Source of the DNA: Candidatus Latescibacterota bacterium
Lineage (GTDB): Bacteria; Latescibacterota; UBA2968; UBA8231
NCBI GenBank assembly: GCA_022820485.1
Contig: JAJEFJ010000088.1
Location: forward strand, 1 to 64,000
DNA: 64,000 nucleotides
Direction of reading: 5' to 3'
In this document: one piece after another, positions 1 through 64,000 of the stretch
How positions within the stretch are numbered: the stretch's first letter is position 1
Layout: every line of letters starts with the position of its first letter
The notes under the pieces: model-generated
Database searches by the model: none
Seen by the model: the letters and a program-made list of their open reading frames with translations, nothing else
Told to the model about the DNA's origin: nothing
Position numbers and translations under genes: made by a program

Positions 1-211
1 GGCCGACCTGCTCCAGTTCAACCTGTCCCCAAAGATAGAATAAACCCTGACTTATTATCCCTACGGCCACTAGGCCCCAACTAGCCCCGTTGGGAATATG
101 GCGGAAGTGAATATCGGTATAGGTCGTATAGCAACCGCAGATGGTAATAGCACAGGCCATCGTCAGCTCTAACAAAAATACGCGACTGACATCACTAAGC
201 AGGGCTTCCAT
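1..211 (-). CDS. Prepilin peptidase-like protein (A24 family), N-terminal part, cut by window edge
   Basis: Only the first 70 codons lie in the window; the gene runs off the left edge. The ATG at 211 is preceded by GGAG about 10 nt upstream. The visible product has a hydrophobic helix (residues ~12-27), then TDIHFRHIPN followed by a second hydrophobic stretch. The D..x..R.IPN pattern after a first membrane helix is the hallmark of A24 (type IV prepilin / TadV-CpaA-like) peptidases, the Asp (residue 30) being one of the two catalytic aspartates. The second catalytic Asp motif would lie outside the window. A perfect sigma-54 promoter lies 50 nt upstream, so this gene, and probably a pilus or secretion operon beyond the edge, seems to be co-regulated with the peptide/VCBS module. 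Family call from one motif plus topology only. Confidence 0.6.
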   Translation of the reverse strand, partial: MEALLSDVSRVFLLELTMACAITICGCYTTYTDIHFRHIPNGASWGLVAVGIISQGLFYLWGQVELEQVG

Positions 212-260
212 CACGTTGCGTCTCCGGTTCGGGGTGCTTTCACCTTCCACGATGTGTATA

Positions 261-276
261 TGCAAGTTCCGTGCCA
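261..276 (-). promoter_or_regulatory. Sigma-54 (-24/-12) promoter of the prepilin-peptidase-like gene
   Basis: On the minus strand this reads TGGCACGGAACTTGCA, an exact match to TGGCAC-N5-TTGC. It lies 50 nt upstream of the ATG at 211, just downstream of a terminator, and 123 bp downstream of three 21-bp-phased palindromes, which is the usual distance of enhancer-binding-protein sites. An almost identical element is found at 10322-10337. Confidence 0.8.
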
Positions 277-298
277 AAAAGCAGCCCACGCACAAAAA

Positions 299-325
299 AA
301 TCCTTTAGGATGCACCTAAAGGATT
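299..325 (-). terminator. Intrinsic terminator (minus strand)
   Basis: Perfect 11-bp stem (AATCCTTTAGG / CCTAAAGGATT) with a 5-nt loop; on the minus strand it is followed by a run of seven T. It would end transcripts of the DUF4159 operon before the sigma-54 promoter at 261-276. Repeated at 10360-10386. Confidence 0.85.
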
Positions 326-398
326 GAAAAATATAGGACTTAAAATTATGGGACAGGGATTTATAGGATGCGCCGCCTCACCAGCGGCGCAAGGTGGT

Positions 399-457
399 CC
401 ACAGTTTTTTTGTGGATTTCCACAGTTTTTTTGTGGATTTCCACAGTTTTTTCGTGG
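399..457. repeat. Three 17-bp palindromes at 21-bp period (copy A), candidate enhancer sites
   Basis: Units at 399-415, 420-436 and 441-457, each CCACA-N7-TGTGG with a T7 (last one T6C) centre. The period is exactly 21 bp, two helical turns, so the sites face the same side of the DNA. They lie 123 bp upstream of the -24 element at 276. The same block occurs beside the complete sigma-54 activator (10460-10518) and, with two units, at 5872-5909. Role as binding site of the HTH of the 10572-13724 regulator is inference. Confidence 0.7.
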
Positions 458-510
458 ACCGCTACGACTTTCGTTGGCCGGTGGTCGCCGGTAAGTTCTC
501 GTATCCTGTG

Positions 511-640
511 CTACTTTTTCGGGCGGCGCAACCCGTATTTCTGCATGCGATACCGCAGCTTCTCCGGGTGCATACCCAACAACGTAGCCGCACCATGCAC
601 GCCAGCGACCCGCCAGTGGGTCGCTGGCAGGGCCGCTAGG
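511..640 (-). pseudogene. Remnant of the regulator's C-terminal Fis-type HTH (copy A)
   Basis: The minus strand encodes about 42 residues ending in QKYGLRRPKK and a TAG stop, nearly identical to the last 42 residues of the intact sigma-54 activator at 10572-13724 and of the remnant at 5963-6163. Nothing of the AAA+ or propeller part precedes it; homology stops at about 640. It sits directly downstream of the DUF4159 gene, so it marks a joint of the tandem duplication rather than a working gene. Confidence 0.85.
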
Positions 641-699
641 TCTCGCCGCAGTGATCTAAGGTGTTAATGCGTATCATGCTGATACCCTCCAATGAAACA

Positions 700-2040
700 T
701 CAGTCCGCATCGACTAATTGCCGCGCCAGTGAGCCTTCTCGCGTCAACGCATACACCACGAGATTGACGCCCAAATTATACACCAACGGCTCCTCGGCAC
801 TGACCAGCATCGAGTGATTGGCTACGTTATTGACCAACGACCAATCCACCAACTCCCGACCAATGCCCGCCCAGAAATCGGCGTAGTTCCGCATTGAATA
901 CACCCCCACCAACTGATCGCCGACCACGATGCCCTCCAAATAATCCGGGGTGCGCGGCGGGTAGTCTCCCGCCAAAAAGTGCATATCGCGCATCCCGCGC
1001 GGCAGGCTCTTTATATCGTAAAAGGAATGATAGAGCGGATGGGTTATCGCTAAGCGTCTAAACTGCCAATCCTTCCACTCTTGATAACCCACCGCCTCAA
1101 AGCTGGCGCGAATCAGCGACCGCGCCGCCGGAATGTCCAATTCGGTGTCGCTGTAATCGGCCCACAACATGCTCATAATATCGACAAACAGGAACCCGCC
1201 GCTGGTCAAATACGCCCCCAAATTGGCCGCCTCGCTGTCGGTAAAATCAAAGGGTGTATTGACCGTCATCAGCACGAAGGGAACTTGCAAAAGCTGCGGA
1301 TCGTCGAGCCGCACTGCATCGCGCACTTCGACGTGAACTTGGGTCTTGGCCATCATCTTATCGGCCAACCCTTGCAGCATCCGTCGTTCCACCATTTGGC
1401 GCGGCATCTGGTGATACCAGCGCACTTGGATGTTTTCGGCCCGCACACTCTCTTCGGCCCGCTCAATGGAAGGGCTGTAGAGATTGGACATATAGAGAAA
1501 GCCCTTGAGCTTTCGCCGGTCATTGGGATCAACCACTACCATCGCCCGGTGCCGACCCGTGTCTAATGCTTCCACATCCATCAGTTCCAAAGACATGTCG
1601 ATCTCATCGGCCCCTTGTCGCGTCCCTTCTAGTGCGCCCGCTCGCATCTCCGGTCCAATCTGCCGCGCCGGGAAATCCGGCACCGGCATCTCTAGCCGAT
1701 CCGGCAGCGACGCCGTCGGTATCCGCAGCGACGCCGCTTTCATCACCGGCAGGGGTCGCGACGCCGTAGGAGCCGGACGCTGCGCCACCACCGGAGCCGC
1801 TTGCAGGGCCGGACGCCGTACCAACGGACGCTGTTGGGGCCGTTGGCGGCGGGTGAGGCTCCGCTGCGGCGGCGGGCGCTTGGTGAACTCGACCATGATC
1901 TGTGGCAGCACCGGGTAGTGCGTAACCCGCTCGTGGGGCATGAGGCCGAAAAGCACCAGTAGATGCAAGGCCAGCGACAAGGCCAAGCAGCTTTGCAGCT
2001 TGCTATTCTTGTGCAGCGGGACTTTCCACGGGCGTTTCAT
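700..2040 (-). CDS. TonB-like N-terminus / DUF4159 protein, copy A
   Basis: 446 residues. Residues ~15-33 form one membrane helix, followed by VEFTKRPPP and a long Pro/Arg/Gln/Ala-rich stretch (to ~165) like the periplasm-spanning part of TonB. Residues ~165-446 match the DUF4159 type: an alpha/beta region with LGAYLTSGGFLFVDI and HPLYHSFYD motifs, usually interpreted as a glutamine-amidotransferase-like fold. The start ATG overlaps the stop of the glycosyltransferase (ATGA), so the two are translationally coupled. The 451-residue paralogue at 6208-7563 is very similar throughout, diverging mostly at 185-200 and near 390-420. The function is unknown; the architecture suggests an inner-membrane anchored, periplasmic or envelope-bridging protein working with the VCBS surface protein of the same operon. 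Confidence 0.85.
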   Translation of the reverse strand: MKRPWKVPLHKNSKLQSCLALSLALHLLVLFGLMPHERVTHYPVLPQIMVEFTKRPPPQRSLTRRQRPQQRPLVRRPALQAAPVVAQRPAPTASRPLPVMKAASLRIPTASLPDRLEMPVPDFPARQIGPEMRAGALEGTRQGADEIDMSLELMDVEALDTGRHRAMVVVDPNDRRKLKGFLYMSNLYSPSIERAEESVRAENIQVRWYHQMPRQMVERRMLQGLADKMMAKTQVHVEVRDAVRLDDPQLLQVPFVLMTVNTPFDFTDSEAANLGAYLTSGGFLFVDIMSMLWADYSDTELDIPAARSLIRASFEAVGYQEWKDWQFRRLAITHPLYHSFYDIKSLPRGMRDMHFLAGDYPPRTPDYLEGIVVGDQLVGVYSMRNYADFWAGIGRELVDWSLVNNVANHSMLVSAEEPLVYNLGVNLVVYALTREGSLARQLVDAD

Positions 2041-3078
2041 TTGCCCACGTCCCTTCGCAAAGGATGAAGGTCAAGCATTCGCGTACGCTCTTGCATTTCT
2101 TCGCCCGAAATAGTCTGATGCGTTTCGTGGAATGCCATCAGGCTGTTGAGACGCATCTCCTCGGGAACGAAGGAGTCCGGCCATAGAGCGGCAAACCAAA
2201 ATTCGAGCAGGTATAGCTTGAGATCGTTATTCTTCTTCACCATGAGGTCTATAGCCCTACGCCGCTTTTGCGATTCGGCAAACGCATTTTGGGGGCTGAA
2301 AAAGTCGTGGTGATGATACAGGTGATAGCTCTGCGCCTTGGCCGCAAAGCGTATTTTATACCCATTCCGCATGAGACGATAGGCCAAATCCCATCCCTCA
2401 GAATGAGGCAACGCTTCGTCAAAACCACCGACTTCCTCAAGGGCCGCACGCGGAGCCGCAGCATTGTGGGGATAAAAACTGATCCAACCGATCGGCGAAT
2501 CGGGCACTTGGTCAAAGAGCACTTGTACTTGGTCTTGCATCAATTTTAACTCTGGGAAGGGATACCCACCCTCTTGAGCGAACCGATCAATCGCCGCGAA
2601 ATCGGACTGTATCATCGCCTCGGTCACCCGAAATGCGTCGGGGTGTGTCCGCATGGTATGAGCTACCGAGGCCGGAATGTCCTCCCAAGGAAGCCCACTC
2701 TGTGGGTCTTGGACGTATTCCAAACGAGGCAAGCAATACTGAAACCCGCTCGTTACGCCGTTGTAGCACTGAAATAGCTGCCAATGTTGAGCCAACCAAT
2801 CGGGACCCGGTAGCGCGTCGCCATCTAAAAAGGCGACTAGATCTCCCTTCGCTTCCGCTATACCGATGTTCCGCGCCCGACAGCGCCCGACGTTGGTCTG
2901 CAAGGGGACGACTTTTATGGGCATTTGCTCATACGTACGCAGAAAATCGCCCGTTCCGTCCGTGCTGCCATCATCTATCACGATGGTCTCAAACTGGCCC
3001 TCGGAGATGGATGCTTAGGCTGTCCCATGCCGTCTTATCCTCGTTCGAGTTAAATAGCGCAACGCAATGTCCTCTCAG
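2037..3078 (-). pseudogene. Family 2 glycosyltransferase, apparently frameshifted near its N-terminus
   Basis: From 2981 (GTG) downward one frame gives 314 residues beginning directly at IDDGSTDGTG, the GT2 nucleotide-sugar motif, then FLDGDALPGPDW with the DxD-type metal site, and further GT-A features (GGFDEALPHSEGWDL). GT2 proteins normally have 25-35 residues before IDDGS. These are found just upstream in another frame: from about 3078 the frame reads CVALFNSNEDKTAWDSLSI, then one extra base around 3009 joins it to SEGQFETIV. So the gene is either inactivated by a 1-nt insertion or affected by a sequencing error. Its 5' end overlaps the VCBS stop and its 3' end overlaps the DUF4159 ATG, so it was part of the operon. 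The paralogous module (7564-7606) has lost this gene except for a ~15-nt tail. Confidence 0.75.
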
Positions 3079-5240
3079 GGCAGCTTGGTCATTTTCTTGG
3101 CTCCCACTCGCCCATCCACCACGATCTGATAGACATACACCCCAGCCGCCACACTCTTGCCCGACTCATCGCGGCCATCCCACACAAACCGATGGCTGCC
3201 GGCACCCAACGGCCCCTGCCACACCTGCCGCACCCGACGACCCAACACATCGTACACCCGAAGCGACACCTTCGCCGCGTCCGTCGCCAACTCAAGGGGA
3301 AGCACTACAGCCGGATTGAACGGATTAGGATAGCTATCACCCAGCCGATGCCGCGCCGGTCTCGCTGCTGCCGACGTCCGCACTGCGGTCGCTTGCTCCG
3401 CCAGCGAATTCTTGAGCACATGCACACCGCCTAACAGCGGATCTAACACCACCAAGTCGAGATCGCCGTCGCCATCCATATCTCCACAGAGTACATCTCT
3501 CGCTGTTCCCTCCAGCCGATGCCGCTCCCCCTCTTGGGTCGGGTTGACGCTCCCGCCCCATTCGACAAACACCCCAAAGCCCGAAACCCGATCCCCGCCA
3601 GTAAATACCCAATCGTCCACCCCATCGGCATTCAGGTCGCGTACCAACACCGGCGAGCGCCGCAACAGCCGATCATCATACAGCACCTCGACTTCTAGAC
3701 GATCCCCGGCTCCTTTTCGCTGCAAGACCAACCCCTTGCTCCCTTCGATTATATCGGAGGAGAACTCGGTGAGGAAATCCACCTGCCCATCGCCATCAAA
3801 ATCGCCGATGCCGACCGGTTCCAATAGTTCATCGAATTCAAAGACCTCCCCTTGAACCCCGCTTTGCAGCAACGCCACGTCCAAGCCCCCCACAACCCAC
3901 CTGTTCTCCCGCCCAGCAAGCGAAGTCCAGAACACGTCCAAGGTCCCATCATCCGTAAAGTCGCCGATCTGCAAGGGATGATAGTCTTCGGAAGCCGCTA
4001 CCTCCTCAATCGTCCACACCCCCTGATCGACATCCCAGACCGCTAACGTGCTGTAAAACTCGGCCGTACCCGCGATCACTGCCTCCCAAGAGCCTTCAAA
4101 GCCAGTCTCCCCGACGAACAATTCAACCCGGCCATCGCTATCCCAGTCTGCCACCCCACGGATCCAGTGATCGACCTGCACGAGGACCTCGACTTGCAGT
4201 TCCTCATCGATAGACCACACTTCGGTGCGGGGATCTCGGTTGCTTCTGGATAGGGCGATTTCGGCTTGGCCATCGCCGGTCAAATCAGCTCCTAATACCT
4301 TTAAAATCGCCTCTGAGATGACTATTCGTGTGTTACCATCCATATCACGCTCTTCGGTGGCCGATACTTCCTCTATAATAGGCCCCCGTTCTAAAGCTCC
4401 TCGCCCGTCATTGACGGCCATCAGCCAGCCACCTTTAGGCTCAGGCCCCTGTTCCGTCTCTGTTATCGTTTGCCACAGGCCGAACAGGTCTAAGTCACCA
4501 TCGCCATCCAAGTCCGTCAACACATGGCCCCCCACATCCCCCAGATACCCATTTCCATGCCCCCGATGGGGAGCCTCTCCTATACCCGGCGCAATCGGAT
4601 AAAATACCGGCGGCGCAAAAAGGCCAACGCCAGCAAAGTCAAAATAGTACTCTACCGGCGGCGGCGGCAGTTCCCCTTCAATCATCTCGGCCACACCCGT
4701 CAACTCAATCCAGTCAATCTCAAATGCCTCGACATATTCAAAATGATTAAAACTAAGGTGAATATTTTTTACTAAGCCCGCCCAATGGTCTTGACTCGCC
4801 AAGGAGAGCACCACTTCCTGCCACTCAGTGGTATAGATAAGCCGTTGACTGAGGCTTTCAGAAAAATTTTCAATAACACGGTCAAAAAAACCTGCATCGT
4901 TTTCCCATTCGAGCCAAAGAGCACCTTCGGTCGGGCGGTCATGGACGCTGCGGAACCGGACGCGGACTTGATCGAACAGCGCCGAATCGTAGCCAATAGG
5001 CGAAGAAATCACTTGGACCCCGGCTTGGGAGTCACTCATAATGGCATCGGAATCGAACTTGATCCGCCACACGCCGTTATCCACCGACCCCGGAAACTGG
5101 TAAAATTCACGCGTACCACCCCGGATAAAGGCTTCTTTGACAGTCCACCCTTGCGTCGTCCCATCATCAAAATCCCACTTGATCGCCTCGATAGAGCCGC
5201 TCCACAGCACAATGCCTGCAACAACGATGAATAGCAACAT
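3075..5240 (-). CDS. Secreted VCBS/FG-GAP repeat protein with FlgD-like C-terminal sorting domain, copy A
   Basis: 721 residues from the ATG at 5240, chosen over a TTG at 5261 because AAAGGA lies upstream and a signal peptide starts there. After the signal peptide (~1-19) comes a beta-rich region (WDFDDGTTQGW, to ~185) like a carbohydrate-binding jelly roll. The centre has at least six Ca-binding type repeats, e.g. DLDGDGDLDLFG, DFDGDGQVDF, DMDGDGDLDLVV, forming an FG-GAP propeller. The last ~90 residues contain SYPNPFNP and a FlgD-Ig like fold (VYDVLGRRVR, WDGRDESGKSVAAGVYVY), the C-terminal domain found on many secreted proteins of this bacterial group and related to type IX-type sorting. 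Expected at the cell surface. Paralogue at 7607-9742. Confidence 0.88.
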   Translation of the reverse strand: MLLFIVVAGIVLWSGSIEAIKWDFDDGTTQGWTVKEAFIRGGTREFYQFPGSVDNGVWRIKFDSDAIMSDSQAGVQVISSPIGYDSALFDQVRVRFRSVHDRPTEGALWLEWENDAGFFDRVIENFSESLSQRLIYTTEWQEVVLSLASQDHWAGLVKNIHLSFNHFEYVEAFEIDWIELTGVAEMIEGELPPPPVEYYFDFAGVGLFAPPVFYPIAPGIGEAPHRGHGNGYLGDVGGHVLTDLDGDGDLDLFGLWQTITETEQGPEPKGGWLMAVNDGRGALERGPIIEEVSATEERDMDGNTRIVISEAILKVLGADLTGDGQAEIALSRSNRDPRTEVWSIDEELQVEVLVQVDHWIRGVADWDSDGRVELFVGETGFEGSWEAVIAGTAEFYSTLAVWDVDQGVWTIEEVAASEDYHPLQIGDFTDDGTLDVFWTSLAGRENRWVVGGLDVALLQSGVQGEVFEFDELLEPVGIGDFDGDGQVDFLTEFSSDIIEGSKGLVLQRKGAGDRLEVEVLYDDRLLRRSPVLVRDLNADGVDDWVFTGGDRVSGFGVFVEWGGSVNPTQEGERHRLEGTARDVLCGDMDGDGDLDLVVLDPLLGGVHVLKNSLAEQATAVRTSAAARPARHRLGDSYPNPFNPAVVLPLELATDAAKVSLRVYDVLGRRVRQVWQGPLGAGSHRFVWDGRDESGKSVAAGVYVYQIVVDGRVGAKKMTKLP

Positions 5241-5369
5241 GATAGCACGTATCCTTTCCAACAGCGCACTATCCGCAAAAAAAGAAAAGTGGGCTGTTTT
5301 AATATCTCCCTATGGAAAAACGCTGGATACAAAGGCCGCTTGGCAATTCTTGAGGCGACCGGACGGGAT

Positions 5370-5513
5370 TTTAAGACCAATACGGTTTAGTTAGCAGCCG
5401 ATAGCCACGGATAGCAGCCCTAAGTTATGACGTATAACTAGTGTAAATGCCGAGCTGTTTGGCTTCCGTCTCATCGTTTACATAGTGCTTAACTAAACCG
5501 TATTAGTCTTAAA
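5370..5513. mobile_element. MITE-like element with 26-bp terminal inverted repeats
   Basis: The arms (about 5370-5395 and 5487-5513) read TTTAAGACYAATACGGTTTA-GTTA(A)GC and its reverse complement, with one mismatch and one 1-nt gap; about 90 bp of non-coding DNA with a small internal hairpin (AGTTAT/ATAACT, near 5424-5440) lies between. It sits in the gap between peptide A and VCBS A, where copy B has an unrelated hairpin instead. No clear target-site duplication is visible, so a non-mobile fold-back structure is possible. Confidence 0.5.
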
Positions 5514-5522
5514 GACAGCCTC

Positions 5523-5804
5523 CTAGCAAACGCAGCATTCCCAATGAGTGCACTGTCTCTTGCAGTTAGCATCCAGCCAACAGTCTCTGCAGAGGCACGC
5601 CTCTTCCCCCTCCGTGTGCTCATCACAATCTGCGCTGTACCCACCGTCTTCTGTCTTGCGGTCGCTTTCGCAAGCAGCAGCTTCTCGCGGACTGAGTAGG
5701 ATCGCCACCCATGTGAGCGCACTGATGACCCAACCCAGTCCCAAGCCCTGACGAACCGGAGCCAAACCGCTCGACGAAACGAAAAACTCACGCAAACTAT
5801 CCAT
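5523..5804 (-). CDS. Exported cysteine-rich small protein, copy A
   Basis: 93 residues; ATG at 5804 with AGGAG 7 nt upstream. The N-terminus (MDSLREFFVSSSGLAP, then GLGLGWVISAL) is nearly identical to the paralogue at 9887-10177, and a hydrophobic segment (~20-38) followed by AAA just before the first Cys looks like a signal peptide. The remaining ~50 residues are acidic and hold ten cysteines, including a final ECCVC. Paralogue B has eight. The conserved leader with a strongly diverged Cys-rich end is unusual. Unlike copy B, no -24/-12 promoter is found upstream: the ~220 bp holding it were lost at the duplication joint. Function unknown; a disulfide-rich surface or adhesion component, or a bioactive peptide, are possibilities. 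Confidence 0.7.
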   Translation of the reverse strand: MDSLREFFVSSSGLAPVRQGLGLGWVISALTWVAILLSPREAAACESDRKTEDGGYSADCDEHTEGEEACLCRDCWLDANCKRQCTHWECCVC

Positions 5805-5871
5805 CGCTTTGTCTCCTAGTTGCCCACTGCCGCCGCGACCCGCTGCCGCTTCGGCACTGGAAGTGAAATTT

Positions 5872-5909
5872 CCACAGTTTTTTCGTGGACCGCCACAGTT
5901 TTTTTGTGG
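5872..5909. repeat. Two 17-bp palindromes at 21-bp spacing (copy B)
   Basis: Units at 5872-5888 and 5893-5909, CCACA-N7-TGTGG type, same spacing as copies A and C. Here the flanking terminator and sigma-54 promoter are absent: the sequence GAAGTGAAA, which in copy C lies ~220 bp further downstream, is fused directly to the first unit. Confidence 0.7.
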
Positions 5910-5962
5910 ACCGCTACGACTTTCGTTGGCCGGTGGCCGCCGGTAAGCTCTCGTATCCTGTG

Positions 5963-6163
5963 CTACTTTTTCGGGCGGCGCAACCCGTATTTCTGCATGC
6001 GATACCGCAGCTTCTCCGGGTGCATACCCAACAACGCAGCCGCACCATGTACGCCAGAAACCCGCCAGTGGGTCGCTGGCAGGGCCGCTAGGATCTGTTG
6101 CTTTTCGTCCATTGCCTCAGTAGGCGGCATCCCATCAGTTCGATGGTTAAGGTCTCGCCGCAA
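5963..6163 (-). pseudogene. Remnant of the regulator's Fis-type HTH (copy B), still an open frame
   Basis: 66-codon open frame whose last ~50 residues (from DEKQQILAAL to QKYGLRRPKK) match the C-terminus of the intact activator (residues ~1003-1050) with only a few changes. The preceding ~15 residues match it poorly. It follows DUF4159 copy B by 44 nt. It could be a dead duplication remnant or, since the HTH is intact and candidate binding palindromes lie 53 bp further on, a free-standing DNA-binding domain. No convincing ribosome binding site was seen. Confidence 0.75.
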
Positions 6164-6207
6164 CGATCCAAGGAGTTAATGCGTATCATGCTAATACCCT
6201 CCTATCT

Positions 6208-7563
6208 TCAATCCGCATCAACTAATTGCCGCGCCAGTGAGCCTTCTCGCGTCAGCGCATACACCACGAGATTGACGCCCAAATTATACACCAACGGCTC
6301 CTCGGCACTGGCGAAAAACGGGCTACCGACTTGGTTCGCCCGCAAAGCCCTATCCTGTTCCTGCTTGATGACGCCCGCCCAGAAATCGGCGTAACCGCGC
6401 ATCGAATACCCTCCGACCAACTGATCGCCGACTATGATGCCCTCCAAATAGTCCGGGGTGCGTGGTCGATCGACGCGTCCAGAACTAAACAGAAAATCTA
6501 TATCGCGCACTCCGAGCGGCAGGCTGTTTATATCGTAAAAGCAATGATAGAGTGGATGGGTCATCTCTAAGCGACGGAACTGCCAGTCCTTCCATTCTTG
6601 ATAGCCCACCGCTTGGAAACTGGCGCGAATCAGCGATCGCACCGCCGGAATGTCCAATTCAGCGTTACTAAAATTGGAACTGGCCCACAAAAGGCGGACG
6701 ATATCGACAAACAGGAAGCCTCCGCCGGTCAAATACACACCCAAATTGGCCGCCTCGCTGTCGGTAAAACCAAAGGGGGTATTGACCGTCATCAGCACGA
6801 AGGGGACTTGCAAAAGCTGCGGATCGTCCAGTCGCACCGCATCGCGCACTTCGACGTGGACTTGCGTCTTGGCCATCATCTTATCAGCCAATCCTTGCAG
6901 CATTCGCCGTTCTGCCATTTGGCGTGGCATCTGGTGATACGAGCGCACTCGCGTGTTTTCGGCCTGTTCATTGTACTCAGCTCGTTCGATAGAAGGGCTG
7001 TAGATGCCAGACATATAGAGAAAGCCCTTGAGCTTGCGCCGGTCTTGAGGATCGACCACCACCATCGCCCGGTGTCGGCCGGTGTCCAGCGCCTCCATAT
7101 CCAACAACTCCAAGGACAAGTCAATCTCGTCCGCCCCTTGTCTCGTCCCTTCCAACGCGCCCGCCCGCATCTGCGGCCCAATCTGCCGCGCCGGAAAATC
7201 CGGCACCGGCAACGCCAGCCGATCCGGCAGCGACGCGGTCGGTATCCGCAGCGACGCCGCTTGCAACATCGGTAGGGACCGCGACGCCGTAAGAGCCGGA
7301 CGCTGCGCCACCACCGGAGCCGCTTGCAGGGCCGGACGCCGTACCAACGGACGCTGTTGGGGCCGCTGGCGGCGGGTGAGGCTCCGCTGCGGTGGTGGGC
7401 GCTTGGTGAACTCGACCATGATCGGCGGCAGCACCGGGTATTGCGTAACTCGCTCGTGCTGTGTGATCCCGAAAAGCACCAGCAGATGCAACGCCAGCGA
7501 CAACGCCAAGCAACTTTGCAGCGTCCTATTCTTGTGCAACGGGACTTTCCACGGGCGTTTCAT
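6208..7563 (-). CDS. TonB-like N-terminus / DUF4159 protein, copy B
   Basis: 451 residues, same architecture as 700-2040: N-terminal membrane helix (~15-33), VEFTKRPPP, a Pro/Arg-rich stalk to ~165, and a C-terminal DUF4159 domain with LTGGGFLFVDI and HPLYHCFYD. Most differences from copy A cluster near residues 180-200, 290-300 and 385-420, while the stalk and the last 35 residues are nearly identical, a pattern that suggests recent duplication with local conversion or selection. It lies 43 nt downstream of VCBS copy B, with the glycosyltransferase that separates the two in copy A deleted. Biochemical role unknown. Confidence 0.85.
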   Translation of the reverse strand: MKRPWKVPLHKNRTLQSCLALSLALHLLVLFGITQHERVTQYPVLPPIMVEFTKRPPPQRSLTRRQRPQQRPLVRRPALQAAPVVAQRPALTASRSLPMLQAASLRIPTASLPDRLALPVPDFPARQIGPQMRAGALEGTRQGADEIDLSLELLDMEALDTGRHRAMVVVDPQDRRKLKGFLYMSGIYSPSIERAEYNEQAENTRVRSYHQMPRQMAERRMLQGLADKMMAKTQVHVEVRDAVRLDDPQLLQVPFVLMTVNTPFGFTDSEAANLGVYLTGGGFLFVDIVRLLWASSNFSNAELDIPAVRSLIRASFQAVGYQEWKDWQFRRLEMTHPLYHCFYDINSLPLGVRDIDFLFSSGRVDRPRTPDYLEGIIVGDQLVGGYSMRGYADFWAGVIKQEQDRALRANQVGSPFFASAEEPLVYNLGVNLVVYALTREGSLARQLVDAD

Positions 7564-7606
7564 CCGCGCACGTCCTTGGGTATAGCTTTTGCTGACTGGT
7601 GTCCCC

Positions 7607-9742
7607 TCACGGCAGCTTGGTCATCTTCTTCGCTTCCACCCGCCCATCCACCGCGACCTGATAGACATACACCCCAGCCGCCACTGCCCTGCCCGACTCA
7701 TCGCGGCCATCCCACACAAACCGATGACTGCCTGCTCCCAGCGGCCCCTGCCACACCTGACGCACCCGACGCCCTAACACATCGTACACCCTAAGTGCCA
7801 CCTTCGCCGCGTCCGTCGCCAACTCAAGGGGAAGTACCACCGACGGATTAAACGGATTGGGATAGCTGTCACCCAGCCGATGCCGCGCCGGTCTCGCTGC
7901 TGCCGACACCAGCACGGCCGTCGCTTGCTCCGCCAGCGTACTCTTGAGCAAATGCGCCCCACCTAACAGCGGATCTAACACCACCAAATCGACATCGCCG
8001 TCGTTATCCATATCCCCAGCCAACACATGCCGCGCAGTACCCTCCAGCCGATACCGCTCGCCGGCTTGCGTCGGCTGGACGCTGCCGCCCCATTCGACAA
8101 ATACCCCAAAGCCCGAAACCCGATCCCCGCCGATAAACACCCAATCGTCCACCCCATCGGCGTTCAGGTCCGCTACCAATACCTGCGAGCGACGCAACAG
8201 CCGGTCGTCATACAGCACCTCGGCTGCAAGCCGGTCGCCAGCGCCCTTGCGCTGCAAGACGATCCCCTTGCTCCCTTCAATGAGATCGGAGGTCAACTCG
8301 GTGAGGTAATCCACCCGTCCATCGCCATCAAAATCGCCGATGCCTAACAACCCCTGCTTCTCATCAAATTCAAAGACTTCACCTTGGACCCCGCTTTGCA
8401 GCAACGCCGCGTCCAAGGCCCCTACAACCCACCTGTTCTCCCGCCCAGCAAGCGAAGTCCAGAACACGTCCAAGGTCCCATCATCCGTAAAGTCGCCGAT
8501 CTGCGCGGGACGATAGTCTTCGGTCGCCGCCAACTCCTCAACCGTCCACACCCCCTGCTCGACATCCCAAACCGCTAACGTGCTGTGAAATTCGGCCGTA
8601 CCCGCGATCGCTTCCTCCAAAGAGCCTTCAAACGTAGTACTCCCGACAAACAACTCGGCCCGGCCATCGCCGTCCCAATCCGCCACACTGTGAACAGGTC
8701 TATCCATCTGCACGAGGACCTCGACTTGCAGTTCCTCATCAATAGACCACACTTCGGTGCGGGGTTCCCGGTTACTTCTGGATAGGGCGATTTCGGCTTG
8801 GCCATCGCCGGTCAAATCAGCGCTTAACATCCCTATCGACGCCCCTACACCATCCTCATTCACTTCGGTGCTAAGAGGCCCTCGTTCCAAGGCTCCTTGT
8901 CCGTCATTGACCGCCATCAGCCAACCATTTTCACGCCTGCGCGCCCCGAACTCAATGTCCGTTATCGTTTTCCACAAGCCGAACAGGTCTAAGTCGCCAT
9001 CGCCATCCAAGTCCGTCAACGCGCCGCCCATCCTATTCCTATCCATTAAATACGCCCCTCCAATAGCTTCTCCTAACCCCGGCGCAAGCGGATAAAACAC
9101 CGGCGGCGCAAAAAGGCCAGCTCCCTCAAAGCCATAGTAGTACTCGACCGGCGGCGGCGGCAGTTCGCCCTCTATCATCTCTTCCACCCCGGTCAACTCA
9201 ATCCAGTCAATCTCAAACGCCTCGACAAACTCAAAATGATTAAAACTGAGTTGAATGTTTTTTACCAAGCCCGTCCAGCGGTCTTGACCCGCCAAGGAGA
9301 ACACCTCCTCCTGCCACTCAGTGGTATAGACAAGCTGTTCACTGAGGGTTTCAGCAAAATGTCCAGTCGTGTCATCAATACCATGGAAAAAACCCGAATC
9401 GTTTTCCCATTCGAGCCAAAGAGCGCCTTCGGTCGGGCGGTCGTGGACGCTGCGGAACCGGACGCGGACTTGATCGAACAGGGCCGAATCGTAGCCAATA
9501 GGCGAAGAAATCACTTGGACTCCTGCCTGGGAGGTATGCATAGTGGTGGCGGGATCAACCTTGATCCGCCACACGCCTTCATCCACCTGTCCGGGGAATG
9601 GGTAAAACTCACGTGTATCACCTCTGACGAGGGCTTCTTTGGCGGTCCACCCTTGCGTCGTCCCATCGTCGAAATCCCACCGGATTGCCTCGGCGGGGAC
9701 GCTCCACAGCATGGCGCACACAACAATAGCGAACTTCAACAT
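7607..9742 (-). CDS. Secreted VCBS/FG-GAP repeat protein with FlgD-like sorting domain, copy B
   Basis: 711 residues from the ATG at 9742, which has AAAGGAG 10 nt upstream. Signal peptide to about AEA (residue 19), N-terminal WDFDDGTTQGW beta domain, central DxDxDG repeats (DLDGDGDLDLFG, DWDGDGRAELFV, DFDGDGRVDYL, DMDNDGDVDLVV) and a C-terminal SYPNPFNP/FlgD-like domain. It is highly similar to 3075-5240 over its whole length; insertions/deletions cluster near residues 210-290. It is the second gene of the sigma-54 driven transcript starting near 10,310, after the Cys-rich peptide, with a strong hairpin (9801-9833) between them that may lower its expression relative to the peptide. Confidence 0.88.
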   Translation of the reverse strand: MLKFAIVVCAMLWSVPAEAIRWDFDDGTTQGWTAKEALVRGDTREFYPFPGQVDEGVWRIKVDPATTMHTSQAGVQVISSPIGYDSALFDQVRVRFRSVHDRPTEGALWLEWENDSGFFHGIDDTTGHFAETLSEQLVYTTEWQEEVFSLAGQDRWTGLVKNIQLSFNHFEFVEAFEIDWIELTGVEEMIEGELPPPPVEYYYGFEGAGLFAPPVFYPLAPGLGEAIGGAYLMDRNRMGGALTDLDGDGDLDLFGLWKTITDIEFGARRRENGWLMAVNDGQGALERGPLSTEVNEDGVGASIGMLSADLTGDGQAEIALSRSNREPRTEVWSIDEELQVEVLVQMDRPVHSVADWDGDGRAELFVGSTTFEGSLEEAIAGTAEFHSTLAVWDVEQGVWTVEELAATEDYRPAQIGDFTDDGTLDVFWTSLAGRENRWVVGALDAALLQSGVQGEVFEFDEKQGLLGIGDFDGDGRVDYLTELTSDLIEGSKGIVLQRKGAGDRLAAEVLYDDRLLRRSQVLVADLNADGVDDWVFIGGDRVSGFGVFVEWGGSVQPTQAGERYRLEGTARHVLAGDMDNDGDVDLVVLDPLLGGAHLLKSTLAEQATAVLVSAAARPARHRLGDSYPNPFNPSVVLPLELATDAAKVALRVYDVLGRRVRQVWQGPLGAGSHRFVWDGRDESGRAVAAGVYVYQVAVDGRVEAKKMTKLP

Positions 9743-9800
9743 GATGCCATAGCTCCTTTCCAACCGTAACCTTCGTACTTTCCGTGAAATGAGGAAAAGA

Positions 9801-9833
9801 GGGCTAGCTTAATCGCTACGATTAAGCTAGCCC
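9801..9833 (-). terminator. Strong hairpin between Cys-rich peptide B and VCBS B
   Basis: Perfect 15-bp stem (GGGCTAGCTTAATCG and its complement) with a 3-nt loop. On the minus strand it is followed by TCTTTTCC, a weak T tract, so it may act as a partial terminator or as a 3' mRNA stabiliser that makes the upstream peptide more abundant than the VCBS protein. Confidence 0.65.
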
Positions 9834-9886
9834 CTTATACCTTACAAGAGAAACGGATCAACAGTAGCTAAGGTAGGCTCAGATAT

Positions 9887-10177
9887 TCATGCACAGCAGT
9901 AGGGAGCACTGCATACTACTGACAAGCAGTCCGAGCTCACCTCACAACTCTGACACAGGTTAGCCCTAGCCCCGTTCGTGGCCTCGTCGCAAGCTGCGCT
10001 GTATCCGAGATCCCTTATCCAAGGGGATACATCGCAATCATTGTCGGCTTCAGCTTCCTTAGCCCCGAGTAGGACCGCGACCCCGGTAAGGGCACTGATG
10101 ACCCACCCGAGTCCCAGCCCCTGCCGAGCCGGGGCCAAGCCGCTGGACGACGTGAAGAATTCCCTCAAGGTCTGCAT
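9887..10177 (-). CDS. Exported cysteine-rich small protein, copy B
   Basis: 96 residues from the ATG at 10177, chosen over an upstream start at 10252 because AAGGAGAT lies 7-8 nt before it and because it aligns with the start of copy A. Residues 1-18 (MQTLREFFTSSSGLAPAR) and the hydrophobic segment GLGLGWVISALTGVAVLL are shared with copy A; cleavage after AEA (~residue 46) would give a ~50-residue acidic product with eight cysteines (last two adjacent, CCA end). It is the first gene after the perfect sigma-54 promoter at 10322-10337. Family not recognised. Confidence 0.75.
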   Translation of the reverse strand: MQTLREFFTSSSGLAPARQGLGLGWVISALTGVAVLLGAKEAEADNDCDVSPWIRDLGYSAACDEATNGARANLCQSCEVSSDCLSVVCSAPYCCA

Positions 10178-10321
10178 AGTTCGTATCTCCTTAGTGTCCC
10201 AGTACGTCTGCGGACCGTTACCGCTTCGGCACTGGAAGTGAAAATTGAGCAATGACCGATACGAGTTCGCATCACCTCACCTCCTTTCTTCCGCCTCGGC
10301 CTCGCCTCTACGGATTATAAA

Positions 10322-10337
10322 TGCAAGTTCTGTGCCA
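10322..10337 (-). promoter_or_regulatory. Sigma-54 (-24/-12) promoter of the Cys-rich peptide/VCBS/DUF4159 operon
   Basis: Minus strand reads TGGCACAGAACTTGCA, a perfect TGGCAC-N5-TTGC. A transcript would start near 10,311, about 130 nt before the peptide ATG at 10177. It lies immediately downstream of the regulator gene's terminator and 123 bp downstream of three phased palindromes. Confidence 0.82.
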
Positions 10338-10359
10338 AAAAGCAGCCCACGCATAAAAA

Positions 10360-10386
10360 AATCCTTTAGGATGCACCTAAAGGATT
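10360..10386 (-). terminator. Intrinsic terminator of the sigma-54 activator gene
   Basis: Same 11-bp stem and 5-nt loop as at 299-325, followed on the minus strand by seven T. It separates the regulator transcript (stop at 10572) from the sigma-54 promoter 23 bp further on. Confidence 0.85.
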
Positions 10387-10459
10387 GAAAAATATAGGAC
10401 TTAAAATTATGAGACGGGGCTTTATGTGAGGCCCCGCCTCGCCAGCGGCGCAAGGTGGT

Positions 10460-10518
10460 CCACAGTTTTTTTGTGGATTTCCACAGTTTTTTTGTGGACC
10501 GCCACAGTTTTTTCGTGG
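10460..10518. repeat. Three 17-bp palindromes at 21-bp period (copy C), candidate enhancer sites
   Basis: Units at 10460-10476, 10481-10497 and 10502-10518 (CCACA-N7-TGTGG with a T-rich centre). They lie between the regulator's stop codon and the sigma-54 promoter, 123 bp upstream of the -24 box, a standard enhancer position and the same spacing as copy A. Confidence 0.7.
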
Positions 10519-10571
10519 ACCGCTACGACTTTCGTTGGCCGGTGGTCGCCGGTAAGTTCTCGTATCCTGTG

Positions 10572-13500
10572 CTACTTTTTCGGGCGGCGCAACCCGTATT
10601 TCTGCATGCGATACCGCAGCTTCTCCGGGTGCATATCCAACAACGCAGCCGCACCATGCACGCCAGAAACCCGCCAGTGGGTCGCTTGCAGGGCCTCTAA
10701 GATCTGTTGCTTTTCGTCCACTGCTTCGGCTGGCGGCACTTCGGTGGGTCGATCAGCCGCCGGGAGCACCTTGCTTTCGTCCGCCTCCCCGGCTGGCGGC
10801 GCAACCGACCGCAGCGACAAATCCTCCATTCGTATCACGCCGCCTTGGCACAGCAAGACCGCCCGATGGAGCACGTGCTCTAGCTCGCGTATGTTCCCCG
10901 GCCAAGCATACGCCTGCAAGTGCGCGACCACCCCGTCGGCTAAAGTCGGCACCGACCGCTCTAAATCGAGGGCAAACCGCTCCATAAAATGCGCGACTAA
11001 AGCCGGTATATCCTCTAACCGCTGCCGCAGCGGCGGAAGCTTAAGTATAAAGCTGCTTAGCCGGTAGAACAGGTCTTCGCGGAATGCGCCCGCGTCGATG
11101 GCCTGCGCCAAGTCGCGGTTGGTCGCCGCCACCACCCGCACATCCACCCGCACCGGCCGCTGGCCACCCACCCGGATCAGGGTCTGCTCCTCTAAGATGT
11201 TCAACAGCACCTGCTGCGCCTCCAACGGCAAATTGCCAATTTCGTCCAAGAAGAGCGTACCGCCATCGGCCAGTTCAAAACGCCCAAGCTGACGGGTGCC
11301 GGCACCGGTAAAGGCCCCTTTCTCGTGGCCAAACAACTCGCTCTCGAGCAGCCCGGGCGGCAGCCCCCCGCAATTGACATGAACAAACGGACCATCGCAG
11401 CGGCGGCTGGTGTCGTGGATGGTATGCGCCAGCACCCCCTTGCCGGTGCCGGTCTCGCCCAGCACCAGCACGTTCATAGAGGTATCGGCAACCTGCCCGA
11501 CCTGTTGCATCACCTGCTGCATGGCCCGACTGCGGCTCTGCACGACCGGGCCGTCGGTCGGCCGCTGCGTCTTGGCGAGGGCGCGGAGGCGTTCGGCTTG
11601 GACGTCGGGCAAGACGTGGACATCCAAACCGACCACCTCGGACTCCAGCCCATCGCGGTCTATCGTCTGCACCTCAAAGCGGTAGTCGCCCACCGGCAAG
11701 GCCCGGTACGCCACGGCATCGGCGGCCGTGAGCGCACTCCACGCCGAGGCCGGACCGTAGCCCACCAAGCGATGGCGGTAGCGCATCTGCGCCGCGCCGC
11801 TGCGGAAGCTGATCCCTTGAAAGTGAATGCGGATTTCCGGGGTGTCCTCCGGGCAGGATACCGCGTCGGGCATGGCCATCCGCGCACCGGCCAGCACCTC
11901 GCGGATGACCAAGCCCGGCGGCGTATCGCCCGGCTGATAGGCCACTAACCCCGCCCGCGTCCCAAACCACATCCGCCCAGCGCGGTCGCACAGAACGGCC
12001 TCGACGATGTTGCCTAGCGCAGACGACCCCAAGCGGATGCTTTGGAAGGTCTCGCCGTCGTAGCGCAGTACGCCCCCGCCGCTGGTCCCAACCCACATAT
12101 CCCCCTGCTGGTCCGCGGCCAGCGCCAAGATGCCGTTGGCCAACAGCCCCGATTGATCCGCGGTAAAGTGGCGCACCTGCCCGGACGAGAGGTCATAGGC
12201 GAAAAGCCCCTGAGCCGTGCCCACCCACACCGTGTTTTGGTGCTCCCACAACACATGGACATAGGCGATGGTCTCGGCCTCGGCCATATCCGCCGGGCGG
12301 AACTGACCGTCCACGTACCAGTACAGGGCCGGGATGCGGGCGTAGCACCCGACCCAGAACATCCCATTTTGGTCTTGCAGCAGGGCGCGGCACTCCTCGG
12401 CGTCCCACGCGCTAAACCGAGTGAAGTGGCCGTCCGCTACCAAGCCAAAGCCGCTCTGGCTCGTGCCGACCCAGATACGCCCGTGCCCGTCTTCGTACAG
12501 CCCGGTGATTTCGTCGGCCGGGGCCGCTATCGCCTGCGGCGTCTGACCATCCCATTGATACACCCGCCCGGCGTCTCCACCACTCCAGACCTGCCCCTTT
12601 TGATCCACCAGCAGCGCCGACACGCTTTCGGCCTGATCGAGCGGCTGGATGCGGCCATCTTCCATGCCGGCCATGCCGCTCATCGTACCGATCCACATCC
12701 GCCCCTCGGCATCTTCGCCCAAGTGGCGCACCTCGTGGTCGGGCAGGCCGTCGGCTTCGGTGTAATAGCGGACGCTGACCGGGTCGCAAAAAATCAGCCC
12801 GCCGCCCCACAGCCCAACCCAAACATTGCCCTCGCGATCCTCATAGCTCAGGCGCGTAGCCGAAAAGTCGATGTCCGGCAAGGACGCCGCGGCAAAATGG
12901 TGCCATGCCTGCCCGTCGTAGCAGAACACCCCCCGACGCGCCATCCACACCCAGCCCCGATCGTCCACCCGCACATGCCGCGTCCCCTGCTGCACCGCCC
13001 GCTCGGCCTTGTGGCCCACGTTTAGGAAGGCGAACTGCTCAGCCCGCGCATCGTAGCAGCCGATAAAGGCGTCCGGCCCGCTATAGTGAAAGGCGATCCA
13101 AAGGTGGCCAGCCGCGTCTTGAGCGAATTGCCACGGCCATTGGGTCTGCTCGCCAGTGTCCATGCGCCGTCCATCCAAGCTGACGACGCCGCGCTTCCAC
13201 GTCGCCAGCCACGTGGTGCCGGCCGCGTCGGTGACCATGTCGTACACCCGGCCCAACGGCTGGCCGCCCACTTCGGTTAGGCACTTGATGCAGCGGCCCT
13301 CGGCAAACCACGCCACGCCCGCGCCGGTCAGCACCAACACCGAGCCATCCGACTGGGCTTGCAGGCCGACGATCTGGTTGGAAGGCAGGCCGTGCTCGGT
13401 GGTGTACACCTGAAAGCCGCGCCCGTCATACGCGGCCAGCCCGCCGCCAAACGTGCCGAACAGCAGCCGCCCATCCGCGTCTTCAGCAATACCCATGACC

Positions 13501-13724
13501 GTCAGATTGGGCAGGCCGTCCTTGAGGCCAAAGCTATCAAAATTCACACTGTCGAATCGGCTGACGCCGCCGTCGGCCGTGGCGATCCAGAGAAAGCCTT
13601 CGCGGTCTTGGTAGAGATCTTCAATGTGCATCCCGCCTAATCCATCAAAGACCGTGTAGTGCTCAGTGGTTATATGGTCAAAGGAGAAGTCTTCATGCTC
13701 GTCCTTGCCGTTTGGTGGGGTCAT
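10572..13724 (-). CDS. Sigma-54 activator with N-terminal two-component-propeller sensor
   Basis: 1050 residues. Residues ~25-600 hold repeated propeller blades of the Reg_prop type (DREGFLWIATADGG, DAEGRMWIGTMSG, DQQGDMWVGTSGG), 610-705 a Y_Y_Y-like beta domain. Then comes an AAA+ sigma-54 interaction module: Walker A GETGTGKG (756-763), GAFTGA (803-808), Walker B LFLDEIG (~824-830), a second-region arginine cluster REDLFYRL, and a Fis-type HTH (~1005-1048). No histidine kinase, receiver, signal peptide or membrane segment is seen, so the propeller appears to sense directly in the cytoplasm, a one-component version of hybrid systems in which this propeller is normally periplasmic. It probably activates the two -24/-12 promoters in this window through the adjacent palindromes. 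Its own start overlaps the truncated PIN toxin frame. Two HTH remnants of it lie at 511-640 and 5963-6163. Confidence 0.9.
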   Translation of the reverse strand: MTPPNGKDEHEDFSFDHITTEHYTVFDGLGGMHIEDLYQDREGFLWIATADGGVSRFDSVNFDSFGLKDGLPNLTVMGIAEDADGRLLFGTFGGGLAAYDGRGFQVYTTEHGLPSNQIVGLQAQSDGSVLVLTGAGVAWFAEGRCIKCLTEVGGQPLGRVYDMVTDAAGTTWLATWKRGVVSLDGRRMDTGEQTQWPWQFAQDAAGHLWIAFHYSGPDAFIGCYDARAEQFAFLNVGHKAERAVQQGTRHVRVDDRGWVWMARRGVFCYDGQAWHHFAAASLPDIDFSATRLSYEDREGNVWVGLWGGGLIFCDPVSVRYYTEADGLPDHEVRHLGEDAEGRMWIGTMSGMAGMEDGRIQPLDQAESVSALLVDQKGQVWSGGDAGRVYQWDGQTPQAIAAPADEITGLYEDGHGRIWVGTSQSGFGLVADGHFTRFSAWDAEECRALLQDQNGMFWVGCYARIPALYWYVDGQFRPADMAEAETIAYVHVLWEHQNTVWVGTAQGLFAYDLSSGQVRHFTADQSGLLANGILALAADQQGDMWVGTSGGGVLRYDGETFQSIRLGSSALGNIVEAVLCDRAGRMWFGTRAGLVAYQPGDTPPGLVIREVLAGARMAMPDAVSCPEDTPEIRIHFQGISFRSGAAQMRYRHRLVGYGPASAWSALTAADAVAYRALPVGDYRFEVQTIDRDGLESEVVGLDVHVLPDVQAERLRALAKTQRPTDGPVVQSRSRAMQQVMQQVGQVADTSMNVLVLGETGTGKGVLAHTIHDTSRRCDGPFVHVNCGGLPPGLLESELFGHEKGAFTGAGTRQLGRFELADGGTLFLDEIGNLPLEAQQVLLNILEEQTLIRVGGQRPVRVDVRVVAATNRDLAQAIDAGAFREDLFYRLSSFILKLPPLRQRLEDIPALVAHFMERFALDLERSVPTLADGVVAHLQAYAWPGNIRELEHVLHRAVLLCQGGVIRMEDLSLRSVAPPAGEADESKVLPAADRPTEVPPAEAVDEKQQILEALQATHWRVSGVHGAAALLDMHPEKLRYRMQKYGLRRPKK

Positions 13725-13978
13725 GCCCGCAGGAGGCGGCCCCCGACGCTATCCCATGCTTGAATCTGCGAGTGAATGGAAGGTGTAGGTACTACGGTCA
13801 GCCAAGATGTTTTTTCGATGGCTTGGACTGTTGGATCATCTGCGCCGCGCTGTTGGATCTCTCCAGCAACGGCGGCCGGTATGACGACTTCATCGCCTGC
13901 GACTTTCAGTAGATTGAGCAGGTCTGCGCGCGCTAAAAAAATAAGCGGCGAAGCATTGATAGCTGGCTTTTCAGCCAC
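13721..13978 (-). pseudogene. C-terminally truncated PIN-domain toxin (DUF3368 type)
   Basis: 85 residues beginning INASPLIFLARADLLNLL, with the first PIN acidic site replaced by the usual N/D-ASPLI motif and a second (VAGEIQQRGADDP) conserved. Members are normally about 150-160 residues; here similarity ends at about residue 73 and the frame closes with AWDSVGGRLLRA, overlapping the ATG of the sigma-54 activator. The last acidic residues of the PIN site are therefore missing and the toxin should be inactive. It overlaps the antitoxin gene by 8 nt. The break coincides with the edge of the duplicated module, indicating a recombination joint. Confidence 0.7.
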
Positions 13979-14222
13979 GCGCTAATTCTTCTTTCAATGC
14001 GTCTATATCTACTGCAAAGACATCCACTTGCGAACTGGCTAGAGCCATGAGGAAATCGGTGCGGTCTAAGTCGGCTATCTGGGCCGCTTTTTCTTGCGAG
14101 ATAAGGCCTCGTTCGTACCAGTGTATAGCCCCTGCTAGACGCAACTCAGCGACGAATTCCTCTGGCGAGCGGCGCAGAGCGGAGAAAACTTCGTCCGGCA
14201 ATTCCAAGACGAATCTAGTCAT
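13971..14222 (-). CDS. UPF0175 family antitoxin
   Basis: 83 residues, complete. RFVLELPDEVFSAL at the start followed by AAQIADLDRTDFLMAL is the UPF0175 pattern, a ribbon/helix-turn-helix antitoxin usually paired with a DUF3368 PIN toxin. Here the partner gene directly downstream (13721-13978) is truncated, so this is an orphaned antitoxin. Confidence 0.8.
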   Translation of the reverse strand: MTRFVLELPDEVFSALRRSPEEFVAELRLAGAIHWYERGLISQEKAAQIADLDRTDFLMALASSQVDVFAVDIDALKEELARG

Positions 14223-14270
14223 ATCAATACCCGCTTCATTCGTTGAAAATCTATTAATATAGCAACATCC

Positions 14271-14298
14271 GTAGGGGCGACCGATTGGTATCCCCTAC
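14271..14298. other. Inverted repeat in the gap upstream of the PhyH gene
   Basis: GTAGGGG (14271-14277) pairs with CCCCTAC (14292-14298), 14-nt loop, no T tract. It lies between the divergent antitoxin and oxygenase genes; it could be an operator or a dispersed repeat fragment. Nothing else recognisable is seen between 14223 and 14399. Confidence 0.3.
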
Positions 14299-14399
14299 CG
14301 CATCAATATACTACCCCGAATGAGCGTCCGCATCCTACGCAGCTTTCCAAGCACGCGCCCTTTGCCTATCCTTCTCAAGCAATTCTAAAAGGTGAAAAC

Positions 14400-15188
14400 A
14401 TGCTGACGACCGACGAAATGCGCTTCTTCAAGCGCAACGGCTACCTCATCAAGCGCGGCGTACTCGACCCCGCGCTCATGGAACGCGCCCGCACTCGGCT
14501 GTGGGACGGTGCCCCTCCAGACCGCCGCCGCGACGACCCCGACACTTGGGTCGGCCCGTTCCGCCAAGACGAAGAAAACCCCGACGGGGCCAACCACCGC
14601 CGAGGCTTCCGCTGGAACTTCCGCGAGCCGGGCGACGAGGAGTGGATGGTGCGCCTTTTGGCCACCGATCCCAAGGTGTGGGCCATGGCCGAACAAATGC
14701 TCGGCAAAGGACAGCTCGTCCAGCCCGAGCGCATTCGCGGCATCTACTGCACCCTGCCCTACGGCGATCACCCGCCTCAAGCCCTAGGCTGCCACACCGA
14801 CGGCCACCCCTTCCACCTCGGCGTGGTCGGCTACATCGACGACGTACCGCCCAACGGCGGCAGCTTCACGGTCTGGCCCGAAAGCCATCGCGCCTTCTAC
14901 CCGACTTTCACCTCGCAGTACCTCCGCGACCAAGACGAAGCCGCCTACGAAAAAGTGCGCACCGAGTTCAACCAGCACACGCCCGTCGATACCCACGGCC
15001 AAGCCGGCGACATTGTATTCTGGCACCACCGCCTCGGCCACATGGCCAGCCCGAACACCTCGCGCCAACTGCGCCAAGCCGTGCTCTACGATTTTCTCAA
15101 AAAGGACATCGAACAAACCCAGCAGGAGCCGCCGCAAAAGGACATGTGGCGCGACTGGTCGGACGAGATGCACGCCATCGCCCTATAA
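14400..15188 (+). CDS. PhyH-type Fe(II)/2-oxoglutarate oxygenase
   Basis: 262 residues; ATG follows AAAGGTG. The double-stranded beta-helix oxygenase signature is complete: H132-T-D134 (CHTDGHP), distal H214 in HHRLGHMA and a 2-oxoglutarate-binding Arg (R225 region). PhyH/ectoine-hydroxylase-like members of this group hydroxylate small molecules; the substrate cannot be read from sequence. It is convergent with the SMP-30 gene and close to an amidohydrolase, which suggests a small catabolic cluster for an organic acid or sugar-derived compound. One of four PhyH genes in the window. Confidence 0.88.
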   Translation: MLTTDEMRFFKRNGYLIKRGVLDPALMERARTRLWDGAPPDRRRDDPDTWVGPFRQDEENPDGANHRRGFRWNFREPGDEEWMVRLLATDPKVWAMAEQMLGKGQLVQPERIRGIYCTLPYGDHPPQALGCHTDGHPFHLGVVGYIDDVPPNGGSFTVWPESHRAFYPTFTSQYLRDQDEAAYEKVRTEFNQHTPVDTHGQAGDIVFWHHRLGHMASPNTSRQLRQAVLYDFLKKDIEQTQQEPPQKDMWRDWSDEMHAIAL

Positions 15189-15230
15189 GTGCGCCCCAAT
15201 CCTCCTACCTCTGCGTTCATCTGCGGATTC

Positions 15231-16118
15231 TCACCCGGCAAACGCATCCGAGGGCACGCCGCGCACGCCCGGATCAACCCGCACTAGCGAGCCAGCCAAG
15301 GGCTGAGCCTGCCGTGCCTCAGCGTCCAAACCCCGACAAGCCGAAGTGATGTAGAGCTGGTCCAGATCCACGCCGCCAAAGGCGCAGGATGTCACATTGG
15401 ACATGGGCAGTTCCAAGTGGCGCAGCAACTCCCCAGAGCGAGGGTCGTAACACAGGACGCACCACCCTCCGAACACGGCGATCCACAAGGCATCTTGCTC
15501 GTCGATGGCCATGCCGTCTAACACCCCAGGCCCTCCGTACTCCACCACCACGCGCTCGTTGCTGATGTCCCCACTGTCGCGGCAGTAGTCGTACGCGCGC
15601 ACATTGTTCAAGCCGGAGTCAATGAAGTACATGGTCTGCTGATCGGCGCTCCAGACGATGCCGTTGGACACGCTGACCGGCGCGACCTTCCGGCTGACTG
15701 AGTGATCTACGTCAAGGCAGTAGAGCGCTCCTTGGTCGGTCGCCCCCCCAAACTCCATCGTCCCCGCCCACAGCCGCCCAGCCGGGTCGCACTTGCCGTC
15801 GTTGAAGCGATTGGCGGGGATCTCACTCTCTGGGTCTTCGCCGAGGGGCACCATGCGCTCCGTCCGCAAGTCGATGTGGGCAAAGCCATTGTGTAGCGCC
15901 ACGACGAGGCCACCGCTCTGCCGCTTGACCACCGTACCCACGGCTTGGCACGTCGGGATAGTGCGGTTGATGCCGCTCACCGGATCGTACACATAGACCT
16001 CGTGGCCGAGGATATCGACCCAGTACAACAACTCGTCGTCCGCATCCCAAACGGCCCCTTCGCCGATGAGCGCGTCCTTTTCCACGACTAGTTCGGGTAC
16101 TATCTTTTCCTTGTTCAT
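15231..16118 (-). CDS. SMP-30/gluconolactonase/LRE family lactonase-like protein
   Basis: 295 residues from the ATG at 16118, which has a perfect AGGAGG 8 nt upstream; an earlier start at 16160 has none. The six-bladed propeller family motifs are present: LIGEGAVWD (metal ligand E20), RFNDGKCDPAGRLWAGTM, SNGIVWSADQQTMYFIDS and VLDGMAIDEQDALWIA (metal Asp). Such proteins hydrolyse sugar lactones or similar esters. Divergent from the amidohydrolase at 16196 with a 77-bp shared promoter gap, so the two are likely co-regulated. Confidence 0.88.
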   Translation of the reverse strand: MNKEKIVPELVVEKDALIGEGAVWDADDELLYWVDILGHEVYVYDPVSGINRTIPTCQAVGTVVKRQSGGLVVALHNGFAHIDLRTERMVPLGEDPESEIPANRFNDGKCDPAGRLWAGTMEFGGATDQGALYCLDVDHSVSRKVAPVSVSNGIVWSADQQTMYFIDSGLNNVRAYDYCRDSGDISNERVVVEYGGPGVLDGMAIDEQDALWIAVFGGWCVLCYDPRSGELLRHLELPMSNVTSCAFGGVDLDQLYITSACRGLDAEARQAQPLAGSLVRVDPGVRGVPSDAFAG

Positions 16119-16195
16119 CTTGGATTTCCTCCTTTGGGGCAACACTAGGTTGCCTGCCATTTTCTGTCAAACGCGCCGCTCAGGAGCACAACGCC

Positions 16196-17191
16196 ATGAC
16201 CACTTTCACCTATGAAGACTTCGACCGCCAACTCTGGGAACGAGAACTCGAAGATTTCGTCCCCGCCACGGTTTACGACATGCACACGCACATGTGGTCT
16301 GAAGACCACCGAGGCTCTCTCACGGGCGAGCCTACCGGCCTGCGCGAGGAGATCGACTATCAGGACCACCTCGACTGGGCGGCCAAACTCTACCCAGGCC
16401 GCGCCTTCCACCTGCTGGTCTTGGGCACTCCCATGCCGGGCATGGACGCCGCCGGGCACAACGCCTGGATGGCGGCTCAACTCGCCCCAGACCCCGAATC
16501 CGCGATCAACATGATGGTCACCCCGGACATGACGCCTGAATACGTAGCAACCCAAGTCGATGAGTACGGCTTCCTCGGCCTCAAGCCCTACCGCACCTTT
16601 GCCCCAGACCCGGTCGGCGCTCGCATCTGCGACTTCCTCCCGGAATCCCTCATCGAAGTCGCCCATCACAAGAAGCTGGCCATCACCATGCACCTCGCCA
16701 AACCCACCGGCCCCGCCGACCCAGACAACCAGCGCGACTTAGCGCGCTACACCCGCGAATACCCCAACGCGCAGTGGATTTTGGCCCACTGCGCCCGCTC
16801 GTTCAATTCCTTTATGATGGAAGAGGCCATCCACTTCCTGTGCGACCTGCCCAATATATGGTACGACACCTCAGCGGTGAATGACCTGTACGCGCACTAT
16901 CTGCTGATGAAACACGAAGACCGCAAGAGAGTGATGTTCGGGTCGGACAACGTGGTCGCCGGCTGTGGGCGCGGCAAGTACATCACTTATGGCCGCGCTT
17001 GGCTGTTTTATCCTGGGAACGAAGCCGGCACGCCGCACTGCGACTCGCGGGCCACGCTCGTCATCTACGAGCAACTGCGCCAAGAGCGGCAAGTGGCCGA
17101 GATGCTGCAACTAACACCCGCAGAAATCGAAGATCACTTTTCCGGGAATGCCCAGCGATTTCTGGCGATGATGCGCGGTGGGGTTCAGTAA
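16196..17191 (+). CDS. Amidohydrolase-2 family metal-dependent hydrolase
   Basis: 331 residues, AGGAG 7-8 nt before the ATG. The TIM-barrel metal site is visible: DMHTHM (H30, H32), ITMHLAKP (~residue 165), ILAHCAR (~197) and FGSDN (~245). GLKPYRTF supplies a conserved Lys-containing strand. The family includes decarboxylases and lactone/amide hydrolases such as those of aromatic or uronate catabolism. Together with the adjacent SMP-30 lactonase and PhyH oxygenase it suggests sequential oxidation and lactone hydrolysis, but the substrate is unknown. Confidence 0.85.
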   Translation: MTTFTYEDFDRQLWERELEDFVPATVYDMHTHMWSEDHRGSLTGEPTGLREEIDYQDHLDWAAKLYPGRAFHLLVLGTPMPGMDAAGHNAWMAAQLAPDPESAINMMVTPDMTPEYVATQVDEYGFLGLKPYRTFAPDPVGARICDFLPESLIEVAHHKKLAITMHLAKPTGPADPDNQRDLARYTREYPNAQWILAHCARSFNSFMMEEAIHFLCDLPNIWYDTSAVNDLYAHYLLMKHEDRKRVMFGSDNVVAGCGRGKYITYGRAWLFYPGNEAGTPHCDSRATLVIYEQLRQERQVAEMLQLTPAEIEDHFSGNAQRFLAMMRGGVQ

Positions 17192-17342
17192 AGGATGTGT
17201 ACAACCAAAGACACTCCAGCGAACTGCCGGTCAGACGGACCTAGTCGGAATTCACGTGCCGCCTAGTACGCGACGCCCGCATGCTTTCCGCTGGCGGGAC
17301 GCCTCCATTTTTGTGTCTCGATACGGTACGGATGTCCGCTCC

Positions 17343-17582
17343 ATGCCCGTCCAAGAGTTGGGACGTCAACTTTCGCGCATCTATTTTCCCGAGACTGAGA
17401 CGAATAGGAGACTCGGCGAGTTGACTGAGGAGCTCCAGATACTGCGCCGAGAAATCGAGCAACTCAAGGAGGCTTTCAGCTAGACCACTTGGCGTTGCGG
17501 ACATGGACCAGTAATTAAGGATATAGCCGAAAAATTCCGGCGCATGAGAGACGAACCGCCCGCAGCAGAGGAGGCTGAGTAA
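17343..17582 (+). pseudogene. Small ORF interrupted by an amber codon, coupled to the next gene
   Basis: From the ATG at 17343 a frame of 46 codons (MPVQELGRQLSRIYFPETE, then a heptad-like LGELTEELQILRREIEQL) ends at TAG 17481-17483. The same frame continues to TAA at 17580-17582 with VIKDIAEKFRRMRDE, and that TAA overlaps the ATG of the 17582 gene (TAATG). This looks like an ~79-codon coiled-coil gene, translationally coupled to the following operon, now broken by one nonsense codon. Alternatively only the first 46 codons are real. Family not recognised. The rest of 17192-17342 shows nothing. Confidence 0.35.
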
Positions 17583-18436
17583 TGGCAGGTCCGAAGTACA
17601 GGATCTTCATCGTACCAGAACGTTTAGATAAGGCACTGATCGACACTATGAGCCTAGCGGTCAAGGAGATACTGCTGAGTCCACCTAACCTTCGACCAGA
17701 CTGCTTTGGTTTTCGCGGCCTCAGTAAAACTCGGTTGACCCCAGAAGGGATTGAAGGCGTCGGTATTACCGCCGAACAAGAACTAACCCTAATGAAAAAC
17801 GGCTACCTAGAGCTAAGGTGTCCTCTCAGGAGTGCCCTCTTTCAGTGGTACAAGGAAGAAGCCGGGGTGCCTGATGTAAACTGGCTGTATCCATACGCTG
17901 TCCTAGAGATGCCTCTCAGTATCCTCAAAGTCGCCAAGGCACTGTACGAAATTGCCAATATTCGCACGAACATTAGGCTAGGCCAAGAGTACCGAAACGT
18001 CGCTGGCTTTGCGCTTCCTTATGGTCATCCTCGAAGTCCGTTCTTCGGTAGAAAACTGAAGACATTCGAGGGTCAACATATAGTGAGTCGAGAAATCGTT
18101 CTCAACTCCGACTATGAGCCGAGACGAGTAGCTCGTGTGTTGGTAAAAGAAGTGTATACCCACTTTGGTTATAAAGAAAACGAAGTTCCCCAACTTGAAG
18201 ATGCAGTGGATCGCGAGTTACAAGATGGTGGACGGCGATACTGGTATGATGTCTTAGGTCGTTCGGGGTGGAGCGTAAATTATGTGAAGGAAGTAGATAA
18301 AAAAGAAAAAACCGTGCGATTCTACCAAGAAATTTACGACCAAAATGGGCAGTTGGTAGAAGTACATCAGAAGTATCCAGAAGATACCGGGCACCAACTC
18401 GTTGAAAGTAGCAATCATGGAACTCATCACATCTGA
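17582..18436 (+). CDS. Hypothetical protein, first gene of a candidate restriction-modification operon
   Basis: 284 residues, GAGGAGG upstream. No domain recognised in residues 1-205. The last ~60 residues (RRYWYDVLGRSGWSVNYVK, then EIYDQNGQLVEVHQKYPEDTG) resemble a small free-standing protein that, as I recall, is often encoded just before the small helical protein resembling the N-terminus of the next gene. Here both seem fused to other domains. Overlaps the next gene by 20 nt, and belongs to the same transcript as the methyltransferase. A defence accessory or specificity role is inference from position only. Confidence 0.7.
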   Translation: MAGPKYRIFIVPERLDKALIDTMSLAVKEILLSPPNLRPDCFGFRGLSKTRLTPEGIEGVGITAEQELTLMKNGYLELRCPLRSALFQWYKEEAGVPDVNWLYPYAVLEMPLSILKVAKALYEIANIRTNIRLGQEYRNVAGFALPYGHPRSPFFGRKLKTFEGQHIVSREIVLNSDYEPRRVARVLVKEVYTHFGYKENEVPQLEDAVDRELQDGGRRYWYDVLGRSGWSVNYVKEVDKKEKTVRFYQEIYDQNGQLVEVHQKYPEDTGHQLVESSNHGTHHI

Positions 18437-19154
18437 AGTGCTCACAGATAGAATAAGGACATATCTACAACACCAAGTGTCCCTCGAAGAGCTAGTAGAA
18501 TGGGCTGAGAATGCAATGATGGATGGCACATTTGAGGAAACGGAGGACTACGCGCTTCGCGATATTACGGGTCGCTTGGGCGTTGCAGACGTAAAGGCGT
18601 TCCGTTTGAGCGAGGATGATTTCGAGCAGTTTCTTGCTCAGTTGGAGCATACAGGACGGAAGGAGAACGGGAACGTGGCTACTGCCAATGGTTTGCTAAA
18701 ATGGGATATTCTTCAGATAGCGGACGCACTGAAAATTCCGCAAGACGATGTGCGTGATTACTTCACCGCTGGACGCCGAGTATCCTTTCTGCTAGAACGG
18801 CGCATAGCCTACGAGGTGCTCAATGGATCGCTAGCCGGTAGCGAAGGGTCAGGCTATGATGTACTGGATTCCGATGGCCGCAAATGGGAAGTCCGCAGCG
18901 TATCCAAAAGAGGTATCTATTTTTGTCCCAGTTATATGGTCCGATCAGGAAGGCATTTTGAAGAGGATGGTTTTCTGCAGAAATTAGACGAAATCGCAGG
19001 CTATATCGTATCGGACATCGAATCTTTCCCCTCCGTACCGTACTGGCAGATTCCGGCGAATACGGTACGCGCTTGGTGGCGTCAGGGCCAACTTGGAAAA
19101 TCGTCGAAGATAAGCCGTGCCAAGGCACTCTCCTTACTCAGAAGTTTATCGTGA
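18417..19154 (+). CDS. Candidate restriction endonuclease (helical domain + PD-(D/E)XK-like region)
   Basis: 245 residues from the ATG at 18417 (a TTG at 18402 is possible). Residues 1-75 form an all-helical domain (SLEELVEWAENAMM, RDITGRLGVADVKAF). Residues ~115-245 contain RRVSFLLERRIAYEVLNGS and GYDVLDSDGRKWEVRSVSKRG, where D148 and E158-x-R160 fit a degenerate PD-(D/E)XK active site, and a C-terminal basic tail. Its stop overlaps the GTG start of the methyltransferase (GTGA), typical of a type II restriction-modification pair. The nuclease call is inference: the motif has Arg where Lys is expected. Confidence 0.55.
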   Translation: MELITSEVLTDRIRTYLQHQVSLEELVEWAENAMMDGTFEETEDYALRDITGRLGVADVKAFRLSEDDFEQFLAQLEHTGRKENGNVATANGLLKWDILQIADALKIPQDDVRDYFTAGRRVSFLLERRIAYEVLNGSLAGSEGSGYDVLDSDGRKWEVRSVSKRGIYFCPSYMVRSGRHFEEDGFLQKLDEIAGYIVSDIESFPSVPYWQIPANTVRAWWRQGQLGKSSKISRAKALSLLRSLS

Positions 19155-20410
19155 CTACACCTCAACTCGAATTATTTCCCCCTAAGCCTCCACAACGACC
19201 CCTAAACGCCAAGGAATTCGCCGCCGAAATCCAAGCCTTTGCGGATTTTGGCAAAGAGACGCAAATCCTCGACTTTCCCGATCCGGCCGTTTCCATTCCG
19301 GTGTACGTCAACGAGTTTTGGACCGCCAAGCAGCGCGCCGCCCACTCGCTCCACGAGGTCTCCTATCGCGCCTGTTTCAAGCCGCAATTACCGAGGTTTT
19401 TTATTAGTCGCCTGACACAACCCGGCGACGCAGTGTACGACCCATTCATGGGGCGCGGCACCACCGTCCTCGAAGCGGCGCTGTTGGGCCGCCGCCCCAT
19501 CGGCTGCGACATAAATCCCCTCAGCGAGCGCCTAGTCCGCCCTCGCCTAGATCCACCCGCATGGAACGAGGTAGAAACGCGCTTGACGGCGCTGGACCTC
19601 AATAAATCGAGCGAGGTCTGGGACGATCTCCTTGTTTTTTATCACCCTAGTACTCTCCGCCAAATCGTCAACCTGCGCTCTTATCTCCTCACACGCCTCC
19701 AAGAAGGGCCACTCGATCGCGTCGATGCGTGGATTCAGATGGTGGCGACCAACCGCCTGACCGGGCACTCGCCGGGATTTTTCTCCGTATATACGCTGCC
19801 GCCCAATCAGGCGGTGTCCATCGAGTCGCAAAAACGCATCAATCAAAAACGCGCTCAAGTGCCGCCTGAACGCGACATAAAAGCCATCATCCTCCGCAAG
19901 ACGAAATCCTTACTGAGCAAGCTACAAGCACGCGATCTAAAAACGCTGACGGCGAATACCCCCCTGCTCGTAACCGGCTCGTCTGACAATACTCCTGCCA
20001 TCGTCAGCGAATCCATCCAACTCGCCGTTACCTCGCCGCCCTTTTTGGACATCGTCAACTACCAAGCAGACAACTGGCTGCGCTGCTGGTTTAACGGCAT
20101 CGACGCCAAGGCGGTGGCTATATGGCAATTGAAAAAACCAGCCGACTGGCAAGCAGCAATGACCCGCACCTTCCGAGAGTTGCACCGGGTCCTCGCAAGC
20201 GGGGGCTTTGTTGCCTTTGAGGTAGGCGAGGTCCGCAATGGCAAAATCCTCCTCGAAACCCTCGTCGTGCCCGCGGCCACAGAGGCTGGCCTCAAGCCGC
20301 TGATGGTCTTGGTCAACGATCAAATGTTCACCAAGACCGCAAACTGCTGGGGCGTGGACAACCGCACAAAAGGCACCAACACCAATCGGATCGTCCTGAT
20401 CGGCAAGTAG
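19151..20410 (+). CDS. DNA (N4-cytosine or N6-adenine) methyltransferase
   Basis: 419 residues from the GTG at 19151, which overlaps the previous stop; the frame is open further upstream but that part lies inside the preceding gene. The SAM-binding motif I is DPFMGRGTT (97-105) with a following GCDINPLS, and the catalytic motif IV is TSPPF (294-298), a form of (D/N/S)PP(Y/F). About 190 residues, which could hold the target-recognition region, separate them. The serine-type motif IV leans to N4-cytosine methylation. It is the modification half of the operon beginning at 17582. Confidence 0.85.
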   Translation: MTTPQLELFPPKPPQRPLNAKEFAAEIQAFADFGKETQILDFPDPAVSIPVYVNEFWTAKQRAAHSLHEVSYRACFKPQLPRFFISRLTQPGDAVYDPFMGRGTTVLEAALLGRRPIGCDINPLSERLVRPRLDPPAWNEVETRLTALDLNKSSEVWDDLLVFYHPSTLRQIVNLRSYLLTRLQEGPLDRVDAWIQMVATNRLTGHSPGFFSVYTLPPNQAVSIESQKRINQKRAQVPPERDIKAIILRKTKSLLSKLQARDLKTLTANTPLLVTGSSDNTPAIVSESIQLAVTSPPFLDIVNYQADNWLRCWFNGIDAKAVAIWQLKKPADWQAAMTRTFRELHRVLASGGFVAFEVGEVRNGKILLETLVVPAATEAGLKPLMVLVNDQMFTKTANCWGVDNRTKGTNTNRIVLIGK

Positions 20411-20458
20411 GGGGCGGTTTGCAAACCGCCCCCCACGCAATTGACACTGTTCAATTGC
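20411..20458 (+). terminator. Two hairpins after the methyltransferase gene
   Basis: A perfect 22-nt palindrome (GGGGCGGTTTG and its complement, 20411-20432) starts at the base after the stop codon, followed by an 8-bp stem (GCAATTGA / TCAATTGC, 20437-20458). There is no T tract, so they may be terminators of a non-canonical kind or an operator for the next gene. Confidence 0.45.
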
Positions 20459-20510
20459 CCCTCGTGCTTTAGTTCTGTAGTGCACAACCGTTCAGTCTTT
20501 GAGGGGGAAT

Positions 20511-22070
20511 ATGAACTCTGTAGCAAATGTTTTACTAGCTCTGTGCCTGTTGTACCCGGCCCTGACCTTTGGCGACGAACGCCCTGACCTCCAGCAGATA
20601 CAAGATGTAGTACAGCGCTTCTACGAGGCGTGGAACCAGCAGGACTTCGTCGTCGCCGAAGATCTGATCGGCGAGAGCGTCGTCGAGCTCGACATGCGCA
20701 GTCGCCAAGAGCCGCAGACCTGGCTTTTGCGCAAGGTGCAGTCCCGCGAGGAGTTCCTCGACGGAATCGTCGTCGAGTGGACCGGCGGCGACGCTTGGGA
20801 CTACGACCCGGAAATCCACCAGTACATCAAGAAGGCCGAGTTTTTCGACATCCTCCTGTGGGGCGACCGGGCGATGGCCATCACGCAGGAGCACTTGGTG
20901 GGAGTGTCCGGCCCCGTCGGCGACAAGCAATACAACGCCTATTTGCTCGACCGAGCGGACGACGGCTGGAAGATCGCCGGCGTCCTCCACCAAGTACCTG
21001 CCGAGGAATACAAGACAGTCTCAGTCGAGCCACGCGGCGAGCAGCTTCGCGTCCGCATCTTCGTCGATGGCGGCGACGAGGTATTTGCAGATGACGAGGG
21101 CCTGTGGGTCGAGCACCGCTACGGCACCCTGCCCGGGCGGCACGAGGACGGCGACGGCTTTTCGCCCATCGAGGTCAATGGGATGCGCTGGCAACCCATC
21201 TGGCAGGGCGACAGGACCCGCAAGGTGTATTTTGCCGACAGGGTCGCATGGCCTTCCGACGCGCAGTACCACCTAGTCAAACACGAGGCGCGCGATATCG
21301 CGCAGTTAGAGAGAGAACCCCAAGCGCCCGGCGACACCCTCAGCATCGTCTTCGCCGACGAAGACAGCGGAGCCGACTGGTACGACGTGGAGGTGCGCTG
21401 GGGAGACGAGGCAGCCGACCCCGGCGTAGGGCTACCCGAGCCAAACCCACCCGGCCGCGAGGACCTGCTCCTTGAAGTCCTATTCGACGGCGAGATCCGC
21501 GACACCAGCCCGCATCAGCGCCCGCTCAAAAACGTCAGCGTAGTGTTCGCCGAGGACCGCGCCGGCGACAAAGACGGTGCCGGTTATTTTGACGGCAAGG
21601 CCGTCGTCGATATCGAAGGCTTTTTGCTCGATGGCCCCTTCAGCGTCTCAATTTGGGCCAAGTACGACGAAATCGAAACGCGCCCTTACTGGTGGAACAA
21701 TTGCATCTGGGCGCAGGACAACGGCGGCGGAGTGCGCGTGTTCCAACTCAGTACCCGAGGACGGCGAGTCACTTGGCACCGGATGCGCGACGACGACCTC
21801 CACGCCAAGCTCCTTTTGCACCAAGGGCACTGGTACCATTTCGCAGCCGTCTTCGACGGAGATTACCACCGGCTCTTCGTCAATGGCGTGTTGCAGGAGC
21901 AGAAGCAAAGCGCGGTCAAAACCTCGCCCGATCAGCCCATCTACATTGGTGCGAAAAACCTCGACGAGACGGACTTCTTCTTCACCGGGACCTTAGACGA
22001 CGCGCGGCTCTACGACCGCGTGCTGACAACCGCGGAAATCAGTGCCCTCTATCAGGGCTTGGCCGAATGA
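20511..22070 (+). CDS. Exported protein with SnoaL/NTF2-like and LamG-like domains
   Basis: 519 residues; ATG 20511 has GAGGGGG 4-7 nt upstream. Signal peptide ~1-21 (VLLALCLLYPALTFG). Residues ~25-155 (DVVQRFYEAWNQQDFVVAED ... DGWKIAGVLHQ) are a cone-shaped NTF2/SnoaL-like domain of the DUF4440 type. Residues ~320-519 are a concanavalin-like LamG domain (GAGYFDGKAVVDIEGF, FSVSIWAKYD, WYHFAAVFDGDYHRLFVNG, GTLDDARLYDRVLT). It probably binds and processes or scavenges a carbohydrate or aromatic product in the periplasm. Its stop overlaps the start of the PQQ dehydrogenase (ATGA). Confidence 0.75.
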   Translation: MNSVANVLLALCLLYPALTFGDERPDLQQIQDVVQRFYEAWNQQDFVVAEDLIGESVVELDMRSRQEPQTWLLRKVQSREEFLDGIVVEWTGGDAWDYDPEIHQYIKKAEFFDILLWGDRAMAITQEHLVGVSGPVGDKQYNAYLLDRADDGWKIAGVLHQVPAEEYKTVSVEPRGEQLRVRIFVDGGDEVFADDEGLWVEHRYGTLPGRHEDGDGFSPIEVNGMRWQPIWQGDRTRKVYFADRVAWPSDAQYHLVKHEARDIAQLEREPQAPGDTLSIVFADEDSGADWYDVEVRWGDEAADPGVGLPEPNPPGREDLLLEVLFDGEIRDTSPHQRPLKNVSVVFAEDRAGDKDGAGYFDGKAVVDIEGFLLDGPFSVSIWAKYDEIETRPYWWNNCIWAQDNGGGVRVFQLSTRGRRVTWHRMRDDDLHAKLLLHQGHWYHFAAVFDGDYHRLFVNGVLQEQKQSAVKTSPDQPIYIGAKNLDETDFFFTGTLDDARLYDRVLTTAEISALYQGLAE

Positions 22071-24007
22071 ACTTTACAGCGAGAAAGACCCAACCCATGT
22101 ACCAGACACGATTATTCGTCGGCGCGTTGCTGATCCTTGCCGCCGGAGCAACTCGAGGCGAGGAATGGCCCTATTACGCGGCCGACGCCCAGAGCAGCAA
22201 ATACGCGCCCCTATCGCAGATTGACGGCGATAACTTCGCCCGCTTACAGGAAGTTTGGCGCTTCACAGTCCCGGATAGTTCAATCGCCGTGGCCGAGGAT
22301 ATCTGGACCCGGTCGAACAAGGGCACTCCGCTGGTCGTTGACGGCGTGCTCTACTATGGGTCGCCGTTCAACATCCTCAGCGCCATTGACCCGAAAAGCG
22401 GCGAGGAACTGTGGACCTTTGATCCGCAGTCGTGGAAGGATCGGGGCGATTTCTGGGGCTTTGCACGCGGCATCGCCTACTGGGAAAGCGGCGACAAGAA
22501 GCGCATCTTCTACGGCACGGCTTCCGACCGCCTCTACTCAATCGACATCGAGACCGGCCAGCCCGACCCAGAGTTCGGCGAGGGCGGCTTCGTCGATCTA
22601 GGCAAGGGGCTGCGCCGCCGAATCGACCGCAGCCGCTACTGCATCACCGCACCACCGATCATCTGCCGCGACGTAGTGGTGGTGGGTTCGGGCATTACCG
22701 ACTGGCACGACCGGCCTCCCGCCAAATACTCCACCCCCGGCGACGTGCGCGGCTTCGACGCCCACACCGGCGAACAGGTTTGGACCTTCCAGACGGTGCC
22801 GCAGGAGGGCGAGTACGGCAACGACACTTGGGAAAACGACGCCTATCAGACTTATGGCCAAGCTAATGTGTGGGCCGCGATGAGCGCCGACGACGAGTTG
22901 GGCTACGTGTACCTGCCCGTCAGCAGCACCACCCACAACCACTACGGCGGCGAGCGCCCCGGTGCCAACCTCTTCAGCCAAACGCTGGTCTGCCTAAAGG
23001 CGACAACCGGCGAGCGCGTCTGGCACTACCAGTTCATCCACCACGGCCTGTGGAACTACGACCCGCCAGCACCGCCGGTACTGGCCGATATCAAAGTCGC
23101 AGGCAAAGCGATCAAGGCCCTAGCTTTGGTGAGCAAACAGGCCTTCTGCTACGTATTAGACCGCACGACCGGCGAGCCAGTCTGGCCGATCGACGAGCGC
23201 GAGGTGCCCCAGTCGAAAACCCCAGGCGAGCAAAGCTGGCCGACCCAACCCTTCCCCAGCAAACCCGCGCCCTACGACCGCCAGGGGCTACAGGAAGACG
23301 ACCTGATTGACTTTACGCCCGAGCTGCGAGAAAAGGCGTTGGCGATCCTGCAAAAATACGAGCACGGCCCGCTATTCACCCCACCCAGCGAAAAGGGCAC
23401 GCTGGTATTGCCCGGAGGCTTGGGCGGCTCGGATTGGAGCGGCGCGGCGCTGGTGCCAAAAAAGAACGTGCTCTACGTACCTTCGCGCACCCGTCCCGAC
23501 ATCGTGCGGCTGGAAAAGGTGGAGGGCCTGCGCACCTTTTCGGACTACGCCTTTTTCAAGGACGACTCCGAATACGTCGATGGCCTACCGCTGACTAAGC
23601 CCCCCTACGGCCGGATCACTGCCATCGACCTAGACACCGGCGAGCACGTTTGGATGAGTCCAGTAGGCCAAGGACCCGTCAACCACAGAGCCTTGCGCGA
23701 CCTCGACCTGCCCGCTATGGGCTGGTTCCACTACAACTTTATACTCGCCACCGAGACTGTGCTAGTAGTGGTCTCGCAACAGCCCGATTGGTGGGCCGAC
23801 CTCAGCGACTATAACTTCGTCGAACAAGGCCCCTATCTGCGCGCCTTCGATTTAGATACGGGCGTAGTGCTGGCCGAGATGGAATTCCCCGGCAACCCCA
23901 ACGGCAGTCCCATCAGCTATATGTCTAACGGGCGTCAGTATATCGTATTCCCAATCAATAGCGACGACTGGGTGCCGCAGCTTTTGGCGCTGGCATTGCC
24001 GGAGTGA
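22067..24007 (+). CDS. PQQ-dependent (quinoprotein) dehydrogenase
   Basis: 646 residues from the ATG at 22067 that overlaps the upstream stop; a second ATG at 22097 directly precedes the signal peptide (YQTRLFVGALLILAAGATRG) and may be the true start. Eight-bladed propeller repeats with tryptophan docking motifs are visible (DPKSGEELWTFDPQ, DAHTGEQVWTFQ, KATTGERVWHYQFIHHGLWN, DLDTGEHVW). The length and HHGLWNYDPPAPP motif match the glucose/alcohol quinoprotein group. It would oxidise a sugar or alcohol in the periplasm and pass electrons to the respiratory chain. Followed at 4 nt by a convergent Gfo/Idh/MocA gene. Confidence 0.88.
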   Translation: MNFTARKTQPMYQTRLFVGALLILAAGATRGEEWPYYAADAQSSKYAPLSQIDGDNFARLQEVWRFTVPDSSIAVAEDIWTRSNKGTPLVVDGVLYYGSPFNILSAIDPKSGEELWTFDPQSWKDRGDFWGFARGIAYWESGDKKRIFYGTASDRLYSIDIETGQPDPEFGEGGFVDLGKGLRRRIDRSRYCITAPPIICRDVVVVGSGITDWHDRPPAKYSTPGDVRGFDAHTGEQVWTFQTVPQEGEYGNDTWENDAYQTYGQANVWAAMSADDELGYVYLPVSSTTHNHYGGERPGANLFSQTLVCLKATTGERVWHYQFIHHGLWNYDPPAPPVLADIKVAGKAIKALALVSKQAFCYVLDRTTGEPVWPIDEREVPQSKTPGEQSWPTQPFPSKPAPYDRQGLQEDDLIDFTPELREKALAILQKYEHGPLFTPPSEKGTLVLPGGLGGSDWSGAALVPKKNVLYVPSRTRPDIVRLEKVEGLRTFSDYAFFKDDSEYVDGLPLTKPPYGRITAIDLDTGEHVWMSPVGQGPVNHRALRDLDLPAMGWFHYNFILATETVLVVVSQQPDWWADLSDYNFVEQGPYLRAFDLDTGVVLAEMEFPGNPNGSPISYMSNGRQYIVFPINSDDWVPQLLALALPE

Positions 24008-24010
24008 AGG

Positions 24011-25039
24011 TCACCCCCTCGGCAGCGGCAGTTCCACCTTCGCACTCCCCGCAGCCTGCGACCGCAGCGCAGCTACCATAATCTCCAGCACGTGGCGGCC
24101 GCGCACCGCCGGTGACGAGCTAACTGCCTCGCCCTGTATCGCCTGCGCCAGTTCCTGCACGGCCGGAATCAAGTTTGCACCAAACGGACTGGCATATCCA
24201 CGGCCCGGCGGCGGCGACACCACCTCGGGCGTCCCCTCAGCGGTGTCGGTCTTCCAAGCCATGCACTGCTGATCGGTCACCCAGAAGCGACCATCCGTGC
24301 CCTGTAGGTCCAACTCAAACATCTGCGGCGTCCGCTTGGCGCAATTGATCAGCCCGCGCACCCCATTGGCAAACTCCACGATGATCGTCGATCCGGGATC
24401 GAATTGTGGATCCCTGCCGCCCCGGCCATCGTACACCGGGCCGTAGTCTTCAAACCCGCGCTCGTGTGCGGCGATCACCCACACCGGCTCGGCGTCTGCA
24501 AAAAAGCACACCGCATCCACCAAGTGCGTTCCATTGCGAAAGAGCATGGCGCGCCGACCGCCTAAGTGGGCCACAATCCTCGTCAAACTGCCGATCTCGC
24601 CGCTGCGGATGACCGTGCGCACGGCCTGATAGGACGGCAGCCAACTGCGCGTGTGATCAACCGACAACACCGCGTTGTGGCGGTCGAGCGCGGCGATGAT
24701 GCGATCGGCATCCTCCGCCGTGGTCGCCAGCGGCTTCTCGCAGAAAATGCCGCGCACGCCCGCGGCCACCGCATCGCAGACCGGATCGGCGTGGAGGTGA
24801 TCCGGCGTGGCCACGCTCACCACGTCGAGGCGCTCCTGCGCCAACATCTCGCGGTAATCCGCGTATTCGGCGACGGATCCTCGCTCGATATCGGCCCGCT
24901 CGTAAAAGCGCGCCAACACCTCTGGATTTATGTCGCAGACCGCCACGAATTCGTATTCCGGGGCGCGGGCGTATGCGTATCCATGGCCCCCACCCACACC
25001 AGCGCCAATAACGGCCGCGCGCAACTTGCCTTCAGCCAT
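24011..25039 (-). CDS. Gfo/Idh/MocA family oxidoreductase
   Basis: 342 residues, AAAGGAA before the ATG. Rossmann motif AAVIGAGVGGGHGYAYA at residues 8-24 for NAD(P), then the conserved GIFCEKPLATT (Lys of the EKP motif) and a C-terminal beta-sheet dimer/substrate domain with GGRRAMLFRNGTHLVDA. Such enzymes oxidise or reduce sugars, inositols and related compounds. It lies 14 nt downstream of the TIM-barrel isomerase (25054-25878), a common operon pair for carbohydrate derivative catabolism. Paralogous to 62633-63619 (same RAMLFRNGTH motif). Confidence 0.9.
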   Translation of the reverse strand: MAEGKLRAAVIGAGVGGGHGYAYARAPEYEFVAVCDINPEVLARFYERADIERGSVAEYADYREMLAQERLDVVSVATPDHLHADPVCDAVAAGVRGIFCEKPLATTAEDADRIIAALDRHNAVLSVDHTRSWLPSYQAVRTVIRSGEIGSLTRIVAHLGGRRAMLFRNGTHLVDAVCFFADAEPVWVIAAHERGFEDYGPVYDGRGGRDPQFDPGSTIIVEFANGVRGLINCAKRTPQMFELDLQGTDGRFWVTDQQCMAWKTDTAEGTPEVVSPPPGRGYASPFGANLIPAVQELAQAIQGEAVSSSPAVRGRHVLEIMVAALRSQAAGSAKVELPLPRG

Positions 25040-25053
25040 AGCTCATTCCTTTC

Positions 25054-25878
25054 TCAAGTGTTCATGTGCCCACGCACAAAAGCCGCTGACGCCGCCACCT
25101 GTTCTTCTTCGAGACTGTGCAATATCAACGACCCGTCAAAACCTATCTGCCGCAAGCACGCCAAGTAGTGATCGTAGTCGAGCAACCCCGTACCCGCGGC
25201 TTGGTGCCCGACGTCGCCATCCCGCTCCAAGTCCTTGGCGTGAGCCAGCCGAATCGAATCCCCGAGCAGATCGAAAGCCTCGTCTAAGACCTCGCGCATC
25301 CTCGGTAGCTGGCCAGCGTGGAACAGGTTGGCTCCGTCGATGACCACCTGCAAATGCTTGGATCGCACCTCGTCGAGCAAGCGCCGCGCCTTCTGCGCCG
25401 AATCCACCACATTGTTGACCTCCGGCTCAAAGACCAAAGTCGCGCCTCGTGCCTCGGCAATCTCCACAGCTTCCCCCATGGCCGCGACCATCTCGTCCCA
25501 TGCAGCCGGTGTACTGTTGTCGGGATGGCCGCCCCACAGCCAGTCGGGGTTGCGCGTACCCGTGCAGGAAGTGATCAGTTCCGTCCCCAACTTACCGCTC
25601 GCAGCAGCTAAAGCGGCGAGCCATTGCATTCCAGCACGGCGCTTTTCCAAGTCGGGGTCGATGATGTTGAAGGTCCCCGACAGCGCGGCGACCTCAATGC
25701 CGCGCGCTGCGTGTGCAGCGCGGATGCGCTCGCAATCGGCATCCGTCAGCTCTGCTGGATCAATACCCGCAGCCGTCAAATCGAGCTGCACGGCCTCCAA
25801 GCCAGCGGCCTGCACCCCGTCGAGGCTCTCCTCCAGCGTCGGTCGCTCAAAAACCTTGTGGAAAATTCCTAGCTTCAT
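25054..25878 (-). CDS. Sugar phosphate isomerase/epimerase-like TIM-barrel protein
   Basis: 274 residues from the ATG at 25878 (AAGGGA upstream, aligns with family start KLGIFHKVFERPTLEES); a further 41 codons upstream are open but not family-like. AP-endonuclease-2 / xylose-isomerase-like barrel with metal-binding residues in TLVFEPEVNN, LQVVIDGANLFHAG, IRLAHAKDLE and SLILHSLEEE. It probably isomerises or epimerises a keto-sugar feeding the following dehydrogenase. Confidence 0.85.
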   Translation of the reverse strand: MKLGIFHKVFERPTLEESLDGVQAAGLEAVQLDLTAAGIDPAELTDADCERIRAAHAARGIEVAALSGTFNIIDPDLEKRRAGMQWLAALAAASGKLGTELITSCTGTRNPDWLWGGHPDNSTPAAWDEMVAAMGEAVEIAEARGATLVFEPEVNNVVDSAQKARRLLDEVRSKHLQVVIDGANLFHAGQLPRMREVLDEAFDLLGDSIRLAHAKDLERDGDVGHQAAGTGLLDYDHYLACLRQIGFDGSLILHSLEEEQVAASAAFVRGHMNT

Positions 25879-25909
25879 GTTGCGTCCCTTCTCATAGCCA
25901 AGCAGGTCG

Positions 25910-27094
25910 TCATGCCTCTTCCACCAAGGCGGCAGTAAATGCCTCGTGGTCAATGGTGAGCACTTTGAAAGTTTGCTTACGGACACCGATGTCGTGCTCA
26001 ATCAGGAGATCAATGAGCTTGTCGCCGTCAATGAGTGTGATCGGCGCGGCCCCGCTTTCAAACGCGGCCTCCTTGGTGCCTTTGGCAAACTGGGAAGTCG
26101 CAATGATGGTTCCTCGGACAGCGTTGAACCTGTGGAGTGAGCCACGGAGGGCATCGAGTTCCTTGCGCTGGATGGTCCGTCGGTGGCGTTTAGCTTGGAC
26201 GACCTCACGCACCGAAGTAATGCCGAGTTCAATATCGGCAACCACGTCAACGCCCCCATCGCCTGATGGAGGCGTCACTTCGACATTTTGGTAACCCATC
26301 TCCTCAAGGAGACGCTTCACAAGGTGCTCAAAGGCGAAGGCGTCCATGTTGGTCAGGAGATCGCGGAGGCTTTCTCGGACCGACGTCTCTTGTTTCTTGG
26401 CCAGCGACCAAAGCTCCTGCTTTTCATCTCCGCCTAGGGCCTCCTCAGTTCCGACCTGTCGGAAGTATGCGAGGCCCAAATCGGTCACAGAGTACATTGC
26501 GCTCTTTCGATCCACCAAACCTCGGTCAAGGAGGTTCTTCAGCCGCCAATGGAGCGTGTTGCGAAAAGTCGAAGGACTGCTGAATGGAGAAGAATAGCGC
26601 TTGAGATGCTCGGTCCATTCTTCAAGAATGCCACTCACACGTGTCGGCCCGTTGTTGGCCACAAGGGTCAAGAGCTTGGCAAGCCCTTCTTGCTCATCGA
26701 GGAAGGCTTCTGTTTCACCGCGTTCGTGCTTGATGAAGTTTTGGCCGGCTCTGGTTAGGCGAAGATTGCCATCAGTATCATCTTCAAGCAGTTCGTATTT
26801 TTGGCTCAGGTGCCAAGAACCGTGGGTGTACCTTGGGTTGACAGTCTTGCCGCTTTTCGTCCAAATAGCCCAAGCTAGGTCTTGGTCGTCGTTCGAGAGT
26901 CGTTCGAGGATCCATGTGTCAGGATCCGTCCAATTGACAGGTTTCTGGGGCGTTCCACGCAGTCCGCCAAGTGTAGTCTGTAACCCGGTGATCTGCTTTT
27001 TGGGACGCCCAGACCAGACCTGAAGAAGGTGTCGAACTTCGCGGTACATCGGGAACCACGGTATGCGGACACGCTGCTCCGTCTCGTCAACCAT
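25910..27094 (-). CDS. Mrr-type restriction endonuclease
   Basis: 394 residues. Residues ~1-230 contain winged-helix features of an Mrr N-terminal domain (AFLDEQEGLAKLL, NLLDRGLVDRKSAMYSVTDLG). Residues ~245-365 are the Mrr catalytic fold: FEHLVKRLLEEMGYQNVEVT, GDGGVDVVADIEL (catalytic Asp) and VVQAKRH, the QxK variant of PD-(D/E)XK, followed by GTIIATSQFAKGTKEAA. Mrr enzymes cut methylated DNA, so it could act against foreign modification. It stands alone, with no methyltransferase next to it. Confidence 0.88.
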   Translation of the reverse strand: MVDETEQRVRIPWFPMYREVRHLLQVWSGRPKKQITGLQTTLGGLRGTPQKPVNWTDPDTWILERLSNDDQDLAWAIWTKSGKTVNPRYTHGSWHLSQKYELLEDDTDGNLRLTRAGQNFIKHERGETEAFLDEQEGLAKLLTLVANNGPTRVSGILEEWTEHLKRYSSPFSSPSTFRNTLHWRLKNLLDRGLVDRKSAMYSVTDLGLAYFRQVGTEEALGGDEKQELWSLAKKQETSVRESLRDLLTNMDAFAFEHLVKRLLEEMGYQNVEVTPPSGDGGVDVVADIELGITSVREVVQAKRHRRTIQRKELDALRGSLHRFNAVRGTIIATSQFAKGTKEAAFESGAAPITLIDGDKLIDLLIEHDIGVRKQTFKVLTIDHEAFTAALVEEA

Positions 27095-27160
27095 TAGATA
27101 ATTCCATTTGGAGAGAACGCGCGGACGGATGCCAATGGGGGGAATAAAAATTTTCGAGAA

Positions 27161-27565
27161 TTAGCGATTGATGAGGCGTTTTTGAACTCTACCCATCAAA
27201 TCACGCAAAGAGGCACCACCCAGTAATAAAATTATCCCGATCAGTAGTTTCTCAGCCTTGTCAGCTTGAGCTTCGCTTCCATAGAACACCATGTACAGCA
27301 GCAAAAATAATACGAGCGCAAAACCGCCGACGATTAGCTGCACTAAGCGGTGAGCTCTCTTGTTTTGTTCGTCTTCTATCTCTAGCTCTTTGGAGTCATA
27401 CTCGTAACTGAGTTGGATTTCTTGTTGGTCAATATCCAAGGCGCGGGCCACAAGCTCGTTTCGTTCGCGCTGTATGGCAATTAGTTCGGCGAATTTCCTA
27501 TCCTCAACAGGAACAACCTCTTGCGCTTCGCCGCCATCGCCGGTCTCGTCAGGTTGCGCAGCCAT
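27161..27565 (-). CDS. Small membrane protein with coiled coil
   Basis: 134 residues. An acidic N-terminus and a helical stretch (ELIAIQRERNELVARALDI, to ~65) precede two membrane helices (~72-92 and ~105-122, LLIGIILLLGGASL). Its ATG overlaps the stop of the 72-residue gene upstream (TGATG), so they are coupled. Family not recognised; it may be an accessory to the neighbouring Mrr protein, 66 bp downstream, but nothing in the sequence proves this. Confidence 0.65.
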   Translation of the reverse strand: MAAQPDETGDGGEAQEVVPVEDRKFAELIAIQRERNELVARALDIDQQEIQLSYEYDSKELEIEDEQNKRAHRLVQLIVGGFALVLFLLLYMVFYGSEAQADKAEKLLIGIILLLGGASLRDLMGRVQKRLINR

Positions 27566-27783
27566 CAGGAGGTACCCCTGCCCATCAGCGGGCGACCCCT
27601 GTATCGGGGATGGACCGTCAGCATATCCACGTACAACTCCGGGTCCATGGCCACGATTTTAAATCCTTTGCCAAAGCGCGATTCGACGATTTTATAAATC
27701 AATCCCGCCCCTTCCGGCGTACTCCTGCGCCGCTGAACTTCACGAAGTGCTTCCCTTTTGGTCTTTACACGGATAATCTGCAT
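27565..27783 (-). CDS. Small hypothetical protein
   Basis: 72 residues, AAAGGAG 8 nt before the ATG. Compact alpha/beta composition (IIRVKTKREALREVQRRRST, GLIYKIVESRFGKGFKIVAMDPE). Strong translation signal and coupling with the next gene support a real gene; no family recognised. Confidence 0.6.
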   Translation of the reverse strand: MQIIRVKTKREALREVQRRRSTPEGAGLIYKIVESRFGKGFKIVAMDPELYVDMLTVHPRYRGRPLMGRGTS

Positions 27784-27834
27784 AACGGTCTCCTTTGTCC
27801 GTTAATACAAATAACCCCAATAAGGTCTCCCCGG

Positions 27835-29277
27835 TCAACGCAAAAACTGCAGTGCATAGAGCCGCGCGTCCCGCATCTCAAAGCGCAGCCGCACCGGCGT
27901 GCCAGCCAGCTTCCCAATAGGCTCTTGCCAACTCACCTCCTTGCACACCCCATTGCCCATCACCGCCTCGGACGCTTGCACCACTTGCCCGCTTTCATCG
28001 AGCACCTCCACCCGCAGCCATCCCCCGGCCCCGCCATCGAAGTTCAGCACCAACCGCTCGCCGGCAAATTGCAACAGCGGCGTCGTAAAAGACCCACCGC
28101 CATAGCCAGCCTCCGCCGCCACAAACCCATCTAGCCGCAACGAGGCGCGAAAAATCCCACTCGCCCGCGCCTTCCCCTGGTCTTCCCTACCGCCGTGCCG
28201 CCGCGCCGTGCCATTGTAATAGAGCCACAACTCGTCGCCCACCGGAATAAACCACGGATTGGCAAACAGCATCCCGCTCAACAATCCGCCGTCCCAACCC
28301 TGGCGCAAAAAGGCCCGGCGCTCCCCCTGCCGCCGCCAGCTAATCCCATCGCGGCTGCTGAGCAACTGCACGTCCATGGTCGCCGGGAAGTCGTCCTCAC
28401 CCCAGTGATAATACGCCGCCGGCAGCATGAAATAGGCGTCCTGCGCTGCGTCGTACTTGGTGGCGCAACTGGTGTAAAAGTCGATATTGGGCCGGGGATC
28501 GTCGCGCTGGAACGGCACCGGAATCTGCAAATCCTCCTCATCCGCCTCAAAGACGATCTCTTGGGCGGACCAATCCCTAAAATCGGGCGAGGTTATCCGC
28601 CCAACGCAGCGGTACGAGCCCTTGCCCTCGGCTGCTTCGGACAAGTGCTGGGTCTCCCTAACCCGCGTATAGCCCACGTAGAGTTCAAGCCGGTCGTCCC
28701 AGAAAAACATATTCTGCGTGTCGCACATCGTCCGCGGCGGATTCGGCTGGTCTGGATAGTACTGCCAGTGCAGCCCGTCGGCCGAGTGCATCGCCCATAG
28801 CCCCGGCTCGACGCCCTGTTCTCGCTCTTCATCCATCGGCTGGAATTTGGTCCACAGCTTGTAGCGTTCCTCGGCTACCGCCCGCTCGTCGCGCAACACA
28901 GTCGCCCCCTGCATGCTCTGCTGCTCGACCAACGGCGCGACGATATTGTTGTCCCGGCTGCCGCGAAATTCCACTAGGCCCAGCACTGGCTTTTTCCAGT
29001 GCAATCCATCCGCAGATTCTGCATAGCCCAGCCGTCGCGCCCCCTCCATCGGCAACCCCGTTTGCATGGTCGCGTCGTACCACATCCGCCACTGGCCATC
29101 CGCCTCCCGCCACACTGTGTTATACGCCCCAATCCCCCACTCCTCCCACGCCCGATCCGACCGCAACACCGGCTCTAAGTGCTGCACCGGCGTCCCCATT
29201 TGCAACGCGATCCCCTCGCGCTCGGCAAAAAACCGCTCGTCGATAAAAAGCTGCTTCCTGTCGCCTATATCTAACAT
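27835..29277 (-). CDS. Five-bladed propeller glycoside hydrolase-like protein (GH32/43-like)
   Basis: 480 residues from the ATG at 29277 (AAGGAGT 8-9 nt upstream); 31 further upstream codons are open but lack a start signal. Repeated blades with SADGLHW and DGISW signatures, WRMWYDATMQ and MFFWDDRLELYVGYTR, typical of GH32/43/DUF1961-like five-bladed propellers; the C-terminal ~120 residues look like a beta-sandwich (LVLNFDGGAGGWLRVEVLDESGQ). No signal peptide. Probably acts on an oligosaccharide, or is a non-catalytic relative, as the acid residues cannot be fixed by eye. Divergent from 29478 with a 200-bp gap. Confidence 0.75.
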   Translation of the reverse strand: MLDIGDRKQLFIDERFFAEREGIALQMGTPVQHLEPVLRSDRAWEEWGIGAYNTVWREADGQWRMWYDATMQTGLPMEGARRLGYAESADGLHWKKPVLGLVEFRGSRDNNIVAPLVEQQSMQGATVLRDERAVAEERYKLWTKFQPMDEEREQGVEPGLWAMHSADGLHWQYYPDQPNPPRTMCDTQNMFFWDDRLELYVGYTRVRETQHLSEAAEGKGSYRCVGRITSPDFRDWSAQEIVFEADEEDLQIPVPFQRDDPRPNIDFYTSCATKYDAAQDAYFMLPAAYYHWGEDDFPATMDVQLLSSRDGISWRRQGERRAFLRQGWDGGLLSGMLFANPWFIPVGDELWLYYNGTARRHGGREDQGKARASGIFRASLRLDGFVAAEAGYGGGSFTTPLLQFAGERLVLNFDGGAGGWLRVEVLDESGQVVQASEAVMGNGVCKEVSWQEPIGKLAGTPVRLRFEMRDARLYALQFLR

Positions 29278-29477
29278 GGAACTACTCCTTGGTGAGGACG
29301 TGTTGATGCGGTCGAACGAATCGACGATAGCTGCGCCCCATACTGTATCCTGCCAATGAATCCAAGGCAAGGATCATCGAACCCCTTATTGACAGCGCGG
29401 ATCAAGCCTCATAAATAATAAGGCCGTTAAAACCCCTATTTTTCTGGATTACACGAGTGAGAACTAAAGGAGTAAAC

Positions 29478-30041
29478 ATGACTACAACCCGTGAAGAACT
29501 CGTCTTTGCCGATGCGTTCGACGGTGCCCTCAATCCCGAGTGGACTTGGCTGCGCGAACATCCCGGCTTCTGGCGCTTACAGGACGGCCTAGAAATTCGC
29601 GTCGAACCGGGCGTGGCCCCTACTGTGCAAAACGCGCTTCTGCGTCCAGCCCCAGATCGCAGCGCGGGGACCTGGGCCATAGAAGTGACGGTGTACAATC
29701 ACACCCACCCCATCCAGCAGTACGAACAGGCTGGCATCACTTGGTACCAAAACGGCAAACCTGTCTTCAAGCAAGTCAAGGAATTAATCGACGGCGATCT
29801 CTACATTATTCCCGGCCGCAAGCCCATGCCCACCCAGAGCGTGCGCCTGCGCCTCGTCGTCACCGCCGACTCTTGGGAAGCCCAGTACCGGCCCGAGGGC
29901 GAGGACCAATTCCACACCGCGGATCGGGGCGAACTGCCTCCCCCGGGCGACGATCGAGTCAGCATCCAATGCTACAACGGCCCCGAAAACGCCGAGCACT
30001 GGATCCGCTTCCGAGACTTTCAGATCAAACGCCTAGGCTGA
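29478..30041 (+). CDS. DUF1349-like concanavalin-type beta-sandwich protein
   Basis: 187 residues; AAAGGAG 4-5 nt before the ATG at 29478. LNPEWTWLREHPGFWRLQDGLEIR, YEQAGITWYQNGKP and a final HWIRFRDFQIKRL follow the pattern of DUF1349/regucalcin-associated carbohydrate-binding sandwiches of about 190 residues. No signal peptide, so cytoplasmic. Its neighbours are carbohydrate genes on both sides, suggesting a role in sugar binding or metabolism. Confidence 0.7.
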   Translation: MTTTREELVFADAFDGALNPEWTWLREHPGFWRLQDGLEIRVEPGVAPTVQNALLRPAPDRSAGTWAIEVTVYNHTHPIQQYEQAGITWYQNGKPVFKQVKELIDGDLYIIPGRKPMPTQSVRLRLVVTADSWEAQYRPEGEDQFHTADRGELPPPGDDRVSIQCYNGPENAEHWIRFRDFQIKRLG

Positions 30042-30053
30042 TACCCGCACCTG

Positions 30054-31145
30054 CTAGCGAAACCAGTCGTAATTCAGCCCCAACGACCGATCCTGCAACG
30101 GCAATTCCACCCGCTCCCCGCCCTTTGCCGCGGAAACCTTCAACGCCACCTCTACTTCTAACGCCACGCCTACTCGCCGCCCCGAATTCTTCGGCTCCTC
30201 CATCTCCCCAGCCAAACACCGCATTACATCGTCCACGCAATACACCGCTCCATACGGCACATTGAACTGCGGCTGCGGCCAATCCAGCTCCGCCACAACC
30301 GGCCCTTGTGGCCCTTCCACCTGCTGCCACAACCGCCACCCCTTGCCGTAGTCGAAAGCCATCTCCCCGCACGCTCCGCACAACCGCACCCCTGGTGCTC
30401 CCTTGCGGAAATGCACCACCGTCCCGTCCGCAGCCACCAACATCCCCTGACCGGCGAACTCGTCGCTGCCCGACTCCCGCCGCGGCTGATCCCCCGTACC
30501 GACCACCCACGCCGGGGTCTCGTCGAGGAAATACGACCAGTTCTGATGCTGCGCCCCAGCGCCCGGGGCCTCGATCGACACCAGTTCGCCGATCACCCCT
30601 TCTGCAAGCAGCGCCTTGGCCCGCGCAAACGAAGGATGGGTCGTGGTAATCGCCCCACAACACAGAGGCACCCCCGCCGCAGCGCAGGCACCTACCATCC
30701 GGTCCACTTCCTCTAGCGTATGCACCATCGGCTTTTCCGTGACGATGCCCTTGGCCCCGCACTCGACGGCCAGACAGGTAAAATGCGCGCGGTATTTGGT
30801 ATTGGTACACACCGCGACGATCTCTGGCCGCTCCTTTCGCAGCATGGCCTCGGCGTCCTCGTAGAGCGCCTCAATCCCATAGCGCTCGCCATAGGCTTTG
30901 AGCCGCTTGGGATCGCGATCGGCGGCAATGACCGTCTCCACCTCGGGCCGATCCCAGAGCGCCTCAGCATACGAGGTCGGATTGCCCTCGTCGCCGGGGT
31001 GGTCGTAGTGGTGGAATTTGCGATGGATGTCCAACGGCGGCGTGGGCCGGTCGATATCGTCGATTTCAAAGCGATCTCCGATCCGGGCTGCCAGATCGTA
31101 TAGCAGGCCCATCCAGCCTAAACCGATAACTGCGGCGCGATACAT
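30054..31145 (-). CDS. Gfo/Idh/MocA family oxidoreductase
   Basis: 363 residues from the ATG at 31145 with AAAGGAG 8 nt upstream. N-terminal NAD(P) motif VIGLGWMGLLYDLA, then ETVIAADRDPKRL (acidic residue after beta-2), GIVTEKPMVHT (EKP Lys) and a C-terminal sheet domain with PGAGAQHQNWSYFLDE. Longer insertion than the other two paralogues around residues 25-50. It lies 24 nt downstream of the 31170-32018 gene and is probably cotranscribed. Confidence 0.88.
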   Translation of the reverse strand: MYRAAVIGLGWMGLLYDLAARIGDRFEIDDIDRPTPPLDIHRKFHHYDHPGDEGNPTSYAEALWDRPEVETVIAADRDPKRLKAYGERYGIEALYEDAEAMLRKERPEIVAVCTNTKYRAHFTCLAVECGAKGIVTEKPMVHTLEEVDRMVGACAAAGVPLCCGAITTTHPSFARAKALLAEGVIGELVSIEAPGAGAQHQNWSYFLDETPAWVVGTGDQPRRESGSDEFAGQGMLVAADGTVVHFRKGAPGVRLCGACGEMAFDYGKGWRLWQQVEGPQGPVVAELDWPQPQFNVPYGAVYCVDDVMRCLAGEMEEPKNSGRRVGVALEVEVALKVSAAKGGERVELPLQDRSLGLNYDWFR

Positions 31146-31169
31146 GAGCAATCTCCTTTGTAGTCGAAA

Positions 31170-32018
31170 TCAATTGGCCCGCAACACCGCATTGTGCGCG
31201 GCCAGATCCCAAGTCTCGTTGTACACCAACGGCTGGGCCCGTTCGGGCGGATAACCAGGAGGTGGGTTACTAGGATCGAGCAACTCCAGCCGATCGCGGC
31301 CCCGAGGCGCATCGAGCCACACCCGCTCCTCGGGCGCGGCTTGCACCGGACGCCGCAAAATGAACTCCACCCGGTCGCGGCGCGAGAAGGCCGCATGGGC
31401 GACGAAAACCCGATGCACATCGCGTCCATCCCAAGTAGCCAAATCCGGCAGCAGTACCGGACCAGTACAGACCTGATACTGGCCATCGACCGCGTTGAGG
31501 TTCATGACGTTGATCGGATATTCGAGCTCGACCTCAATGCCACTCGCCTCATCCTGATACACCGAGCAGGCATTTTGCGCGTCGCCGGCAAAGGTCGAGG
31601 CCACAATGGCTTCGACTTCCTCTAATGCCTCGGAGGCGGGATAAGAGCGAATGTCGATGGTATAGTCCTGATACGCATCCCCCAGCGAACGCGCGCTGAC
31701 TGACTCGGACTCCGTGCTCGGCCGCTGGGCAATCGCCGGAATTGAGGAGCGGCTAAAAGGCATCCGCCACTCGCCGCTGGGGATCTGGAACAGGTTTTCG
31801 CTGGCAATGGTGTATTCGCTGCGGCAGGGCGCGCCCAAAAAGAGTTCAGCCAACTCGGCCCCATCGCCGCCGCGCAAAACGCAACGCGCCTCTAAGGTAA
31901 AACGCACGTGATAGACCTGACCGTGCTCGCCGACGAAGCCACCGGGCCACTTGTAATACGGGTCCGGCTTCCAAGGATGAGCCTTCCAAGTAAAGGACGA
32001 ACGGGAAAAATTAATCAT
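31170..32018 (-). CDS. Hypothetical protein in a carbohydrate operon
   Basis: 282 residues from the second ATG (32018), preceded by AGGAG at 6 nt; the ATG at 32024 abuts that site. Beta-rich, no signal peptide, no family recognised. Features: INFSRSSFTWKAHPWKPDPYY at the start, INVMNLNAVDGQYQVCTGPV in the middle, and RVFVAHAAFSRRDRVEF. A GC hairpin (GCCGGGG/CCCCGGC, 32030-32049) lies in its 5' region. It is likely cotranscribed with the downstream dehydrogenase. Confidence 0.65.
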   Translation of the reverse strand: MINFSRSSFTWKAHPWKPDPYYKWPGGFVGEHGQVYHVRFTLEARCVLRGGDGAELAELFLGAPCRSEYTIASENLFQIPSGEWRMPFSRSSIPAIAQRPSTESESVSARSLGDAYQDYTIDIRSYPASEALEEVEAIVASTFAGDAQNACSVYQDEASGIEVELEYPINVMNLNAVDGQYQVCTGPVLLPDLATWDGRDVHRVFVAHAAFSRRDRVEFILRRPVQAAPEERVWLDAPRGRDRLELLDPSNPPPGYPPERAQPLVYNETWDLAAHNAVLRAN

Positions 32019-32154
32019 CGCCATCTCCTGCCGGGGAACTTGCCCCGGCTGCTATAGGTTCTCATCTTACAGCGCCAGATTTGTAGTATAGCAAAAGGCA
32101 TCTTTAGGTAAAAATGCCTGATTCACTCTCACATCAATAGCCAAGGAGATTTCC

Positions 32155-32745
32155 ATGACTCGTCCCAATGCCCTCCGCTTCGCATGGATTGCCGCCCTGA
32201 CATTCGCTCTCACCGCCGAGGCGACTTTAGCGGAAACCTACGTGGTCGATGCCTCGCACTCTTCGGTCGATTTTAGCATTCGCCACCTCGTCGGCCGCAC
32301 CAAAGGCCGTTTCGGAGACTTCAGCGGCACCATCAGCTACGACGCTGCCAAACCCGACTCCGCCAGCTTCTCCGGCACCATTCAGGTCATGAGCATCGAC
32401 ACCGGCAACGAGCGCCGCGATGGCCACCTGCAAAACGACGACTTTTTCGCTGCCGAGACCTACCCCACAATCACCTTCGAATCTACCGAGGTGACCAGCA
32501 CAGGCGAAAACACGCTCAGCGTCAAGGGCAAACTGACCATGCACGGCACCACCAAAGAAGTCACCCTGCCCATCGAAATCCTCGGCACCGGCATTAATCC
32601 GAGGGGTGGAAAGGCGCAGATCGGCCTAGAAACGAACTTTTCCATCCTCTGCTCCGATTACGGAGTCAATAGCTGGGAACGTTTCAGCGCCGTGCTCGGG
32701 GACGAGGTAAAAATTCAGGTACTGATCGAAGCCAACGCAGAGTAA
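32155..32745 (+). CDS. YceI family periplasmic protein
   Basis: 196 residues, AAGGAGAT before the ATG. Signal peptide to about ATLA (residue 24), then the YceI lipocalin-like barrel: TYVVDASHSSVDFSIRHL, GRFGDFSGTISYD, NERRDGHLQNDDFFAAETYP and LTMHGTTKEVTLP. Family members bind polyisoprenoid-like lipids in the periplasm; precise function is usually unknown. Followed by an unrelated epimerase gene at 20 nt. Confidence 0.92.
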   Translation: MTRPNALRFAWIAALTFALTAEATLAETYVVDASHSSVDFSIRHLVGRTKGRFGDFSGTISYDAAKPDSASFSGTIQVMSIDTGNERRDGHLQNDDFFAAETYPTITFESTEVTSTGENTLSVKGKLTMHGTTKEVTLPIEILGTGINPRGGKAQIGLETNFSILCSDYGVNSWERFSAVLGDEVKIQVLIEANAE

Positions 32746-32765
32746 GTGCGGAACTAGAGGAAGCC

Positions 32766-33452
32766 ATGAAAATACTCATTACCGGTGCCGCCGGAGCGGT
32801 CGGCTCCACGCTCGTCAAGGGGATGGGACAGCGCCACCAATTGCGCGGTTTTGACCGCGTGGAAATGCCCGACCTAGAAGATAGCTGGGTGGGTGATGTG
32901 GCCGATTACGATGCTTTGTTAGCAGCCGCCGAGGGCATGGAGGCCATCATCCACTTGACGGGCGTCGATAGCGAGTGGGAAAAGGCCCTGTCCAGCAATT
33001 TCATCGGCACGTACAATATGTTCGAAGCAGCCCGCATCCAAGGAGTGCGCCGGGTAGCGTACGCTAGTCGCGCCGGAGTACACGGCCCCCTGCCTGAAGA
33101 CGTTATGCGCCGCGTTGATATCCCTCCCCAGCCGCTGGGCTACTATACGATCAGCAAGCTATTCGGCGAGCACATGGGCTATTCCTACTCCCACAGGCAC
33201 GACCTGGAATTCGTCGCAGTGCGCATAGGCAATTTCAACATCAATCGCGATCAGCCCGAGCATCCGCACCATCTCAGCCACGGCGATGCCGTGCGAGTCT
33301 TTGAGCAGGCCGTGGTACACCCCGGGGTGCGCTACGAGATCGTGTACGGAGTGTCGGACAGTACTTGGCCGCGCTACGACCTCGACCACGGACGGCGCGC
33401 CATTGGCTACTATCCGCAGGATAAATCGGACTGGCAGCCCGAGGAGGAATAA
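32766..33452 (+). CDS. NAD-dependent epimerase/dehydratase (extended SDR), uronate-dehydrogenase-like
   Basis: 228 residues. N-terminal ITGAAGAVGSTLVKGM (TGxxGxxG), RGFDRVEMPD, ITHLTG-type IIHLTGVDS, and the catalytic region with YYTISKLFGE (YxxxK). It is short for an extended SDR (usually 260-330) and resembles uronate dehydrogenase-type members. Followed at 3 nt by the TIM-barrel isomerase, so it probably oxidises a sugar acid or sugar in one pathway with it. Confidence 0.85.
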   Translation: MKILITGAAGAVGSTLVKGMGQRHQLRGFDRVEMPDLEDSWVGDVADYDALLAAAEGMEAIIHLTGVDSEWEKALSSNFIGTYNMFEAARIQGVRRVAYASRAGVHGPLPEDVMRRVDIPPQPLGYYTISKLFGEHMGYSYSHRHDLEFVAVRIGNFNINRDQPEHPHHLSHGDAVRVFEQAVVHPGVRYEIVYGVSDSTWPRYDLDHGRRAIGYYPQDKSDWQPEEE

Positions 33453-33455
33453 GCT

Positions 33456-34274
33456 GTGATCAAATTGAGCACCATGGCCCGCGAGACACCCACTACCACC
33501 ATTGACCAGGTCGTCGACCAAGCCCGCCAGTTGCAGTTGGACGGCGTCGATTTCCATTTGTCGGGCATGGACCGCAGCGTCGAGTATATCAACCGCATCA
33601 AGAGCCTCTGCCTCAAACGCGGCCTGAACATCGGCTATGCTGGAGCCGGCAGCTTTGTAGGGCCGTCCGAGGATCGGGCCAAGCGGATGGAGCAGGGCCG
33701 CGCTGACGTCGACGCCGCAGCTTTGCTAGGAGCGCAGGTGCTGCGCGTTTTCGCGCGCCACAAATGGCCGAGTACCGTCGAGGAACAAGAGGCCCTGTGG
33801 CGTCCGATGATCGAGGACTTCCAAGCGCTTGCCGACTACGCGGCCCAACGCGGGGTCATGATCGCCTTGCAAAACCACGACAACGGCAGTTTCGCCATGA
33901 CCGCAGACCAAGTGCTGCGCATCCTGCGCGAGACCGAGCGCGACAATTTCAGCTTCCTGTTGGATACCGGACAGTGGCTGGGAGCCATTGGCTCTCATCC
34001 GCGCGGCGAGTTCAATCCGAATGTCGATTTGTACAAAGACTATCTGGAGCCGACTGCGCCTTTTGCCACGTACGTGCGGGCCAAGATCTACAAGATCGAC
34101 AGCGGTGTTGAGGAGTTTATCGACTACAAGCGCGTGTTAGAAATTCTGCGCGGAGTGGATTTCAACGGCACAATTGGCTTGGTCTTCGAACTGGGCGAGT
34201 TCAACAGTTGCAGCCACGAAGAATGCATGCGCCTAGCCGTGGCCCATTTGCGCGAAGTGATCGCCGCTAGCTGA
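33456..34274 (+). CDS. Sugar phosphate isomerase/epimerase-like TIM-barrel protein
   Basis: 272 residues, GTG start with GAGGAGG 7 nt upstream. Metal-site strands of the AP-endonuclease-2 / xylose isomerase-like barrel: MIALQNHDNGS, FSFLLDTGQWLG, RAKIYKIDSG and GLVFELGEF. Coupled to the epimerase before it and followed by a small ORF and a PhyH oxygenase on the same strand. Confidence 0.85.
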   Translation: MIKLSTMARETPTTTIDQVVDQARQLQLDGVDFHLSGMDRSVEYINRIKSLCLKRGLNIGYAGAGSFVGPSEDRAKRMEQGRADVDAAALLGAQVLRVFARHKWPSTVEEQEALWRPMIEDFQALADYAAQRGVMIALQNHDNGSFAMTADQVLRILRETERDNFSFLLDTGQWLGAIGSHPRGEFNPNVDLYKDYLEPTAPFATYVRAKIYKIDSGVEEFIDYKRVLEILRGVDFNGTIGLVFELGEFNSCSHEECMRLAVAHLREVIAAS

Positions 34275-34299
34275 TAAAACCATCTGGAGAGGCGATAAG

Positions 34300-34431
34300 A
34301 TGGACAAGAACAAATATCCCAAGGGGTGGAATCAGCAACGCGTCCAAGAGGTCATTGGCCCCGTCGAGATTCGGACGGAAGAAGAGACCCATCGCCGAAG
34401 ACGAGGCCGTATTCAAGCGAGAAAGAAATAG
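34300..34431 (+). CDS. Very small protein (43 aa), possibly frameshifted
   Basis: GGAGAGG lies 7-8 nt before the ATG. The product begins MDKNKYPKGWNQQRVQEVI, a pattern I associate with a widespread ~40-residue family of unknown role. The usual acidic tail (PIAEDEAVFKRE) is present but in the +1 frame after codon ~29, so either the tail has been lost by a 1-nt shift or the read has an error. It ends 2 nt before the ATG of the PhyH gene. Confidence 0.5.
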   Translation: MDKNKYPKGWNQQRVQEVIGPVEIRTEEETHRRRRGRIQARKK

Positions 34432-34433
34432 CC

Positions 34434-35306
34434 ATGTCCGCACCTGATCCCAGCACCGCCAAGCCCCTCCTCTTCCAACAGAACCGCGTCGGCTACGTCG
34501 ATATAGACGAGGTTGACCTACCCCGAACCAATGCCGCTGGCAAGCCCATAATTGATCCGACGCCGGAACAGAGGTACTTGTTCGATACCCAGGGTTGGCT
34601 ATTGATTCCCGGTCTGCTCAGCGAGGACGAAGTGGAGGAGATGCGGGCCTTTTGCTACCGCTTGCACCAGCAGCCCGAATCGCTGCCAGAGCCGCAGCGC
34701 AGCCCTATCGGCGGCCCCTTGGAAGAGTTGACCGACCACCCCTTTATCGTCGGTTTTATGAACGAATTCCTCGCCAATCCCGACCTGTCGAGCCAAGACT
34801 GCTACGGTTTTCGCATGGAATCGACCAGCCTAGCTATGCGCCAGACCGGAGAAGGGGGCTTTGGGCCCCACAACGGCAATGGCCTGTGGCGCCTGCCCGG
34901 CGACGGACACAACTACCGCTGCGTGCCCGGCAAGGCGCGCAGTAGCTTGACCTGCGTGGTATGGGAACTGAACGAGGTCGATGCCAGCGGCGGCGGCACC
35001 CTGTTCATCAACGGCAGCCACAAGGCCGCCTTTCCCCTGCCCGCTGGAGCCCAAAACCTCGATTCAGACCTTTGGACTCGCTACACGTGTCCGGCCGGCT
35101 CCCTACTCATTTTCGCAGAAAGCACCACCCACACGGCTTCTCCGTGGGGCAACTCCAAGCACGAGCGCTGCGCCATCTTCAGCCGCTACAATTACGTCGA
35201 TAGCAAATGGCACAAGTGGCAACCCCATCCCGAGGCGCTCGAAGCCATGCCGCCTAAGCGCCGCACCCTCTTCCGGCCCGTTCATGTCGAAGGCAATCTG
35301 ATATAG
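34434..35306 (+). CDS. PhyH-type oxygenase with H-x-G in place of H-x-D
   Basis: 290 residues from the ATG at 34434 (36 extra upstream codons have no start signal and overlap the small ORF). The fold is that of PhyH: WLLIPGLLSEDEVEEM at 55-70, a core GGGTLFINGSHKAAFPLP (187-203), distal H233 in ESTTHTASPW and Arg in ERCAIFSRYN. The position of the iron-binding H-x-D reads H146-N-G148 (GPHNGNG). Loss of the carboxylate is characteristic of Fe/2-oxoglutarate halogenases in this superfamily, but also occurs in uncharacterised PhyH proteins. The substrate is unknown; context is sugar isomerase/epimerase genes. Confidence 0.82.
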   Translation: MSAPDPSTAKPLLFQQNRVGYVDIDEVDLPRTNAAGKPIIDPTPEQRYLFDTQGWLLIPGLLSEDEVEEMRAFCYRLHQQPESLPEPQRSPIGGPLEELTDHPFIVGFMNEFLANPDLSSQDCYGFRMESTSLAMRQTGEGGFGPHNGNGLWRLPGDGHNYRCVPGKARSSLTCVVWELNEVDASGGGTLFINGSHKAAFPLPAGAQNLDSDLWTRYTCPAGSLLIFAESTTHTASPWGNSKHERCAIFSRYNYVDSKWHKWQPHPEALEAMPPKRRTLFRPVHVEGNLI

Positions 35307-35392
35307 TACGCGATAGTAGAGTCGAAAATTAGTGATCGTCGCCCGAGTAAATCCACATAGATTGCGTTTCGCTAGTCATACGCATCCGCTCG

Positions 35393-36091
35393 TTAGCCAA
35401 TTTCTGTCGGCACCATGCAACCGTAGTAAAAGAACTCTCCGGTTGTTCCAACTGATCCACTCCAGCCAAGATCGCGCAATTGCCGTTCCAACTGATCCGG
35501 GTCGTGGAATACTTTTACGATGTTAAACGTCCGGCCATCGTTCAGCTTCCGTTCCATTACGCCCGAATCGTCGATTGCAGCGTGATCTCGGGCGGTTGTC
35601 TCTTGCGTCGCCAGACCATCGACAAAGAAAGCTCTACCCCCCGGTTTTAGGGCAGCGCGAACCATCTCCCATAACCGATTGAATTGCTGTGCCGGAACGT
35701 GCGACAGCCAGAACCCAAAAAAGACAAAGTCATACTTTTCGGTCGGCCACCACTCAAAAAGATCCGCCACTACATACTGCACCGGAGCATCACGTATCTT
35801 GGTGCGATTGATCTCAATCGTCTCGGGAGAAGCATCTATGGCCGTCAGGTCAGCGGTACCCTGTACCAGACATGTCGTCCACAATCCCGTGCCGCAAGCA
35901 AGCTCAAGACACTTGCCGAACGGCCGCTCCCGCTCAATTGCCGATCGCACAGCGTCCAATTCTGCCTGCCACTGGAGATTGTGCTCGTCGCCCCGGTCGT
36001 ATCGCCCCTGGCGTGAATGCCACTCGTCATACTCGGCAGCTCGTGCCCGGTAGTAGGCGACTTGTTCCTGCAAAATTGATTTGTCAGTCAT
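35393..36091 (-). CDS. Class I SAM-dependent methyltransferase
   Basis: 232 residues. YYRARAAEYDEW at the N-terminus, motif I LELACGTGLWT (~63-73), post-I LTAIDASPETIEI, motif II DFVFFGFWLSHVP and motif III ALKPGGRAFFVDG. Small-molecule methyltransferase of the Methyltransf_11/25 kind. No partner gene; convergent with the PhyH gene across an 86-bp gap in which nothing was recognised. Confidence 0.88.
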   Translation of the reverse strand: MTDKSILQEQVAYYRARAAEYDEWHSRQGRYDRGDEHNLQWQAELDAVRSAIERERPFGKCLELACGTGLWTTCLVQGTADLTAIDASPETIEINRTKIRDAPVQYVVADLFEWWPTEKYDFVFFGFWLSHVPAQQFNRLWEMVRAALKPGGRAFFVDGLATQETTARDHAAIDDSGVMERKLNDGRTFNIVKVFHDPDQLERQLRDLGWSGSVGTTGEFFYYGCMVPTEIG

Positions 36092-36153
36092 AGTTTGTCA
36101 GCCGATTTTTTGTCGAGGTTCAAGAATTTTCTACTCGTTTGCGAATCATCTCA

Positions 36154-37005
36154 TTACCTATCGTCCAAAAACTCCACATAATCAATTTCCAGCGGCTGCT
36201 TGAGTCGCCTCTCCAATTCCAGCAGATCCGCTCGGTCGTCCGGCACATCCTTCTCCATAATTCCATCAGGATACACCGTCACCGTGGTCGTCACGCCCAT
36301 AAATGCCTTTTCTGCCGTCGTCCGCGACACCTGAACACCGTCCTCTGAAATGGCCATGCGAGAATGGGCAATACGTCCCTCGCCAATAACCCGAAAAAGA
36401 AGAGCTAACACGCCGGACATTGGACGCCCTGTAATCCCCTCAATCTCATCGTAAACAGCCCAATTCCCAAAATCCAGCAAGCGATAGGTCATCACCTGCC
36501 AATTAGTCACCTTAAAACGCGGCGTCGAAAGCGTATCCAAGTACGAATACCGGTCTGGCTTACCCAGCTCATCCTCCCAACTGATCCGCACATTCAAGGC
36601 CAGTTCCGGCATCGGCCCTTCCTTTACTTCTCGAATGACTCGATCTAGCCGATAGTCCACTTCCATATTCTGTCGGTGTTGATAGCTCAGCAGCGCAAAC
36701 TGAGGCGCTGTATGCTCCGTCCGCCCAGTCACCGCCAAAAACGCTCGAAACCAATCCTCATACCCTATAAACAGTGGCAGTCCATCTGGATCGCGCTCCC
36801 TAGCTTGCCGCGCAAGATACAACAACACCTCCGCCTGAAACCGCGCGCCATTGGTCGTCGCGGTCGGGTCGTAATCACCGTGCTGCCGCATCGCCGCCAG
36901 CACCTCCGACCGATCCACCACATTATACGCTCCCTCTGCACCTGCCAGCGAGCCGGGCAGTAGCAAAAAACAGAGGACGGTTACAATCCTCAATCTCTCA
37001 CCCAC
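36154..37005 (-). CDS. Exported hypothetical protein, tandem copy 1
   Basis: About 283 residues if it starts at the GTG (37005) placed just after the stop of its upstream twin; an ATG at 37032 inside that twin is the alternative. Signal peptide (LRIVTVLCFLLLPGSLAGA), then VVDRSEVLAAMRQHGDYDPTAT, DWFRAFLAVTGRTEHTAP and a C-terminal LELERRLKQPLEIDYVEFLDD. It shares this layout and most residues with 37007-37873. Family not recognised; presumably periplasmic or surface exposed. Confidence 0.72.
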   Translation of the reverse strand: MGERLRIVTVLCFLLLPGSLAGAEGAYNVVDRSEVLAAMRQHGDYDPTATTNGARFQAEVLLYLARQARERDPDGLPLFIGYEDWFRAFLAVTGRTEHTAPQFALLSYQHRQNMEVDYRLDRVIREVKEGPMPELALNVRISWEDELGKPDRYSYLDTLSTPRFKVTNWQVMTYRLLDFGNWAVYDEIEGITGRPMSGVLALLFRVIGEGRIAHSRMAISEDGVQVSRTTAEKAFMGVTTTVTVYPDGIMEKDVPDDRADLLELERRLKQPLEIDYVEFLDDR

Positions 37006-37006
37006 A

Positions 37007-37873
37007 TTACCTATCGTCCGAGAACTCCACATAATCAATTTCCATTGGCTGCTTGAGCCGCTCTTCCAGTTCCAGCAGATCGGATCGACCATCCGGCACC
37101 CCTTTATCTATGATCCCATTGGGATAGATCGTCACCGTGGTCATCATTTTTATATACGCCTTCTCTGCCCGCGTCCGCGACACCTGAATGCCGTCCTCGG
37201 CAATGGCTATTCGAGAATGGGTAATATGTCCCTCGCCGATGAGGCGAAAAAGAAGAGCCAATACGCCGGACTCTGGACGCGCTGTAATCCCCTCCATTTC
37301 ATCGTAAACCATCCAATCGCCAAAATCCAACAAGCGATAGGTAATCATCTGCCGATTAGTCACCTTAGCAGGCGGCGTCGAAAGCGTATCTATGTACGAA
37401 TACCGGTCTGGTCTGTCCGGCCCATCCTCCCAGCTAACTCGCACATTCAAGGCCAGTTCTGGCATCGGCCCTTCCACCACCTCGCGAATGACCCGATCCT
37501 GCCGATAGTCCACTTCCATATTCTGTTCGTAGCGATAGTTCAGCAGGGCGTACCGCGGTGCCGTATGCTCCGTCTGCCCGGTCACCGCCAAAAACGACCG
37601 GAACCACTCCTCGTGCCCGATAAACAGCGGCGGGCCGTCCGGGTCGCGCTCCCTAGCTTGCCGCGCAAGATAAAACACCACATCCGCCAACCACTTGCCA
37701 TTGGTCGTCGCTGTTAGTTCATAACCACCATAATGCTGCCGCATCGCCGCCAGCACCTCCGACCGATCCACCACATTATAATCTCCTTCTACACCTACCA
37801 ATTGATTCGGTAGTAACGAAAAACAGAGGACGGTTGCGATCCTCAAACTCCCAATGTATTGAAAGCTGGTCAT
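37007..37873 (-). CDS. Exported hypothetical protein, tandem copy 2
   Basis: 288 residues from the ATG at 37873 (a GTG at 37894 is also open). Signal peptide (LRIATVLCFSLLPNQLVG), VVDRSEVLAAMRQHYGGYELT, EWFRSFLAVTGQTEHTAP, and the end LEERLKQPMEIDYVEFSDD. About three quarters of residues are shared with copy 1, differences being scattered, so the duplication is not very recent. The downstream copy is probably translated by coupling. Function unknown. Confidence 0.75.
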   Translation of the reverse strand: MTSFQYIGSLRIATVLCFSLLPNQLVGVEGDYNVVDRSEVLAAMRQHYGGYELTATTNGKWLADVVFYLARQARERDPDGPPLFIGHEEWFRSFLAVTGQTEHTAPRYALLNYRYEQNMEVDYRQDRVIREVVEGPMPELALNVRVSWEDGPDRPDRYSYIDTLSTPPAKVTNRQMITYRLLDFGDWMVYDEMEGITARPESGVLALLFRLIGEGHITHSRIAIAEDGIQVSRTRAEKAYIKMMTTVTIYPNGIIDKGVPDGRSDLLELEERLKQPMEIDYVEFSDDR

Positions 37874-37937
37874 TAACCTATATCCCGTCTCCACAAAAGG
37901 GTGAGTGATAGAGCGTCAAAACAGCAACGCAAAGTCC

Positions 37938-38723
37938 CTACTGCAGCAACTCGCCCGGGATGCGCGAGCCCGGGTATTCCTTTTCCGGGTCGCGCTCGGC
38001 AATGATGGCCGGCACTTCATCGGTCCAATAGGCGGGAACGGTATCCGGGCGCCGGTGCCAAGCCAACACCAACGTGCGGCGTTCGTCGGTCCGATTGCGA
38101 TACGCCGAGTGCAGCACGCGGGCATCGGCCAACACTAAGTCGCCAGCCTTGACGCAGACATCGACTTGGTCGGGGTGGTCGCTGAACATGGTCGGGTGAT
38201 CTTCTTCGATAAAACGCGCCCCTTGCTCGTGGGCTGGCACCATATCGTCGTGCAGGGAGATGCGCTTGTGATGGGTGCCGGGGATGACTTTGAGGCAGCC
38301 GTTTTCCGGCGCGGTATCGCTCAAGTAGTAGGACACAAAAATGATCTGCGGCCACGGCGAACAGCTCAAAGGGTCGTTCCACTGCATCCAGTCTTGATGC
38401 CAGTACAGGGCCGGTTCGCCAGGGTCTTTGGTCAAGAGGATAATGCCGCCTGTGCTGGCAAAGTCGCCTAGGCCCATTTGTTCGAGGGCGCGGCGCGTGG
38501 GGGGCCAGTCGAGCAGCTTCTGGATGGTCGGATTGTCCTCCCCGCGCGCGGTGACGTGCTGACCCTGGTATTTGAAGTCGGGCGGCGGCACCCAGTCCTC
38601 CATCATATGCTCGGTCTCGTCGTGCAATTCCCGTAAGAATTCGTCGCTGAGAATGTTATCAACGACGCAGAATCCATCGCGCAACAACTGTTGGCGTTTT
38701 TCTACAGCTTCTTCAGGAGTCAT
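37938..38723 (-). CDS. PhyH-type Fe(II)/2-oxoglutarate oxygenase
   Basis: 261 residues. DGFCVVDNILSDEFL at the N-terminus, iron site H109-Q-D111 (YWHQDWMQW), core NGCLKVIPGTHHKR, distal H205 (ADARVLHSAYRN) and Arg in TDERRTLVL. Complete facial triad, so likely active; of the ectoine hydroxylase/phytanoyl type. It is followed on the same strand by another PhyH gene upstream (38761-39552), but the two are only distantly related, so they are not a recent duplication. Confidence 0.88.
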   Translation of the reverse strand: MTPEEAVEKRQQLLRDGFCVVDNILSDEFLRELHDETEHMMEDWVPPPDFKYQGQHVTARGEDNPTIQKLLDWPPTRRALEQMGLGDFASTGGIILLTKDPGEPALYWHQDWMQWNDPLSCSPWPQIIFVSYYLSDTAPENGCLKVIPGTHHKRISLHDDMVPAHEQGARFIEEDHPTMFSDHPDQVDVCVKAGDLVLADARVLHSAYRNRTDERRTLVLAWHRRPDTVPAYWTDEVPAIIAERDPEKEYPGSRIPGELLQ

Positions 38724-38760
38724 CGAAAACCTCGTCTAAGGAGTGATGCTGCGTTGCAAT

Positions 38761-39552
38761 TTACGAGCCGCCCACCGCGTCAACGCCCTCAAAGAGCGAA
38801 GGGAAAAAGCGGTGCGGGTCGGCCGGCTCGCCAAAGAGGATCTGCTGCCGCCGGGTCAGGTCGGCCGGCGGTTGCACGCGCCTGTTGGTCCAAGCCATTT
38901 GCGAGACGCAGTACTTGTAGAGCAAAGCGCGCCGCTGATGGTGCCCATGCCAAGCGGCCGTCCCGTGAGTCAGAGCCTCGGTAAACAAAGTGACGGAGCC
39001 AGCCGGGGCCGAGGGGATAATCACACAGGGGGCCTGTTCCGGCGCGTCGGCAATCGGTTGCGGCAGGATGAAATTGCTCTTGTGGCTGCCGGGGATGCAG
39101 CAAAAGCCGCCGTAGTCTGGCCCGGCGTCGGTCAAGTTCCAAGTCGCCACGACAAAGCCGTTGAGGATCTGGTTATCGCGCAGGGGATGGTACTGGCCCG
39201 GCTGCGCCCCAGAGGCGGGCGACGTGGCACCGTAGTCGCTGTGCAAGACGCCTCTAGCCATGCCGTGGCGCAGACACAATCCATATATCCGGTCGAGGCG
39301 GAAACAATCGCCCAAGCGGAAGCGCAGCACGGGCATGACTTGGGGGTGGTCAAGCAGGTCGATAAAGGGCTCGCCCCAGTCCAAAAAGCCCGAGCCAGCG
39401 GGCGCAGAACCAAAGCGGCTGCCCTTGGCCGGCGGCAGGTGCGCGTCGAGCAAGTGGTTGAGGGCGGCCACTTCTTCGGCGGCGAGGACGTTTTCGAGCA
39501 CCAAATAGCCCTGCACGTCGAATAGATATTGCAGCGTTTCGAGGTCGTTCAT
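38761..39552 (-). CDS. PhyH-type Fe(II)/2-oxoglutarate oxygenase
   Basis: 263 residues. FDVQGYLVLENVLAAEEV at the start, iron site H104-S-D106 (GVLHSDYGA), core YGGFCCIPGSHKSNF, distal H196 in TEALTHGTAAW and Arg in HQRRALLYKY. Belongs to the subfamily with an extended loop after the H-x-D (to about residue 130). Transcribed with the 37938 gene 37 nt downstream. Substrate unknown. Confidence 0.88.
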   Translation of the reverse strand: MNDLETLQYLFDVQGYLVLENVLAAEEVAALNHLLDAHLPPAKGSRFGSAPAGSGFLDWGEPFIDLLDHPQVMPVLRFRLGDCFRLDRIYGLCLRHGMARGVLHSDYGATSPASGAQPGQYHPLRDNQILNGFVVATWNLTDAGPDYGGFCCIPGSHKSNFILPQPIADAPEQAPCVIIPSAPAGSVTLFTEALTHGTAAWHGHHQRRALLYKYCVSQMAWTNRRVQPPADLTRRQQILFGEPADPHRFFPSLFEGVDAVGGS

Positions 39553-39567
39553 GGCTGATGAGGCAGG

Positions 39568-41115
39568 TTACGCCTGCTCCACGTCAAAGTCCGTTATGTT
39601 GCGATCATCCTTACTAAATTCCACACCAATCAGATAGATCGGCTGTCCCAAGGCGCGGTACTTGTCCGCGTAGCGCTTCTCCTTCAACTGCGCCATCGCC
39701 GCGCCCTCAGACGCCATCTCCACCACCTTGAACTCGAATAGATAGACATTGTCGTTGAACAGCACCGCCATGTCCAAGCGCCCGTGGCTACTGCTATCCT
39801 CTACCCTGACATCCAGCCCCAGCCCCGCAAAGTAGGAGTAGAATACGCTGGCGTAGTACCCTTCGTAATTCGCAATGTCGTTATTGGTGTACCACTCGTA
39901 GGGAATGCTGGCGAAGAAGGCGTGGAACAGGGTCTCCAGCCCGGCGAAATCGTTGGCTCCCAATAAGTCGTAGAGCCGCGCACTGTGCTCGGCCCGACGC
40001 GACGGATCCCCCGTTAGCTGGTTCAGCAGACTTCGGTTGAGGCTCTGGCGCACCTCCTGATTGGGATAGCCCAGCCGGTAGAACATCTCGCCACCCCGCG
40101 GCTCGGGGCGGATAATGGTCAGATAGCCGGTCTGGAACAGCAGCGCCTCGGTCGCGATGTGATCGACATCAAACGTCGAGAGCAACTCGTCGCTGCCGAT
40201 CATAGAGTCGAGTTTGAGGGAGCTAACGTGGCGTTTGAACAGCGTTTCGACCAAAAACGTCGGCGTCCCGGTCTCAAACCAATACGCTCTGAACTCGCGG
40301 TTGCGGAACAGCAGCAGGATGTCGAAGGGGTTGTACACCTTCTCATTGCCCAGCCAACTATAGCCGTTGTACCAGTCGCGGATCTGGTCTCGGTCCAAGC
40401 CGGGCAACTCCGGCGCGAACACTGCATCCAAGTCGGCCTCGGTGTACCCGCAGAGCGCCGAGTGTTGCGGTTCCAAGGTGATGTCGGTGAGGTTGTTGAG
40501 GCCGGAAAACAGGCTGACCTTGGAGAATTTGCTTACCCCGGTGATAAACGTGAAGCGTATATGGGCGTCGCAGTCCTTGATCGTCGCGTACAGGCCGCGC
40601 AGCAAGTCGCGGTTGGCGCGGGCAACCTCCGGCACTTCCAGCGCGTCTAAAATCGGCTTGTCGTACTCATCGATCAGCACCGCGACGCGTTGACCGCTGC
40701 GCTCGTGTAGTGTTTCTAGCTGGCGAGCGAAGCGTCCCGGCACCGTAGCGGACTCGGCAACCATCCCAGCTCGGCGTTCGATAGCGGTTAGCTGATCCAT
40801 GAGATTCGCTTGCAAGTAGCCCGGCTCGGTGAAATAGCCGCCGCCGAAGCTGAGCCGCAGCACCGGATACCGCCGAGACCAATCCCAACGATCGTGGATA
40901 TAAAGCCCCTCAAACAGCTTCTCGTTGCCCTCGAACAATTCCTTGCACGTGTCCAAGAACAGGCTTTTGCCAAAACGGCGCGGACGCGACAGGAAATAGT
41001 GCTTGCCCTCGTCGAGCAGCCGCTGAATGTAGGCGGTCTTATCGACGTAGTAGCAATTTTCCTCGCAGATCTCGCGGAAGGTCTGAATGCCGATGGGGAG
41101 TCTGCGTCTGCTCAT
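39568..41115 (-). CDS. AAA-ATPase-like / PD-(D/E)XK nuclease family protein, left flank of CRISPR island
   Basis: 515 residues from the ATG at 41115, aligned with the start of its paralogue at 58259-59806 (both begin with RRLPIGIQTFREI). N-terminal AAA-ATPase-like domain with YYVDKTAYIQRLLDEG and the P-loop-like SRPRRFGKSLFLDT (~37-50), VLIDEYDKPILD (Walker B, ~155-166). C-terminal PD-(D/E)XK-like end with GRLDMAVLFNDNVYLFEFKV (D and ExK). This family is abundant and often multicopy in uncultured bacteria and is thought to be mobile or defence-related. The role here is unknown. Confidence 0.88.
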   Translation of the reverse strand: MSRRRLPIGIQTFREICEENCYYVDKTAYIQRLLDEGKHYFLSRPRRFGKSLFLDTCKELFEGNEKLFEGLYIHDRWDWSRRYPVLRLSFGGGYFTEPGYLQANLMDQLTAIERRAGMVAESATVPGRFARQLETLHERSGQRVAVLIDEYDKPILDALEVPEVARANRDLLRGLYATIKDCDAHIRFTFITGVSKFSKVSLFSGLNNLTDITLEPQHSALCGYTEADLDAVFAPELPGLDRDQIRDWYNGYSWLGNEKVYNPFDILLLFRNREFRAYWFETGTPTFLVETLFKRHVSSLKLDSMIGSDELLSTFDVDHIATEALLFQTGYLTIIRPEPRGGEMFYRLGYPNQEVRQSLNRSLLNQLTGDPSRRAEHSARLYDLLGANDFAGLETLFHAFFASIPYEWYTNNDIANYEGYYASVFYSYFAGLGLDVRVEDSSSHGRLDMAVLFNDNVYLFEFKVVEMASEGAAMAQLKEKRYADKYRALGQPIYLIGVEFSKDDRNITDFDVEQA

Positions 41116-41199
41116 GGACATTTTCTTGGGCCGATCAAGGATTGGTTGGCGTACTCTTGCAGTCAAATATATGTGAAGTCTTCTAGTTTCAAAGAGGGG

Positions 41200-41973
41200 A
41201 TTTCAATGAGGCCGGGGCAGAGACGCCCCGGAAATCGGCTTTGTTGACCGTGTCCAAGCGACAGGCTTACAAGCTTCAATGAGGTTGGGGCGAGGACACC
41301 CCGGAAATGGATCCGATAGAGCATGTACCCAGAGCTACGACCCCCTGAGCTTCAATGAGGCCGGGGCGGTTCCACCCCGGAAATGGGCAACATGCCCGTC
41401 GAGGAATTCATCGCCACGCTGTCGCTTCAATGAGGCCGGGGCGGTTCCACCCCGGAAATCACACGCTCGTCGTCAACTTCTACACCGAGGAGGCCCTGGC
41501 TTCAATGAGGCCGGGGCGGTTCCACCCCGGAAATCCCGCGCGGTAGTCCCCTACTGGATCGGTTTTCTGCTGCTTCAATGAGGCCGGGGCGTTTCCACCC
41601 CGGAAATGGTCTGCGGTCTCGTTTGGTGTGGCTCGGTACCTGTACGCTTCAATGAGGCCGGGGCGTTTCCACCCCGGAAATGCGCCCCGCTGATTAATCG
41701 GATCGCCTCGCTGACCGAGCTTCAATGAGGCCGGGGCGGTTCCACCCCGGAAATACGGTCGTACTCTTAACGATACCCTCACAGGAGGAGGCTTCAATGA
41801 GGCCGGGGCGGTTCCACCCCGGAAATCCTGATGCTGGCGTCGCTCGGGTCAACCAAGAAGGGCGCTTCAATGAGGCCGGGGCGTTTCCACCCCGGAAATC
41901 TGGTTCGCCGTCCGTATGCGCGGCGAGGTTGAGTAGGGCTTCAATGAGGCCGGGGCGTTTCCACCCCGGAAAT
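41200..41973 (-). CRISPR. CRISPR array 1: 11 repeats of 36 nt, 10 spacers
   Basis: Repeats start at 41200, 41273, 41349, 41424, 41499, 41572, 41646, 41719, 41791, 41864 and 41938. Spacers are 36-40 nt. On the plus strand the repeat begins GCTTCAATGAGG and ends CACCCCGGAAAT, with an internal inverted repeat (CCGGGG/CCCCGG). Positions 20-22 alternate between two variants (CGGTTCC and CGTTTCC). The two leftmost repeats are degenerate, marking the old end. On the minus strand the repeat ends in ATTGAAGC, the usual 5' handle form, and the leader with a candidate promoter lies at the right, next to cas2. So the array is transcribed leftward. Confidence 0.98.
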
Positions 41974-42076
41974 CGTCTCTGCGGAACTCCCTGTGCGGCT
42001 TGGGTTTTCCACAGGCTTTGCGAGCGGTCGCCGCTTTGTCTTCTCACACATGCAAATTGTTCGCCAAACGCATATC

Positions 42077-42105
42077 ATAATACGACCTATCTCCTTGTAA
42101 TACAA
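42077..42105 (-). promoter_or_regulatory. Candidate sigma-70 promoter in the leader of array 1
   Basis: Minus strand TTGTAT, 17-bp spacer, TATTAT (42105 to 42077), the best -10 in the AT-rich stretch between cas2 and the array. A transcript would begin about 95 nt before the first repeat. The remainder of 41974-42182 is leader DNA with no ORF. Confidence 0.4.
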
Positions 42106-42182
42106 ATAGAAAGCACATTGCGAGGGCTACCGGCCCTTTGCTCTGCATCCGAGCACTCGCAGAGGACAAGGCAGATACTTCG

Positions 42183-42476
42183 CTAAACAATGGTCGCCTG
42201 CCGACTCGGCACTTCATACGTCTTGCCTAAGCTCTCTACCAGCGGATCAACTTGGTCAGCAGGCCCCAAATCCAAAATTAGGATGTGATCCTCCGCCAAT
42301 TTGATCAGACCTTCCAACCGCCCCGTCATCTCAGCGCGTCGCCGAGCCGTCAGCCGACACTGGAAAACCGACAACTGCAACCAGTGCCCATAGCCTTTCA
42401 TCACCTTAAACACACGCCGCCAACGCTTCGGATCAGCTATATCATAAGCGACGATGTAGAGACGCTCGTTGGCCAT
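42183..42476 (-). CDS. cas2: CRISPR adaptation endoribonuclease-fold protein Cas2
   Basis: 97 residues, full length. Ferredoxin-like start LYIVAYDIADPKRWRRVFKV with the conserved Asp after beta-1 (D12), GYGHWLQLSVFQCRL and the C-terminal LGPADQ strand. It forms the integration complex with Cas1. It lies 5 nt downstream of the cas4-cas1 fusion and is the last cas gene before array 1. It serves as the only Cas2 in the window. Confidence 0.96.
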   Translation of the reverse strand: MANERLYIVAYDIADPKRWRRVFKVMKGYGHWLQLSVFQCRLTARRRAEMTGRLEGLIKLAEDHILILDLGPADQVDPLVESLGKTYEVPSRQATIV

Positions 42477-42481
42477 ATTCG

Positions 42482-44194
42482 CTACCGGGGCAGATAATGC
42501 GGATAGGGGACAATCTCGCCCTGCAAATGCCGGGCAAACAACCGAGCCTGCACCTCAATCAGCCGCCGCATAGAGACGCGATAGCCAAAAAGCGGATGCG
42601 TGGTTTCCTGCTCTAAACGGCGCTCAAACGCAGCGATAAAAGCCTTGCGACCGCCCGTTTTTAGCGAGCACGCCGGGCCATTGAACACAAAATCACCCGG
42701 TTTGACTTCGCCGTTGTTGATCGCCTGAATCACGCACGAGTCCGCGACAATGGGCCGGAACGGCTCCATCAAATCGAGCGCCAGTGCCGGGCGACCGTGG
42801 CGCGGGCGATGATAGAGGCCCATGTAGGGGTCCAAACCAGTCGCCGAGATCGCAGTCGTAAAAACCCGTGTCAACAGGGCATAGGCCAGCGATAGCATGG
42901 CATTTACCGGATCGGTGGGCGGACGCCGATTGCGCTTTGCAAAAGCGAACGCCGGCACATCCTCTTTCGCCCCCTCGGCGAGCATATTCGCAAAACAGGC
43001 GAAATAGATCGCTGCGGCCTCGCCCTCGATGCCCAGCAGTTGACGGTCGTCTTTGGCGCGGGGCACCCGCTGGACAATGCGCTGTAAGCGGACCAAAACT
43101 TCATTTTTGGCCTCTGCGTCTCCGTGGACGCGCCAGTTGCGCCGCAGCATCGTCCGCGCATTACGCACCTTAGCCGCCACCAAGTCACGCGCAAAAGCGA
43201 GGCGGCGAGGCTCGTCAAAAGCAGCTTGATACTGGGCTTGGCGCACGGCCACATTGCCATTGCCAGTCCCCACGGTGTGGCCGAGAAACCAGCCGCCGGT
43301 AGAAAACCACGACACTGGAATCTCGGCGTTCATCAGCGCGTGTAGAGCCGGCGTAGTTACCGAGACTGGACCGAATAGATCAACTTGGGAAACGTCGATC
43401 AGAGGCACCTCCACGGTATCTTCCTTGGTCTCCACCACCAAGCGCTCGCCGCTTTTGCGCAGCCGCGCACCCGGCGTTTGCACGTAGAGTGGCAGCGCCG
43501 GATCGTCGGACGGGTTCAGCGGGCGCGGCGGATACCCCTTGCGGAACAGATTGGTCTCATCCGGCAGGCAGATGCCAGCCAGCGAACAGCGCGGGCACTT
43601 GGGACTGTTTTCGAGCGGCGGTGGCCGACGACCAGCAGTCGCTGCCCAGCGCAGACCGGCAATCGCCTCCAGCGTCCGGGCGCGGAGTTCTTCGTCGATA
43701 ACAACCTGTACCCGCTCGCGTGATCCAGCGTACCAAAGCACACCTTGCTCGACCTCGTAGCCATTGTCTTCGAGAATCATGGCTTGGGTGCAGATTTGGA
43801 CGCGCTCCGGCTCGTAGGCTCCGGCAGCCACGTGGGGCCGCTTGCCCTTTTTGAAGTCCACCGGCATGGCGATGCCCTCGTCGGCCTCCACGACATCCAT
43901 CTTGGCGATAACGCCGAGACGCTCCGAGGAAAGCGTAACGGATCGGGCGCGAGTCATCTCCTCGCCTAGTTCATCGGGCGCGGGCAAGCGCCCCCCACCT
44001 TCATCGACCCGACCATGAGCGCGACGCCCCTCGGCTGTATCCCCACTTTCGGCCCACTCGCCTTCCACCCATTCCAAATAGGCCAGCCGTGGGCAATAGA
44101 CCCATTCGTTGACCATGCGAGCCGGGACGAGCGGCGTATCCTCATCGGCTAGCGGCGGAGCCAAGGGAAGGGTGAGTTGGTGATCGGGGGTCAT
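42482..44194 (-). CDS. cas4-cas1: Cas4-Cas1 fusion, CRISPR adaptation (type I-G kind)
   Basis: 570 residues. Cas4 part (~1-215): iron-sulfur Cys in NEWVYCPRLAYLEW, nuclease residues in MPVDFKKGK, and the C-terminal cluster CPRCSLAGIC (~205-214). Cas1 part (~228-570): VETKEDTVEVPLIDVSQVDLF, the catalytic Glu in IEGEAAAIYF (~375), His in GLYHRPRHGRPALALD and Asp/Glu in LMEPFRPIVADS. Both parts look active. Cas4-Cas1 fusions accompany type I-G systems; here the gene sits downstream of the type III operon, so one adaptation module probably feeds both interference modules. Confidence 0.96.
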   Translation of the reverse strand: MTPDHQLTLPLAPPLADEDTPLVPARMVNEWVYCPRLAYLEWVEGEWAESGDTAEGRRAHGRVDEGGGRLPAPDELGEEMTRARSVTLSSERLGVIAKMDVVEADEGIAMPVDFKKGKRPHVAAGAYEPERVQICTQAMILEDNGYEVEQGVLWYAGSRERVQVVIDEELRARTLEAIAGLRWAATAGRRPPPLENSPKCPRCSLAGICLPDETNLFRKGYPPRPLNPSDDPALPLYVQTPGARLRKSGERLVVETKEDTVEVPLIDVSQVDLFGPVSVTTPALHALMNAEIPVSWFSTGGWFLGHTVGTGNGNVAVRQAQYQAAFDEPRRLAFARDLVAAKVRNARTMLRRNWRVHGDAEAKNEVLVRLQRIVQRVPRAKDDRQLLGIEGEAAAIYFACFANMLAEGAKEDVPAFAFAKRNRRPPTDPVNAMLSLAYALLTRVFTTAISATGLDPYMGLYHRPRHGRPALALDLMEPFRPIVADSCVIQAINNGEVKPGDFVFNGPACSLKTGGRKAFIAAFERRLEQETTHPLFGYRVSMRRLIEVQARLFARHLQGEIVPYPHYLPR

Positions 44195-44293
44195 GGGAGG
44201 GCGTTCTCTATATGGTTAAAGGCAGCTAGTAGAGCAATCATGCCTTCTAAGCCTTTAGGTCTTTAAAACCTGATATGAATCACGCAAAAGTGA

Positions 44294-45367
44294 TCAGTTC
44301 CGAAGACACCGTGCAATGTATTCTTTAACCAACTCCGTTTGCTCTGTTCCGCGAGCAGAAGTCTCAATGCGTAAGGGCAAATTCTTGTCACTCTTACCAT
44401 ATCGCACCGTAATGACGCCATTAGTACCATCAAGCATCTTGACCACTTCTCCACCAAAGGCAGCCTTATCATAAGAGACTTGGCTTACACAATCGATCGC
44501 ACAAAGGCGAGAGACAAAATTCTTCCAACCCTTCGGACGGTGATGTTCCACACCAGAGAGTTGATCTTTTTCTTGCGGCGGTCTCGCCACCGCATCAGGC
44601 CAAGTCGAGCGAGGTTCAAGGCTCAACCGTTCCTTGGCAACGCGAAACAGCAAGTCGCCCGCGGCATTGAGGTATGAGTTTCCATCTGCATCATCCTCGA
44701 TAAGCGGTCGAAGTTCGGGACGTGCTTTTAATCGGTTTTCCACTTCCGTACTCGGACGAGGTTCGTCATCAATCCACTGAAAAAAATCCTCGCGTTCCAA
44801 CACCCATTGCACATCCCAATTCAATGGCAAGCGAGGCAGGCGAACAATCTCTCGAAATTGCTCATGGATGTAGTACACTTCGACCTCAAGCAAGGCACCC
44901 AATAAGTTGAGAAAGGCGATTTCAGCCTTGAATCCACCGGTGGCACAAAATACGGGGTTGAGGGATTTCTCACGTGCTTCGCGCACGGCTTTGATGGCTT
45001 CTTCGATCAAGACTTTCAACCCCTTTTGAGAGAAGCTAGCGTGAGAGTATCCCAAGGCCGTTAGCGAACGACCATCAACTTGACGACAGTGCTTAGCGTA
45101 TAAGTGTTGCAGCCGCTCTGAACAAAAGCGCCCTTCTGGTGTGTCGGAGTGGAGGAAGAGGATATGATCTGAGGCATGGACGCCAATGGCGTTCAAGGTA
45201 TTGGTTTCGGCGCTAGCTGTGACTGCCTCTGCTTGATCCAGCCACTGTTTTACGACTGCGGCGTCTGGCAACGGATCGCCAGCCCGCCCATTCCATCCTG
45301 CCCATGGGCGGTCATCGCGGTTGGTGAGCAAAGATGTTCCAACAGTGGTGATGAGCAACTGTGCCAT
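44294..45367 (-). CDS. CARF-domain CRISPR effector, possible C-terminal RelE-like domain
   Basis: 357 residues. Residues 1-175 are a CARF domain of the APE2256/Csm6-like kind: LLITTVGTSLLTN at the start and FCATGGFKAEIAFLNLLGALL (~140-160), the sites that bind cyclic oligoadenylate. Residues ~190-250 look like a small winged helix (NSYLNAAGDLLFRVAKERL). The last ~90 residues (WKNFVSRLCAIDCVSQVSY, NGVITVRYGKSD, LRIETSARGTEQ) have the size and strand pattern of a RelE toxin, like the CARF-RelE mRNA interferases. No HEPN R-x4-6-H motif is present, arguing against Csm6. It lies 27 nt after csm4, and cas10 has an intact cyclase motif. CARF part is firm; RelE part is inference. Confidence 0.8.
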   Translation of the reverse strand: MAQLLITTVGTSLLTNRDDRPWAGWNGRAGDPLPDAAVVKQWLDQAEAVTASAETNTLNAIGVHASDHILFLHSDTPEGRFCSERLQHLYAKHCRQVDGRSLTALGYSHASFSQKGLKVLIEEAIKAVREAREKSLNPVFCATGGFKAEIAFLNLLGALLEVEVYYIHEQFREIVRLPRLPLNWDVQWVLEREDFFQWIDDEPRPSTEVENRLKARPELRPLIEDDADGNSYLNAAGDLLFRVAKERLSLEPRSTWPDAVARPPQEKDQLSGVEHHRPKGWKNFVSRLCAIDCVSQVSYDKAAFGGEVVKMLDGTNGVITVRYGKSDKNLPLRIETSARGTEQTELVKEYIARCLRN

Positions 45368-45394
45368 ATAGGCATCAATCCTTCATTCGTAGGC

Positions 45395-46345
45395 TCACTG
45401 GTCGTTTACTTCTCGCCAGATCATGGGGACAGCGAGCCCGAAGGCTGCCTGAACCGGGTGAACGCCACGTTCGGCAAGCGATTCACGGGCATTTTTGCTG
45501 AGCAAACGCTCCGGCCCAATAGGGGCACCGTAAAAAGGTTTTGGAGGGTGTTTCGTGCGGAAGCAGGCACCGGCCGACAGCATGACCTGTGGACGTTTGA
45601 ACACGGCCGCCGAGTGGAACTCTGGAGCCAGTTTTCCGTACTTGACGAAGAGCCGCCAGAAACCTTCCACTGGGTCCGTAGCCGCTGGCTGGAACGTTGA
45701 GAGAGATATGAATCCGTCGGCTCTAGGAACATTATCCAGTTCGGAACAGGGTGTTGGCTCTCCTTCTAGCTCAAAGCTGCCGTGGCCCACCGAGGCATCG
45801 GCACCATATCCGGTCCGCCCCAGCATTCCCAAGACTTCCAGCAAAATCTGCAGGCCGCCATCGGTCGCGCGAGCAAAAATAGTCAAGTCGCAATCGGGCT
45901 TGCTGAGATTTGAAAACGGCACTTCAAAGAGTTCACCGCCAGCACCCGTGGTATTGGAAACGCGGGAGATGGTATTGCGCAGCCGTACGCGATCGCGGAT
46001 GGCGATACCGGAATCTTTTAGATTGGGTTTTTTCCCCTCTTGGACTCGACAAAAGTCGGTTGCAGTCATCCAGCGATGTTTCTTGACGTTCTTGCGTTTC
46101 TCTGCGGGCCAATCCCACCACAACGACAGCCCCGCCGGTGCTGGCAAAGAATCGCCGGGAAAAGCGTCGGATATGACAAACAGCGGCTCATGGGCGAGCC
46201 ACGGCTCCAAGAAGTCCCGCTGGAGCGCATCCTGCCCCCGAGAACGCGCCCATGTACACGCCATCGCGCCAAGCAGCGAATCCGCCTGCCAAGGCGTAGT
46301 CCAAACCCCGAGAGGCTTCAGCTTCAGGCGGACCAATGTTTCCAT
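45395..46345 (-). CDS. csm4: Type III RAMP protein Csm4 (Cas5 group)
   Basis: 316 residues. LKPLGVWTTPWQADSLLGAMA at the start and the glycine-rich GRTGYGADASVGHGSFEL (~195-212) are typical of Csm4, which caps the 5' end of the crRNA and contacts Cas10. The C-terminal part has KHPPKPFYGAPIG. Starts 22 nt inside csm3. No csm5 follows: the next gene is the CARF effector. Confidence 0.9.
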   Translation of the reverse strand: METLVRLKLKPLGVWTTPWQADSLLGAMACTWARSRGQDALQRDFLEPWLAHEPLFVISDAFPGDSLPAPAGLSLWWDWPAEKRKNVKKHRWMTATDFCRVQEGKKPNLKDSGIAIRDRVRLRNTISRVSNTTGAGGELFEVPFSNLSKPDCDLTIFARATDGGLQILLEVLGMLGRTGYGADASVGHGSFELEGEPTPCSELDNVPRADGFISLSTFQPAATDPVEGFWRLFVKYGKLAPEFHSAAVFKRPQVMLSAGACFRTKHPPKPFYGAPIGPERLLSKNARESLAERGVHPVQAAFGLAVPMIWREVNDQ

Positions 46346-46995
46346 GGGTTACCATCCAGTTTGAAATCGTGAAAACTCACCGCCCCCGAACCCCGGCTCG
46401 TCCCACCACCCAGACCCGTCATCTGAACTAGGCGCAAACCATCGGCGACGACCGCTTGGAGGGCTTCATCACCTTGATGCGAGCCGCCGTTGCCGTCCGT
46501 GTATGAGAAATGTCCGTCGAGATCGAATACTTGCAGAACGATCTGCATCTTGAACTCCGTACCCTCGACGACCCGCTCGTTGGATCGCGGATGTTGAGCC
46601 GCACCAGTTTGGCGGTTTATGACATTTTCCGTCTTGTTCTCGATGCGAACACCCGTGAGGGGCCTACCGTCGCGGACGATGATGCGGGAAGGGCCGAGAT
46701 TGCTTCTGGTGTTCATGTGCGCTCCAAATATCCGACAGATGGGGCATTCGTCCTTTGCACAACCGCACGGACGGTCATTGTCCCGGCCACCGAATCGGCC
46801 CAATTGCTTCTCCAATTCGCCTCGCATCTTTCCCTTCAGGGAGGAACCGGGGATATAGGGCTGACGAGTTGCCGGATTCTTGATCACCGGACTATCGGAG
46901 CCGCCAATTGCCAACTCGTCTTGCGAACCACCGATATGAAGGCCGCTTTCGCATCGAGCGGTAAAAGTAATGGCGTAAATAGCAGTTCTTTGCAT
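46324..46995 (-). CDS. csm3: Type III RAMP backbone protein Csm3 (Cas7 group)
   Basis: 223 residues, the usual length. GLHIGGSQDELAIGGSDSPVI carries the catalytic Asp at position 34, corresponding to the target-RNA-cutting Asp of characterised Csm3. PYIPGSSLKGKMRGELE, the Cys-rich CGCAKDECPICRIFGA (zinc-site insert) and the C-terminal GLGGGTSRGSGAVSF complete the family pattern. So target RNA cleavage should be intact. Confidence 0.95.
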   Translation of the reverse strand: MQRTAIYAITFTARCESGLHIGGSQDELAIGGSDSPVIKNPATRQPYIPGSSLKGKMRGELEKQLGRFGGRDNDRPCGCAKDECPICRIFGAHMNTRSNLGPSRIIVRDGRPLTGVRIENKTENVINRQTGAAQHPRSNERVVEGTEFKMQIVLQVFDLDGHFSYTDGNGGSHQGDEALQAVVADGLRLVQMTGLGGGTSRGSGAVSFHDFKLDGNPWKHWSA

Positions 46996-46996
46996 G

Positions 46997-47524
46997 TCAG
47001 GAATCCTTCCTCAGATGAGCGGCCCCAAAGCCGACCAATGCCTCGAAATGTGGCAAAAAGCCGTCCAGAAAAGCTCTTTCCGGCTCTTTTGTAGAGATTA
47101 CCCGCTTCACATTGTCATCGATGAAATTTTGAAATTCTTGAGGTATCTTGCCCGCCGATTTTGCGTTTTGGGCATGGTAACAGAGCGCCTCGAAGCCAGC
47201 AGATACTTGATGCCAGCTTTCGCCGTCAACTTTCAATCGACGTTCAATCTCGCGGCAGTGGTTGAAGAAACGGCGTAACTGGCCCGTGGTGAGATTAGGC
47301 TTGGCATTTCTTCCTAAGTATCGTGCCAAAATATCCACATTCCGCTTGGAGACGAAGGCGGGCTGAAGATAGCTTCGCCCTTGGTTATCAGTCTCGAAAT
47401 ACGAGTCTGGAAATTTTGGCGGGTCTTCCCTTGGCGGTTTGTTACGACCACCTCCGCGACCTCGCCGTTCTCGTTGTTCAGGTTGAAATCCCGCCTTTTT
47501 CATAGCATCCTCCATGCTAGTCAT
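46997..47524 (-). CDS. csm2: Type III small subunit Csm2
   Basis: 175 residues, or 168 from an ATG at 47503 that has GGAGG 6 nt upstream and is perhaps the better start. The first ~45 residues are basic and disordered (RRGRGGGRNKPPRED). The rest is the all-helical Csm2 domain (LTTGQLRRFFNHCREIERRL, FQNFIDDNVKRV, FLPHFEALVGF). Overlaps cas10 by 8 nt and ends 1 nt before csm3. Confidence 0.9.
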   Translation of the reverse strand: MTSMEDAMKKAGFQPEQRERRGRGGGRNKPPREDPPKFPDSYFETDNQGRSYLQPAFVSKRNVDILARYLGRNAKPNLTTGQLRRFFNHCREIERRLKVDGESWHQVSAGFEALCYHAQNAKSAGKIPQEFQNFIDDNVKRVISTKEPERAFLDGFLPHFEALVGFGAAHLRKDS

Positions 47525-48998
47525 CGCGTCCTTCCTTTCGCGGTCGTGTTGCCAACAAGGCGTAACGGAGACTCGCCGCCAATTCGCTTACGCGCTGTTC
47601 GTCGCGCTCTAGATATTCAATCACATGGTTCGCCCAGCGACGAAAGTCGGAGTAGCGTCGATGCACGTTGCGCTCAATCTGATAAGCCCAGCGGGCCGCA
47701 CTCAAAGACTTGCCGCTCTCCGCGAGACGCAACAAACGATGTAGTAGCGAGCGAGGTGCCACTCCACTCGCAACCCAGTCCGCTAGCTGCTTGCCATCGC
47801 CTACTACAGATTCGTGCTGCTTCCAACTCCAATCCGCCCCGAGGGCGGCGCACCGATTCTTGCCCGGACATTGCTTGGCCGACTCCAAGAGTTCCTCTGC
47901 ACGCTCCACTGCGTGGCGGATCGGTACGCGGTAAGGGGTTAGAGCGATTCCAGCGCTTAAAGTCAGCGGTGAATACTCTTGGGCCGGCCCTGTCTCAAAC
48001 TCTCTTGCTAGAGACCCGGCAAAATCGAGCACGATGTTCCAAGGGCCAACTAGCAGTAGATCATCCCCGCCGGCATACAGCGTATAGATCAAAGGCCATG
48101 ACTCTTCCAACAATTCCTGAATTGTCTGTCCGAAGAACTCGTGCAGACTGTAACTGAAAGATCGCAGCCGGTTATACGACGGGTCTTCTCCGGCAACTTG
48201 TCCGACCCGGACGCCCATGTCGTCCACATCGGCTTTCAGCACAGCTAGGCGATGGTCGCTACGAGCTTGCTCTGCGATCTCTTGGAATGTCAGCGGTTCT
48301 CTGGAATCGGGATGACGCGGTATCCAACGGCCCACGCGAAAGGATTCCGGCGTCTGGCTGTTCACGTTCTCAAAGCTGATGCCTAGCGCTCGCACCGATC
48401 CGCCACCGGGGCGCATCCACTTCCACCGTGTCAGCTTTTCACCGAGTCTGCGAGCCTCCAGACAGCTTTTGCAATGTAGAACCTTCTCACCTTCATACTG
48501 CACAACCTGGCTTCCCGGAGACTGACCACAGATGTCGCACGGCTTACCAAACGGCTCGTCAAGTGGAGGTTGACTCCAACCCTCTGGGTTCCAACCGCCA
48601 CTGCTTTGCAGCATGGAAGCTCCTATACGGCGCTTCTGAAGTTCCAGATGAGCGCGGGCGGCGAATGGCGTCTTACCCCAGCCCAGCGAGAACTGGACTT
48701 CTCCGCCGGATTCATCCCACAGCTTGCGTTGCAGACCGGAACGGATCTCCTCAAGATGAACCGGATCGGTAGCGGGTGGAATCCTTATCAGGAAACCACC
48801 GCCACCCTGGACTAGGACATCATCGTTGGCAATGTGCAAACGTTCCTTTACCGTCCAAAGTGCAGCATGTTCAAAAAGTTCAAGCAGGAAAGATCGAGCT
48901 CGCAAGCGCTTCGCCTGTGCTTTGCCCGCGCTTTTGACACCCAGCACATAACGCTGGATTCCAGAAAAATCACCAGCCAAATAGACTGCTTTGCTCAT
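47517..48998 (-). CDS. cas10: Cas10/Csm1 large subunit lacking the HD domain, cyclase intact
   Basis: 493 residues, against about 750-850 for Cas10 with HD. It begins directly with the first palm domain (AVYLAGDFSGIQRYVLGVKSAG), followed by a zinc ribbon (CDIC 154-157, CKSC 176-179), second-palm AVLKADVDDMG (~253-262) and the cyclase motif YAGGDDLLLVG with GGDD at 310-313. D4 helical domain at the end. With no HD motif the complex should not cut DNA, but should make cyclic oligoadenylate that activates the CARF protein encoded downstream. First gene of the csm operon. Confidence 0.95.
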   Translation of the reverse strand: MSKAVYLAGDFSGIQRYVLGVKSAGKAQAKRLRARSFLLELFEHAALWTVKERLHIANDDVLVQGGGGFLIRIPPATDPVHLEEIRSGLQRKLWDESGGEVQFSLGWGKTPFAARAHLELQKRRIGASMLQSSGGWNPEGWSQPPLDEPFGKPCDICGQSPGSQVVQYEGEKVLHCKSCLEARRLGEKLTRWKWMRPGGGSVRALGISFENVNSQTPESFRVGRWIPRHPDSREPLTFQEIAEQARSDHRLAVLKADVDDMGVRVGQVAGEDPSYNRLRSFSYSLHEFFGQTIQELLEESWPLIYTLYAGGDDLLLVGPWNIVLDFAGSLAREFETGPAQEYSPLTLSAGIALTPYRVPIRHAVERAEELLESAKQCPGKNRCAALGADWSWKQHESVVGDGKQLADWVASGVAPRSLLHRLLRLAESGKSLSAARWAYQIERNVHRRYSDFRRWANHVIEYLERDEQRVSELAASLRYALLATRPRKEGRDD

Positions 48999-49066
48999 AG
49001 ATTACGGTATCCAATCGGAATGCACGGCGATGTCAGGAGCTCAACACACGCCGTAAATCCACTATG

Positions 49067-49474
49067 TTATGGAATAACTTCAAAGCCCATCTGTCGGAAA
49101 TGGTGGTCCAATGTCAATGCTCGACGGATTCGCAGTTCTCGCATGAGAACAAAGCTGCAGCAGTCGGTAAAGGAGAATTCCTTATCCCGATAGCCAAAGA
49201 AAAGTGACCGCGCCCGTTCTCTTCGCGGTTCGTCAATAGACTCGATTCGCAGTCGAGCCGAGCCGTCGATTTGCTGCCACCAAGCTTCAGCAGCATTAAG
49301 ACCAAGGCGGAACCGGACGGTGGTCAGAGTCTCGTCGATCACATAGTCGGTCGTCGTCAGTACGCCTCCAGACGACAGCCATTGATCCCGAGCTTCTCGT
49401 ACCGCCGAACCCATCATATCACTACTATCCGCGGCCGCAACCCATGCGGCCGTATCCACAAACATTTGCCTCAC
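49067..49474 (-). CDS. PIN-domain toxin, VapC type
   Basis: 135 residues. Acidic PIN residues are all visible: FVDTAAW (D7), TDYVIDETLTT (E48), SFTDCCSF (D102 region) and LTLDHHFRQMGF at the end. Overlaps the antitoxin by 4 nt (ATGA). Full length, so probably an active RNase. It lies between array 2 and cas10 and could stabilise the island. Confidence 0.88.
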   Translation of the reverse strand: MRQMFVDTAAWVAAADSSDMMGSAVREARDQWLSSGGVLTTTDYVIDETLTTVRFRLGLNAAEAWWQQIDGSARLRIESIDEPRRERARSLFFGYRDKEFSFTDCCSFVLMRELRIRRALTLDHHFRQMGFEVIP

Positions 49475-49716
49475 CGGTACAGCACCTCGTCATGCCGTGC
49501 GGCAGCGTCCCCCGATTCGGATGCCCCAACGGCCGGGGCCTGGTACAGCGAATCCGATTCCAGTGGCGCGTTTTCGAGCGGTGGACTGCCAACCGGGACG
49601 ATGTCGAAAGCCGGACGACTGCGATATATAACGGTAAATCGCTCCCCGTGTCGCACTTTTTTAACGACATCCTGTAGGCGCTCGCGGAGCTGTTTGGCGC
49701 TGATCACCTCTGACAT
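49471..49716 (-). CDS. Phd/YefM-type antitoxin
   Basis: 81 residues from the ATG at 49716, 9 nt after the Shine-Dalgarno AAGGGGGG; the ATG at 49722 is too close to it and the open frame upstream to 49806 lacks a signal. VISAKQLRERLQDVVKKVRHG and FTVIYRSRPAFDIVPV are the DNA-binding Phd/YefM fold; the rest is the toxin-neutralising tail. It would repress its own promoter. Confidence 0.8.
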   Translation of the reverse strand: MSEVISAKQLRERLQDVVKKVRHGERFTVIYRSRPAFDIVPVGSPPLENAPLESDSLYQAPAVGASESGDAAARHDEVLYR

Positions 49717-49842
49717 AGTCATGCCCCCCTTCAAGTTTAACTTAAGATAATCTTTTCTCAGAAGCGATACAATCTCAATTGGTTCGGGAAAACTCAGGCG
49801 CAGCAAGGTACCTTGCCCCAGCCTTTGGCCTTGCTTGGAGAG

Positions 49843-50099
49843 GCTTCAATGAGGCCGGGGCGGTTACTCCCCGGAAATACAGCCCGCCTGAGGACTCCGG
49901 CTTTGGTGGTTGCTTGCTTCAATGAAGCCGGGGCGTTGCCACCCCGGAAATACCGCCAAAGCCTTTGCTGAGTTCCAGTGCGGCGTCCAGCTTCAATGAG
50001 GCCGGGGCGGTGCCACCCCGGAAATACCGCCAAAGCCTTTGCTGAGTTCCAGCGCGGCGTCCAGCTTCAATGAGGCCGGGGCGGTGCCGCCCCGGAAAT
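49843..50099. CRISPR. CRISPR array 2: 4 repeats of 36 nt, 3 spacers
   Basis: Repeats start at 49843, 49916, 49990 and 50064, with the same consensus as array 1 and variation only in the centre (GGTTACT, GTTGCCA, GGTGCCA, GGTGCCG) plus one A in the second (GAAGCC). Spacers are 37, 38 and 38 nt. Spacers 2 and 3 are identical except for one base (AGTGCGG versus AGCGCGG). The array lies between csb3 and the antitoxin. Direction is not certain; by repeat orientation it is transcribed leftward like array 1. Confidence 0.97.
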
Positions 50100-50134
50100 C
50101 ACCATAACCAACGTCATGAGTTAGCCGTCTTGGA

Positions 50135-51061
50135 TCATATAGGTACCGCCTGCGTGAAATTGCGATACTTATCCCTAGTAATTCGCTGACTCCGATAAAC
50201 CTCGACAACGCCTAACGCTAAAAGACTCTTACGATCCGGTAGAGGCTTTTGCAACTCGGCCAAGCTGAGCAGAGACCGCACGACTTCAATACCCAAAGCC
50301 CCTTCCCAGATTGGCCACGAGAACAACACTCCTTCACCACGCCGCTGCGAAAAGCCAGTCGTATGTAAGTGCCGTTCCCCAGGTGCAGTAGGGAAAAGAG
50401 GCAGCGCTTCCACGGCGAGACGATTGGCACCGCGCATCGTGCGTACTGGATCGCCCGAAGGTTCCTTCCAACGCAGAGCATACCTGCGGTCGTCCAAAGG
50501 GTCCCAGCGCATACTCGGCTTGGGGTCTGAATATTGCCACACCTCAAACAAGGAAGCACTCAAATGATCTGACTTAGTGCATTCCACGAGTTCTCGCATG
50601 GAGCCGATGAAGTGCTGATGTCCGGCTCCGCTCATAGTTCTCAGCGCCGTGTCCTGAATGCGTGAGTCCTTCGCGGAGATGGGGAGGCTATCGCAACCAA
50701 AGGCGGCAATGAAATCTGCATAGTGCCGATCAGTGAGCACTGCTGCGTTGGAGGCGGATTGAGCTACTTGCCGGAACTCCTCACAATTAATCGTTAGATC
50801 GTTGGCAAACTTAAACGCATCTTTCATCTCTGTTAGAGCAGGCATAAGTAGTTCGATCAAATCATCCGCTGTAAGCGCTATGTCCCCAAGTAACACAGGA
50901 GACCAGTGCCCACCCTGCTCTTTCCAACTTATACGCCAGTTCGTCGATGAATTTGCCTCAGTCGCAATTCGCAAAGTACCAATAGCCGCGAGAAACCCGA
51001 GCGGATTGCTGCCGTCGAGTCCATTGAGCAAAAGTCCCGAGCTTGATTTATTGGCCGTCAT
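50135..51061 (-). CDS. csb3: Csb3, type I-G Cas8-like subunit
   Basis: 308 residues from the ATG at 51061, which overlaps the cas3 stop (ATGA) and has AGGAGG upstream. LLLNGLDGSNPLGFLAAIGTLR near the start is the motif shared by Csb3/Csx17, the large-subunit equivalents of type I-G. The C-terminal half has RWDPLDDRRYALRWKEP and GEGVLFSWPIWEG. It would recognise target DNA with the Cascade-like complex. Shorter than Csx17 (about 700), matching Csb3. Confidence 0.82.
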   Translation of the reverse strand: MTANKSSSGLLLNGLDGSNPLGFLAAIGTLRIATEANSSTNWRISWKEQGGHWSPVLLGDIALTADDLIELLMPALTEMKDAFKFANDLTINCEEFRQVAQSASNAAVLTDRHYADFIAAFGCDSLPISAKDSRIQDTALRTMSGAGHQHFIGSMRELVECTKSDHLSASLFEVWQYSDPKPSMRWDPLDDRRYALRWKEPSGDPVRTMRGANRLAVEALPLFPTAPGERHLHTTGFSQRRGEGVLFSWPIWEGALGIEVVRSLLSLAELQKPLPDRKSLLALGVVEVYRSQRITRDKYRNFTQAVPI

Positions 51062-54006
51062 TGTGTCTCCTCCTGTTCGCTCTGCCGCCAATCAGCAAGC
51101 CGCAGCAGCGCTTCCAGCCAAGCCAAACCCCACCAGCCATAGCGCCGCACCAGCCGCCAATAGCGATCCGCAACCCCAGAATCGAGACGCTCAAGGCCGG
51201 TGGGACCAGACCAGTGCGTCGGTTGGCCGCGCAACTCGAAATCCACATCCACGCCCTGCTCATCGAATATCACCGGCGCAAACGGCCGACAGTGGCCGTG
51301 ATGGCTGGCGATTAAATGCAGAACCAAGTCGCGCAGATCGTCCCTTTCCGGCAAAAGCACCGACGCACTTTCGGCCAAGCGCACCGAAAGCAGTTCGTGC
51401 CGCCCACCTTTGGGATAGCCGGAAGCGGTCCTCGCCCTCTTATAGGCTACCCGATTTCTCGGTATTTCGGCAGACTTAGCGAGAGGTTCTCCGCCCAACC
51501 ACCGAGCACCGCCACGCAACAAAGACTGAAATCGTGGATCGGCCTTACCCAAATCGTGTAACAGACCAGCGCAGGCGATGGCTTCAACCAAGTCATCCGG
51601 CAAGCCGCAGCCCACAGCATGACGGCGGGCCAATGCTTCGACATCGGGAAGGTGCCTTAGCAGTTTGACGGGACGCCCAATACCGGACGCGCTAGCATCA
51701 TCCTCATCACTAAAGATGTCGGCTTCGTGAGTGAGTTTCCGAATGCGGCGACTTCCGATAAACACCAAGCTATTGTTGCCGACTATGTGAAGTCTCGACC
51801 CAGAAAAATCCTTGCAGAGTTCGCTCGCGGTGTCTGATAGCCAAGGCGATTCGGGCGATTTGGAAAGTTCTGTCAGAAGATCGCGCAAGGTATCGTCAAC
51901 CTCATCGTCTTCGTCTTTTCGTTCCAAATCTATCAATAACTCACGAGCGTTTTCTTTGCCCGTAACGGAACTCGGCCAACCATCCACTAGCTTCGGGTGC
52001 AAGCGGAGGATAGGCTTAGCACGGGCGAGCCGATAGGCGCGGTCCCCCACATCCAAGTCAGCATCCGGTGGCAGGTCTCCGAGTTGACGAGGATCTCCCG
52101 GATGGTTGGCCGGGATCACGATAACATCGCCGGGCCGAATCGCCTTGGGATCCGCTGCGATGTCCCCGACCTCCGTCTCGGCCCCTCGCCACCGCACAAC
52201 CAAGCGTTCCACCACGAACGAACTGTCCTCACTAATGCCGTCCTCAGTTCCGATTCCTTCCACATCGGCACTGTCGTCTGCGGCGTCTTCTCCGGCCAGC
52301 CAACGTCTGAACACACCGACTGGCACCGGGAGCGTCTCACTGTTGCTCGGCGGACACAGGGACAGAAGTTCCAGTGCCGTTTCCTTTTTATGGATCAAAT
52401 CCACATCAGCGCGCCAACAGACCTGCACATCCGCCACGCCTTCGCGGGGACCGTGTAGGAACGGAGCCACATCGGGCGAAGGTTGTGGTTCCGGTGCGGT
52501 CTGCGCCCAGCAATCGACGTGGGCGGGAAGCATCACCGGAGCATCGACGGAAGGCGCGTTGAGCGAAGAGTCGCCGTCCGGCAGATAGGCGATTCCAAAA
52601 TCGACCTCGCCATTTTCGTTTTTGTGCTCGTTGAGCCAATGCCAAGTCTTGGTAAGGGCCTCGCGATACACGGGATCATCCCCTTTGTCGCCTATTTGGT
52701 CTCCGCGTATGAGAATCGCCGCTCGCGCATCGATTTTCCGCCCCATGCGATTCAGGCGACCAAAACGCTGGCGCAGGGCGTCGAGACTCGCGCACTCGGT
52801 CACCAAGCCGTCGAAATCGAGATCGGCCCCAACTTCCAGAGTTTGGGTAGCGACGACGATCATCGGCCTTGCCAAAGTACGTTCTGCGGATTGGCTCGAC
52901 TGGAGGGGTTCTAAGCGTTGTACGACGACCTCCTTGTCAACAGGGCGCATCCGACCTGTCAGCAGTACAGCGTCAATGTCTTCCCGGCTTTGAAGCAAGC
53001 AATAAGTCTCCCGCGCCGTGGCAACGCGATTGACGAACACCACGATAGCGCGGCGTTGATCGTTGAGCAGCCCCGATGCAGCCTCGGTCAAAGCCCTAGC
53101 CAGCACATTCGTAGCCCGTTTCCCCTTGGCTTTTCCGACTGTCTTCAGGACGGCGGGCTTTTGTGCTAGTTGACGCTTACCTAGCGGGTGGGTAGGATCG
53201 CGGCTTTCTTCGGATAAATCCTCAAACCGCTCCATCTCCGGTGGTGGGGTCGCCGACATCACTACCGAGTAAAAAGGACGCTCAAGCGGAGTATGCCCCC
53301 ATTTTTGATAGCGCCGCACTGCTTGCAGGGTTTGCAAGAATGGCTGGGCACAATGCGCCTCGTCGAGTAGGATTAGACTGTCGTTGGCGACCAACCCCGC
53401 AGCTATCGGCCACGTGCTAGGACCACGCCCGTAGCCGCGAAATAACAGGCGGGATCCGATTTGATCGACAGTCGAAGCCACCACCATGGGTTGAAGCGGG
53501 CTACTCATCCAAGCCTCCGACCGATACATACCGCCGCGCAATACATGAGCAGTCAACGGTAACTCTCCCGCAAATCCGTCCGCCCCACCGTGGGCAATCT
53601 GTCGTAGGCTGTCTGCAACGCGCTTGAGAATACCTTCCTGTGCCTTCTCAAGATGATCTGCCAGCAGGCGCGCCCGCTCGTATGCTTGGTCCACGATTAC
53701 GCGCCGGTCAACGACCAAGAACACGCGACGAGGTGCAGTGATAGCTTGCTTCCGAGCCAACCGAGATGCCTGGGCCGCCAACGCGAATACCGCAATATCC
53801 AAGCACGCGGTCTTGCCTGCTGCTGTCGGTAAGGCGATGGCTTCGGGCCAAGGAGCCTCTGTCCGCTCCAGCACTCTATCCACCAATGCCTGTTGCCAAG
53901 CGAAAGGCGGATGGCCCCACAATTTGTTGAAGAACTCGGCGAAAGCCGTAGCGTTTAACTCAGCCACGGTCTCCACCTTTTTTATCCATTGGGCGGCATA
54001 ACCCAT
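51058..54006 (-). CDS. cas3: Cas3 helicase-nuclease with C-terminal HD domain (type I-G)
   Basis: 982 residues. Superfamily 2 helicase: Walker A LPTAAGKT (59-66), DEAH at 215-218 (LLDEAHCAQ), motif III VVMSATPPP, and C-terminal helicase motifs TLEVGADLDFD and RQRFGRLNRMG. The HD nuclease lies at the C-terminus: LLHDLGKADPRF (815-826), GGRHE and ASHHGH. This order, helicase before HD, is typical of type I-G. It degrades DNA bound by the complex. Overlaps csb2 by 47 nt. Confidence 0.95.
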   Translation of the reverse strand: MGYAAQWIKKVETVAELNATAFAEFFNKLWGHPPFAWQQALVDRVLERTEAPWPEAIALPTAAGKTACLDIAVFALAAQASRLARKQAITAPRRVFLVVDRRVIVDQAYERARLLADHLEKAQEGILKRVADSLRQIAHGGADGFAGELPLTAHVLRGGMYRSEAWMSSPLQPMVVASTVDQIGSRLLFRGYGRGPSTWPIAAGLVANDSLILLDEAHCAQPFLQTLQAVRRYQKWGHTPLERPFYSVVMSATPPPEMERFEDLSEESRDPTHPLGKRQLAQKPAVLKTVGKAKGKRATNVLARALTEAASGLLNDQRRAIVVFVNRVATARETYCLLQSREDIDAVLLTGRMRPVDKEVVVQRLEPLQSSQSAERTLARPMIVVATQTLEVGADLDFDGLVTECASLDALRQRFGRLNRMGRKIDARAAILIRGDQIGDKGDDPVYREALTKTWHWLNEHKNENGEVDFGIAYLPDGDSSLNAPSVDAPVMLPAHVDCWAQTAPEPQPSPDVAPFLHGPREGVADVQVCWRADVDLIHKKETALELLSLCPPSNSETLPVPVGVFRRWLAGEDAADDSADVEGIGTEDGISEDSSFVVERLVVRWRGAETEVGDIAADPKAIRPGDVIVIPANHPGDPRQLGDLPPDADLDVGDRAYRLARAKPILRLHPKLVDGWPSSVTGKENARELLIDLERKDEDDEVDDTLRDLLTELSKSPESPWLSDTASELCKDFSGSRLHIVGNNSLVFIGSRRIRKLTHEADIFSDEDDASASGIGRPVKLLRHLPDVEALARRHAVGCGLPDDLVEAIACAGLLHDLGKADPRFQSLLRGGARWLGGEPLAKSAEIPRNRVAYKRARTASGYPKGGRHELLSVRLAESASVLLPERDDLRDLVLHLIASHHGHCRPFAPVIFDEQGVDVDFELRGQPTHWSGPTGLERLDSGVADRYWRLVRRYGWWGLAWLEALLRLADWRQSEQEETQ

Positions 54007-56320
54007 ATCCCCGGAAGCGACCCGCCCCCACGATCACCGGCCCGCGTACCGGCTCGTCAAAGACGATCACCGCGTGATTATGGCTCCGTCGCCCGCCGCC
54101 GTTCTTGTGCACCAGTTGCGGATACTCCCTCGCATGGGGGACGCCCTCAATCAGCGAAACCGGGTGCAGCAATACCTCGCGTGGGCGCGGCAGACCAATG
54201 TGCAGACACGCATCTTTCACGCTCTCAGCCGCCCGCTCCCATTTGTCCTTGCCATCGAAATGTCGGTTCAGTACCACCGGGGTCACGCTCGCCCAAACGT
54301 GCGATGCCCGTGTCCAAGTATCCGGGTCAATATTTTTCGGCGGGCGTTCGCGGGTTTCCAGTTCAATAGCACACTCGAACCACCGGCCATCGAACAAAGG
54401 ATGTTCACGCGACAATCCGGTAGCTGGATCGCGTAGGATCGGTTCGAGGCAATGCCCGGCCTTCTGCTGATCCAAGCCTGTCGGCAGAACCAGCGCCAAA
54501 CCCATAATGCTACCATCTGCATGTTCCGATCCGACGAAGGGGAGCGGAGTCAAGGCCAGATGAGGATCCGCAGTGGGCGTTCCGTCCGGGCGATGGCCGC
54601 TGAACCATTCAGGCGGCGGTTGTTCGGGACACCCTTTCATCAATAAGCCGCGCAGGGCCGCCGTGAGCTTGAGCGTCGCCGGTAGAGACACGCGCTTGCC
54701 TTTGATGCCGAGGACAACGAACCGAGAGTCGAAAACCGAGCTGGGAACTTCGGAGACCTTATCTTTCGGGGGCCTATCGTATCCCTGCCAACGGCCCGGC
54801 ACCGGGCGCAGGCTCACGGGTTCCCCATCGGGAAAACGGTTTTCCAAACGCGCTTTCATTTCCTTGATATATTGTCTTTGCTCGCGAGGACTTCGTCCAT
54901 GACTTCTACCACTTCCTGCACGCATTGCCGCAGCAAGTCTATTTCGGATGGTGTCAACATCCGGGGAGCGGGCGAGGTACCGAGCTTCTGATTGAGTAAG
55001 GCAATCGAAGGCGTGGCCGAAGTGTGTTTTCCACCATCTCTCGAAGTCTGATCCGTGTTTTTGTCGGAGTTCATGCAATTGCTCCTGTGAGGGGTTTAGT
55101 TTAGCCGAGTAGGGTTTGCCGGTCAGCGCAACGGCCCCGACGACCTTCCCGCCTTTTTTTTCGATATAGCCCCGCAAATTCGCCAGCGTGCCACCCTGAC
55201 CGACGAAATCGTCCACCATCACGTATTCGCGTTCCTTCTCAACCGTTCCTTCAAATGCAGCTTGCCGAGCGAGCCGGCCATAGCCGTCAGCGCCTGTATG
55301 GCTGACGATATTAGTCTGAACGACGGTCCTGTCGAACAGGGTATCCAAGCGGTCATTTAACAGTCTCGCCAAGGCAGCCGGGATCGCATTGAAGCCTCCG
55401 CGCTCGTAGGCACTTGCGCTGACCAATATGGGCTCGCCGCATTCACTAACCTCGGCGATCATTGATCGAACCTCGGCAATTCCTGATTCGTCAACCAAGC
55501 TGTCAACTAGGCTAGCCGCAGCCGCGACGTCATAGCTCGATTTTGCGTCAGGATAATCTGGATGCTGCTTGACCGCGGATTCACTGGCCAGTAGCACCAC
55601 ATCCGCGAATGCCTTCCAAGGCACCCTTGGCGGTTGTTTCATCGCCTTGCGGTCCGCCTCAGCTTGCTCAATCTCGCCGCGAAGATCGTGGTAGGAGATC
55701 CATGCGGCGCGGTTCATGCGCGTTTCCAACATCTGCAAGCGTCCAAGACTCGTTACACGCAGTCGCTGACGGGCGACGCCAGCCACCGGAATCCACGTGC
55801 ATTCCGGCGGCTTGGCTTCCAGCCACATTTGCACAAAGGAGGCTGAATGCCCCACATGGGTAACTTTGGCGACCAGCCGTTCCAAGGCAGCGCGATGAGC
55901 ACCTAACTCGACCTCTGGCCAGATCAGATACACCATCAGGTCGTGAGGAATGGCAACGGGGAAACTACGAGGCTGGCGTGACCGATGCTCTGGAAGCTGG
56001 GCCAATCCGGCATCCTTTAGCTTGTTCAGGTCTCCGCTAGTAGGCACCTTGCGACTGAGGCTCACGTCGTTGACGGGCACATAGCTAACAACAGTGGTGC
56101 GGCTGTCCGCATCCGAGGCGGCAATCGCAGGGGGCGGCAAGGCTTCAAGCCAGCGTAGGGCCTCGCCTTCGGCGGGATCTTCATCGGTCTCGAACCAAGC
56201 TGCCGCCAACGCCATGAACACCCGATCGGGATGCGGTGGCCATTCGGCCTGTTCTTTTCGCGCCCCGTCTGCCGCTGCCATGGACCATCCATTCAGGTAA
56301 TGGATGCCAAGAGAGAACAT
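53960..56320 (-). CDS. csb2: Csb2 (Cas5-Cas6-like) with an inserted phosphoribosyltransferase domain
   Basis: 786 residues, while Csb2 is usually about 450-550. Residues 1-~228 are Csb2: WPPHPDRVFMALAAAW, WLEALPPPAIAASDA, VSYVPVNDVS, TFP-type PRSFPVAIPHDLMVYLIWP, VTHVGHSASFVQM. Residues ~495-786 are the rest of Csb2: EPVSLRPVPGRWQGYDRPP, GLLMKGCPEQPPPEWFSGHRP, DPHLALTPLPFVGSEHADG, TPVVLNRH and the glycine-rich GPVIVGAGRFRGYGLCRPMD. Between them, ~232-466, is an intact phosphoribosyltransferase: HPDYPDAKSS, ERGGFNAIPAALARLL, QTNIVSHTGADGYGRLA and the PRPP-binding signature VMVDDFVGQGGTLA (367-380). Csb2 normally processes pre-crRNA and binds its end. Both Csb2 halves stay in frame, so a composite protein is expected. 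Overlaps csb1 by 1 nt. Confidence 0.92.
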   Translation of the reverse strand: MFSLGIHYLNGWSMAAADGARKEQAEWPPHPDRVFMALAAAWFETDEDPAEGEALRWLEALPPPAIAASDADSRTTVVSYVPVNDVSLSRKVPTSGDLNKLKDAGLAQLPEHRSRQPRSFPVAIPHDLMVYLIWPEVELGAHRAALERLVAKVTHVGHSASFVQMWLEAKPPECTWIPVAGVARQRLRVTSLGRLQMLETRMNRAAWISYHDLRGEIEQAEADRKAMKQPPRVPWKAFADVVLLASESAVKQHPDYPDAKSSYDVAAAASLVDSLVDESGIAEVRSMIAEVSECGEPILVSASAYERGGFNAIPAALARLLNDRLDTLFDRTVVQTNIVSHTGADGYGRLARQAAFEGTVEKEREYVMVDDFVGQGGTLANLRGYIEKKGGKVVGAVALTGKPYSAKLNPSQEQLHELRQKHGSDFERWWKTHFGHAFDCLTQSEARYLARSPDVDTIRNRLAAAMRAGSGRSHGRSPREQRQYIKEMKARLENRFPDGEPVSLRPVPGRWQGYDRPPKDKVSEVPSSVFDSRFVVLGIKGKRVSLPATLKLTAALRGLLMKGCPEQPPPEWFSGHRPDGTPTADPHLALTPLPFVGSEHADGSIMGLALVLPTGLDQQKAGHCLEPILRDPATGLSREHPLFDGRWFECAIELETRERPPKNIDPDTWTRASHVWASVTPVVLNRHFDGKDKWERAAESVKDACLHIGLPRPREVLLHPVSLIEGVPHAREYPQLVHKNGGGRRSHNHAVIVFDEPVRGPVIVGAGRFRGYGLCRPMDKKGGDRG
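54856..55074 (-). CDS. Short ORF overlapping the inserted PRTase region in another frame
   Basis: 72 residues, entirely inside csb2. It does not look like a random shadow: hydrophilic N-terminus (MNSDKNTDQTSRDGG) and an amphipathic end LTPSEIDLLRQCVQEVVEVMDE. As I recall, free PRTase genes of this type in mobile elements are often followed by a short overlapping ORF with a TPSEI-like motif; this would then be a passenger brought in with the insertion. No good ribosome binding site was checked beyond the overlap. Speculative. Confidence 0.4.
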   Translation of the reverse strand: MNSDKNTDQTSRDGGKHTSATPSIALLNQKLGTSPAPRMLTPSEIDLLRQCVQEVVEVMDEVLASKDNISRK

Positions 56321-57522
56321 CAGTCTTCCCCTTCTCCCGATGTACTAGCCAATTCCTGGCTGAGCCGAACTAGTTCGACAAGGTCGGGCGATGGAGTCAA
56401 CTCAATCTCGTCCTCCCACGGTAGTCCCGCGTTTTTCGCTTTGGCAATCGCCGCTGCCAACAGTTTCAGGGCGTCTTCGGGACTAAGTTCAAATTCCCGT
56501 GGCGGTTCTCCAGGGCGGTCGAGCAGTTCCCACACAGGTTCTTGTTCAGCGAAAAGCTGGCAGCGAGAACGAAGGTCTGTATCGATCCTCGCTAGAGTAC
56601 CAGCGGCAATGCCCAAGGCGGCCAGTGCGGTACGTGCCGCGAGGTCGGTATCGTGGTCGGAATCCGCATCACCGTTGAGCGGAAAACGGAGCCGGCGCAA
56701 GACGGTCAAAGACAAGGTTGTAGTTTGCCGGGCCTTGGAGATGGTGAATCCTCCTTCCTCAATACTCGTTAATATGTTTCCATGATTCGCTTCCGATGGC
56801 CTTCCCGTCTTTTTGAGTTTCTTGCTGCTGTCCTTCTTATCTAAGGTCCAGTCGGGTGTGTCACTGCTTTTAGACTTGCGTTCGTAGAGCGTAGCCGAAT
56901 CGCGCATGATCGACGCTGGATCAATACGGATAGCTGTTTTCTTCCCCACTACTACATCATACCCCATGATCTCCGACACTACCGCCCGCTGAAACTTGCA
57001 CCCTGCACCGCCACGAGGCGCGGTCGAGTCCCATAGCCCAAATACCAACGCAGTCGGACACAAGCCAAATAGGCCGGTGGCATTCCGCACCTCCGCAGTG
57101 TCGAGTATTCGACCTTTCTCCGATTTGCGGAAAATCATGCCGTCGAGCAAACTGTCGCGGAACAGCGCATCTGCAACGCGATGCGGTGCTTCCAAGCTAG
57201 TCACTGAGAATTTTTTGAGCAGTTGCTCCTGATCGAAGCGCGTTACCAGCAAGGGAAGCCTGACCTTGCCGGAGCGATGCGCCTCCAACAGTGCCAACTC
57301 CATGCGGTTGGCTTGCGACTGCACCGAATCTAAGAGAACGCACTGTCGAACCTCGCCGGTAGCGGGATCAATGCGCTCCTCGGTAGCGTATTTGCCGCCT
57401 CCATAGGTCGGAGGAAAAACCTTGTCGCCGGGGCCTCCTGCCGGCTGATAGTCGGTCACACACCGGAACGCCGCCGCCGTCCCACTGACCACGTCTTTCA
57501 AGGTCTTTAGATCAATCGTCAT
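56320..57522 (-). CDS. csb1: Csb1, type I-G Cas7-like backbone subunit
   Basis: 400 residues. LLDSVQSQANRMELALLEA, RVADALFRDSLLDG, RDSLLDGMIFRKSE and GLWDSTAPRGGAGCKFQRAVVSEIMGYD are the Csb1 (GSU0053-like) motifs. It forms the filament on crRNA in the type I-G complex. First gene of the csb1-csb2-cas3-csb3 operon; its stop overlaps the start of csb2. Confidence 0.94.
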   Translation of the reverse strand: MTIDLKTLKDVVSGTAAAFRCVTDYQPAGGPGDKVFPPTYGGGKYATEERIDPATGEVRQCVLLDSVQSQANRMELALLEAHRSGKVRLPLLVTRFDQEQLLKKFSVTSLEAPHRVADALFRDSLLDGMIFRKSEKGRILDTAEVRNATGLFGLCPTALVFGLWDSTAPRGGAGCKFQRAVVSEIMGYDVVVGKKTAIRIDPASIMRDSATLYERKSKSSDTPDWTLDKKDSSKKLKKTGRPSEANHGNILTSIEEGGFTISKARQTTTLSLTVLRRLRFPLNGDADSDHDTDLAARTALAALGIAAGTLARIDTDLRSRCQLFAEQEPVWELLDRPGEPPREFELSPEDALKLLAAAIAKAKNAGLPWEDEIELTPSPDLVELVRLSQELASTSGEGED

Positions 57523-57576
57523 GGTCTATCCTCGTCTGTTTTAGCTGCGCTTTCTGCAACTGTGATTAACATCCGT

Positions 57577-58116
57577 TCAATCACCCTCTTCCTCACTCTC
57601 ATCATGCCCTTCCTCCCCTTCATCATGCTCTTCCTCACCCTCCCCGTGCTCTCCCTCACTAGGCGGCCCACCAATCCGCAAAACATGCCCATCCAAGTCC
57701 TCCACTAGCATCTCCCGCGCCCCCCAAGGCTCGTCAACAGGCTCCTTCTTTACGTTCGCCCCGGCTGCCGCGTACTCCTCGTGCAGCTTGTCAACATCGC
57801 CGACGTTGTAGTAGATCCACATAGGTCGGGAACCCTGCGAATTCTCAGCGAGAAAGACATGCACCTCGCCATTGGATATGGAGGCAAAGGTCTTGTCCTC
57901 CTCCTCGGCGGGCCAATCCCAGTCCTTGTTGAAACCTAAAACCGAGGTGTAGTGCTCGATGCTCGCCTCGACGCTTGCGACGTTCAGGATCGGCGTCATC
58001 GCGGTGAACGCCGTGGATCCGTGACCATTGTCGTGTTCCTCGTGGGCGTCGGCGATAGAGCTAACACCGACGGCGATTCCTGCTACTACTGCGGCGGCAA
58101 TGCTGCGACCTCTCAT
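57577..58116 (-). CDS. Exported VOC (glyoxalase-like) protein with acidic/His tail
   Basis: 179 residues from the ATG at 58116 with AGGAGG 6-7 nt upstream; upstream codons to 58320 are open but overlap the neighbouring gene's end. Signal peptide (IAAAVVAGIAVGVSSIADA), then one vicinal-oxygen-chelate unit (MTPILNVASVEASIEHYTSVLGF ... WGAREMLVEDLDGHVLRIG). The last ~30 residues are almost only Glu, Asp, Gly and His, resembling a metal-binding tail; EEHDNGHG follows the signal peptide too. Periplasmic VOC proteins are uncommon. A role in metal or antibiotic handling is possible but unproven. Confidence 0.75.
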   Translation of the reverse strand: MRGRSIAAAVVAGIAVGVSSIADAHEEHDNGHGSTAFTAMTPILNVASVEASIEHYTSVLGFNKDWDWPAEEEDKTFASISNGEVHVFLAENSQGSRPMWIYYNVGDVDKLHEEYAAAGANVKKEPVDEPWGAREMLVEDLDGHVLRIGGPPSEGEHGEGEEEHDEGEEGHDESEEEGD

Positions 58117-58161
58117 GGTTTTCCTCCTGTGGGTGGGTTCAATGCGGTAAAATTCGATTGT

Positions 58162-58220
58162 AGCGAGCGCGTCGAACCCGGTCAATGGCGACAGCCACCC
58201 CCGGCGCGAAGATGTTGGAA
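58162..58220. repeat. 59-bp direct repeat, left copy (flanks the AAA/PD-(D/E)XK gene)
   Basis: Begins AGCGAGCGCGTCGAACCCGG and ends GCGCGAAGATGTTGGAA. About 78% identical by eye to 59863-59921 on the same strand, with no gap. The two copies bracket the 58259-59806 gene and may be its boundaries. Confidence 0.5.
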
Positions 58221-58258
58221 ACGATCCATCCGTCGGCTCAGAACCAGCCGGCCCCGCT

Positions 58259-59806
58259 TCATGCTCGCTCGACGTCAAAAGCCGCCAAGTTGCGCTCATC
58301 CTTGCTGAACTCCACGCCAATCAAGTAAATCGGCTGCCCCAAGCCGCGATACTTATCCGCGTAGCGCCGCTCCTGCAACTGCGCTATCGCCGCACCCGCA
58401 GACGACAGCTCGACTACCTTGAACTCGAACAGATAGACGTTGCCGTTGAACAAAACCGCCATGTCCAAGCGGCCGTGGCTGATGCTGTCCTCCACCCTGA
58501 TGTCCAGTCCCAACGCGGCGAAATAGGAATAAAACACGCTGGCGTAGTAACCCTCGTAACCGGCGATGTCGTTGTTGTTATACCACTCGTAGGGAATGCT
58601 GGCGAAAAAGGCGTGGAACAGCGTCTTCAGCCCGGCGAAATCGTTGGCTTCCAGCAGCCGGTAGAGCCGCACGCTGTTGGCCATCTGCCGCGTCGAGTCC
58701 TTCACCAAATAACGCAGTAAGCTACGGTTCAGACTCTGCCGTACCTCCCGGTTGGGATAGCCGAGGCGATAGAGCTTCATACCGCCGAGGTTCTCTTCTT
58801 CCGTTATCGTCAGGTAGCCGGTCTGGAACAGCAGCGCCTCGGTCGCCATGTCGTCCACGTCGAAGGTGGAAAGCAGTTCGCTGCTGCCCAGCATATTTTC
58901 CAGTTCTAGGGAGCTCACCCGACGCTTGAACAGGGTTTCGACTAGGAATGTCGGCGTACCGGTTTCGAACCACCAAGCACCAAACTTGCGCTTGTCGAAC
59001 AGCAGCAGGATATCAAAGGGGTTGTACACCTTCTCGTCGCCCCGCCAACGGTAGCCGTTGTACCAGTCGCGGATCTGGTCCCGGTCTAAGCCGGGAAGTT
59101 CTGGTGCGAAGACGGTATCCAAGTCCGCGTCGGTGTAGCCGCAGATAGCTGAGTAGCGGGGATCTAGGGTGATGTCGATCAGGTTGTTGAGGCCGGAGAA
59201 GGGGCCGGCCATAGAGAACTTGCTCACTCCGGCGAGGAAGGTGAAACAAACATGGGCGTCGCTGTCCTTGACGACCGAGAACAGCCCGCGCAGAAAGTCG
59301 CGGTTAGCGCGGGCGACATCCGGCACCTCCAGCGCATCCAAAATCGGCTTGTCATACTCATCTACCAGCACTACAACGCGCTGCCCAGCCTGCCGACTCA
59401 GTGCCCCAAGCAGATGGCGAAAGCACGCCGAGGCGCTCTCGTAACGGGTCGCAACTCCCGCCTCTTCTGCCAAATCTTGTAGTTGCGCCATCGCGTCTTC
59501 GCGCAGACCGCCCCGCTCGTAGTAACCACCGCCACTGAAGTCCAGCCGCAGCACCGGATACCGCTGCGACCAATCCCAGCGGTCGTGGATGGCCAGCCCC
59601 GCAAACAGCGACTCGTTGCCCTCGAACAATTCCTTGAGCGTGTCGAGAAACAGGCTCTTGCCAAAGCGGCGCGGACGCGACAGAAAATAGTGCGTACCCT
59701 CGTCGAACAGCCGGCGTATGTGGGCCGTTTTATCGACGTAGTAGCAATCCTCCTCGCGGATCTCGCGGAAGGTCTGAATGCCAATGGGCAGTCTGCGCTT
59801 GGTCAT
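58259..59806 (-). CDS. AAA-ATPase-like / PD-(D/E)XK nuclease family protein, right flank of CRISPR island
   Basis: 515 residues, same length and order as 39568-41115 and strikingly similar to it. RRLPIGIQTFREIREEDCYYV, P-loop region SRPRRFGKSLFLDT, Walker B VVLVDEYDKPILDAL, FLAGVSKFSMAGPFSGLNNL, and a C-terminal GRLDMAVLFNGNVYLFEFKV (PD-(D/E)XK-type D and ExK). The central 110-150 part differs most (insertion of LAEEAGVATRYESAS). Bracketed by 59-bp direct repeats. Family is often multicopy, which suggests mobility. Confidence 0.88.
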   Translation of the reverse strand: MTKRRLPIGIQTFREIREEDCYYVDKTAHIRRLFDEGTHYFLSRPRRFGKSLFLDTLKELFEGNESLFAGLAIHDRWDWSQRYPVLRLDFSGGGYYERGGLREDAMAQLQDLAEEAGVATRYESASACFRHLLGALSRQAGQRVVVLVDEYDKPILDALEVPDVARANRDFLRGLFSVVKDSDAHVCFTFLAGVSKFSMAGPFSGLNNLIDITLDPRYSAICGYTDADLDTVFAPELPGLDRDQIRDWYNGYRWRGDEKVYNPFDILLLFDKRKFGAWWFETGTPTFLVETLFKRRVSSLELENMLGSSELLSTFDVDDMATEALLFQTGYLTITEEENLGGMKLYRLGYPNREVRQSLNRSLLRYLVKDSTRQMANSVRLYRLLEANDFAGLKTLFHAFFASIPYEWYNNNDIAGYEGYYASVFYSYFAALGLDIRVEDSISHGRLDMAVLFNGNVYLFEFKVVELSSAGAAIAQLQERRYADKYRGLGQPIYLIGVEFSKDERNLAAFDVERA

Positions 59807-59862
59807 GGCGTGCGTTACTCCAGACAGAGGATCCGATTCTATTCCTTCAGATTGGCCAAAGT

Positions 59863-59921
59863 ACCGAGTGCGTTGAACTCGGTCAACATTGACAGCCGCC
59901 CCCCAGCGCGAAGATATTGAA
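59863..59921. repeat. 59-bp direct repeat, right copy
   Basis: Partner of 58162-58220. Begins ACCGAGTGCGTTGAACTCGG and ends GCGCGAAGATATTGAA, just upstream of the sulfatase start. Confidence 0.5.
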
Positions 59922-59952
59922 GGCTGTTCATCCCCAACTCAGGAGACGCTCA

Positions 59953-61290
59953 GTGCCCAACAAACCGCCGAATGTCGTCCTCGTCTTCGCCGACCAATGG
60001 CGTGCCCAAGCCTTTGGGTACGCCGGCGACCCCAACGTACAAACTCCCAACTTAGACGCCCTAGCGCGCCGCAGCATCAACTGCACCCATGCAGTATCTG
60101 GCTGCTCGGTGTGCTCACCAGCGCGGGCCTCGCTCCTAACCGGTCAATACCCCCTCACGCACGGCGTCTTCGTCAACGACGTAGAGCTAGGCCAAGACGC
60201 CACGAGCATCGCGCAGGCTTTCAGCGCGGGCGGCTACGACACGGCTTACATCGGCAAGTGGCACGTCAATGGCCGGGGCCGCTCTAGCTACATCCCACCC
60301 GAGCGACGGCAGGGCTTCGAATACTGGAAGGTGCTCGAATGCACTCATAACTACAATCATTCCGCGTACTATACCGGTGACTCGGACGAGCAGCTCGTGT
60401 GGGAGGGCTACGACGCCTTGGCCCAGACCCGCGACGCCCAAACATACCTGCGCGACCGCGGCGACAAACCCTTCTTACTCGTCCTATCGTGGGGACCGCC
60501 GCACGCCCCCTATCACACAGCCCCGGAGGAGTACCAAGCCCTGTACGATCCAGCCGCTATCGCCCTGCGGCCCAACGTGCCACCCGACTGGGCCGAAAAC
60601 GCGCGGCAGTGGCTCGCCGGGTACTACGCCCATTGCACGGCCTTGGACGACTGCGTCGGCATGTTGCTCCAGACCCTACAAGAGGAAGGACTGGAACAAG
60701 AGACGATCTTTCTGTTCTTCTCGGATCACGGCGACATGCTCGGCTCGCAGGGCATGGACAAAAAACAAAAGCCCTACGAAGAATCCATCCGCGTGCCATT
60801 CCTGCTGCGCTATCCGGGCATGGACGCCGCCGAGCTCGACGCGCGGATCGACCTGCCGGACATCATGCCGACCCTGTTGGGCCTCTGCGGCCTACCGATT
60901 CCTGCCACCGTAGAAGGGATTAACTTCTCCGAGTACTTACAAGGCGGCCCAGACCCCTCGGACGGCACCGCACTCTTGCAGTGCCCCCATCCCTTTGGGC
61001 AGTGGTGGACCGGCGTCGGCGGCCGATCCTACCGAGGCCTGCGCACCCGCCGCCACACGTACGTCCACGCCCTAGAGGGTCCGTGGCTGCTCTACGACAA
61101 CGAGGCCGATCCCTTCCAACAGGACAACCTCGTCGGCCAACCCGGCCAGCAGGACCTGCTCAACGCATTAGACGCGTCCCTAACGCGCCGCCTCACCGCA
61201 GCCGACGACCTCTTCCTCCCCGGCCCAGCCTATCTCGCGCACCGGGGATACCAAGTAGATGCCCGCGGCACTGTGCCTTATACTAACTGA
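59953..61290 (+). CDS. Sulfatase (formylglycine-dependent)
   Basis: 445 residues from the GTG at 59953 with AGGAG 7 nt upstream; an ATG at 59917 is open but has no site. NVVLVFADQWR supplies the first metal Asp (D14), and CSPARASLLTGQYP (54-67) is the full C-x-P-x-R sulfatase signature, C54 being converted to formylglycine. DTAYIGKWHVNG and FFSDHGDMLGSQGM give further active-site residues. No signal peptide, so cytoplasmic or exported otherwise. Probably removes sulfate from a carbohydrate or small molecule; no anaerobic maturase was seen here. Confidence 0.92.
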   Translation: MPNKPPNVVLVFADQWRAQAFGYAGDPNVQTPNLDALARRSINCTHAVSGCSVCSPARASLLTGQYPLTHGVFVNDVELGQDATSIAQAFSAGGYDTAYIGKWHVNGRGRSSYIPPERRQGFEYWKVLECTHNYNHSAYYTGDSDEQLVWEGYDALAQTRDAQTYLRDRGDKPFLLVLSWGPPHAPYHTAPEEYQALYDPAAIALRPNVPPDWAENARQWLAGYYAHCTALDDCVGMLLQTLQEEGLEQETIFLFFSDHGDMLGSQGMDKKQKPYEESIRVPFLLRYPGMDAAELDARIDLPDIMPTLLGLCGLPIPATVEGINFSEYLQGGPDPSDGTALLQCPHPFGQWWTGVGGRSYRGLRTRRHTYVHALEGPWLLYDNEADPFQQDNLVGQPGQQDLLNALDASLTRRLTAADDLFLPGPAYLAHRGYQVDARGTVPYTN

Positions 61291-61372
61291 CTGACGTTAC
61301 GCAGTGGCTCTTTAGAGCTTCTAACCTAACGGCATGGTGCCGCCGATGTTGGCTGGCATGACCTCGGGCAGG

Positions 61373-61413
61373 CTTCGACAAGCTCAGCCTGCGGCCCCCT
61401 GAGCCTGTCGAAG
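61373..61413. repeat. Palindromic repeat in the sulfatase-SBP gap
   Basis: CTTCGACAAGCTCAG (61373-61387) is mirrored by CTGAGCCTGTCGAAG (61399-61413) with one mismatch. This is a dispersed intergenic palindrome found in many genomes. The gap 61291-61597 also holds a 7-bp hairpin (CCCCGGC/GCCGGGG, 61469-61486) and no gene-like ORF. Confidence 0.6.
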
Positions 61414-61597
61414 GGGCCACAAGCGGCAGATGATAGAAGGATGCGTAACATCAGTAACTGACTGACTTCCCCGGCCTCCGCCGGGGCAGATCCGTGTAAG
61501 CGGGAATCCAGCCTTGCACACGATGCGGACTTCAGCGAGACTACGGCGTATGCAGTCGAGGCGTCGCCCCTACGCTTCACTCATCTAGGAGCACAAC

Positions 61598-62617
61598 ATG
61601 CCCCGCTTCTTTGTATCCTTAGCCCTCTTCTTGGCGGCCTGCTCGTCGTCGCCTAGCGACTCGCCCACGGCCACTTGCGGCGACAGGCAGGTGCTCCAAG
61701 TGGGGTTTTACGCCTTTTTCGCGCCGGTCAGTTACAGTGCCAACCCCGATCCGGGCACGCCCGGGTTTGACGACCATCTTGGCTACGAAGCGGATTTGTT
61801 GACCGCCCTAGCGGCCATGGACGGCGCGGGACTGTCCTTTGCACGCCGGGGTATTGCCGCGTGGGACGATATATGGCTCCAAGCGGCCGGGCCAGACTAC
61901 CACTTGATCGGCGGCGGCATCACTATCCTCGACTCCCGCACCCGCAATGCGGCCGGCGATCAAGTCGTAACCTTTACCTCCGGGCACATCGCCTTCCGCC
62001 AATCGCTGCTGGTTAGGGCTGCCGATGCCGAGCGCTTTGCCAGCCACAGCGACCTGACGAGCGAAGATCGGGTGGGCGTCCTAAGCTCTACCACGGGTGA
62101 GTTTCGCCTGCTGGAACTGACCGGCCTCGTCGATGCCAACGGCGTTCTTGCCGCGGGTACGCGCATTGCGCTGGCCGACGGCGAGATTATAGCCGACGGC
62201 ACAGCCGCTTACACCATCACCGCAGCCGGTGCATCGGCCAATCTCGCTAGTCGGACGCGGCTGGTGCCGCCCACCGCCGACATGCCGCAAGTGATTTACC
62301 TCAACGGGCAAGAAGGGCAAGCAGCCAGCGAATTAGACCTGTTTAACGCCCTCCGAGCCGGCACCATCGACGCCATCGCTCGCGGCGAAATCGGCAACCG
62401 CGACGCCAGCGTTGCTTCTGACGGCGAGTTTGTCGTCGCGGCCCTCGACGAGGCCATTGAGCTGGGGGGATTCGCGCTCGCCGCAGAAGACGCCGCCCTA
62501 GCGGCCTGCATTGACGACAAGATCAACTATCTGACCGATGGCCAGCGCATTGGCTACGGAGAGTGGCGCGCCGATCCAGCGGTTTTTATGGAGCGCACCC
62601 AACAGTGGAACCCCTAA
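61598..62617 (+). CDS. Lipoprotein periplasmic solute-binding protein (SBP family 3-like)
   Basis: 339 residues. Lipobox LAAC with Cys15 after a signal peptide (RFFVSLALFL). VLQVGFYAFFAPVSY starts the type 2 periplasmic binding fold; LGYEADLLTALAAMDG, GGGITILDSRTRNAAG and the hinge regions agree with amino-acid/polar-compound receptors. No ABC permease or ATPase is next to it, so it may be a sensor or orphan receptor. Followed by a Gfo/Idh/MocA gene at 15 nt. Confidence 0.75.
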   Translation: MPRFFVSLALFLAACSSSPSDSPTATCGDRQVLQVGFYAFFAPVSYSANPDPGTPGFDDHLGYEADLLTALAAMDGAGLSFARRGIAAWDDIWLQAAGPDYHLIGGGITILDSRTRNAAGDQVVTFTSGHIAFRQSLLVRAADAERFASHSDLTSEDRVGVLSSTTGEFRLLELTGLVDANGVLAAGTRIALADGEIIADGTAAYTITAAGASANLASRTRLVPPTADMPQVIYLNGQEGQAASELDLFNALRAGTIDAIARGEIGNRDASVASDGEFVVAALDEAIELGGFALAAEDAALAACIDDKINYLTDGQRIGYGEWRADPAVFMERTQQWNP

Positions 62618-62632
62618 CCAAAGGAGCACGAC

Positions 62633-63619
62633 ATGTATAAAGCTGGAGTCATCGGCTGCCGCGGTATTGGCATCGCCCACGCCACCGGCATTGTCACCTC
62701 AGACCGCGCCAGCCTCGCAGCCGCTTGCGACCTCGACGAAGAAACTCTCCGCGAGTTCGAGCAACGCTGGCCGGACGAAAACCTCACCCTGTACCGCGAC
62801 CACCGCGAAATGCTCGACCGCGAATCGCTGGACATCGTCACCGTCGCCACCTCGGATCACCGCCACGCCGACTTAGTCGTCGATGCGGCCAACGCCAGGG
62901 CCAAGGGCATCTTCTGCGAAAAGCCGCTGGCCACCAGCCTCGCAGACGCCGACCGCATGATCGCCGCTTGCGACGCCAACAACACCACCCTGTCGGTCGA
63001 TCACACCCGGCGCTTCATACCCTTGTGGCGCTACGCCAAAGAAGAGATCGTCGATCAAGGCGTCATCGGCCCGGTGCAATACGTCATCGGCACGCTCTCC
63101 GGCCCCCGCGCCATGCTCTTCCGCAACGGCACCCACACCCTCGACGCTATCTGCTACTACGCAGGCGAGCAGCCTCAGTGGGTAGTGGCCGAGTTGGAGG
63201 AAGGGTACGAAGATTACGCCGAGTACCGCGGCGACGGCGGCCACGTACCAGCCACCGAGCCAGGGGCCAACGGGTACATCCATTTTTCTGGGGGAGTGCG
63301 GGGCTTCTACATCGGCGGCTCTAAGACCACGCCAGCACCCAAGCAGCAACTCGAAGTGGTCGGCACTACCGGACGCCTAATTATGGTCGGCGATGGCGGC
63401 ACCCTGTATCGCGGCGAAGAGCCAGAACCCCTCGCGCCACCGACTTGGCCGGTCGAGGGCATTCCCGCCGGCATCCACGAGCTGATCGCAGCCATGGACC
63501 AAGGCGTCGAATCGGTTTCGCCGGGGCGAGCGGGGCACACCGTAGTAGAGCTGATTATCGGGTTTTTAGAATCGCAAAAACAGGGCAACGTGCCGGTGCC
63601 CATTCCGGTACCGAGGTAA
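62633..63619 (+). CDS. Gfo/Idh/MocA family oxidoreductase
   Basis: 328 residues, AAGGAG 7 nt before the ATG. AGVIGCRGIGIAHATGI is the NAD(P) loop, GIFCEKPLATSLADADRMI the EKP motif, and RAMLFRNGTHTLDAICYY the C-terminal domain, as in 24011-25039, with which it shares much sequence. It would oxidise a sugar-like substrate. Ends before a clear terminator. Confidence 0.9.
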   Translation: MYKAGVIGCRGIGIAHATGIVTSDRASLAAACDLDEETLREFEQRWPDENLTLYRDHREMLDRESLDIVTVATSDHRHADLVVDAANARAKGIFCEKPLATSLADADRMIAACDANNTTLSVDHTRRFIPLWRYAKEEIVDQGVIGPVQYVIGTLSGPRAMLFRNGTHTLDAICYYAGEQPQWVVAELEEGYEDYAEYRGDGGHVPATEPGANGYIHFSGGVRGFYIGGSKTTPAPKQQLEVVGTTGRLIMVGDGGTLYRGEEPEPLAPPTWPVEGIPAGIHELIAAMDQGVESVSPGRAGHTVVELIIGFLESQKQGNVPVPIPVPR

Positions 63620-63634
63620 GACCCAACGCTGTAG

Positions 63635-63661
63635 GGGCGTCCCTTGTGGACGCCCTTTTTA
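63635..63661 (+). terminator. Intrinsic terminator of the SBP-dehydrogenase operon
   Basis: Perfect 8-bp stem GGGCGTCC / GGACGCCC with a CTTGT loop, followed by TTTTT. It lies 16 nt after the dehydrogenase stop. Confidence 0.85.
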
Positions 63662-63666
63662 TTTCT

Positions 63667-64000
63667 CTAATCCATCTCCACCACCACCCGCCCATCCTCT
63701 AGGCGCACCGAATAAGTCCGCACCCGCACCTTCTCGGGCTCGCAGAGCGAGCGGCCCGTGCGCACGTCGTATTCCCAGCCGTGCCACGGGCAGCTCAGGA
63801 TCTCGCCCGCGCGTCCCAAGACAATCTCGTCTCCCGGATGCCGCGCCAACGCCGTGCCCCCAACCCGTCCGTCCGACAGACGCGCCCCTTGGTGCGGACA
63901 AACATCGCGCAGCGCATACCAAGCATCCCCCTGCCGTACGATGGCCAAGCCCCGCCCCTCGATCTCGACCCGACGGACCTCGCCGTCGGCAAAGGCAGCG
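63667..64000 (-). CDS. Rieske [2Fe-2S] ferredoxin-like protein, C-terminal part
   Basis: 111 residues visible; the gene continues past the right edge. The Rieske cluster motifs are complete: CPHQGARL and CPWHGWEYD (C-x-H ... C-x2-H). The frame is open and protein-like upstream (FADGEVRRVEIEGRG) to the edge, so the ATG at 63948 is not the start. Probably a small ferredoxin for an oxygenase, or an oxygenase subunit; the PhyH enzymes of the window do not need one. Confidence 0.85.
   Translation of the reverse strand, partial: AAFADGEVRRVEIEGRGLAIVRQGDAWYALRDVCPHQGARLSDGRVGGTALARHPGDEIVLGRAGEILSCPWHGWEYDVRTGRSLCEPEKVRVRTYSVRLEDGRVVVEMD

Follow-up and report, generated by a model that had tools for sequence, protein, structure and literature searches.

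The window, i.e. the whole stretch of 64,000 nucleotides analysed here (Candidatus Latescibacterota bacterium, contig JAJEFJ010000088.1), carries a type I-G CRISPR module whose csb2 gene contains a phosphoribosyltransferase (PRTase) domain, next to a type III-A module and two CRISPR arrays. The features are as follows.

56320-57522, minus strand: csb1 / cas7g
53960-56320, minus strand: csb2 (type I-G cas5-cas6), 786 aa, containing the PRTase domain
55655-56320, minus strand: Cas5-like N-terminal half of Csb2, residues 1-222
54839-55636, minus strand: PRTase insert, residues ~229-494, with a conserved core at 238-476 (PHROG 22413, AlphaFold/Foldseek)
55181-55222, minus strand: PRPP-binding signature VMVDDFVGQGGTLA, residues 367-380
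54875-55021, minus strand: nucleotide block frozen at synonymous sites, codons ~434-482
54856-54960, minus strand: +1-frame micro-ORF, MLTPSEIDLLRQCVQEVVEVMDEVLASKDNISRK and stop, 34 aa, ATG at 54960
53963-54838, minus strand: Cas6-like C-terminal half of Csb2, residues 495-786
54074-54076, minus strand: codon of His749, which probably corresponds to the catalytic H503 in Csb2 of T. sulfidiphilus
51058-54006, minus strand: cas3g helicase-nuclease
50135-51091, minus strand: small Cas8g-like / Cas3-extension protein of type I-G
49843-50106, minus strand: CRISPR array, 4 repeats (Rfam CRISPR-DR16)
44294-48998, minus strand: type III-A module (APE2256/CARF-type protein, csm4, csm3, csm2, cas10)
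42482-44194, minus strand: cas4-cas1 fusion, identified from sequence and homologous loci
42183-42476, minus strand: cas2-like ORF of 97 aa, adjoining cas4-cas1
41200-41980, minus strand: CRISPR array, 11 repeats (Rfam CRISPR-DR16)

A preliminary description of this DNA held csb2 to be one uninterrupted frame of 786 codons at 53960-56320 on the minus strand, with Csb2 motifs on either side of an intact PRTase signature at residues 367-380 and with the other cas genes and the CRISPR repeats intact. All of this is confirmed, the last point for csb1, cas3g, cas8g, cas4-cas1, the cas2-like ORF, the III-A genes and both arrays. The NCBIfam model TIGR02165 ('type I-G Csb2') matches two stretches that flank the insert (E 1e-86), covering both Csb2 halves at 292 bits against a curated cut-off of 45; Pfam Cas_GSU0054 is matched as well, and His749 is conserved in 72 of the 72 Csb2 proteins having a residue at that column. 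Outside residues ~229-494, the window protein shares 59% identity with an insert-free Csb2 encoded on a Methylomagnum plasmid. The range first given for the PRTase, 232-466, located it correctly but was slightly too short, alignment to insert-free Csb2, by which the boundaries were set, giving ~229-494. Nor does the insert sit in a surface loop, as had been considered: the site is the Cas5-Cas6 linker. As for a target-site duplication, the borders show only a weak MK..MK repeat, unusable given the age of the insert. The genome (6.26 Mb, 107 contigs) holds a single copy of the fused gene.

The insert combines the PRPP loop hhhhDDxxxxGGT with a PRTase fold. PHROG 22413 matches residues 238-467 (E 1e-57) while housekeeping PRTase models of Pfam and NCBIfam reach E ~0.01 only, so that, by profile E-values, the insert is nearer to mobile-element PRTases than to housekeeping ones. 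In the AlphaFold model of the whole fused protein (mean pLDDT 83), Foldseek finds Cas6 and PRTase fold matches together; the structural check suggested beforehand for the 786-residue protein thus yields both folds simultaneously, the relative placement of the domains being unsure at a pTM of 0.59. From architecture and conservation, it is practically certain that this is a Csb2 with a complete type I PRTase domain between its Cas5-like and Cas6-like halves.

The I-G Csb2 of Thioalkalivibrio sulfidiphilus processes pre-crRNA and remains on its 3' hairpin; when it was split at R260 both halves folded, the C-terminal half still cleaved crRNA, and the N-terminal half was needed in complex assembly (PMC9638904). 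The window Csb2 resembles this protein in the family match on both sides, in the C-terminal histidine and in its Cas7, Cas3 and Cas8g neighbours, but differs from it by ~265 extra residues, the PRTase, in the linker between the halves.

The fusion is not confined to the window. In a survey of Csb2 (one genome per species), the best 80 of 216 loci were analysed, and the search proposed earlier for other Csb2 with an insert at the same position found it, or a truncated form of it, in 24 further loci. The match is unbroken through the insert in L013-L031, L033 (where it ends at the contig edge) and L034, L021 and L022 being two contigs of one genome; the fused gene is 5'-truncated in L032, L035, L036 and L037 and broken in L045. 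All inserts occupy one site, the helical linker joining the Cas5-like and Cas6-like halves. The fused loci are labelled Pseudomonadota, Nitrospirota, Acidobacteriota, Latescibacterota, Binatota and Deltaproteobacteria, at least six named phyla, with the caution that labels of metagenome bins may be wrong; L015, L023, L025 and L028 lie on long contigs (4.3-6.1 Mb). Habitats differ too, L030 being a groundwater genome and L035 Hydrogenophilus.

Selection acts on the insert as it does on its host protein. In close pairs with usable dS, the dN/dS of the insert is ~0.09-0.29, the same range as in both Csb2 halves; in three very close pairs, whose dS is at most ~0.1, the estimates are noisy and reach 0.7. 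The DD, GGT, ANLRG and NAIP motifs are invariant among inserts, and little or no variation is seen in three blocks: the PRPP signature, NAIP and HTG..GYGRLARQ. Judging from these alignments, the PRPP site is preserved by selection. The idea of a neutral passenger, raised at the outset, is contradicted by the purifying selection and the invariant PRPP motif, and neutral insertion is ruled out on the former ground; an assembly chimera is rejected, for the fusion recurs in about two dozen independent genomes, several of them with contigs of 4-6 Mb. Domain linkers do tolerate insertions, but in the face of this recurrence and selection a passenger or chimera is exceedingly improbable. Recurrence in many genomes, selection and mobile-element relatives point instead to a domesticated mobile-element domain.

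Those relatives deserve a closer look. The nearest free-standing ones are the KfrC proteins of IncU/IncP-like plasmids (~35-38% identity), with an Acinetobacter plasmid gene at 41% and the PRTases of Moraxella phages Mcat8 and Mcat5 at 44-47%. KfrC of the IncU plasmid RA3 and of IncP-like plasmids (PMC8124265) has in common with the insert a PRTase (~37% identical, N-terminal in KfrC), the DD motif and a +1 micro-ORF open at the end of the PRTase domain; unlike the fused Csb2, it is a free-standing plasmid protein having its own C-terminal domain for VirD4/KorB contacts and no CRISPR link. Replacing DDT by alanines in KfrC of RA3 abolished growth inhibition, and no intact clone of the PRTase half by itself could be obtained (PMC8124265). 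Along the same line, the polyvalent PRTases of phages and plasmids, e.g. the coat-PRTase of Mcat8, belong to the same group and have a +1 micro-ORF overlapping their 3' end (PMC5512222 for the proteins); unlike the insert, they are joined to head or MuF-type proteins, none having been found reported in a Cas protein. Mobile-element PRTases have been described as a distinct group, their function being called enigmatic (PMC5512222). No close relative of the insert alone was found in the viral contigs searched. An origin of the insert in mobile elements, as a PRTase of the KfrC/polyvalent-protein kind, is very probable. Searches of a single full-text library (no subscription papers or preprints) yielded no report of a Csb2 with a phosphoribosyltransferase or of CRISPR-associated phosphoribosyltransferases.

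The PRTase tree groups every fused insert, also those of L030 and L035, in a single clade (100/100) that excludes the PRTases of plasmids and phages. The Csb2 tree, computed without the insert, places 21 of 22 fused proteins in one neighbourhood together with a few plain sequences, among which four plain Caldilineaceae Csb2 are nested inside it (probable loss); L030 falls among plain Csb2 with starred support, and three changes are needed. Taken together, the two trees show that one PRTase was captured, then inherited, exchanged and sometimes lost. The in-frame capture of a mobile-element PRTase between the Csb2 halves, as first proposed, therefore stands, but not as a one-off event, since the lineage is conserved across many phyla. 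Exchange is visible within the window insert itself: residues ~236-400 show mostly 62-80% nucleotide identity to the nearest relatives while the flanks show mostly 80-95%, and synonymous divergence from L013, L014 and L016 is there about double that of the flanks or more.

Towards its 3' end the insert hides a second frame. Among 20 fused genes, synonymous differences are near saturation gene-wide (~0.70) and drop to 0.21 at codons 434-482; from codon 454 selection is stronger on the +1 frame than on the frame of csb2 itself (frame 0). At codons 455-472 pN/pS is 0.51 in +1 vs 0.88 in frame 0, and the +1 ratio is below that of frame 0 in 22 of 760 analysis windows, forming one contiguous block with starts at codons 448-469. 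Downstream of the ATG, the values are 0.44 vs 1.07 in fused copies and 0.37 vs 0.85 in isolated ones; for the csb2 set the two frames have overlapping bootstrap intervals, the viral set (see below) being clearer. The frame would encode a product starting MLTPSEIDLLRQ (34 aa in the window) and is present in all fused and truncated-fused copies at 31-40 codons. Resampling of synonymous codons gives ~1e-10 for the ATG and open frame being kept in 22 of 22 copies, a figure uncorrected for relatedness.

The frozen segment also recurs as isolated relics next to cas3 or cas4-cas1 in other I-G modules, where the micro-ORF is open in nearly all cases and frame 0 often broken. Cases in point within the genus of the window are G002 and G007, with an isolated copy 5' of cas3, and G004, with a frameshifted copy followed by a lone CRISPR-repeat-like sequence. 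Persisting in loci without a PRTase, the micro-ORF is not merely a cis antidote. It is no general type I-G gene either, being absent from all 47 genomes carrying plain Csb2. An RNA element as the cause of the frozen block was discarded (Rfam finds CRISPR repeats only, and no base pair of the alignment fold covaries), as were a promoter within it (none convincing) and a start farther upstream, the 60 nt before the ATG being conserved with no +1 coding signal (ratio ~1). There is no Shine-Dalgarno-like sequence 5' of the ATG; the micro-protein has no significant match in Pfam, PHROG, NCBIfam or PADLOC, and none of the viral contigs searched has a close relative of it alone.

The same frame is found in mobile elements. 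On viral contigs, the +1 motif LT.SEI.SLR occurs in 26 of 27 distinct C-terminal and 25 of 26 internal PRTases (51 of 53 in all), and the micro-ORF is likewise present in all nine scored plasmid PRTase genes (KfrC and relatives). In C-terminal viral PRTases, the +1 frame extends 9-34 codons beyond the PRTase stop; over the first 11 codons, 26 of them give a pN/pS of 0.27 in +1 vs 1.31 in frame 0, with +1 differences of 0.22, 0.13 and 0.42 at the three codon positions. Similarity in +1 is partly passive, deriving from frame 0; the codon-position pattern is not so explained. On these substitution patterns, the +1 micro-ORF is under selection and is an old feature of mobile-element PRTases, and the frame is likely to be translated.

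As to how it would be read, isolated copies without upstream frame 0 favour internal initiation, and viral copies without a start codon favour a +1 frameshift. A programmed frameshift would yield either a truncated Csb2-PRTase with no Cas6 half or, in viral PRTases, a C-terminal variant. The constraint does change frame at a single point, a TCC.CCG.G site lies 5' of the switch in all fused copies inspected, and many viral and plasmid versions have no ATG at the micro-ORF start, several lacking any start codon at the switch; against this, L009 and L010 retain both the ATG and the constraint in +1 although they have neither an open frame 0 upstream nor CCCC. I regard frameshifting in place of internal initiation, for the micro-ORF only, as rather unlikely.

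What the PRTase may do in Csb2 is suggested by its motif, its fold and its relatives. Given the conserved residues, it probably retains PRPP binding or catalysis and would act on a small molecule. Each crRNA keeps a Csb2 at its 3' hairpin, so that there would be one PRTase per effector. The likeliest role of the domain would be that of a back-up effector, tethered to the CRISPR complex and either inhibiting growth or consuming nucleotides; the micro-ORF product (31-40 aa) would be its cognate partner, restrainer or activator. The effector reading is preferred because growth inhibition by KfrC depends on the catalytic motif; a single PRTase per Csb2 is ill-suited to enzymes that work as dimers, which counts against it. 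Arguing from KfrC, the back-up role itself is possible but somewhat doubtful; the whole explanation, a captured PRTase as tethered PRPP-dependent effector with the micro-ORF product as partner, is the best I can offer and is held at a little under even confidence.

The fold leaves room for other roles. Modelled alone, the PRTase (pLDDT 82, pTM 0.80) matches orotate, adenine and xanthine PRTases, PurR and ComF with probability ~1.00 at modest TM-scores (~0.3-0.5). A ShosT structure with PRPP-Mg (8zvc) also figures in the fold matches, and the viral structure library gives distant PRTases only. Because PurR and xanthine PRTase appear in their ppGpp-bound entries, because regulatory PRTases have been described (PMC9005727), and because the domain is placed between the halves of the crRNA-processing subunit, it might be a ligand sensor (of PRPP, ppGpp or nucleotides) tuning crRNA processing or effector assembly in the manner of PurR and PyrR, with no toxin involved. 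Conservation beyond the PRPP loop and the catalytic dependence of KfrC weigh against a sensor, which is unlikely. A nucleic-acid-handling module akin to ComFC, holding e.g. the displaced strand or the crRNA 3' end, would agree with the ComF match, with the binding of single-stranded DNA by ComFC independently of its nucleotide site (PMC9005727) and with an arginine common to polyvalent PRTases and ComFC (PMC5512222), but could do without the PRPP loop, which is strictly conserved; ComFC and ShosT resemble the insert at the level of the fold only, and such a role is improbable.

Extending the preferred effector reading, mobile-element PRTases might be a two-component module, an enzyme plus a hidden +1 protein of ~25-50 residues across its 3' end, swallowed whole by a CRISPR effector with both frames kept. 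The crRNA-bound complexes would thereby have gained a controllable PRPP-dependent effector, and decayed I-G loci would keep the micro-protein alone; this wider proposal is speculative. If true, a CRISPR effector bears a metabolic enzyme taken from the elements it fights, perhaps as a weapon or sensor on loan to the immune complex, and mutating two residues would directly test whether a type I system has a back-up or signalling role. The +1 micro-ORF, common to KfrC of broad-host-range plasmids and to phage PRTases, would be a candidate for the missing partner of the enigmatic domain (PMC5512222).

Some further observations concern the CRISPR region as a whole. Two AAA-ATPase_like/PDDEXK_9 genes (39568-41166 and 58259-59806), 74% identical and in the same orientation, bracket it, and recombination between them could delete or exchange the region; in G004 all that is left of it is a glyoxalase-like gene, the micro-ORF relic and a single gene of this AAA-ATPase_like/PDDEXK_9 type. 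The cas4-cas1 gene (42482-44194) is 97% identical to that of the same-genus G002 (L009, 11496-13205) while the I-G effector genes of the two share only 22-30% identity, which indicates that the effector module was swapped and the adaptation module retained. In L023/L132 and L032/L131, another I-G module, complete and with a large Csx17-like protein, comes after the fused one, a micro-ORF copy lying between the second csb2 and cas4-cas1. A PIN toxin and a Phd/YefM-type antitoxin (49067-49806) separate the I-G array from the III-A genes. Within that array, two adjacent repeat-spacer units (49916-50063) are 96% identical, spacer included, a recent duplication with few changes, and a tandem gene duplication at 36154-37894 has units of ~82% DNA identity across 300 nt.
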